From: a virus
Reading direction: 5' to 3' (one strand)
IMG/VR virus record: IMGVR_UViG_3300042445_002558
Coordinates: 1-22,817 of that record
DNA: 22,817 nt
Shown: positions 1 through 22,817 of the stretch, piece after piece
Layout of the letters: each line of letters begins with the position of its first letter
Position numbering within the stretch: position 1 is the first letter of the stretch
Position numbers and translations under genes: made by a program
The notes under the pieces: generated by a model
What the model was told of the DNA's origin: nothing
What the model saw: the letters and a program-made list of their open reading frames with translations, nothing else
Database searches by the model: none

Positions 1-1
1 A

Positions 2-226
2 TTACCACAAATAGAAAATCCAATGTTCTTAAGTTACGAGTTATTACACTTCTATCGAGGACAGTATTTAAATAGTTTAGGTGTTAATATACCAATAGCA
101 TGGAATGACCCTAGGGTACATGAGATAGTTAAAGACGATAGTAATAAAAAGTACATACATTCTATAGACAAATATGCACTAGATCAATGTAATGTAACAG
201 GGATACCAGTAAAGGAATTACCATAA
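2..226 (+). CDS. Partial P-loop/sulfotransferase-like protein, C-terminal part only
   Basis: The reading frame is open from the first bases of the window, so this is the 3' end of a gene whose start lies upstream; the first internal ATG at 23 is not a convincing start. The visible 74 residues align with the C-terminus of the protein at 473-1123: both share an aromatic-rich stretch (FLSYELLHFY here, FLHNHHYLKW there), an (I/V)xW(N/E) segment, and a tail of the form DD(S/P)NKKY(I/V)xxxDxY. I infer a tandem paralogue of that gene. The N-terminal nucleotide-binding loop expected by analogy lies outside the window. No function beyond that of its paralogue can be proposed. The stop at 224-226 is one base before the ATG of the degraded next gene. 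Confidence 0.7.
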   Translation, partial: LPQIENPMFLSYELLHFYRGQYLNSLGVNIPIAWNDPRVHEIVKDDSNKKYIHSIDKYALDQCNVTGIPVKELP

Positions 227-227
227 T

Positions 228-476
228 ATGAGTAATCAGATAGACTTTAATTCTAACTGAATAATTATTTTTTATTATCCAGCATTCGCAGGCAGAAAAT
301 TTCTAATTAACAGTTTAGGATTAAGTAATTCTGTGGTTTTCCAAGATGAATGGTTAGCAAGAGATCAAATTGAAGTTTTATATCAGCAGTTAGGATTAAC
401 AGATTTTAATGCAGAGCATATTAATTGGTATTACCATACTTGGATTAATAAATTAAATGAACTTAAATTAAAATGA
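228..476 (+). pseudogene. Degraded paralogue of the P-loop protein at 1120-1809 (in-frame stop plus large internal deletion)
   Basis: Starting at ATG 228, the frame reads ten codons and meets TGA at 258-260, then stays open to TGA 474-476. The part after the stop contains YYPAFAGRKFLINSLGLSNS, closely matching YPSGAGGKFLINCLGLSDT of the gene at 1120-1809. Its last 25 or so residues (ending INWYYHTWINKLNELKLK) match that gene's C-terminus (LNYYHAWQNKLIELKSKQ). The middle, roughly 140 codons, is missing, but the join preserves frame. The remnant overlaps the next start by ATGA, exactly as the intact pair at 473/1120 does. TGA is used as a normal stop elsewhere in the window, so a reassigned codon is unlikely. 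A readthrough miniprotein cannot be excluded. Confidence 0.75.
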
Positions 477-1123
477 AAAAATTATTAATTATTACTGGTC
501 CACAAGGTTCAGGAAATCATATATTTTCACGAATTTTTAGTACATCTGATATTGTAGGTGGCTGGAAAGGACTATTAGATGAATATTGGATTCCAAGTGA
601 TTTAGAACCATTTGCTGAATATTGGGTTTATCCAGAGAGGTTAACAGAACAACAATTTAATGGATATGACTATTGGGTAGCTAATGTTAGTGTTCCGTTT
701 GTATATGATGGTATTAGACAAACTCCTAAGATTTTGGAGTTTGCCAAAGCAGCCAAATCATTTGGCATTAACGTACAAATTGCAATTATAGTTCGAGATA
801 AAACTATCAATGAAGAACAACAATTACGTGTACGAAAAGAAGTAACATTACCTATTGCACAAAATTATTACTATAATGTGCTATTAAATAGTGAATTTCC
901 CGTTCATTTCCTTGATAATGAGGCATTTTTCCTCCATAATCACCACTATTTAAAGTGGGTTAGTAAACTACTTAACTTTCCAGTAAATTGGGAAAGTTTA
1001 GATGTACTTAAATTTATTACCGATGATCCTAATAAAAAGTATGTACAACATGTTGATACATATTGGTTGGATAATAGAGTATGGGAAGGAATACAATCAA
1101 AAAAAGATCGAGGAATTAAATGA
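473..1123 (+). CDS. P-loop NTPase / sulfotransferase-like protein, first gene of the module
   Basis: The N-terminus reads MKKLLIITGPQGSGNHIF: a hydrophobic strand followed by a glycine-rich GPQGSGNH loop at residues 9-16. This resembles a Walker A or PAPS-binding loop but lacks the usual GK(S/T) lysine, so a sulfotransferase-like or other P-loop fold is more likely than a kinase. Residues 95-105 (VQIAIIVRDK) form another buried strand, and the C-terminus carries the DDPNKKY motif shared with the truncated upstream paralogue. Its length of 216 residues suits a single domain. It starts on an ATGA overlap with the preceding remnant and ends on an ATGA overlap with the next gene, so the two proteins are probably translationally coupled and may work together. 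Substrate unknown. Confidence 0.6.
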   Translation: MKKLLIITGPQGSGNHIFSRIFSTSDIVGGWKGLLDEYWIPSDLEPFAEYWVYPERLTEQQFNGYDYWVANVSVPFVYDGIRQTPKILEFAKAAKSFGINVQIAIIVRDKTINEEQQLRVRKEVTLPIAQNYYYNVLLNSEFPVHFLDNEAFFLHNHHYLKWVSKLLNFPVNWESLDVLKFITDDPNKKYVQHVDTYWLDNRVWEGIQSKKDRGIK

Positions 1124-1809
1124 TTTTTGATACAGATAAATTAATAATTGTTTGTTACCCTTCAGGCGCTGGTGGAAAATTTCTAATAAATTGTTTAGGT
1201 CTTAGTGATACTGCTGTCTTTCAGGATAGCCTACTAGCATTTCAACAATTAAATGGATTATTTACGCAACAAGATAAAATTAACTTATTGTTACAACGAT
1301 TAGATGAAACCGTTGATGAATGGCATGATTTAGACTTAGGATGTGGGCAATTATTTGGTTGTGGTAACCTGTTGTATTTAGGTGAATATCCTGAATTAAT
1401 TTTGTTGCATAAGTTTCCTGATAGTATACAGTCACTAATTAAATTTAATAAACATTATTTTTTTATAGTTGCTCATAATACTATATTTTTAGAAAAGTAT
1501 TTAGATATCTGGAAAAATGCTAAAGTTATTATGTTTGAAAACTCGCAAGAATTTATTAGATCAATTAATCGGAAGAATAGTTCAAGATATTTTAATATTC
1601 ATAATCAGAAAATTAATGAGTTTAAAGATAAATTTCCACGGGCATTAACAACATGGGACACAAATTGGTATTTTTCAGCTGATAGGACAGTGGCAGAAAT
1701 TAAAAAGTTATACGAAACGCTAAATTTAGATGGGTTTAATCCTGATATAATTCTAAATTACTACCATGCCTGGCAAAATAAACTAATAGAATTAAAATCA
1801 AAGCAATAA
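1120..1809 (+). CDS. P-loop/sulfotransferase-like protein, second gene of the module
   Basis: After a short lead the protein has a hydrophobic strand and the loop YPSGAGGKFLIN (about residues 13-24), a glycine-rich nucleotide-binding-like loop with a lysine. The rest of the 229 residues holds a strand HYFFIVAHNT near residue 115, a KVIMFENSQEF strand near 138, and an aromatic C-terminus (NYYHAWQNKL). This resembles phage proteins of the sulfotransferase/kinase-like P-loop type, but I cannot name a substrate. It is coupled by ATGA to the gene before it and has a decayed, internally deleted paralogue at 228-476. The last gene of this block, it is followed by a late-promoter-like motif, so later genes probably form a separate transcription unit. 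Confidence 0.6.
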   Translation: MIFDTDKLIIVCYPSGAGGKFLINCLGLSDTAVFQDSLLAFQQLNGLFTQQDKINLLLQRLDETVDEWHDLDLGCGQLFGCGNLLYLGEYPELILLHKFPDSIQSLIKFNKHYFFIVAHNTIFLEKYLDIWKNAKVIMFENSQEFIRSINRKNSSRYFNIHNQKINEFKDKFPRALTTWDTNWYFSADRTVAEIKKLYETLNLDGFNPDIILNYYHAWQNKLIELKSKQ

Positions 1810-1810
1810 C

Positions 1811-1819
1811 GAATAAATA
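1811..1819 (+). promoter_or_regulatory. Late-promoter-like box GAATAAATA
   Basis: GAATAAATA lies 21 bases before the ATG at 1841. It differs at one base from TAATAAATA boxes found ahead of the genes at 6235, 8669 and 14472. T4 late promoters use a TATAAATA box read by the gp55 sigma factor. The shared position relative to starts supports a late promoter, although such AT-rich words also occur by chance in this genome. Confidence 0.45.
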
Positions 1820-1840
1820 ATAGAAACACTCGAGATTATT

Positions 1841-2386
1841 ATGACTGCAAATATTAAAGATATTATATCTAATACAAAAGAAATTTTCATGACTGACAGT
1901 AGTCTTGACACTTTATTAAATTTTGAACGAGTATTAGATGAATTAGATCTATACGCATTTAAGAATTGGAAACAAGGGGAATTAGTACAAGGTCCGATTT
2001 ATGAGAAATATTTTATTTCTTGTACATTTATGTGGCCTTATAAAATGATGCCTGATCCAACTGGTGGCGCACGATTACTAGGATATGATTGTGAAGTAAC
2101 ATATCAAAAATCTGTATTAAAGCATCCAACTGAAGTTAACAGTCCATCTGATTTCAGACCAGGCGGCAGAATGCCTAACATGGCAAAAAAACCAATTTGG
2201 TTGGTTACTATAGTAATTCCAAAGAAGTTAATGCAAGATATTCATCAAGGTAGTTTGGAATTAGAAGGTAGTAAAATAGATCTAGAAGATATTGAACAAG
2301 CATATGAAACTGGTGATGATCAAGATAATGGTGTACAATCAGACCAAGAAAGTACAGAGCAGGAACAAGGACAGCCAAATGTTTAA
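1841..2386 (+). CDS. Conserved-type T4-like phage protein of unknown function
   Basis: The product is 181 residues. Its core (about 25-135) includes LDLYAFKNWKQGELV, the cysteine/aromatic stretch SCTFMWPYKMMPDP and a strand WLVTIVIPKKLMQDI, followed by an acidic, glutamine-rich tail (residues 150-181) likely disordered. I associate this arrangement with an uncharacterised protein of marine T4-like phages but cannot assign a role. A second ATG at 1889 (MTDSSLDTLLNFERV) would shorten it by 16 residues and may be the true start, because the core begins just after it; neither ATG has a clear ribosome binding site. It overlaps the next gene by 8 bases, so the two are probably co-translated. Confidence 0.6.
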   Translation: MTANIKDIISNTKEIFMTDSSLDTLLNFERVLDELDLYAFKNWKQGELVQGPIYEKYFISCTFMWPYKMMPDPTGGARLLGYDCEVTYQKSVLKHPTEVNSPSDFRPGGRMPNMAKKPIWLVTIVIPKKLMQDIHQGSLELEGSKIDLEDIEQAYETGDDQDNGVQSDQESTEQEQGQPNV

Positions 2387-2942
2387 TAAATTAAATGAAA
2401 ACTTAGAACATGGTGATCTAAAACGGCTAATGCATACTGAACTTCACATTGATGAATTTAAAAGTAAGATGGGAGATGATGCTGATATATGTGTACTTAG
2501 TTTTAAAATAGGTGGAAAAGAACCAGCTGCTGATCTGATAAACTTTATTGAAAAAGGATATGATTGGATATTAGATGCAGATGTTAGTTCTGGAGAAAAA
2601 GAAGATGGCGATTATTTAGTATTTGTAGAATGTGATCGTACTCCTGAATTACCCGAAAAAATAGTTAATTTAATGTCCGATATTATGAACTTGACTAAAC
2701 AAGACCTGGAAGAATGGCGAGTAAGCTATCAGAGCTCTACAGCTGACCATCCAATAACTATTGAAACATTAACTAAGATAATCCCACTAACTGTTAAGAA
2801 ATATAAGAAAAAATATGAGAAGGAAGAAGATACTCCTTTAGATCTTAATAAACTTAAAACGGCCGCGGGATTAACAGTAGACACAATGGCACCAATAAAT
2901 GAATACACCGAAAGTTTAAGGATTGCAGCCGGAATCAGATAG
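2379..2942 (+). CDS. Phage protein of unknown function ending in an AAGI-type motif
   Basis: I start this gene at ATG 2379 (MFNKLNENLEHGD), giving 187 residues and an 8-base overlap with the gene before; an in-frame ATG at 2292 would create an 87-base overlap across the acidic tail of its neighbour and is unlikely. The protein is acidic, with strands such as ICVLSFKIGG and DYLVFVECDR, a lysine-rich segment (VKKYKKKYEKEED, near residue 140) and a C-terminus with two related words, AAGLTVD and IAAGIR. No catalytic motif is visible. The close coupling with 1841-2386 suggests a shared, perhaps structural or assembly, role, which is inference from context only. Confidence 0.6.
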   Translation: MFNKLNENLEHGDLKRLMHTELHIDEFKSKMGDDADICVLSFKIGGKEPAADLINFIEKGYDWILDADVSSGEKEDGDYLVFVECDRTPELPEKIVNLMSDIMNLTKQDLEEWRVSYQSSTADHPITIETLTKIIPLTVKKYKKKYEKEEDTPLDLNKLKTAAGLTVDTMAPINEYTESLRIAAGIR

Positions 2943-2991
2943 TACATAATAATTTTTAGTATCTAAACTTATAGTAAATAAACAATAAACA

Positions 2992-3020
2992 TTGACAATT
3001 ATTATTATTTCATTTAAACT
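2992..3020 (+). promoter_or_regulatory. Possible host sigma-70-type promoter upstream of dnaJ-like gene
   Basis: The 84-base gap 2943-3026 contains a perfect TTGACA at 2992-2997. A weak -10 candidate TAAACT (4 of 6 consensus) lies at 3015-3020 after a 17-base spacer. Transcription would begin at or very near the ATG at 3027, implying a leaderless or nearly leaderless message; no Shine-Dalgarno sequence is seen before that ATG. The -35 is convincing, the -10 less so. The rest of the gap is AT-rich with no hairpin terminator. Confidence 0.4.
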
Positions 3021-3026
3021 ATAAAC

Positions 3027-3875
3027 ATGACAGATTACTATCAATTATTAGGCGTTAATCGAAACGCCACACCCGCAGATATTAAAAAGGCCTATCGAAA
3101 ATTAGCTACACAACATCATCCTGACAAAGGTGGTGACACTGCAAAGTTTCAAGAATTGCAAAAAGCATATGAAACTTTGCACGATCCGTCTAAACGTCAC
3201 GAATATGATAATCCTCATAACCAACAACCAGGTGGGCATCATACTCATTTTGAATTTAATTTTGGTGGTGCACCTAACGATATCTTTAGTCAATTTTTTA
3301 GTCAAGGATTTCCAGGACAACAACATCCTTTTCAACAACATTCTCAGCCTCGGAAAAATAAGGATTTAAGAACAACGATTTCTGTAACTCTAGCTAGTAC
3401 ACTAGAAAATCAAAATAAAACTATAAATGTACAATCAACTAAAGGCGATACATTTACAATACATGTATCTATTCCACAAGGAGCAAGTGACGGAATTACT
3501 ATAAAGTATTCCGGAATGGGAGATAATTTCTTTGAAACATTGACTCGTGGGGATTTATATGTTATTATAAACGTAATAGCTGATAATAATTTTCAAATAC
3601 ATGGTACTAATTTAGTAACTAATTTAGAAATTGATAGTATGGAAGCTATGCTCGGAACTGAAAAAGAAGTTACTGGGTTAGACAATAAAACTTATCTTAT
3701 TAACATTCCACCTGGGTGTCAATATGGTACTAAATTTGGGCTCAACGGACAAGGATTGTGTAATTTAAATAATCCTATACGTGGAGACCTAATAGTTAAT
3801 ATTTTAATTAAAACTCTAATATTAACACCAGACCATGATATTCAGTTACGTAAACTATGGGCTAATATAAATTAA
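3027..3875 (+). CDS. DnaJ-like co-chaperone (J-domain, no zinc finger)
   Basis: Residues 1-62 form a J-domain (DYYQLLGVNRNAT, AYRKLA, and the HPD tripeptide at 31-33) that stimulates the ATPase of Hsp70/DnaK. A glycine/phenylalanine/glutamine/histidine-rich linker follows (about 65-112). Residues 115-280 resemble the two beta-sandwich substrate-binding domains of class II DnaJ/CbpA proteins (KDLRTTISVTL, TIHVSIPQGASDG, RGDLYVIINV, INIPPGCQYGT, RGDLIVNI). The cysteine-rich zinc finger of class I DnaJ is absent. No DnaK is present in the window, so it would recruit the host one. It precedes a ClpA-like unfoldase by 4 bases, making a chaperone operon. At 282 residues it matches CbpA-type length. 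Confidence 0.9.
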   Translation: MTDYYQLLGVNRNATPADIKKAYRKLATQHHPDKGGDTAKFQELQKAYETLHDPSKRHEYDNPHNQQPGGHHTHFEFNFGGAPNDIFSQFFSQGFPGQQHPFQQHSQPRKNKDLRTTISVTLASTLENQNKTINVQSTKGDTFTIHVSIPQGASDGITIKYSGMGDNFFETLTRGDLYVIINVIADNNFQIHGTNLVTNLEIDSMEAMLGTEKEVTGLDNKTYLINIPPGCQYGTKFGLNGQGLCNLNNPIRGDLIVNILIKTLILTPDHDIQLRKLWANIN

Positions 3876-3879
3876 AAAT

Positions 3880-6177
3880 ATGAAAGATATGATAACTCCA
3901 AATCCTGAGATAGAAGAAATTATTTCGGTTGCTTGTGATCTTGCTAAAAGTTATAATCACGAATATGTTACAGTAGAACATCTATTAGTAGCATTATTAA
4001 CCTTTAAAAGTTTTAATAGATTACTAGTTGATTACGGTGTTAATACAAAAGAATTAACTGGAGAATTATGTGACTATATTTCAAATCAGGACCATTTAGT
4101 TAACTTAGCAGATGGAATTATTCCTAAGAAAACTCATGCTCTTGAACGAGTATTTAATCGTGCATTTACACAAGTATTATTCAGTGCAAGAAGCAATATA
4201 GAAACAATTGATTTATATCTAAGTATTACTCAAGAAACTAATAGTCATGCGGCATATTACTTACTTAAATGGAATGTAAATAGAAAGGAATTAATTAGTT
4301 TTTACAATCAAATTAATCAAATTCCTAATGCTAAAACTGTTGGCTCTAAAAAATCTTGGGAAGATGATATACTAAATGAATATTGTACTAACTTAAATCA
4401 AATAGTTAAAGAAGACAAAATTGATCCTGTAATTGGTCGTGAATTTGAACTAGCTGAAATTGCACAAGTACTAGCTCGACGTAGTAAAAGTAATGTTTTA
4501 CTAATTGGCGATCCTGGAGTTGGCAAAACTGCAATAGCAGAAGGACTAGCGTATAAAATTGTACATAACGATGTTCCAGAATATCTTAAAGATTATGTGG
4601 TACATAATCTTGAGGTTGGCAGTTTAGTTGCTGGCTGTAAATATCGTGGTGAGTTTGAAGAAAAACTAATTGATGTACTTGATGCGTTATCTAAAAAAGG
4701 TAAATGTATTTTATTCATTGATGAAGCACATCAAATTAAAGGTGCTGGCGCAGGAAGTTCAAGTTCAGTTGACTTTGCTAATATTATTAAACCTTACTTA
4801 TCAAAAGGTAGTATACGATTAATTGCATCAACAACATGGGAAGAATACACTCAAAGTTTTGAAAAGGATCGTGCATTAATGCGTCGATTTTATAAACTTA
4901 ATATAGATGAACCTACTCCTGCTATTGCAAAAGATATACTATTAGGATTACGTCAACATTTTGAAAAATTCCACGGTGGCACTATATCAGATGAAGCAAT
5001 TGACGCCGCAGTTGATTTAAGTGTTAGGTATCAACCAGATCGAAGATTGCCTGATAAAGCTATTGATTTAATTGATATGAGTTGTGCAAAACTTAAAATT
5101 ATTAATCCAGTCTTTGTAGTTACAAAAGATACAATTGTTGAAACTATTAGTAAAGCAACGAAGATTCCATTAGATACATTTGCTGATGAAAGTTCTAGCA
5201 ATCTTGAACAATTAGAAAGCAGTATTAAAGATAGATTATATGGACAAGATACTGCAATTGATGCAGTACTTGAAAAGATATATGTATCTAAAGCTGGATT
5301 AAAATCTGTTAATAAACCAATTGGTAATTTCTTATTCTTAGGCCCAACTGGCACAGGTAAAACTGAACTAGCTAAGTTGTTAAGTGAAAACTTAAGTATG
5401 AAATTATTAAGGTTTGATATGAGTGAGTATCAAGAAAAACATTCATTATCTAAATTGATTGGTGCACCACCGGGATATGTAGGGTATGAAGATTCAAATC
5501 TAGCAGGTGGATTGTTAATTTCTGAAGTTGAAAAGAATCCATATTGTATTATTTTATTAGATGAAATAGAAAAAGCACATCCAGATATTAGTAATATCTT
5601 ATTGTCAATTATGGATGAAGGTATGATTACTGGTAGTAATGGCAAGAAAGCAGATTGTAGACATGCTATACTGATATTAACAAGTAATTTAGGTGCAACT
5701 GATAACGAACGTAATAATATTGGATTTGGTCGTAGTTTAGAAAAAGATGGCGAAGATGATGATGCTGTTAAAAAATTCTTCAAACCTGAGTTTCGTAATA
5801 GATTGGATGCAGTTATTAAGTTTAATAAATTAGATAAGATTTCAATGAAGAAAATTGTTGTTAAGTTTATTAATGATCTTAATGACTTATTGGGTGAGAA
5901 ATTAATTAAGGTCAGACTTACTGAGTTAATGGTTGACCATTTAGTTGAAACTGGCTTTGATAGTAAAATGGGAGCAAGACCATTATCTCGTAAAATTAAT
6001 GACATTATTAAAGTACCATTGAGTAAGAAAATATTGTTTGAAAAAATAGCAGATTCAAGTACAATAACAGTTGATTATCAAAATAAAAAGGTTATATTTT
6101 CTGTGGTGGAACCACTGCAAATGGAATTATTAGAAAATAAAACAGTTGACGAGAATGGCTACATTGTAGTAGAATAA
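3880..6177 (+). CDS. clpA: ClpA-type double AAA+ unfoldase with IGF loop
   Basis: An N-domain (residues 1-150, including [13 protein letters not shown]) is followed by two AAA+ modules. The first has DPVIGRE, Walker A GDPGVGKT near 210 and Walker B ILFIDEAH near 275. The second has GPTGTGKTE near 490, [10 protein letters not shown] near 530, Walker [14 protein letters not shown] near 560 and FRNRLD near 635. There is no room for the long coiled-coil middle domain of ClpB, so this is ClpA-like. NNIGFGRS near 613 occupies the place of the ClpA/ClpX loop that inserts into ClpP pockets. A degradation-linked unfoldase using the host ClpP is therefore plausible; no clpP or clpS is in the window. 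It is likely co-transcribed with the dnaJ-like gene. The symbol is by family, not orthology. Confidence 0.92.
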
Positions 6178-6198
6178 TATAAGCTACTATGCTAAACT

Positions 6199-6207
6199 TA
6201 ATAAATA
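6199..6207 (+). promoter_or_regulatory. Late-promoter-like box TAATAAATA
   Basis: TAATAAATA ends 27 bases before the ATG at 6235, in the short gap after the unfoldase gene. It is an exact match to boxes at 8638 and 14435 and resembles the T4 late TATAAATA box. A ribosome binding site ATAGGAAT lies between box and start codon. Confidence 0.55.
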
Positions 6208-6234
6208 ATTATATACTACTATATAGGAATTAAA

Positions 6235-6402
6235 ATGGCAAAGTTACACGAAGAAGTGTTAGTAATCAAAGTTAGTAAATTAGTTAAAGATACGGAAAAT
6301 GTTGGTGCTATTATATTAGATGCCGCATCAATGTTAAGTCTTGAAGCAGTTGTACAAGAATTAGCTGGTGCAGGTGTTCTAGTAGAAATCGAAGCGGCAT
6401 AA
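6235..6402 (+). CDS. Small conserved-type phage protein, 55 residues
   Basis: A 55-residue ORF (start MAKLHEEVLVIKVSKLV, end LVEIEAA) preceded by AGGA at 6225-6228, seven bases from ATG, and by a late-promoter-like box. It looks like a compact alpha/beta domain: strand EEVLVIKVSKLV, a hydrophobic helix around residues 23-43 and a final strand GVLVEIEAA. I have the impression of similar small proteins in other T4-like marine phages but can assign no function. Good ribosome binding site, regular codon use and position directly before the glycosyltransferase support it as a real gene. Confidence 0.7.
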   Translation: MAKLHEEVLVIKVSKLVKDTENVGAIILDAASMLSLEAVVQELAGAGVLVEIEAA

Positions 6403-6428
6403 AATTACATTCAATTAAAGAGAACTCA

Positions 6429-7211
6429 ATGAGCAAACAATCAAAACGTATTAAACCACAATCAGCACCAATTATTACACAACAAGCACCACAAGACAGT
6501 CAACCATTTGACTTTAGTAAAGTACATATTCACTTTGGTATTCCGTGTTATGGTGGGCAAATAACTGAACCATGTTTTACTAGTTTTTTACGTTTTATAT
6601 TAACTGCCAGCAAATTAGGATTGCAATGGTCATTGGATACAATGGTTAATGAAAGTTTAGTTACCAGAGCCAGAAATAATTTGATGGCAAAGATGATGAC
6701 TAACGAAGCGGCTACACATTTTATGTTTATCGATGCTGATATTAGGTTTCAACCTGAATCAATTCCAATGATGATAGCACAAGATAAAGATGTCATTGGT
6801 GGATTATATCCTAAAAAGGCATTGCCAATTAGTTATGTAATTAATGTTCAACCAGGTACTCAAATTATTAATGATCTATTTAAAGTAGATACAATGGGTA
6901 CTGGGTTTATGATGTTCAAACGTGAAGTATATGAAAAGCTAATTGAAGCCCACCCAGAAACAAAATATGTTGATGATGTAGGATTGGGCAAACAATATGA
7001 ACCAAATATGTATTCAATTTTTGATACAGTGATTGATGAAAAAGGACATTATTTAAGTGAAGATTGGACATTCTGTCGTAGATGGCAAGCAATTGGCGGA
7101 GAGATTTATGCTCATGCTAAAGTTCTGTTAAATCATTCAGGACATTATGAATTTGCTGGCGATTTAGATGTATTAACTGGTAATAAACAAGTAGATCCGA
7201 GTAAATCATGA
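6429..7211 (+). CDS. Putative glycosyltransferase, GT-A-like
   Basis: The first 30 residues are polar and glutamine/proline-rich. The folded part opens with VHIHFGIPCYGG, has a ARNNLMAKMM helix near 81 and then FMFIDADIRFQP near 100. The last contains a D-x-D (DAD) of the type that binds the metal and sugar nucleotide in GT-A glycosyltransferases. DVIGGLYPKK follows and a second acidic site YLSEDWTFCRRW lies near 216, typical of the catalytic end of such enzymes. It may glycosylate phage DNA bases, virion proteins or host surface; nothing in the sequence decides between these. An AAAGAG ribosome binding site lies ahead of ATG 6429 and the stop overlaps the next ATG (ATGA). Confidence 0.75.
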   Translation: MSKQSKRIKPQSAPIITQQAPQDSQPFDFSKVHIHFGIPCYGGQITEPCFTSFLRFILTASKLGLQWSLDTMVNESLVTRARNNLMAKMMTNEAATHFMFIDADIRFQPESIPMMIAQDKDVIGGLYPKKALPISYVINVQPGTQIINDLFKVDTMGTGFMMFKREVYEKLIEAHPETKYVDDVGLGKQYEPNMYSIFDTVIDEKGHYLSEDWTFCRRWQAIGGEIYAHAKVLLNHSGHYEFAGDLDVLTGNKQVDPSKS

Positions 7212-7675
7212 ATTCCGAAGAATTAACTTTTAAAGTATCATTATCAGGGACTTATCATAGTAAAGTCCCTGAGTATTCAATATTATTAGATGATCAAGTA
7301 ATACAAAAAGCTGCAATTTCAAAATCTTCTGAAGAAATTGAAGATATAGAATTTAAAGCTACATTAACTGATGGGCCACATTCATTAAAAATACGATTAG
7401 AAAATAAAGAAAGTTCTGATACTCTTAAAGATAATTATGATAGTGAAGATTATCAAATTATTGGTGATATGTTATTAAATATTGTCAATATTCAAATTGA
7501 TGATATTGCATTAGGACAATTGTTATGGGATTCGGTATATATTTTAGACGAACCTCAATCATCAAATGGAGAAGTGACCACATCTATTGAACATTGCGTT
7601 AATTTAGGATGGAATGGCACTTACGTTCTTAATTTTTCAAGTCCATTTTACATATGGTTATTAGAAAAATTATAA
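7208..7675 (+). CDS. Beta-rich phage protein, possible carbohydrate-binding or structural domain
   Basis: The 155-residue product alternates short strands and turns: LTFKVSLSGTYHSKV, YSILLDDQVIQ, HSLKIRLENKES, VNIQIDDIALG and NLGWNGTYVLNFSSPFYIWLLEKL. This looks like a beta-sandwich of the carbohydrate-binding or virion-decoration type; no catalytic residues stand out. It is translationally coupled (ATGA) to the glycosyltransferase, suggesting the two act in one process. The coding sequence contains a strong 10-bp hairpin 36 bases after the start codon (7244-7272). The functional suggestion is inference from fold appearance only. Confidence 0.6.
   Translation: MNSEELTFKVSLSGTYHSKVPEYSILLDDQVIQKAAISKSSEEIEDIEFKATLTDGPHSLKIRLENKESSDTLKDNYDSEDYQIIGDMLLNIVNIQIDDIALGQLLWDSVYILDEPQSSNGEVTTSIEHCVNLGWNGTYVLNFSSPFYIWLLEKL
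7244..7272 (+). repeat. Perfect 10-bp inverted repeat inside the 7208 gene
   Basis: TCAGGGACTT (7244-7253) and AAGTCCCTGA (7263-7272) are perfect reverse complements with a 9-base loop. In the mRNA this would form one of the most stable short hairpins in the window, close to the start of the gene at 7208. No uridine tract follows, so it is not an ordinary terminator. Confidence 0.75.
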
Positions 7676-7680
7676 ACTAA

Positions 7681-7710
7681 ATATAGTAATAAAATTGAGT
7701 ATTACTATAT
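7681..7710 (+). promoter_or_regulatory. Hairpin covering the start codon of the adenylyltransferase-like gene
   Basis: ATATAGTAATA (7681-7691) and TATTACTATAT (7700-7710) are perfect 11-bp reverse complements around the loop AAATTGAG. The first two bases of the ATG at 7709 belong to the 3' arm. The stem would hide the translation start in the mRNA, and no Shine-Dalgarno sequence is visible. A run GTTTTT follows, so an AU-rich, weak terminator is an alternative reading. Confidence 0.6.
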
Positions 7711-8341
7711 GTTTTTAACTGAATTATTTGAAGCAAAAACTAAAGATATTGTTGTAGTTTATCCTGGCCGCTTTCAACCTTTTCATAAAGGACACAAAGC
7801 AGTTTATGACTATCTATGTAGAAATTATGGTGCAGATAAAGTTTTTATTTGCACCAGCTCCAAAGTAGAAATGCCACGTAGTCCTTTTAACTTTCAAGAA
7901 AAGTTAGAGATGATAAAATTAACTGGCATTAATCCAAATAGAGTTGTTCAATCATCTCAGCCATATCGTGCTCAAGAAATAATAGCAAATTACGATCCTT
8001 CTAATACGATATTACTGTTTGCAGTTAGTGCCAAAGATATGGCTGAAGATCCCCGTTTTAAATTTAGTCCCAAAAAAGATGGCAGTCCAAGTTATTTTCA
8101 AGCTCTACCAAAGAATCTTAATCAGACAGAAACATCTGATAAACATGCTTATATCATAACAGTTCCTACATTTGAATTCAATGTATTAGGAAAACCTATG
8201 CAAAGTTCAACTGAAATCCGATCTCAATTTGCAACAGTTGATGAAAATACTAAAAAATTAATTATTAAAGATTTATTTGGTTCATTTAATGATATTGTGT
8301 ATAATATAATGTCATCTAAGATAACAGAACATTCTAATTAA
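7709..8341 (+). CDS. NMN adenylyltransferase-like nucleotidylyltransferase with T4 Alt-like leader
   Basis: IVVVYPGRFQPFHKGH at residues 14-29 contains GRFQPxHxGH, the signature of the nucleotidylyltransferase superfamily that binds ATP and transfers AMP; a partner motif SSTEIRSQF near 166-174 matches the (I/S)SSTxIR loop. Together these point to an NMN adenylyltransferase or close relative (NAD synthesis), although pantetheine-phosphate or cytidylyl transfer cannot be excluded. The first residues, MFLTELFEAKTKD, precede the catalytic strand and resemble the T4 Alt leader MELITELFDED, with LFE as a possible gp21-type cleavage site. This suggests packaging in the head, by inference. The start codon sits in an 11-bp hairpin. 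The stop overlaps the next start (TAATG). Confidence 0.8.
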   Translation: MFLTELFEAKTKDIVVVYPGRFQPFHKGHKAVYDYLCRNYGADKVFICTSSKVEMPRSPFNFQEKLEMIKLTGINPNRVVQSSQPYRAQEIIANYDPSNTILLFAVSAKDMAEDPRFKFSPKKDGSPSYFQALPKNLNQTETSDKHAYIITVPTFEFNVLGKPMQSSTEIRSQFATVDENTKKLIIKDLFGSFNDIVYNIMSSKITEHSN

Positions 8342-8640
8342 TGCATCCTATAGAGTTTTTAGTTGAAATACATTGTTTGTACGTTGAACCTAATAGCCGA
8401 TATCGAATCTATGCTAATAATAATTTATTAGTAGAACGTACATGGCGATGGGGTACAAATATATATATTGAAGAAAATATTTGGTTAAATCTTAATCTTG
8501 GATTTGAAAATATTATCAAAATTGAATCATTATCTATTCATAAATCATTACCTCCATTTATATTAAAAAATTTTAAGATTATTGATCGTCCGATTAATAT
8601 AACGTCAAATACTAATCTTGCAGTTAGTTTTGTAATATAA
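8341..8640 (+). CDS. Small beta-rich phage protein with capsid-leader-like start
   Basis: The 99 residues read as strands: FLVEIHCLYVEPNSRYRIYANNNLLVERTW, NIYIEENIWLNLN, NIIKIESLSIH, PFILKNFKII. The pattern 'RYRIY.NN.LL.ERTW' suggests a small beta-sandwich found beside similar proteins in phages; no catalytic motif. The start MHPIEFLVE fits the (E/D)F(I/L)xE leader pattern seen across this region, but here that segment could also be simply the first strand of the fold. It overlaps the preceding gene by one base (TAATG). Function unknown. Confidence 0.6.
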   Translation: MHPIEFLVEIHCLYVEPNSRYRIYANNNLLVERTWRWGTNIYIEENIWLNLNLGFENIIKIESLSIHKSLPPFILKNFKIIDRPINITSNTNLAVSFVI

Positions 8641-8646
8641 TAAATA
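8638..8646 (+). promoter_or_regulatory. Late-promoter-like box TAATAAATA
   Basis: An exact TAATAAATA overlaps the stop of the previous gene and ends 22 bases before ATG 8669. A run of closely packed genes from 8669 to 14360 follows with no obvious further box, so this could drive a long late transcript. Confidence 0.55.
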
Positions 8647-8668
8647 CAATATACTAACGGAAACGTAC

Positions 8669-8845
8669 ATGAAATCATCAGAATTTATTAAACAATTAAA
8701 CGAATATGGCAGTTGTGGCGGCACAGCAACTGGCTCTATAGCTACTGCACCTGGTGTTAGCCAAGGTCCAGAAGTTGGATCATTATTTGGCGGTAGTTAT
8801 GAACAACCTAAGACTCCAGCTAAGAAAAAATCTAGGAAGAAATAA
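8669..8845 (+). CDS. Small Gly/Ala/Ser-rich protein with capsid-targeting-like leader
   Basis: A 58-residue ORF begins MKSSEFIKQLNEYGSCGG and ends with a basic tail KTPAKKKSRKK. The first 12 residues resemble the T4 internal-protein leader (MKTYQEFIAE), with LNE as a candidate cleavage site for a gp21-type protease. The middle (GGTATGSIATAPG, SLFGGSYEQ) is low complexity and the lysine-rich end could bind DNA, fitting a small packaged head protein. It lies after a late-promoter-like box, has a CGGAA word upstream, and shares the base A of TAATG with the next gene. Function is inferred only from these features. Confidence 0.65.
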   Translation: MKSSEFIKQLNEYGSCGGTATGSIATAPGVSQGPEVGSLFGGSYEQPKTPAKKKSRKK

Positions 8846-9945
8846 TGGAAATGAAGAAATTATTAGAAACAATTGACACTATGAGCAAGGCTGAAAAAAA
8901 GCCCGAAGGCGCTGAATTTAAGGGTTATTGGAAAGGCACAGATAAAAGTCCGCCTAAACCCGGACAAAGTGTAGGCGGTTGTAAAGAAAGTAAAAATCCT
9001 AACATAATGCGAGATTTAAAATCTGTTGCTGATGATAAAGAATTAGAATGGAAGTTGTCGGAAGAATTTGAGTTATGGGAAGACAATTTAGGTGTAGAAG
9101 AAAAACGCCCGCATCGTTCTGGCTCACGTGAAGAAAAGTTTGGACAACGTGGTCATAAAGAAAAACCATGTTATGCTACTAAATGGCCATTTGTTAATGA
9201 TGAAAGAAAATCTGATGTAAAAGAAGAAGAAGATAAACCAGCTAATCAATATTATAATCCTAATCCACAAACTCCTAAAATGATCGGCATGTATTTTTAT
9301 GATGTTCCTGCTGGCAAAGAAGGGTTAGCACGAGCCTCTGGACTTAAACAAACAAAAAGTGGTAAATGGGCAATAACACAATATGATACAAGTGGTGCAA
9401 CATTTAACGATTTAAAACGAAAAGCCGATGTTCGCATTGGTACCGGTAAATGGTGGGCTCCAAAACAAGTATCCGAAGGCGAACATTCTCAAAAGTATAG
9501 ATCAACTATATCAAGTTTTGATAGAATGTCTAAGATGGCTAAGTTAAATACAGAATTACAAAAATTAGCAAAATTAGTAAAAGAAAAGGAAGGGCGTATC
9601 CGGACAAAAACAGAAATTAATGAATTTGGGGCAACTCCTGTTACTCCTCCAATCGGAACAGCCACAGCTAAACCAGCTATAGGTGCACCAGCGGTAGATC
9701 CGGTTCAAGCTAAAAATGTAGCTGCCGCAACTGCAACATTAAAATCTGCAACTAGTAATCCTGCAGCACCAACTGCAATTGCAAAGGCAATTAATAATGC
9801 TTCAACTGGAGCAACAGTTAATGCACAAGATATGAAAGCATTGGCACCAATGATGGGACTTGTAGGACAGGCAGCTCAGGATCCAAAATTAGCTAATCAA
9901 TTTAAATCATTTGCTGTTCAAGCACAACAAGCAATGAAAAAATAA
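8845..9945 (+). CDS. Lysine-rich, Ala-tailed phage protein, likely virion or head-internal
   Basis: The 366-residue product starts MEMKKLLETIDTMSKAEKK, a helical leader with LLE as a candidate cleavage site. Next come a charged region with FKGYWKGTDKSPPKPG, an acidic helix ELEWKLSEEFELWEDNL (near 67-83) and a basic stretch KRPHRSGSREEKFGQRGHKEKP. A small folded-looking segment (about 145-205) contains MIGMYFYDVPAG and KWAITQYDTSG. The last 100 residues are Ala/Pro/Thr-rich, then helical (KALAPMMGLVGQAAQDPKL). The mixture of charged low-complexity and helical parts suits a scaffold or internal head protein. I cannot name it. It is coupled to 8669 by TAATG and followed at 9957 by another leader-bearing gene. 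Confidence 0.65.
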   Translation: MEMKKLLETIDTMSKAEKKPEGAEFKGYWKGTDKSPPKPGQSVGGCKESKNPNIMRDLKSVADDKELEWKLSEEFELWEDNLGVEEKRPHRSGSREEKFGQRGHKEKPCYATKWPFVNDERKSDVKEEEDKPANQYYNPNPQTPKMIGMYFYDVPAGKEGLARASGLKQTKSGKWAITQYDTSGATFNDLKRKADVRIGTGKWWAPKQVSEGEHSQKYRSTISSFDRMSKMAKLNTELQKLAKLVKEKEGRIRTKTEINEFGATPVTPPIGTATAKPAIGAPAVDPVQAKNVAAATATLKSATSNPAAPTAIAKAINNASTGATVNAQDMKALAPMMGLVGQAAQDPKLANQFKSFAVQAQQAMKK

Positions 9946-9956
9946 AGAGAATATAA

Positions 9957-10193
9957 ATGAAATCAACGGATTTTTTAGATACCAATATACAAGTTAATGA
10001 AGATATTAATCAAAAAGATAGTATTCGAATTGATGTACCTTTATTAATTCGCTTATTAGAATATGCACGTGAAGATGCTAAAACCGATTTAGATTTACAT
10101 AATGTTGCAGAAAAATTAATTAATCTCAGTCAAACTGGACATATATTAACGATGAATGACTATACTAAAATTTGTGATACAGAAGGACGATAA
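9957..10193 (+). CDS. Small conserved-type phage protein, 78 residues
   Basis: It begins MKSTDFLDTNIQVNED, a leader-like start, and continues with an all-helical domain: IRIDVPLLIRLLEYAREDAKTDLDLHNVAEKLI, then a short segment TGHILTMNDYTKIC. The regular amphipathic helices suggest a small folded helical domain; no enzyme motif is present. AAAGAG lies just upstream of the ATG as ribosome binding site. The stop is directly followed by the ATG of the glycine-rich adhesin. Function unknown; a head or structural accessory role is only inferred from context. Confidence 0.65.
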   Translation: MKSTDFLDTNIQVNEDINQKDSIRIDVPLLIRLLEYAREDAKTDLDLHNVAEKLINLSQTGHILTMNDYTKICDTEGR

Positions 10194-10973
10194 ATGACTT
10201 TACATATTAAAGCTGCAGGATCATGGAGAAAAGTTTTAGCGGTATCAGTTAAAGTTGCTGGGAGGTGGCGAGATTGTGTTGATGGACTTTATAATGATGA
10301 TGGAACATGGAAATCTTTTTTGTACGAACCAGGTAGTATTGAAACTGATCCACCACCAACGCCTTACACGCCACCTATATTAATAATAGACCCACCTATA
10401 ACAGTTGATCCTTACAAACCAGGTCATTTCCATTCAGATAAACCAGGAACAACTACTTTTGTAGTTCCACTTGGTGTGTTTAGCATAGGTGTATCAGTAT
10501 GCGGTGGGGGTGGAGGAGCAACTGGTTCATCATGGACTGGCGGTGATGCATGTGGCGGATCTGGTGGGGGTGGGGGAGGGACCGCAAGTACGACATTTAA
10601 AGTTATTCCAGGACAAGTTCTTACAATTGTCGTTGGCATTGCCGGAAAAGGTGGTGCAAGTGGTGCCAGTAAAGACGGAAAATCAGAACGCGGTGGTGAT
10701 GGTGGAATATCTAAAGTTACTGGCGGAACTTCAGTTCATGGCGGTGTCGGAGTCTGCTTTGGTTATGGTGGAACTGGTAGTGGAAGTGGTTATCCAAACG
10801 CAATGGGAATGGGAGGAGTGGGTTTTGGAGGTGGTGTTAGTCCCACCAGTGGTGGGAATGGGACACAAGGTGGGGTAGGGAGAAACTATAGTATGGGTGC
10901 TGGCGGTCAGCCTAATGGTGGGGCTGGCAATAGTGGAGACGGCGGAGCTGGCTGGGTTTCGTTGTCATGGTAA
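10194..10973 (+). CDS. Glycine-rich tail-fibre tip / adhesin-like protein
   Basis: The N-terminus has a repeated word, AAGSWRKVLAVSVKVAGRWRDCVDGLY (two copies of aGxWR), seen at attachment domains of phage fibre proteins. A proline-rich spacer (about 55-80) follows. From residue 85 the protein is a beta framework (TTTFVVPLGVFSIGVSVCGG, FKVIPGQVLTIVVGIAGKGG) filled with polyglycine runs (GGGGGATG, GGSGGGGGGT, GGVGFGGGV, GGAGNSGDGGAGW). This matches glycine-rich phage fibre domains and the polyglycine-helix adhesins of the T-even gp38 type, where glycine-rich motifs scaffold variable receptor-binding loops. It probably recognises the host surface, though identity with gp38 is not shown. It is 259 residues. 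Its DNA is far richer in G than the rest of the window. Confidence 0.75.
   Translation: MTLHIKAAGSWRKVLAVSVKVAGRWRDCVDGLYNDDGTWKSFLYEPGSIETDPPPTPYTPPILIIDPPITVDPYKPGHFHSDKPGTTTFVVPLGVFSIGVSVCGGGGGATGSSWTGGDACGGSGGGGGGTASTTFKVIPGQVLTIVVGIAGKGGASGASKDGKSERGGDGGISKVTGGTSVHGGVGVCFGYGGTGSGSGYPNAMGMGGVGFGGGVSPTSGGNGTQGGVGRNYSMGAGGQPNGGAGNSGDGGAGWVSLSW
10841..10857 (+). repeat. GC-rich 17-base palindrome within the adhesin gene
   Basis: TCCCACC (10841-10847), loop AGT, GGTGGGA (10851-10857): a perfect 7-bp G+C-rich hairpin, or an 8+1+8 palindrome, in an AT-rich genome. It lies between glycine-coding G tracts and could favour strand slippage or recombination. Confidence 0.75.
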
Positions 10974-10978
10974 AGTAA

Positions 10979-11356
10979 ATGAGAACAATGTTATTTTATC
11001 CTTGTCGAGCAGATCATGCTGCTGATCCATCACACCAGTTATTTTTAGAAAAATTACTGGGTGTAGAAATTGAAACATACCTAATATTTGAACATCGAAA
11101 TCAGTATGATCATGAACATATCCCTGAATATTTTCCAGGTACTAATATATTAATGCCTAGTACTTGTTGGTGTGATATTCCTGATCATGAGAATCCAAAA
11201 TGGCCAAAATTGCATTTTAGATCCGAAGAGGCAGATGAAATCCAATTTCCAGACTGTACTGAATTTGTTGCGGGCGGCGATGATTTATTTTTATTAGACA
11301 TCGATGAAATTCATACTAAGTATGGAACTAATTTTTCAGGACCTGGTGATTGGTAA
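10979..11356 (+). CDS. Phage protein of unknown function, 125 residues
   Basis: The product (MRTMLFYPCRADHAADPSHQ...) is acidic, with four cysteines (two in CWCD/PSTCWCDIPDH), several histidines and aspartates (DHEHIPEYF, DHENPKWPKLHF) and an end GGDDLFLLDIDEIHTKYG. The Cys/His/Asp content might bind metal, but no recognised zinc motif spacing is present. The name-giving family is not recognised. It lies between the adhesin and the ADP-ribosyltransferase-like gene, with its stop directly abutting the ATG at 11357, so it is part of the same transcription unit. Being placed right after an adhesin it could be a fibre accessory protein, but this is a guess. Confidence 0.55.
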   Translation: MRTMLFYPCRADHAADPSHQLFLEKLLGVEIETYLIFEHRNQYDHEHIPEYFPGTNILMPSTCWCDIPDHENPKWPKLHFRSEEADEIQFPDCTEFVAGGDDLFLLDIDEIHTKYGTNFSGPGDW

Positions 11357-12646
11357 ATGAGAGCACAAGATTTCCTCACTGATGCCAGACGGAACCCCAG
11401 ACTGAATCCTAAGTATAGTGAATTAACACAATTAGAACATATTGAACTTGAGTACAGCACTGAAAATATGTACGTACGATTCGTTGACTTACCAAAGTTA
11501 GGTATTAATCCAAATAGCACATATGGTACACCATTTGGTATTTGTGCATATCCACTTGAATATGTTATTGAAAAAGAACTTGATGTTCCGTTTGCTGGCG
11601 AAATGCCTTATATGGTAGTATTTGAAGATACAGGTGCAAATCTATTACATCTTCATAAACCAAGCACAGAATGGACTCCAGACGATCTTGAGTTAGGTAG
11701 ACGTATGGTACCTATTCTTAAATCAGTATTAAAAACTGATAAACTAGATATGAAGACTGAAAAGCATGATCCACAAGATGAAGATGCAACAGAACGTGAA
11801 TGGAGTCCTGTTTGGTCTTGGATGTATAAGAATATTTTACAATTTAGTGATTATGCTAATAGAGGTAAAACAGCCACAAAAATATTAAAACAATTAGGAT
11901 ATGATGGAGTTCGAGATCCAGGTTACGGTATTATATTCACAGATGAACCTGAACAAACTATATTTTTTAATACATCAAACCTAAAATTAATAGCAAGTAT
12001 TGACCGACATATAAGCGATACTTTTATTGCATATGGTAAACCAAACGACTGGACTAACTATCATCCAAAAGAATTAACTAAAGCAGATACTGCCACAACA
12101 AGAAGCCGTTATAGCAATATAGAAAAGATACAAAAAAACTATGAACGTGAGATGGCATATTATTTTAGAAAACATACAGGCTGGTCATTTGAACAGTTAA
12201 TTCAAAAATATCCTTACTTAATACAATATTATCATTCTGCTACACCACAACAAACACAACATTTTCAAGCTATGGTATTAGCTGATCCAAAAAGATGGGC
12301 AGATAAATATGAATTAATGCCAGTTGATTTTCAAATAAAATTAATACAATCAAATTCTGATAATTTACAATATATTCCCAAAGTTGCTAAAGAAACTATG
12401 ATTGCCGCAGTAAATAAATATCCATTTGCAATTGGTGAAACAAACCGTTATAATAAGCATTGGGAACAAGATACTGATGTACAAATTGCTGCATTAAATA
12501 GTTTTATAGCTAAAAATCGTACAAATCCACATCTACATGAGATATTGATGGCATTTGTTAAGACACAGATTAAATACGGAACACAAGAATTTAGAAATTA
12601 CTTCTTTGATTTAAAAGATCTAAGAAACGAAATCCAAAAAAACTGA
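11357..12646 (+). CDS. ADP-ribosyltransferase-like protein with helical repeat C-terminus and leader
   Basis: It begins MRAQDFLTDARR, a leader-like start. Residues about 30-220 hold features of ADP-ribosyltransferase domains found in phage polyvalent and Alt-like proteins: VRFVDLPKLG, STYGTPFGICAYPLEYV, a strand PYMVVFEDTGA, and a characteristic end LGYDGVRDPGYGIIFTDEPEQTIFFN with the GYDGV...(V/I)FF pattern. The family would move ADP-ribose from NAD+ to a target. Catalytic residues cannot be fixed without alignment. Residues 220-429 are helical and resemble DUF4116-type repeats (VDFQIKLIQSNSDNLQYIPKV, AVNKYPFAIGE). T4 injects the ADP-ribosyltransferase Alt from the head, which makes the leader notable. 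Confidence in the enzyme class is moderate. Confidence 0.55.
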   Translation: MRAQDFLTDARRNPRLNPKYSELTQLEHIELEYSTENMYVRFVDLPKLGINPNSTYGTPFGICAYPLEYVIEKELDVPFAGEMPYMVVFEDTGANLLHLHKPSTEWTPDDLELGRRMVPILKSVLKTDKLDMKTEKHDPQDEDATEREWSPVWSWMYKNILQFSDYANRGKTATKILKQLGYDGVRDPGYGIIFTDEPEQTIFFNTSNLKLIASIDRHISDTFIAYGKPNDWTNYHPKELTKADTATTRSRYSNIEKIQKNYEREMAYYFRKHTGWSFEQLIQKYPYLIQYYHSATPQQTQHFQAMVLADPKRWADKYELMPVDFQIKLIQSNSDNLQYIPKVAKETMIAAVNKYPFAIGETNRYNKHWEQDTDVQIAALNSFIAKNRTNPHLHEILMAFVKTQIKYGTQEFRNYFFDLKDLRNEIQKN

Positions 12647-12654
12647 GGTAAGTA

Positions 12655-13371
12655 ATGGGCGGTAATGTTTTTAAAGATGCACATGGACCAAGTACAGGAC
12701 GTATCAATAAAGCGGATGTTATCACCACAGTTGAATGGTTAGAAAATCTAACCGGACTTAATCTTATTGATAATATGTTAGGTACAACTGGCAAAAAAGA
12801 ATCCAGTGGCGACTTAGATCTTGCAGTTGATGCAGAAAAAATTGATAAACAAACACTAATTGATGTACTATTAAAACGTGGCATTGATACGCAAAGTATT
12901 AAAAAGTCCGGCGATAGTGTACATCTAAAAACTCCAATAAACGGCAATCCTAAAAATGGTTATGTACAAACAGATTTTATGTTTGGAAGACCAGAATGGC
13001 AACATTTTAGTATGACTGGAAGTCCAAACGGAAGTCCGTATAAAGGTATGCATAGACATTTGTTACTTGCTAGTCTTGCTAAATCACAAGGACTAAAATG
13101 GAGTTATAAGAACGGATTAGTTAATAGAGAAACTAATGAAGTTGTTAGTCAAAATCCAAATGAAATTGCACATATATTGTTTAATGGTAATGCGTCAGAC
13201 TTAAATAGTGTAGAATCTATAATTAAAAAAATTAAATCACTTCCAAATTATGAAACATTAGTTGCACAATTTAAAGGTGATCTTGCACGTGATCCGCAAG
13301 GCCCACAATTAGACAATATGTATGCTGAATCTACACAATGGTTCAGAGCAATGGAGAATATACTAAAATGA
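12655..13371 (+). CDS. Pol-beta-superfamily nucleotidyltransferase-like protein
   Basis: LGTTGKKESSGDLDLAVD at residues 42-59 contains the G(S/T)...DxD signature of the Pol-beta nucleotidyltransferase fold (D53 and D55 binding metal), and VQTDFMF at 104-110 supplies the expected third aspartate, D107. The rest (about 115-238) is mostly helical, with HRHLLLASLAKSQGLKWSYKNG near 130. Such enzymes transfer a nucleoside monophosphate to RNA, protein or small molecules; the substrate is unknown here. A GAGGT ribosome binding site at 12645-12649 supports ATG 12655. It has no leader of the kind seen in its neighbours (start MGGNVFKDAHG). It is coupled by ATGA to the next gene. It may act with the ADP-ribosyltransferase-like protein immediately upstream. 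Confidence 0.75.
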   Translation: MGGNVFKDAHGPSTGRINKADVITTVEWLENLTGLNLIDNMLGTTGKKESSGDLDLAVDAEKIDKQTLIDVLLKRGIDTQSIKKSGDSVHLKTPINGNPKNGYVQTDFMFGRPEWQHFSMTGSPNGSPYKGMHRHLLLASLAKSQGLKWSYKNGLVNRETNEVVSQNPNEIAHILFNGNASDLNSVESIIKKIKSLPNYETLVAQFKGDLARDPQGPQLDNMYAESTQWFRAMENILK

Positions 13372-13841
13372 AATTAACTAATTTTATTAGTCAGCAGTTA
13401 CTTATAATGGAAAGTGAATTGGATGACATACTTGCACAACCTACTGCAACTGGACCGAGCAAACTTAAACAAGCGGCAGTTGCTGGTGCTAAAGCAGTAG
13501 GTAAAGTAGCTACCGCAGCTGGGAAAGGAGCAGTTGCTGGTGCTGATACAAGTTTAAATATTGTTAAAAATACAGCTAAAGCCGCTACTAATGTATTAGG
13601 AACATCAGGTGGTATAAAATCACCTGGGCAAAGTGGACATTTTAAAAATGTTGACATCTTTGGAACTAATAACTCTGCAGCAACTAGCAACGACGAAGTA
13701 GAACCAACTTCTTCATCAACTGTATCTAAACAAATGATAGATACTGCTCGTAATGTTACTAAAGGTAAGGTTGCAACAACGCCAACTGATGTGCCCGAAG
13801 TTAATGATTTATTAAAAAAACTGCAAGTATTAAAAAAATAA
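13368..13841 (+). CDS. Ala/Gly/Lys-rich small protein with capsid-targeting-like leader
   Basis: I start at ATG 13368, which overlaps the previous stop (ATGA), rather than the in-frame ATG 30 bases upstream, because the encoded MKLTNFISQQLLIMESELDD is a leader-like start with IME as a candidate cleavage site. The 157-residue product is rich in alanine, lysine, glycine and threonine (AAVAGAKAVGKVATAAGKGAVAGAD), with a Ser/Thr-rich middle and a helical end (EVNDLLKKLQVLKK). It has the look of a small basic internal head protein, comparable in character only to T4 internal proteins. No enzyme motif. A 6-bp hairpin with loop GTATAAAAT sits at 13606-13626. Confidence 0.6.
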   Translation: MKLTNFISQQLLIMESELDDILAQPTATGPSKLKQAAVAGAKAVGKVATAAGKGAVAGADTSLNIVKNTAKAATNVLGTSGGIKSPGQSGHFKNVDIFGTNNSAATSNDEVEPTSSSTVSKQMIDTARNVTKGKVATTPTDVPEVNDLLKKLQVLKK

Positions 13842-13954
13842 TGACAACTGAGCAGTTTGATCAGTTAGAACGAATAAAGGAACAATTTCTTCAGCAAAAA
13901 ACGGTCACTGAAGAATTAGAATTGCCAATGGAACCAGAAAATGAGATCATCTGA
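13841..13954 (+). CDS. Possible 37-residue small protein
   Basis: A short ORF, MTTEQFDQLERIKEQF...ELPMEPENEII, starts on a TAATG overlap with the gene before and runs 14 bases into the gene after. It fills what would otherwise be a 99-base gap, and the acidic, glutamine-rich sequence predicts one amphipathic helix. The one-base overlap typical of this genome argues for it. The very short length and lack of known relatives argue against. No ribosome binding site can be separated from the upstream coding sequence. Confidence 0.45.
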   Translation: MTTEQFDQLERIKEQFLQQKTVTEELELPMEPENEII

Positions 13955-14360
13955 ATTTATAGTAGAATATTTACTTTTTACTGCTAAGACTAAAAACATT
14001 AGGATATTAGTTAGTAGTCATGTAAGAGATCGAGCATTAGAACGTGATATTCCATGGCCTGTCATTAGTGATATGATTTTTAGCATAACTAAAATCACAC
14101 CAAAATTAGAACAAATGCTTAACTTTGATAAATTTTATTTTCGAGATCCAACAAATAATATTGAAATTGGTGCCAGATATCATGCTAACCCAGATGATCC
14201 AAAAGGTATGACTCGTACTTTATTTTTAAATACTGTAATAAATCCAACAGATGTTGATTACACACGCAATTGGATTAAACGAATTATCGTGCCATCTATT
14301 CAGACAAAACAAATAATTGACCCAAACTCCCTTAGGACCGCGACCAAAACAGTTGCGTAG
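13941..14360 (+). CDS. Small unknown protein with strong capsid-targeting-like leader; possible RNase-toxin-like fold
   Basis: MRSSEFIVEYLLF is one of the clearest leader-like starts in the window (IVE as a candidate cleavage site). The body, from residue 20, reads IRILVSSHVRDRALERDIPWPVISDMI, then ITPKLEQML, FYFRDP and a strand LFLNTVINP. The H-x-RDR-x-x-ER-x-I pattern recalls DUF4258/RelE-like small RNA-cutting toxins, where an N-terminal H...R.R segment precedes a helix, but this is a weak resemblance. The last dozen residues (SLRTATKTVA) are encoded by an abruptly G+C-richer sequence that belongs to a hairpin array (14328-14423), so the natural C-terminus may have been replaced. Function unknown. 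Confidence 0.55.
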   Translation: MRSSEFIVEYLLFTAKTKNIRILVSSHVRDRALERDIPWPVISDMIFSITKITPKLEQMLNFDKFYFRDPTNNIEIGARYHANPDDPKGMTRTLFLNTVINPTDVDYTRNWIKRIIVPSIQTKQIIDPNSLRTATKTVA

Positions 14361-14423
14361 GGAAGGCGACTACTGCCTTGAGTAAGTACCGATTCGCTAC
14401 CGGGAATCTCTAAAAGTAGTACT
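14328..14423 (+). ncRNA. Candidate structured RNA element in a G+C-richer patch
   Basis: Three hairpins can be drawn. The first has outer TCCCT (14328-14332)/AGGGA (14359-14363) and inner CGCGAC (14339-14344)/GTTGCG (14352-14357, one G-U pair). The second is AAGGC (14363-14367)/GCCTT (14375-14379), loop GACTACT. The third is GATTC (14391-14395)/GAATC (14404-14408). The loop of the second can pair with AGTAGT (14415-14420), a possible pseudoknot; alternatively AGTAC (14385-14389) pairs with GTACT (14419-14423), enclosing the third hairpin. The patch straddles the end of the gene at 13941 and the 111-base gap before the first amidoligase. It is not a tRNA. It could be a small RNA, a processing or termination signal, or a 5' regulator. 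Confidence 0.4.
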
Positions 14424-14434
14424 AATAATTTTAA

Positions 14435-14443
14435 TAATAAATA
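14435..14443 (+). promoter_or_regulatory. Late-promoter-like box TAATAAATA
   Basis: An exact TAATAAATA ends 28 bases before the ATG of the first amidoligase-like gene; AGGAC at 14461-14465 (reading across CCAGGACATTTCG) is the likely ribosome binding site. The box would start transcription downstream of the hairpin array, so the array would not be in this transcript. Confidence 0.55.
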
Positions 14444-14471
14444 TAGTATATATTATTACCAGGACATTTCG

Positions 14472-14609
14472 ATGCGTTTCAAAGAATTTAAGTTAAATCC
14501 ACTAACTGAAGCGATACTTGATGAAGTATCAATGAGTCCTACTTCTTTGCAAAGATGGGCTGATAGCCCAGATGCCGAAGGCATGTTAATGGGTATTGAG
14601 TTTGAGATG
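14472..14609 (+). repeat. 5' direct repeat, amidoligase copy 1
   Basis: The first 138 bases (ATG to the codon after GIEFE) are nearly identical to those at 16174-16311 and 18913-19050, ending abruptly where the proteins diverge. Each contains GATACTT-GATG-AAGTATC, a 7-bp hairpin (14513-14530 here). Confidence 0.85.
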
Positions 14610-16184
14610 TGTGTACCAGGTGATGGATTTGACAGAGAATCCGAACCTGATTATAGCCATGATCCGTTGGTTTATTCAGTTGAAGAAATATTAGATTTTT
14701 ATGATCAAGGCGAACATTCAGATCTGACATACTATCGCGGTCAAGTTGAACAATCACTTATGGAATTATACCAAAACTGGTATTTTGATGCAATTGGTGA
14801 ATATATTGATAATAATCCCGGAACATTATCAATGTATCTTTTTGAAGAAATTAGTAATCTCATTGATTTTGAGGACTATGTAGACAAAGCCAGAGAAGAA
14901 CTTGGCGATGATGCCCAAGACGAAGATGTACAAAAGTTAGCACATAAATTACACCGAGACGACATCGATACAATCATCAGTGATGAAATGGATATATATG
15001 AAGAAGCATTAGATCTTGTTCGTGCAAGAATAGAAGAAGAAATGCAAGATTCAAGTTTGCTTAGTGAAAAACGATGGCTACGTGATGTAGGTGTATCTCG
15101 TATGACTGATGCAATGGATTTAAATGATTATTTACAATGGCCATTGTTTGAAGATGATGGCGTAATAGAAGGAATAGGTAATGACTTTGCTACAGCAATC
15201 GGCGAACCTGTACATACAAATTCCGGTTATCACGGTAGTGGTAGAGGTAGAGGTCTGTGGATAATTGAACCAGATAGTTCAATTGATTGTGATCATCCTG
15301 ATGATAAGGGATTAGAATTTATTAGTCCACCACAATCAATTAGTGAAACTCTTCGTCAGATGTCAGAATTACACGATTGGGCAAACAGCAAACAATGTTA
15401 TACCAATGAATCTACTGGTTTACATATGAACATTAGTATTCCAGATTATTCAATTGAGAAATTAGATTTTATTAAATTAGCATTGTTTATGGGTGACAAA
15501 TATATACTTGATCAATTTGATAGAACAACTAATTCATATTGTAGAAGTGCAATTGATATTATTAAGAGAGGCACAACATCAGAGAATGTTAACCAAGTAT
15601 TAATTAAGATGCGTCAACATTTAAATGTGGCAGCTAGCAAATTAATACATCAAGGTTGGACAGCAAAATATACAAGTATTAATACTCAAGATGGATATGT
15701 TGAATTCCGTGGACCAGGTGGTGATTATTTAAATAAATCAGTTACTGAATTAACTAACACAGCATTACGTTTAGCAATGGCATTAAATATCGCATGTGAT
15801 GAGAATGCTCATAAAGAAGAATATGCTAAAAAATTATATAAATTAATTGCCGTAGCTGGACCTAAAGATAATACCATTGATCTATTTGTTGACTTCACAT
15901 CAGGCAAGTTAAGTCAAGCTGATTTAAAAGCATATCTTAGACAACGTCAAGCAGGTCGTGCAAATCAAAAAGAACTAAAAAATCCTAATGCTAGCAAAGT
16001 TGCTCCAGCTACACATCAAGGTATGTCACAGCCAGGTACATCATGGCATGTAACAAATAATAGTACTGGACAAAGTTCAACTATTTCGGCTAATAATTTA
16101 GAAGATGCTCAATTTGTTGTTAGGACAATGACTGGAATGCCAGTCGACCAATATACTATTACTAGGGCAAACGATGCGTTTTAA
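14472..16184 (+). CDS. Amidoligase-like protein, copy 1
   Basis: The 570 residues start with MRFKEFKLNPLTEAILDEV, a leader-like segment (LTE and LDE as candidate cleavage sites). The rest shows the signature of the COOH-NH2 amidoligase superfamily (glutamine-synthetase-like fold, forms amide bonds using ATP): GIEFEM near 41, WIIEPDSSI near 263, GLEFISPP near 280, STGLHMNIS near 314 and YVEFRGPGG near 409. The long segment 48-260 is acidic, helical and different in each copy. A C-terminal extension ends with one small SWHVTN...VDQYTITRA module. The start sits after AGGAC, copied at the other paralogues. The enzyme could ligate amino acids or peptides to a host or phage target; the substrate is unknown. 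Its last 11 bases overlap copy 2. Confidence 0.75.
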   Translation: MRFKEFKLNPLTEAILDEVSMSPTSLQRWADSPDAEGMLMGIEFEMCVPGDGFDRESEPDYSHDPLVYSVEEILDFYDQGEHSDLTYYRGQVEQSLMELYQNWYFDAIGEYIDNNPGTLSMYLFEEISNLIDFEDYVDKAREELGDDAQDEDVQKLAHKLHRDDIDTIISDEMDIYEEALDLVRARIEEEMQDSSLLSEKRWLRDVGVSRMTDAMDLNDYLQWPLFEDDGVIEGIGNDFATAIGEPVHTNSGYHGSGRGRGLWIIEPDSSIDCDHPDDKGLEFISPPQSISETLRQMSELHDWANSKQCYTNESTGLHMNISIPDYSIEKLDFIKLALFMGDKYILDQFDRTTNSYCRSAIDIIKRGTTSENVNQVLIKMRQHLNVAASKLIHQGWTAKYTSINTQDGYVEFRGPGGDYLNKSVTELTNTALRLAMALNIACDENAHKEEYAKKLYKLIAVAGPKDNTIDLFVDFTSGKLSQADLKAYLRQRQAGRANQKELKNPNASKVAPATHQGMSQPGTSWHVTNNSTGQSSTISANNLEDAQFVVRTMTGMPVDQYTITRANDAF

Positions 16185-16311
16185 AGAATTTAAACTAAAT
16201 CCACTAACTGAAGCGATACTTGATGAAGTATCAATGAGTCCTACCTCTTTGCAAAGATGGGTAGAAGGCCCAGATGCAGAAGGCATGTTAATGGGTATTG
16301 AATTTGAGATG
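16174..16311 (+). repeat. 5' direct repeat, amidoligase copy 2
   Basis: Second copy of the 138-base near-identical unit. Here it overlaps the end of copy 1 by 11 bases; the word GATGCGTTTTAA encodes both the C-terminal DAF-stop and the new MRF. The hairpin is at 16215-16232. Confidence 0.85.
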
Positions 16312-18270
16312 CTTGTACCTATTTCCGACGTTTATGAAGAATTAACTAGTCAACCCAAGGGATCTACTGAAAAAATACCTAATTATGCTTACGATAGGAC
16401 ACCACGTTCGATTAGTGATGCAGTTGATTTCTTTAAAAGAGATCATTATGAAAACAATCCAGGATTTGATGAAAGACAAGCTAAAGAATTAGAAGATAAT
16501 TTAGAACAACGTTACGAAAAATGGAAAGATGGCAAATTAGGTAGGATTGTCGAGCACGATGATTATTATGCTAAAATGTTAAAAGATTATATGATTGAAT
16601 TTCTTAGCGATACTTATGATGAGGAAGATTCTGATAAATCATTTAATGAGGCAGAAGCTGAATTAGGTGAAGAGGCTGAATATGATGATGTAATGAAACG
16701 AGCCACAGAAATACGTAATGAATTTGCTAAGAAAGTTATGGCGGATAGTAACAATCCAGAATTTAGTGAGTTATATCAGACCATATATTCAGACGCTTTT
16801 GACCATATGAAAAGTGTGGCATATCGACCACAGTCTATTAAAAATATGGTAGCAGAAGACCGTTGGTTTGAAGATATTGACATATCAATGCGTAATATTA
16901 GCCAAGATTTTAATATAAGATGGCCCTATTGGGAGTCTCCTAATAATTTTAGTAGTATAGACGATATTGATATTATTAAATTTATAGGCAACGATTTCAG
17001 TGAGAGATTAGGTGGCATTGAATTTGAAGCAAGCGAAGGTTACCACAGTATTAGAAATCGTAACTCAGGTAAATGGATAATTGAAACAGATAGTTCAATA
17101 ACACGCACAGATGCATTTGGAGGAAGGGGTGGTTCTCCAAGACGTAATCAGGAACTAGGATTAGAATTTATTAGCCCTGCTCAACCTATTGCTAAAACAT
17201 TAGAACAATTAAAACAATTAATAGCTTGGGCAAAAGAATGGGGTTGCCAAACTAATACATCAACTGGGTTACATATTAATATTAGCGTGCCAAATTTTTC
17301 AATTGATACATTAGATTATATTAAATTAGCACTGTTTATGGGTGATAGATATATACTTGATCAATTCGGCCGTCTGAGTAATAGTTATTGCAACAGTGCC
17401 GCTGATATTATTGATTATCAAAGAGATACAACAAGACCGGTAGTGGTTGTTAATATATTAGATAAAATGCGTGATCAGTTAAATTTAAAAGCCAGCAAAT
17501 TAATTCATGATGGAATGACTGAGAAATATACAAGTATTAATACTAAAGAAAAATATGTTGAATTCCGTGGACCGGGTGGAGATTATTTAAATAAACCAGT
17601 TGTTCAACTAGTTGATACTTCGTTAAGGTTAGCAATGGCATTGAATATCGCATGTGATGAACAGGCCCATAAAGAAGAATATGCTAAAAAGTTATATAAA
17701 TTAGTTGCTCCGCTGAACAGTAACAATGATATGGTAGGAATATTTTCACAATTTTCAGCTGGTACTATAGACAGAGACCAATTAATAAATAGAGCTAAAA
17801 ATCTTATATCTGACAAACCAATGTCTAAATCACAATTTGAATTGCCTTGGTGGTCAATTGTGCCAGCTCGTGACTCTTCAGCATCAAATGTGGTAGAAAT
17901 ACAAGCACGTAATAAACAAGAAGCATTTAAACTAGCATCGGCAGAAGTTGATAAACGTGAGTGGTGGATAAAAGATGCCTGGAAAACTGCACTCGAAGAT
18001 GAAAGCAAGTATGGCAAAGGTAGTGGATTTGTAGTTACCCAAATGAAGAGTCCGCCAATTGGCAAAAGAAGAGTGCCAAGAAGACCTAAACCGGCTGCAT
18101 CGGTACAACGTCCAGCATCACAAAGAGTATATAAAGTCTGGGTTATAAGAGAGCCAGAACGCAACTGGTTGGTATCAGCAAGTGATGTTGCATTTGCAAT
18201 AAATAGAGTTGCCGCTGGTAATGACATTCCGGCCCACCTACTAGATGGCGAATCAGAAGAAGAGATATAA
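16174..18270 (+). CDS. Amidoligase-like protein, copy 2
   Basis: At 698 residues this is the longest of three paralogues. It keeps the same 45-residue start, then a unique acidic helical segment (about 48-298, with DEEDSDKSFNEAEAELGEEAE), then WIIETDSSI near 301, GLEFISPAQ, STGLHINIS and YVEFRGPGGDYL. The C-terminus holds two modules: LPWWSIVP...FVVTQM and, at the end, YKVWVIREPERNW...IPAHLL, separated by a basic proline-rich linker (GKRRVPRRPKP). The ATG lies inside the final codons of copy 1 in another frame, so translation is coupled. Middle and C-terminal differences suggest different targets for a common ligase core. The enzyme assignment rests on motif order, not on a search. Confidence 0.75.
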   Translation: MRFKEFKLNPLTEAILDEVSMSPTSLQRWVEGPDAEGMLMGIEFEMLVPISDVYEELTSQPKGSTEKIPNYAYDRTPRSISDAVDFFKRDHYENNPGFDERQAKELEDNLEQRYEKWKDGKLGRIVEHDDYYAKMLKDYMIEFLSDTYDEEDSDKSFNEAEAELGEEAEYDDVMKRATEIRNEFAKKVMADSNNPEFSELYQTIYSDAFDHMKSVAYRPQSIKNMVAEDRWFEDIDISMRNISQDFNIRWPYWESPNNFSSIDDIDIIKFIGNDFSERLGGIEFEASEGYHSIRNRNSGKWIIETDSSITRTDAFGGRGGSPRRNQELGLEFISPAQPIAKTLEQLKQLIAWAKEWGCQTNTSTGLHINISVPNFSIDTLDYIKLALFMGDRYILDQFGRLSNSYCNSAADIIDYQRDTTRPVVVVNILDKMRDQLNLKASKLIHDGMTEKYTSINTKEKYVEFRGPGGDYLNKPVVQLVDTSLRLAMALNIACDEQAHKEEYAKKLYKLVAPLNSNNDMVGIFSQFSAGTIDRDQLINRAKNLISDKPMSKSQFELPWWSIVPARDSSASNVVEIQARNKQEAFKLASAEVDKREWWIKDAWKTALEDESKYGKGSGFVVTQMKSPPIGKRRVPRRPKPAASVQRPASQRVYKVWVIREPERNWLVSASDVAFAINRVAAGNDIPAHLLDGESEEEI
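17260..17306 (+). repeat. 47-base identical run shared by amidoligase copies 2 and 3
   Basis: The 47 bases at 17260-17306 recur without change at 19606-19652, covering the conserved STGLHINISVPNFSI motif; copy 1 differs in this stretch at several bases. Identity including silent positions suggests recent duplication or gene conversion between copies 2 and 3. Confidence 0.8.
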
Positions 18271-18477
18271 ATGAAAGCATATGAATTTATAGTCGAATAC
18301 CAAGCTCCAGACATTGAAGTAGGTGATGAAATAAGAATTGGTAAGTTCAAGAATAGAAAGGCCGAAGTAAAAGGATTTACTAAAGACAACCACAATCAGC
18401 CTGTACTTAAAACTACCAAAGGTGATCAACCGTTATTTAAACCGCGTATTGTTAAACTTATGAAAGATAACAAATGA
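18271..18477 (+). CDS. Small SH3-like phage protein with capsid-targeting-like leader
   Basis: The 68-residue product starts MKAYEFIVEYQAPD, the best match in the window to the T4 internal-protein leader (MKTYQEFIAE), with IVE as a candidate cleavage site. The rest is a compact beta domain: IEVGDEIRIGKFKNRKAEVKGFTKD, then PVLKTTKGDQPLFKPRIVKL. The VGDEIRIGKF...A.V.GF pattern resembles SH3/KOW-like barrels. It follows copy 2 with no gap and overlaps the next gene by ATGA. It is probably a packaged small protein, by inference; its molecular role is unknown. Confidence 0.65.
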   Translation: MKAYEFIVEYQAPDIEVGDEIRIGKFKNRKAEVKGFTKDNHNQPVLKTTKGDQPLFKPRIVKLMKDNK

Positions 18478-18908
18478 ATATTTTTGAATTATTTGATCAA
18501 CCAGTACAATATGATTGGGAAAACTTAGATGATCGTGGCGGAACAGCAACATTTCAGATTGGTGACAATGAGTACCAAGTTATGGTTTATGCTGGCGGAA
18601 CAGATGAAGAATATTATCCTGATGAAGATGAACTACCTGAAGTAGATATTGAATTCTGTCGTATGGTTAACAATAAATGTGTTCAAGATATAACAGGTAG
18701 TGGCAATGCTGGAACAGTTTTTGCTACTATAGTAGCAATTATGCAAGAATATATTAGTAGTCACCCAGTTGGTGCACTAATGTTCTCAGCTAAAGAAGAA
18801 AATCGTCAACAATTATATATGAGAATGATAAAACGATTATTACCTACATGGAAAATTACTCGTAGTGGAGGAAGTTTTTACGCCACACCCCCTTATAACA
18901 GGACCTAA
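18474..18908 (+). CDS. Conserved-type phage protein, acetyltransferase-like end possible
   Basis: It starts MNIFELFDQPVQYD, similar to the Alt-type leader (ELFD). An acidic beta part follows (TATFQIGDNEYQVMVYAGG, acidic DEEYYPDEDELPEVDIEF). The C-terminal half reads GSGNAGTVFATIVAIMQEYISSHPVGALMFSAKEENRQQLYMRMIKRLLPTWKI, where a glycine-rich turn, a helix and a strand followed by R-x-x-LY-x-R-M resemble the CoA-binding half of GNAT acetyltransferases. The resemblance is only in pattern. The whole gene is coupled by ATGA to 18271. Its stop lies four bases before the third amidoligase, whose ribosome binding site AGGAC falls within its last codons. Confidence 0.55.
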   Translation: MNIFELFDQPVQYDWENLDDRGGTATFQIGDNEYQVMVYAGGTDEEYYPDEDELPEVDIEFCRMVNNKCVQDITGSGNAGTVFATIVAIMQEYISSHPVGALMFSAKEENRQQLYMRMIKRLLPTWKITRSGGSFYATPPYNRT

Positions 18909-18912
18909 CACT

Positions 18913-19050
18913 ATGCGTTTTAAAGAATTTAAACTAAATCTACTAACAGAAGCGATACTTGATGAAGTATCGATGAGTCCTACCTCTTTGCAACGTTGGG
19001 CTGATAGCCCAGATGCAGAAGGCATGTTAATGGGTATTGAATTTGAGATG
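18913..19050 (+). repeat. 5' direct repeat, amidoligase copy 3
   Basis: Third copy of the 138-base unit; the hairpin at 18954-18971 is extended by one pair here (CGATACTT/AAGTATCG) through a silent change. Confidence 0.85.
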
Positions 19051-20586
19051 GTCATACCTAACTTATCATTGATGGATTATGACAGCACTGATTACGACTA
19101 TGATAGAGATATTGATAATATCCAAGATATCGTAGGGTGGTTCCAGGACGAATATCGTATTCCGGTTGGTGGGGTTCCACTTAGTGAATGGTTGAGGCGT
19201 GAGTATAATGAATGGAAGGAAGAGTTTAGTGATGATGATTCGGATCTCAATGAGAAAGATTGGTTAGAGGATTCTGACGTGTTTTCGTTACGTGATGCTG
19301 CAGAAATATGGGATCTTGAATGGCCCAGCAAACCTAAAGATTCCAAAGAAGGCATTACAATTGATGATGTTAGTAGATCTTTTCAGAAAGCATTAGGATT
19401 AACTAAAGTGCATACTAGTAGTAGTTATCATGGCGCAACCAGAGAAGACAGTGTATGGTCGATTGAAACAGATAGTTCAATTGAGGGTCTGCATGGCGAT
19501 AACGGCCTAGAATTTATTAGTCCTGCTCAACCAATTGCCAAAACATTAGAACAGATGAAACAATTAGTCAAATGGGCTAAAAGTGAAGAATGTTATACAA
19601 ATGACTCAACTGGGTTACATATTAATATTAGCGTGCCAAATTTTTCAATTGAGAAATTGGATTTTATTAAATTGGCATTGTTTATGGGTGACAAATATAT
19701 ACTTGATCAGTTTAAACGTACAAGTAATAACTATTGCAGAAGTGCAACCGACATTATTAAAAGAAAAGTTACTCCTGAGAATGCAGAAGCGGTACTGGCA
19801 AAGATGCGTGAGCACTTGAATATTGCTGCCAGCAAATTAATTCATAGCGGCACAACCGACAAATATACAAGTATTAATACCCAAGATGGATATGTTGAAT
19901 TTCGTGGACCAGGTGGTAATTATTTAGATAAACCAGTTGAACAATTGGTTAACACTTCGTTAAGATTAGCAATAGCATTACAAATTGCATGTGATGAAAA
20001 TGCTCATAAAGAAGAATATTCTAAAAAGTTATATAAATTAATTGCTCCAGCAGATAGTAATAATGATACTGTTAAGTTATTTTCAATGTATGCGGCTGGA
20101 GAATTACATAGAAATCTTTTAATGTATTCCGTACGACAAATTCAAAAAATAAGAAAAGGTATTGTACCTGGGCAGATTAACATACCGTTATTTGATATAT
20201 TTAAACCGGAATATGCACAATACTTAGATATGAAAGGAGATTGGCAAATAAGTTACCCAAATGGTGATATAGGGCACAGATTTGATGTAACACCTAGAAT
20301 GCTAGCACACGCGGCAGGATCATTGCCAGAAGGAACTTCAATTCAAATAACCCTTAAAGGACAAGATCAACCACAAGTGCCAAATCAAAGTGCGACTATA
20401 ACTACACCTGCGCCAAGGGCAGAGGCTGTGTCTGGTGATACTGCAGATCCGCTATGGAAAATTTACAGAGACGGATATCCACAGAACTATACATTACGGC
20501 ACTCACCTACAGCACAAGCCGCATTAGCATGGGCATCTGCCAGAACTGATATGCCCAAGAGTAATTTTCAAGTCCGCCTAGCCTAG
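18913..20586 (+). CDS. Amidoligase-like protein, copy 3
   Basis: I start at ATG 18913 because the preceding AGGACC and the MRFKEFKLN leader match the other copies; the ORF is open 48 bases further upstream but that overlaps another gene. The 557-residue product has the shortest variable segment (about 46-180), then WSIETDSSI near 182, GLEFISPAQ, STGLHINIS and YVEFRGPGGNYL, the amidoligase signature. The C-terminus again has two small modules, DWQISYPNGDIGHRFDVT...TSIQITL and PLWKIYRDGYPQNYTL...SNFQVRLA, joined by a Pro/Thr/Ala linker. These resemble the end modules of copies 1 and 2. Its stop is followed by the metallopeptidase gene after 13 bases. Substrate unknown. Confidence 0.75.
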   Translation: MRFKEFKLNLLTEAILDEVSMSPTSLQRWADSPDAEGMLMGIEFEMVIPNLSLMDYDSTDYDYDRDIDNIQDIVGWFQDEYRIPVGGVPLSEWLRREYNEWKEEFSDDDSDLNEKDWLEDSDVFSLRDAAEIWDLEWPSKPKDSKEGITIDDVSRSFQKALGLTKVHTSSSYHGATREDSVWSIETDSSIEGLHGDNGLEFISPAQPIAKTLEQMKQLVKWAKSEECYTNDSTGLHINISVPNFSIEKLDFIKLALFMGDKYILDQFKRTSNNYCRSATDIIKRKVTPENAEAVLAKMREHLNIAASKLIHSGTTDKYTSINTQDGYVEFRGPGGNYLDKPVEQLVNTSLRLAIALQIACDENAHKEEYSKKLYKLIAPADSNNDTVKLFSMYAAGELHRNLLMYSVRQIQKIRKGIVPGQINIPLFDIFKPEYAQYLDMKGDWQISYPNGDIGHRFDVTPRMLAHAAGSLPEGTSIQITLKGQDQPQVPNQSATITTPAPRAEAVSGDTADPLWKIYRDGYPQNYTLRHSPTAQAALAWASARTDMPKSNFQVRLA

Positions 20587-20599
20587 GGAATAAAATAAG

Positions 20600-21019
20600 A
20601 TGCAATTAGTAGATTTATATGATAATGAAACTAGAATCAAAGCTGAAAAAACACTAATGGATGCTTTTGTTGATTTTCTTCCAATGGCAATGCAATATTT
20701 AAAAATAGATATGTTACCTACTATTAAATTAGAAAAGTATATCGATGATACAGAACAACCAACTTTTGGACGTTATGTTGATGAAGAAAATAAAGTCTAT
20801 ATTGCAATTAACGATAGACACCCAACAGATATTTTACGTACACTTGCACATGAATTAGTTCATTATAAACAAGGTACAGAACATAATTTAGGACCAGATT
20901 CTGGAGAGACCGGAAGTCCTATTGAAAACGAAGCACATGCAGTAGCTGGTATTATGATGCGACAATTTAATGCCGCATATCCTGAATATTTAAAAGCGAA
21001 ACCAATCATTGAGATATGA
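20600..21019 (+). CDS. SprT-like zinc metallopeptidase
   Basis: HELVHYKQ at residues 84-91 is an HExxH zinc-peptidase motif with the glutamate as catalytic base. PIENEAHAVAGIMMRQF near 111 supplies a downstream ENEAHA helix whose acidic or histidine residue could be the third zinc ligand. The preceding FGRYVDEENKVYIAINDRHP is a beta edge strand typical of small metallopeptidases. At 139 residues it is a minimal catalytic domain. The start MQLVDLYDNE partly fits the leader pattern. Ribosome binding site AGGGA lies at 20585-20589. The next gene overlaps by ATGA. Placed after amidoligases, it might process the same peptides, or a virion protein; the context is suggestive only. Confidence 0.75.
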   Translation: MQLVDLYDNETRIKAEKTLMDAFVDFLPMAMQYLKIDMLPTIKLEKYIDDTEQPTFGRYVDEENKVYIAINDRHPTDILRTLAHELVHYKQGTEHNLGPDSGETGSPIENEAHAVAGIMMRQFNAAYPEYLKAKPIIEI

Positions 21020-21201
21020 AACTTAATTTAATACTTTCTCGAACTGATTGGACAGCATTTGATGACCCTTCATTTAACTTTATAGCAACCGAAGAGAAAA
21101 TTCAACATAATCATAATCATTTTTTTAATAGTACATTAGTTAAACAAAGATTAATTAATGAATTATTTAATCCTATAATGGATTTTTTTGAAAAGAACTA
21201 A
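21016..21201 (+). CDS. Small unknown protein, 61 residues
   Basis: MKLNLILSRTDWTAFDDPSFNFIATEEK is followed by a His/Asn-rich stretch (IQHNHNHFF) and a helical end. It starts inside the stop of the metallopeptidase gene (ATGA), the usual coupling of this genome, which supports translation. No motif or family is recognised. The HNHNH run might bind metal but could equally be chance. It is the last gene before an 81-base gap and a probable new transcription unit. Confidence 0.5.
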   Translation: MKLNLILSRTDWTAFDDPSFNFIATEEKIQHNHNHFFNSTLVKQRLINELFNPIMDFFEKN

Positions 21202-21242
21202 TAAAGTTTACCAAAATATTAAGTTTTTTAAAGTAAATAGTG

Positions 21243-21255
21243 TACAATATATATT
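21243..21255 (+). promoter_or_regulatory. Weak promoter candidate upstream of the DsbA-like gene
   Basis: The 81-base gap 21202-21282 is very AT-rich and has -10-like words TACAAT (21243-21248) and TATATT (21250-21255) but no good -35. A strong ribosome binding site AAAGAGGA (21265-21272) follows. A change of transcription unit here is likely, but the promoter type is not clear. Confidence 0.3.
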
Positions 21256-21282
21256 CAATCAATTAAAGAGGACATTTAACTT

Positions 21283-21543
21283 ATGGCAAGTAGAGCATTC
21301 AACGGCGCAGATAAAGCCAAACTAATTCAGATTGTTAATGAAGGTATCCAAGTTATGACAGAAGTAGAAGATCTGACTGCTGGACTTAATGATACCATTA
21401 AAGCAATTGCTGAAGAATTAGAAATCAAACCATCATTACTTAAAAAAGCAATTAAACTTGCACAAAAGGGTAAATTTACAGAAGCAACTGAAGATTACGA
21501 AACAGTAACTGATATTTTGGAGACAGTCGGTCGTACAATCTAA
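21283..21543 (+). CDS. dsbA: DsbA-like double-stranded DNA-binding protein (late transcription)
   Basis: The 86-residue all-helical protein (MASRAFNGADKAKLIQIVNEGIQ...) has the layout of the T4 DsbA family. A charged helix carries EVEDLTAGLNDTIKAIAEELEI, then KPSLLKKAIKLAQKGKF, then an acidic end EDYETVTDILETVG. In T4 the protein binds dsDNA and stimulates late promoter transcription. T4 DsbA has a comparable succession (a NELI/IKDI helix, a DELGVDG-like turn, then a LLALYHKDN helix), though identity is modest. The position just upstream of the DNA polymerase region and the strong AGAGGA site agree with an early or middle gene. It would act on the late-promoter-like boxes found in this window if the assignment holds. 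Confidence 0.7.
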   Translation: MASRAFNGADKAKLIQIVNEGIQVMTEVEDLTAGLNDTIKAIAEELEIKPSLLKKAIKLAQKGKFTEATEDYETVTDILETVGRTI

Positions 21544-21545
21544 AT

Positions 21546-21836
21546 ATGAAGACCAATTACCACAAAACCATTCAGTTTATTAAACAGGATTGGAGGAGTA
21601 ATCCTGTTCGATTATGTTTTGAAACAATAAATTGGCTTCTTAATCTAACTATTGCTTCTATAGTTTCTTTTACAGTACCAAATACAAATTGGTTTTTAAT
21701 TTATCCAATTATTTTTTGTGCAATTAGTATTAGTATATACTCGTCAATAAGTAGAGGAAGTTTTGGAATATTATTAACAAGTTCAACATTGCTTATTATT
21801 GATGTAATTGGATATTGGCGACTGTTAGCAATATAA
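21546..21836 (+). CDS. Small membrane protein with three predicted transmembrane segments
   Basis: After a cytoplasmic-looking basic start (MKTNYHKTIQFIKQDWRSNPVRL) the 96-residue protein has hydrophobic segments at about 28-44 (INWLLNLTIASIVSFTV), 49-66 (FLIYPIIFCAISISIYSS) and 74-93 (ILLTSSTLLIIDVIGYWRLL). The three segments suggest an inner-membrane protein of uncertain topology. Similar small membrane proteins occur next to polymerase genes in marine T4-like phages, in my recollection. There is no transport or enzyme motif. It starts 2 bases after the DsbA-like stop, so the two are co-transcribed. Confidence 0.6.
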   Translation: MKTNYHKTIQFIKQDWRSNPVRLCFETINWLLNLTIASIVSFTVPNTNWFLIYPIIFCAISISIYSSISRGSFGILLTSSTLLIIDVIGYWRLLAI

Positions 21837-21899
21837 CAAGGACCGCACACTTTACGTGCATGTAGAATGGTAAACCAGCCACAAATGGAAAGGAGTTAA
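21837..21899 (+). promoter_or_regulatory. 5' leader region of the polymerase gene
   Basis: The 110 bases between the membrane-protein stop and the polymerase start hold AGGAC at 21839-21843, a small hairpin GCAC (21845-21848)/GTGC (21856-21859), a bare ATG-TAG pair at 21860-21865, and AAAGGAG before the leader ORF. T4 gp43 represses its own mRNA through a hairpin next to its ribosome binding site; whether this hairpin does the same cannot be told, and it lies about 30 bases upstream of the AAAGGAG. Confidence 0.35.
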
Positions 21900-21950
21900 A
21901 TGAAAAAATACAACACCCAATGGGTTAAAACTATAGGCAACAATATATGA
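21900..21950 (+). CDS. 16-codon leader ORF coupled to the DNA polymerase start
   Basis: A short ORF, MKKYNTQWVKTIGNNI, is preceded by AAAGGAG (21889-21895), the strongest Shine-Dalgarno sequence in this region. Its TGA overlaps the polymerase ATG (ATGA at 21947-21950). No other ribosome binding site precedes the polymerase, so its translation probably depends on this leader. The peptide resembles, over a few residues only, the T4 gp43 start (KEFYISIETVGNNI); this could be chance or a vestige. Whether the peptide itself has a role is unknown. Confidence 0.5.
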   Translation: MKKYNTQWVKTIGNNI

Positions 21951-22817
21951 GTTATGTTGATGCCTTATTTGATCGTGCAAAAGACCGCATTTATGTAGTT
22001 GAACGCAAAAATGGTATTCGTGAATATACCGAATACCCAGCAAACTATGTTTTATATTATAATGATCCTAAGGGAAAATTTAAAACAATATATGATACTC
22101 CTGTAAGTAGATTTAGTACACGAGTAGGAAAAGAGTTTCAAAAAGAAATACGTATACATTCGGATAATCGTTTATGGGAAAGTGATGTTAATCCTGTATT
22201 TAGATGTTTAGCTGATAACTATCAAGGTATACTATCACCTAAATTACAAACTGCATTTTGGGATATCGAAGTGGACTTTGATCCATTAAATGGCTATGCT
22301 CCAACATCAGATCCATTTAATCCAATTACCGCAATATCCGTTTACCTAGATTGGTTAGATAAAATGGTTACATTGGTGATTCCACCTAAGAGTTATAGTT
22401 GGGAAACGGCACAAGAAATCTGCAATCAATATGAAAATTGTATTTTATTTGATCGTGAAGATGATATGTTGAATATGTTTCTTGATCTAATAGATGATGC
22501 TGATGTATTAAGTGGGTGGAATAGTGAAGGTTACGATATTCCGTATACAGTTGGACGTATTATACGGGTATTAAGCAAAAATGATACCAGGAGACTTTGT
22601 CTATGGGATCAGTTGCCAAAACAGCGTGAATTTGAACGATTTGGTGCCAAAAACATCACTTTTGACCTCATTGGAAGGGTACATTTAGACTACATGCAGT
22701 TGTACCGCAAATATACCTATGAAGAAAGACATAGTTATAGTTTAGATGCAATTGGTGAATACGAACTAGATGAACGTAAAGTTGCATACGATGGCACATT
22801 GGATCAATTGTATAATC
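21947..22817 (+). CDS. 43: T4-type family B DNA polymerase, N-terminal exonuclease part (truncated)
   Basis: The frame is open to the window end; about 290 residues are visible. MSYVDALFDRAKDRIYVVERKNG starts the N-terminal domain. FWDIEVDF near 104 is exonuclease motif I (DxE metal ligands). GWNSEGYDIPY near 190 matches motif II of T4 gp43 (GWNIEGFDVPY). YSLDAIGEYELDERKVAYDG near 264 matches the following conserved stretch. Exonuclease motif III and all polymerase motifs would lie beyond the edge. In T4 this is the replicative polymerase with proofreading. An in-frame stop at 21926 excludes a start further upstream. T4 gp43 controls its own translation by binding its mRNA; the leader ORF here suggests some translational control. 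Confidence 0.9.
   Translation, partial: MSYVDALFDRAKDRIYVVERKNGIREYTEYPANYVLYYNDPKGKFKTIYDTPVSRFSTRVGKEFQKEIRIHSDNRLWESDVNPVFRCLADNYQGILSPKLQTAFWDIEVDFDPLNGYAPTSDPFNPITAISVYLDWLDKMVTLVIPPKSYSWETAQEICNQYENCILFDREDDMLNMFLDLIDDADVLSGWNSEGYDIPYTVGRIIRVLSKNDTRRLCLWDQLPKQREFERFGAKNITFDLIGRVHLDYMQLYRKYTYEERHSYSLDAIGEYELDERKVAYDGTLDQLYN

Follow-up and report, generated by a model that had tools for sequence, protein, structure and literature searches.

A dnaJ–clpA gene pair beside virion structural genes, probably part of a scattered set of phage-borne genes for protein quality control

The window, by which we mean the whole stretch of 22,817 bases analysed here (positions 1–22,817 of viral record IMGVR_UViG_3300042445_002558), is a 22.8-kb fragment that includes 3.9 kb of DNA upstream of a clpA gene. 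The clpA gene is immediately preceded by a dnaJ gene, with two members of virion structural protein families further upstream and a small conserved open reading frame (ORF) directly downstream (Table 1). The first-pass annotation had described this pair as a CbpA-like J protein gene four nucleotides ahead of a ClpA-type unfoldase gene, and ORFs, profiles and alignment agree on that description. Two start sites deserve comment: an alternative ATG start of clpA is possible at position 3889, and the real start of the second structural gene, tabulated as the listed ORF, probably lies at about position 2380.

Table 1. Features of the dnaJ–clpA locus, in window coordinates.
Feature	Coordinates	Strand	Basis
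Virion structural protein family, upstream neighbour	1841..2386	+	phrog_12928, E 2e-34
Virion structural protein family, upstream neighbour	2292..2942	+	phrog_13138, E 8e-21
J protein, class B, CbpA-like, 282 aa	3027..3875	+	Pfam PF00226 and PF01556; TIGR02349; HPD
Gap from dnaJ stop to clpA start, 4 nt	3876..3879	+	sequence
ClpA-type two-ring AAA+ unfoldase, 765 aa	3880..6177	+	phrog_4871; TIGR02639; AF2 model
N-domain, approximately residues 8–143	3901..4308	+	E. coli ClpA alignment; PDB N-domain match 8–143
D1 Walker A GDPGVGKT, residues 210–217	4507..4530	+	(near-)invariant in 81 phage sequences
D2 Walker A GPTGTGKT, residues 488–495	5341..5364	+	alignment of 81 phage sequences
D2 pore-1 loop GYVG with 9-residue spacer YEDSNLAGG	5473..5511	+	alignment
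IGF tripeptide for ClpP docking, residues 614–616, flexible D2 loop	5719..5727	+	E. coli ClpA alignment
Conserved 55-aa ORF, directly downstream of clpA	6235..6402	+	homologues in 28 loci

The gene order is shared by related viruses. Of 80 viral loci, 76 have a DnaJ homologue that precedes clpA in the same orientation; in the remaining four, the contig ends before dnaJ could show. Both structural families occur near clpA in 54 of the 80, and the 55-aa ORF—for which Pfam and PHROG searches returned no match—begins 46–63 nt past clpA in most members of the window's clade. In many of the more distant viral loci, dnaJ and clpA are separated by an ORF of ~160–180 aa with a GLAANQ motif; this motif, together with the annotation of phage Phosso, suggests a peptide deformylase. 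The dnaJ–clpA pair is probably an operon of a large, aquatic tailed phage, adjoining virion structural genes. A Pfam search for a tail sheath gave nothing above cut-off, a scan for sigma-70 promoters and terminators performed no better than on shuffled sequence, and the T4 late-promoter octamer TATAAATA, also looked for, is absent.

The dnaJ product consists of a J domain, a Gly/Phe-rich linker and a C-terminal DnaJ_C domain, and it can be aligned with CbpA from end to end (195.6 bits for TIGR02349; 127 bits for CbpA PRK10266). The HPD motif lies at residue 31 and there is no CxxCxG zinc finger, a combination that recurs throughout the phage J homologues (HPD in 73 of 73, the zinc-finger motif in none of 73). 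By its predicted domains and motifs, the protein is a class B (CbpA/DnaJB-like) J protein, one that keeps the HPD needed for the predicted engagement of DnaK.

The second gene encodes a ClpA-type unfoldase rather than a ClpB disaggregase, as profile searches, alignment, tree and fold search all indicate. Its best NCBIfam match is ClpA (TIGR02639, 805.8 bits; ClpB scores 652.3 bits), E. coli ClpA is the top match in a sequence search of the PDB, and the protein matches phrog_4871 ('ATP-dependent protease') over its full length (794 bits; residues 9–742 against profile positions 10–756 of 764). The TIGR02639 score is below the curated cut-off of 993.15 bits; the protein, ClpA-type but from a distinct phage clade, is not classed as the bacterial equivalog. 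Pfam recognizes Clp_N, AAA, AAA_lid_9, AAA_2 and ClpB_D2-small domains; that is, a Clp N-domain and two AAA+ modules, in which Walker A and B motifs are intact and (near-)invariant among 81 phage sequences. The N-domain retains the residues that align with E. coli ClpA E23, E28, T81, R86, R90 and R131, which we take to be the ClpS contacts. The protein is nearly colinear with E. coli ClpA and has no insert between D1 and D2, where ClpB carries a long middle domain; the absence of that domain, as previously claimed for this protein, is thus upheld. A ClpB/Hsp104-type disaggregase was rejected because the middle domain is absent and the IGF tripeptide is present. An AF2 monomer model built with 37 sequences (mean pLDDT 82.5) found its best fold matches in the ClpA chains of ClpAP and the ClpC chain of a ClpCP complex.

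The spacer that follows the D2 pore-1 loop is lengthened in the phage proteins. It measures nine residues in 36 phage ClpAs, including that of the window, and six in 34; of 80 further sequences that were checked, mostly from bacteria with few exceptions, 76 have a spacer of five.

The feature on which most depends is the putative ClpP-docking loop. Residues I614-G615-F616 align exactly with I617-G618-L619 of E. coli ClpA, and ClpB has no such motif. Across the 81 phage ClpAs, every sequence carries [ILVM]G[FM] at this site: G615 is invariant, phenylalanine follows it in 80 (99%), and isoleucine precedes it in 75 (93%). Most of the surrounding positions of the loop (607–630) are variable and interrupted by indels. 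A near-fixed tripeptide within an otherwise variable loop is unlikely to be a chance motif, and it is the conservation pattern expected from selection for docking. The first-pass identification of a ClpP-binding loop therefore holds. In the monomer model, IGF sits in a low-confidence loop of the second ring, between helices 606–611 and 625–633; as a prediction, the model gives a flexible D2 loop and not a position on the ClpP ring. Alignment, tree and model neither set the IGF segment apart from the site expected for docking nor group the protein with ClpB, and contact with ClpP is itself a prediction.

Unfoldases of this kind are widespread among phages. The earlier suggestion that full-length versions are unusual is contradicted by a scan of viral contigs, which returned at least 598 relatives of the window ClpA, and by annotation of the full-length protein in several jumbo phages (PA5oct, Atu_ph07, Phosso, GAP32, CBB, SCTP-2 and Vibrio phage 2.275.O among the named phages). 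ClpA is highly conserved across most Rak2-like phages (PMC6102473), and it is a core gene of the moraphages, with 24 genomes described (PMC12619734).

In the ClpA tree, viral sequences form a fully supported clade of 65 of their own, separate from bacterial ClpA. Within it the window belongs to a clade of 14 (SH-aLRT 100), together with the sequences from contigs L002, L007, L008, L020 and L029. The nearest true bacterial ClpAs are ~41–43% identical to the window protein. The two closest matches labelled bacterial (L094 and L095) nest among the phage sequences; the likeliest explanation is that they come from phage contigs binned into MAGs. Acinetobacter phage MD-2021a, by coverage the closest annotated phage match, was not counted as a phage; its flanks look bacterial (argC, aroF and clpS-clpA). 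The proposed phylogenetic check on whether clpA came from the host lineage thus has a clear outcome: a recent host origin is rejected. A passenger clpA, lately acquired from a host and with no phage-specific role, would fit a closest named function of bacterial ClpA, but is very improbable given the separate viral clade, the distance to the nearest bacterial sequences, the lengthening of the D2 pore-loop in the phage lineage and the fixed linkage to dnaJ.

The question that follows is whose ClpP and DnaK these two proteins serve. The first-pass annotation had noted that no ClpP is encoded here. This is correct for the 22.8-kb fragment; as a basis for inference it fails, since a fragment with only 3.9 kb upstream of clpA is uninformative on ClpP, and all five of the informative relatives in the window's clade encode one. 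We searched 35 longer contigs of relatives with Pfam profiles. ClpP (PF00574) was matched in ten, and seven clear ClpPs were retained on inspection; the matches in L088 and L090–L093 are divergent ClpP-like proteins and were not counted as ClpP. The large contigs also carry terminase matches, which support their phage nature.

Two further sets of genes emerge from these contigs. Firstly, a ClpP gene is present in every contig of the window's clade whose sequence reaches 45 kb or more upstream of clpA (L002, L007, L008, L020 and L029), at distances of 45,169, 50,794, 49,422, 46,598 and 50,059 bases upstream; four others of the clade (L005, L006, L010 and L019) end 30–36 kb upstream and are uninformative on this point. 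All ClpP-positive members belong to a 12-member subclade, and the window ClpA falls outside it. Secondly, the three contigs that extend 80 kb or more upstream (G004, G011 and G018) all encode DnaK, Hsp20 and ClpS, 78–93 kb upstream of clpA. The three genes lie side by side, dnaK first, then hsp20 and clpS, and are preceded by the gene for ribosomal protein bS21; in two of the three contigs the stop of dnaK and the start of hsp20 overlap. A faint hint of the host is that the phage DnaKs are at most 74% identical to those of Pseudomonadota, in a comparison where other phyla are unevenly sampled.

The set is not complete in every relative. G009, G013 and G019 have ClpA with 63–160 kb of upstream DNA and no Pfam match to ClpP; in G013 (181 kb) and G019 (338 kb), ClpS and Hsp20 were matched but ClpP and DnaK were not, and in G009 (141 kb) none of ClpP, DnaK, ClpS and Hsp20 was matched. 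A scan in the opposite direction, starting from the phage ClpP, found among the matches listed that nine of 20 long ClpP contigs also hold a phage ClpA, among them all four contigs above 300 kb; three of these listed ClpAs are 72–73% identical to that of the window. Five ClpP-positive contigs above 100 kb, again among the matches listed, have no ClpA in their sequenced part. ClpP–ClpA pairing in phages is common, not universal.

The partner proteins have the features expected of working components. The phage ClpPs are 55–66% identical to E. coli ClpP, with the catalytic triad (S97, H122 and D171) and a mature-type N terminus. The phage ClpP compared with PHROGs and the PDB scores best in PHROGs against phrog_94, 'head maturation protease', but it is a free-standing protein of 206 aa, and the PDB entries most similar to it are genuine ClpPs, matched along the full length. 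L48, F49 and L114 are present in all, and Y62, F82 and I90 in most, with other aromatic residues in the remainder; we take these six positions to form the hydrophobic pocket into which IGF docks. Five of the seven have a 10-residue insertion in the handle. In the phage ClpSs, N34, D35, H66 and L99 are conserved, as are E79 and K84 in most; of these, N34, D35 and H66 presumably make up the N-degron pocket, and E79 and K84 the ClpA-binding site.

We consider it probable that the dnaJ–clpA pair is one locus of a dispersed, phage-borne quality-control set comprising ClpAP(S) and DnaKJ. Judging from its close relatives, the window's own phage probably has ClpP, DnaK and ClpS, and in this lineage ClpP and DnaK are probably supplied by the phage, the host not being the sole source. 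Such a set might operate as follows: (i) DnaJ, partnered by Hsp20 and by a DnaK of phage or host origin, would bind unfolded or aggregated proteins during virion-protein synthesis, and the three would keep overproduced or damaged proteins soluble; (ii) the host would have to provide the nucleotide-exchange factor, since no GrpE was found in the 35 contigs; (iii) ClpA would be fed through its N-domain, either directly or with N-degron proteins delivered by ClpS; and (iv) ClpA would unfold these substrates and thread them into ClpP docked by the IGF loops, the ClpP in this lineage probably being phage-encoded, perhaps together with host ClpP or with host ClpP in its place. Use late in infection is a guess from the neighbouring structural genes, based on this gene position and on the finding that other jumbo phages express bS21 late (PMC9723584).

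A stronger version, to which we give only limited credence, is that the phage runs a near-complete private DnaKJ-Hsp20-ClpAPS network beside that of the host, with phage-specific changes, and thereby steers folding and destruction during infection. The changes in question are the longer D2 pore-loop region, the ClpP handle insertion, and the re-pairing of genes as dnaJ-clpA and dnaK-hsp20-clpS. If true, this virus-borne system for ATP-dependent proteolysis would be unusually complete.

The interpretation originally offered was that the phage contributes specificity through DnaJ and ClpA, so that host ClpP and DnaK destroy or refold proteins of the phage's choosing, such as regulators or defence proteins. 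The docking loop and the HPD motif are intact, as redirection of host partners would require; precedent exists in the J protein Rki of phage RB43, which acts on host DnaK (PMC3486835), and it has been proposed that jumbo-phage ClpS supplies host ClpAP with substrates (PMC7824862). Where ClpS and Hsp20 occur without detectable ClpP or DnaK, as in the relatives G013 and G019, host ClpP is plausibly the better guess. What finds no support is the argument that the partners must be the host's because the phage has none: every nearest-relative contig long enough to tell has its own (ClpP in five of five, DnaK in three of three). No result suggests that the substrates are host regulators or defence proteins, possible though these are. 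The underlying observation is sound and the host-redirection interpretation over-specific; as an account of the window, we regard it as unlikely.

Less likely still is that ClpA and DnaJ act mainly as virion-assembly chaperones, remodelling head or tail proteins without proteolysis. Such a role has been proposed for jumbo-phage ClpA (PMC7824862), and it suits the structural-gene context in the window and in PA5oct, as well as the tail sheath stabilizer gene that adjoins clpA in GAP32 and Vibrio phage 2.275.O. However, a docking tripeptide conserved within a variable loop is hard to explain without ClpP, and ClpP co-occurs with ClpA.

Phage ClpA and DnaJ are often listed in jumbo phages. Relatives with the full ClpP/ClpS/DnaK/Hsp20 set and those without detectable ClpP or DnaK offer a natural comparison, one that asks whether a phage ClpA has its own peptidase, borrows host ClpP, or serves in remodelling only. 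The individual parts are already known: phage versions of ClpA, DnaJ, DnaK, Hsp20, ClpP and ClpS are all on record, and proteostasis control has been suggested for bS21 phages. In the literature, mostly non-subscription, we found no description of (i) the nearly constant distances that separate the ClpP, DnaK-Hsp20-ClpS and DnaJ-ClpA loci in this clade, or (ii) the lengthened D2 pore-1 spacer and the ClpP handle insertion.

The closest known phages are those of phrog_4871. Like the window, GAP32, CBB, PA5oct, Atu_ph07, Phosso and SCTP-2 encode full-length ClpAs, although these are only 37–43% identical to that of the window; the IGF loop is present in the aligned members Atu_ph07, PA5oct and Phosso, and in several of the phages clpA likewise lies in a structural-gene context. 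Atu_ph07 and PA5oct share the position of dnaJ just upstream of clpA, and in PA5oct the pair is flanked by structural proteins identified by mass spectrometry. In Phosso, unlike in the window, a peptide deformylase gene separates the two, and in GAP32, Vibrio phage 2.275.O and SCTP-2 dnaJ is not adjacent to clpA. Some moraphages, for which mostly Bacteroidota hosts are predicted, resemble the window's relatives in having DnaJ, DnaK and HSP20; the accessible portion of that report does not name ClpP or ClpS among their genes (PMC12619734). In freshwater jumbo phages with bS21, chaperones and Clp protease have been noted as proteostasis control, with genes for Hsp20 and Clp proteases lying no more than ten genes away from bS21, which is expressed with the structural genes (PMC9723584). 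In the window's relatives, bS21, DnaK, Hsp20 and ClpS are clustered, whereas ClpP and DnaJ-ClpA lie at separate loci.

E. coli ClpAPS shares with the phage proteins the domain order, the IGL/IGF position, the ClpS-contact residues and the pocket residues of ClpP and ClpS. It differs in that the window ClpA has four extra residues after the D2 pore-1 loop and scores below the NCBIfam ClpA cut-off, that the phage clpA is paired with dnaJ and not with clpS, and that most phage ClpPs have the 10-aa handle insertion. RB43 Rki, like the window's J protein, is phage-encoded and has the HPD motif; it acts on host DnaK and has no generic co-chaperone activity (PMC3486835), whereas the window's nearest relatives encode a DnaK of their own.

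Comparison of the ClpA sequences reveals two points concerning the second AAA+ ring (D2). Firstly, the D2 pore-1 loop and the stretch following it span window positions 5473-5511, and this stretch exceeds its counterpart in almost every bacterial sequence compared by four residues. Secondly, phage ClpAs fall into two length classes for this same stretch. The ClpAs of the two closest 'bacterial' matches, L094 and L095—contigs in Neomarinimicrobiota and Halobacteroidaceae MAGs—nest within the phage clade, and the two are probably phage contigs that ended up in MAG bins. L189 (CAKLQH020000043.1), named Acinetobacter phage MD-2021a, carries clpS-clpA amid bacterial housekeeping genes, and is probably host DNA under a phage label.

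Among viral relatives, the handle region of the phage ClpPs of L082 and L084-L087 is extended, past the catalytic His, by an insertion of 10 residues; ClpPs with this insertion have very many relatives on viral contigs. In many distant relatives (L024, L027, L037-L078), dnaJ is separated from clpA by a peptide-deformylase-like ORF. An annotated peptide deformylase occupies the same position in Sinorhizobium phage Phosso. This arrangement may point to a connection with the processing of protein N termini and with N-degrons. Large relatives (L174 and L175) carry a bS21, DnaK, Hsp20, ClpS cluster, in which the dnaK stop overlaps the hsp20 start.

Features of the window and of two large relatives (window coordinates unless a locus is named)
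Feature	Position	Remarks
Conserved 55-aa ORF (MAKLHEEVLVIKVSKL...)	6235-6402	Directly after clpA
Cytidylyltransferase-like (NMNAT-like) protein	7709-8341	Leader MFLTELFEAK, same style as other downstream ORFs
Three tandem paralogues	14472-16184, 16174-18270, 18910-20586	Common leader MRFKEFKLN(P/L)LTEAILDEVSMSPTSLQRW
Small protein, zinc-protease-like motif HELVHYKQGTEH	20600-21019	
bS21, DnaK, Hsp20, ClpS cluster	L174 3897-6969, L175 4497-7600	Large relatives

Homologues of the 55-aa ORF were found at 28 loci, and family searches with it returned no known family; its product is a candidate for an adaptor or a substrate of ClpA. Two of the three tandem paralogues match Amidoligase_2 (PF12224); homologues of these paralogues are scarce around the clpA genes of relatives. 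The small protein encoded downstream of them gives matches to Peptidase_M78 and to a phage metalloprotease, both weak. The T4 late-promoter octamer TATAAATA does not occur in the window, versus a mean of 5.5 occurrences in shuffled sequences.

Many of the ORFs 3' of clpA (window 7709-20586) begin with a short N-terminal leader of a common style; examples include MRSSEFIVEY, MKAYEFIVEY, MRAQDFLTDA and MRFKEFKLNPLTEAILDE. A loose leader pattern matches 13 ORFs in the window, versus 12% of the ORFs of relatives. The leader-bearing products may be packaged into the head and subsequently injected; the leaders are similar to the capsid-targeting sequence of T4.

What the first reader, a model, noticed from the sequence alone, without database searches (positions are those of the whole stretch)
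14472..20586. Three tandem amidoligase-like enzymes with a constant start, variable middle and modular ends
Three paralogues share a near-identical 138-base start and a common ligase core, but the segment between GIEFEM and W(I/S)IE(P/T)DSS is about 220, 258 and 140 residues and unrelated by eye. Amidoligases of this superfamily join amino or peptide groups through amide bonds. Constant core plus swapped middle looks like diversification of target specificity, as in toxin or tagging systems. Combined with the leader, this could be an injected protein-tagging system not described to my knowledge.
Basis: partly seen in the sequence, partly recalled or inferred. Interest (0 to 1): 0.85.

Follow-up and report, generated by a model that had tools for sequence, protein, structure and literature searches.

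The report
Phage-head-packaged amidoligases in tandem triplicate
A T4-like virus of bacteria carries three side-by-side copies of an amide-bond-forming enzyme, each with the kind of short address tag that T4 uses to load proteins into its head, so they are probably injected with the viral DNA to modify something in the host cell; neither the injection nor the target has been shown.

Summary
The three tandem genes are real: A 14472-16184, B 16174-18270, C 18913-20586. They are amidoligases: Pfam Amidoligase_2 hits for B and C, A homologous, invariant catalytic-type residues, and glutamine synthetases as the best structural neighbours. The constant start has two parts. Residues 1-18 match T4 capsid-targeting propeptides (T4 IPI MKTFKEF...ITE|A; here MRFKEF...LDE|V). 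Residues 19-46 hold the first catalytic strand, GIEFEM. The prohead-protease-type [LI]xE site is kept in 44/44 relatives, even where the amidoligase sits inside a polyprotein, and both AlphaFold models are disordered almost exactly up to it. The same tag marks 139 of 859 neighbouring genes (internal-Met control 0.5%). The middle is not unrelated sequence: it is a homologous helical insertion, 135 residues in C and 189-254 in most relatives, that has diverged far more than the flanks in a mosaic way. Best reading: head-packaged, protease-processed, injected amidoligases within an effector island, duplicated in this lineage (a syntenic phage has one copy). Packaging, activity and substrate are untested. 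Target diversification is plausible and unproven; protein tagging is one option among several.

The parts
14472..16184 (+). Amidoligase A (570 aa)
   Evidence: Intact ORF; core 66% and 74% identical to B and C; all invariant family residues present; AlphaFold model, pLDDT 82.9
14472..14525 (+). A: 18-residue capsid-targeting-type leader ending in LDE (predicted cleavage after E18)
   Evidence: [LI]xE in 44/44 relatives; residues 1-18 pLDDT <50; resembles T4 IPI propeptide
14526..14609 (+). A: rest of constant start, first catalytic strand GIEFEM
   Evidence: E43, E45 invariant in 44 relatives
14610..15257 (+). A: variable helical insertion (216 aa)
15258..15845 (+). A: conserved catalytic core, WIIEPDSS to KLYKL
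15846..16184 (+). A: variable tail with C-terminal beta-beta-alpha-beta module
   Evidence: AlphaFold strands 523-540, helix 543-554, strand 561-565
16174..18270 (+). Amidoligase B (698 aa); start overlaps the end of A by 11 nt
   Evidence: Pfam Amidoligase_2 E 1e-11, above curated cut-off
16174..16311 (+). B: constant start (leader 16174-16227, then GIEFEM)
16312..17073 (+). B: variable helical insertion (254 aa)
17074..17703 (+). B: catalytic core, WIIETDSS to KLYKL
17704..18270 (+). B: variable tail
18913..20586 (+). Amidoligase C (557 aa)
   Evidence: Pfam Amidoligase_2 E 2.8e-11; Foldseek top PDB hits are glutamine synthetases
18913..19050 (+). C: constant start (leader 18913-18966, then GIEFEM)
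   Evidence: residues 1-17 pLDDT <50
19051..19455 (+). C: variable helical insertion, shortened (135 aa)
19456..20040 (+). C: catalytic core, WSIETDSS to KLYKL
20041..20586 (+). C: variable tail with two beta-beta-alpha-beta modules
   Evidence: AlphaFold secondary structure 444-481 and 514-556
8669..8845 (+). Small protein with leader MKSSEFIKQLNE
   Evidence: leader scan
9957..10193 (+). Small protein with leader MKSTDFLDTNIQVNE
11357..12646 (+). Protein with leader start MRAQDFL; no LxE at the usual place, so a weaker case
12655..13371 (+). Conserved protein of the same island (63% identical in G001); nucleotidyltransferase-like by eye only
   Evidence: no Pfam hit
13368..13841 (+). Protein with leader MKLTNFISQQLLIME
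13941..14360 (+). Protein with leader MRSSEFIVE
18271..18477 (+). Small protein between B and C with leader MKAYEFIVE
18474..18908 (+). DUF6934-type protein (MNIFELF start); the same domain is fused behind amidoligase in relative L063
20600..21019 (+). Metallopeptidase-like protein (HELVH); metallopeptidase domains are fused in front of amidoligase in relatives

Best explanation
The three genes encode amidoligases (glutamine-synthetase-like, ATP-dependent carboxylate-amine ligases) that are cargo of the phage head. Proposed steps: (1) each is made with an 18-residue T4-type capsid-targeting propeptide; (2) this draws it into the prohead core; (3) the gp21/S77-type prohead protease cuts after LDE18, leaving the folded enzyme (helix from residue 23, catalytic strand GIEFE at 39-48) in the head; (4) it is ejected with the DNA; (5) in the host cell it forms amide bonds on an unknown carboxylate or amine partner, as one member of a cocktail of similarly tagged effectors. 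The large helical insertion between the first catalytic strand and the rest of the site is the likeliest partner-recognition part. Tandem duplication plus strong divergence or recombination of that insertion gave three enzymes, probably with different partners. Shown computationally: family membership, leader type, protease-site conservation, tag enrichment, and the mosaic pattern. Inferred: packaging, cleavage, ejection, activity, and role of the insertion.
For: Enzyme: Amidoligase_2 over cut-off for B and C; residues such as E43, E45, E185, D187, E200, H236, N238 and R331 of C invariant in 44 relatives; best PDB neighbours of both models are glutamine synthetases; viral-library neighbours are named amidoligase enzyme. 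Delivery: [LI]xE at position 16-18, then xxM, in 44/44 relatives, including polyproteins where the site is internal (L002a, L042, L038, L078, L040, L066, L070, L074); models disordered over 1-17/1-18; T4 IPI/IPII/IPIII propeptides read from the T4 record match in layout, and their targeting and processing are described in PMC9026906. 139/859 other genes at these loci carry the tag against 10/2184 internal methionines (odds ratio 42), in at least 38 sequence families; in one 329-kb contig 10 of 18 tagged genes sit in one 21-gene piece (P 6e-10). An S77 prohead protease occurs in all seven contigs of at least 188 kb, beside gp67/gp22-like genes in the one examined. Diversification.
Against: No virion proteomics or biochemistry was found for these proteins. 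The window is a 22.8-kb fragment without its own protease gene. GS similarity is weak in TM-score (about 0.2) and a profile comparison with E. coli GlnA found nothing. The window has no T4-type late promoter TATAAATA (0 found, about 5.5 expected by chance). The leader regex was drawn from sequences already seen. Tagged genes are not all independent. The substrate is unknown.
Confidence: 0.7

Rival explanations
1. Head-packaged but acting inside the virion: the enzymes modify phage head proteins or the internal peptides and polyamines before ejection, so the target is viral and the paralogues serve assembly.
For: The same leader evidence; head-core proteins occur in the same phages; the Atu_ph07 relative lies two genes from the portal gene.
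Against: Neighbouring tagged cargo includes enzymes more typical of host manipulation or stress (GNAT, NUDIX, superoxide dismutase, cell-wall hydrolases). Copy number varies 1-3 between syntenic phages. A fast-diverging insertion suits a changing partner better than a conserved capsid.
Confidence: 0.17
2. The enzymes are made and act in the infected cell without packaging; the shared N-terminus is simply part of the amidoligase fold.
For: Residues 19-46 do belong to the fold (ordered; GIEFEM catalytic strand).
Against: Residues 1-18 are predicted disordered. The same leader occurs on at least 38 other sequence families. A prophage amidoligase outside this clade lacks it. Leader length varies while LxE is fixed.
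Confidence: 0.1
3. The first reader's specific version (a sub-case of the best explanation): a protein-tagging system in which swapped middles encode different targets.
For: Extreme mosaic divergence of the middle in this phage; recurrence of tandem copies in other phages.
Against: Amidoligases can equally act on small molecules or cell-wall peptides. The insertion is homologous across the family. The L002 pair shows no mosaic. There are no substrate data.
Confidence: 0.25
4. The variable middle is neutral (independent of the delivery question): a loosely constrained helical insertion that drifts fast, the apparent mosaic coming from alignment error at 24-33% identity plus gene conversion of the flanks.
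For: The middle is the least conserved part of the folded domain family-wide (mean identity 30%, core 57%), and misalignment inflates synonymous divergence.
Against: Among 227 pairs of similar core divergence the window pairs are extreme. The insertion is confidently predicted as ordered helices in A (pLDDT about 90).
Confidence: 0.3

Closest known systems
Amidoligase_2 (PF12224) family of putative amidoligases
   Same: Catalytic motifs, and a GS-like fold as nearest structural neighbour
   Different: A helical insertion of 135-254 residues where the Porphyromonas prophage member has about 40 residues; a T4-type leader in front; variable C-terminal modules
T4 internal proteins IPI, IPII, IPIII and Alt (capsid-targeting propeptide, gp21 processing, ejection with DNA)
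   Same: Short M-basic-x-x-acidic-aromatic/aliphatic leader and an [LI]xE-type site at 9 or 18 (T4: 10 or 19); S77 protease in the related phages
   Different: Cargo is an amidoligase; tens of different tagged proteins form an island; some are fused into polyproteins with the site kept internally
Polyvalent proteins of phages and plasmids (PMC5512222)
   Same: Relatives fuse nucleotidyltransferase, metallopeptidase, amidoligase and GNAT/ParB/DUF6934 domains in one chain
   Different: That paper's text does not mention amidoligases; in this window the modules are separate genes, most with their own leaders
Agrobacterium phage Atu_ph07 AUZ94978 (jumbo T4-superfamily phage)
   Same: Homologous amidoligase with short leader MRWQDISSKKLTE
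   Different: Single copy, next to portal and prohead genes, about 25% identical overall

Membership tests
Amidoligase_2 (PF12224) | Match to the curated profile over its cut-off | tested here: met
   B 45.7 bits, C 44.2 bits, cut-off 22. A gives no hit alone but its core is 66-74% identical to B and C
Amidoligase_2 (PF12224) | Conserved catalytic-type residues (GxExE, ExDxS, E.xSP, TGxHxN, EFRxxGG) | tested here: met
   Invariant or nearly so in 44 relatives, all present in A, B and C; the same motifs align to the Porphyromonas prophage amidoligase
Amidoligase_2 (PF12224) | Glutamine-synthetase-like fold | tested here: met
   Top PDB matches of both models are glutamine synthetases, E 4.7e-4 (prob 0.99) for C and 6.5e-3 (prob 0.98) for A, but TM-scores about 0.2, so only moderately
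Amidoligase_2 (PF12224) | ATP-dependent amide-bond formation | not testable with these tools
   Needs a biochemical assay
T4-type capsid-targeted internal proteins | Short N-terminal targeting motif | tested here: met
   MRFKEF against T4 IPI MKTFKEF; tag 35-fold more frequent than after internal methionines at related loci
T4-type capsid-targeted internal proteins | Prohead protease site of (L/I)xE type ending the propeptide | tested here: met
   44/44 relatives; disorder ends there in both models. Cleavage itself not tested
T4-type capsid-targeted internal proteins | Phage encodes a gp21/S77 prohead protease | tested here: inconclusive
   Found in 7 of 15 related contigs, all seven of at least 188 kb; the window itself is a 22.8-kb fragment
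T4-type capsid-targeted internal proteins | Present and processed in the mature virion | tested here: inconclusive
   The Atu_ph07 homologue counts as gp196, inside the CDS 170-215 virion-protein cluster of PMC6102473, but the protein-level table could not be read
Polyvalent proteins | Several effector domains in one polypeptide | tested here: not met
   Window proteins have one recognised domain each; relatives L063, L064 and L040 do meet it

The most novel reading that the evidence does not exclude
T4-like, mostly large phages use one short head-address tag to load a whole cocktail of enzymes. In it a duplicated amidoligase with a recombining recognition insertion conjugates different host molecules at the moment of infection, as an injected amide-tagging system. 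In other phages the same cargo is made as polyproteins that the prohead protease would cut apart inside the head.
Probability: 0.27. Interest if true: 0.87.

Novelty: new variant of a known kind. Interest (0 to 1): 0.62.

Why it matters
Both halves are known separately: amidoligases exist in phages, and T4 loads a few internal proteins by a short tag. Amidoligases as tagged head cargo, among tens of tagged genes, were not found in the literature searched here. If right, the tag gives a sequence rule for reading out the injected proteins of many uncultured T4-like phages, and it makes the unknown function of phage amidoligases testable as an early-infection host modification.

Tried and rejected
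Sequence search of the PDB with the family profile: no homologue. Profile comparison with E. coli GlnA: nothing, so no residue-by-residue mapping to glutamine synthetase is claimed. T4 late promoter TATAAATA as a timing clue: none in the window; in contig G001 it is concentrated before gene starts (17 of 34 against 8% by chance), but no tagged gene has one directly upstream, so timing stays open. Cellular relatives as a control: the scan of 84,980 genomes gave one fragment on a 5-kb contig binned with a Burkholderiaceae MAG, so the subfamily looks phage-borne. Tail module: a profile built from the tails finds little beyond its own seeds, so its homology across the family is not claimed. Unrelated swapped middles: rejected in favour of a homologous, hyper-diverged insertion. 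The 2009 amidoligase survey (PMC3268129) was not held, so its statements on phage amidoligases were not used. No NCBIfam match above cut-off.
Full report
What is there. The window is a 22,817-base IMG/VR virus record with a DNA polymerase B gene at its end, a Clp-type ATPase, a DnaJ-like protein and a virion protein family. Three tandem ORFs (A, B, C) lie at 14472-16184, 16174-18270 and 18913-20586. B and C match Pfam Amidoligase_2 well over its cut-off. A does not match alone, but its core is 66% and 74% identical to those of B and C. The residues expected of a working enzyme are present in all three and invariant or nearly so in 44 relatives.

Structure. AlphaFold models of C (pLDDT 74.6) and A (82.9) both return glutamine synthetases as the best PDB matches (E 4.7e-4, prob 0.99 and E 6.5e-3, prob 0.98). 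TM-scores are low (about 0.2), so the fold claim is moderate. Viral structure neighbours are proteins named amidoligase enzyme.

The constant start. It is two things. Residues 19-46 are the beginning of the fold, with the strand that carries GIEFEM. Residues 1-18 are a leader. In 44 of 44 relatives, whose leaders vary in length and sequence, position 16-18 reads [LI]xE and is followed by an invariant Met at position 21. The models are disordered (pLDDT below 50) over residues 1-17 (C) and 1-18 (A). T4 internal proteins, read here from the T4 record, start MKTYQEFIAEA (IPII, IPIII) and MKTFKEFTSTTTPVSTITEA (IPI). PMC9026906 describes these 10-19-residue propeptides as capsid-targeting sequences removed by the gp21 protease, with the proteins ejected into the host. 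The amidoligase leader has the IPI layout. In relatives where the amidoligase lies inside a longer chain, behind nucleotidyltransferase and metallopeptidase domains, the [LI]xE site is kept although it is no longer N-terminal. That fits a protease site at a domain boundary and does not fit a translation-start or DNA-level signal.

The neighbourhood. Of 859 non-redundant genes other than amidoligases at the related loci, 139 carry the tag (M[KR]xx[EDQN][FILV] followed by [LIVF]xE), against 10 of 2184 internal methionines (odds ratio 42, P 5e-67; three of the 139 proved to be unmasked amidoligases). They fall into at least 38 sequence families, with E at position 9 in 29 of 38 representatives. 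These counts are not fully independent, and the pattern was written after seeing the first leaders. In the 329-kb contig G001, 18 of 390 genes match and 10 of them are in one 21-gene piece (P 6e-10). That piece is syntenic with the window and has one amidoligase where the window has three. All seven related contigs of at least 188 kb encode an S77 prohead protease, beside gp67/gp22-like genes in the one examined. Its gp23-like protein has LVE at residue 42, near where T4 gp23 is cut (the T4 comparison is from memory). Tagged neighbours include GNAT, NUDIX, superoxide dismutase, cell-wall hydrolase, sigma-70 region 4 and DUF6934 domains.

The variable middle. It is not unrelated sequence. It aligns over the family and is predicted as ordered helices. 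Lengths are 189-254 in most relatives; C (135) and Atu_ph07 (158) are short. A prophage amidoligase from Porphyromonas has about 40 residues there and no leader, so the insertion is probably a feature of this clade; this is a single control. In the window trio the middle has diverged far more than the flanks. At identical residues, codons agree at the random level in the middle but well above it in start and core. Among 227 pairs with similar core identity, these three pairs have the most similar starts and nearly the least similar middles. Either middles were exchanged, or flanks were homogenised by conversion around old middles. The L002 tandem pair has no such mosaic, so tandem duplication recurs but the mosaic may be particular to this lineage.

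Mechanism. Most likely the enzymes are packaged in the head, trimmed after E18, ejected with the DNA, and form amide bonds on an unknown host partner. My rough probabilities are 0.9 that they are amidoligases by fold and active site, 0.85 that they are head cargo, 0.65-0.7 that they act in the host, and 0.25-0.3 that they tag host proteins with specificity set by the insertion.

External check. In Attai et al. 2018 (PMC6102473) the listed head proteins include gp198 and gp204, which by accession spacing fit the portal (AUZ94980) and the prohead core protein (AUZ94986). On that count the Atu_ph07 amidoligase (AUZ94978) is gp196, inside their CDS 170-215 virion-protein cluster. The gp numbering is inferred, and whether gp196 itself was detected is in a supplementary table not readable here.

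Novelty. Amidoligases in phages and capsid-targeting in T4 are each known. Polyvalent injected proteins are known, but that paper's text does not mention amidoligases. The searches here found no report of tagged, injected amidoligases; subscription papers are largely outside the library. I file it as a new variant of a known kind.

Noticed in passing
L099 2138-18043 (contig G001, about 202-218 kb): A run of about ten closely spaced genes starting MRAREFIIE, MRAIEFIIE, MRFKEILNE and similar: an apparent head-cargo island syntenic with the window.
   Followed up: yes
Tagged genes at related loci (alignment A5): Tagged cargo includes an iron/manganese superoxide dismutase, a NUDIX hydrolase, GNATs, GH19/cell-wall hydrolases and a sigma-70 region 4 protein: an unexpected set of predicted injected enzymes.
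   Followed up: partly
L063 4618-10872, L064 3919-9060, L040 3436-7962: Long polyproteins (1500-2085 aa ORFs) that fuse nucleotidyltransferase, metallopeptidase, amidoligase and ParB/GNAT/DUF6934 domains in various combinations; where read, the internal LxE site before the amidoligase is kept.
   Followed up: partly
L032, L035, L079, L080, L081: A second, more distant amidoligase type (leader like MKLFEFDPPLDE, then APMNP...) sits near the first in several contigs, so tandem amidoligases recur.
   Followed up: no
window, whole: The T4-type late promoter TATAAATA is absent from both strands (0 against about 5.5 expected), while in G001 half of its copies lie just upstream of genes.
   Followed up: partly
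window 473-1123 and 1120-1809: Two adjacent proteins without informative family matches; the first is 69% identical to a G001 protein, which itself has a neighbouring paralogue.
   Followed up: no
L109: The only relative found among cellular genomes is a fragment on a 5-kb contig binned as a Burkholderiaceae MAG; possibly a host hint or a binned phage contig.
   Followed up: no
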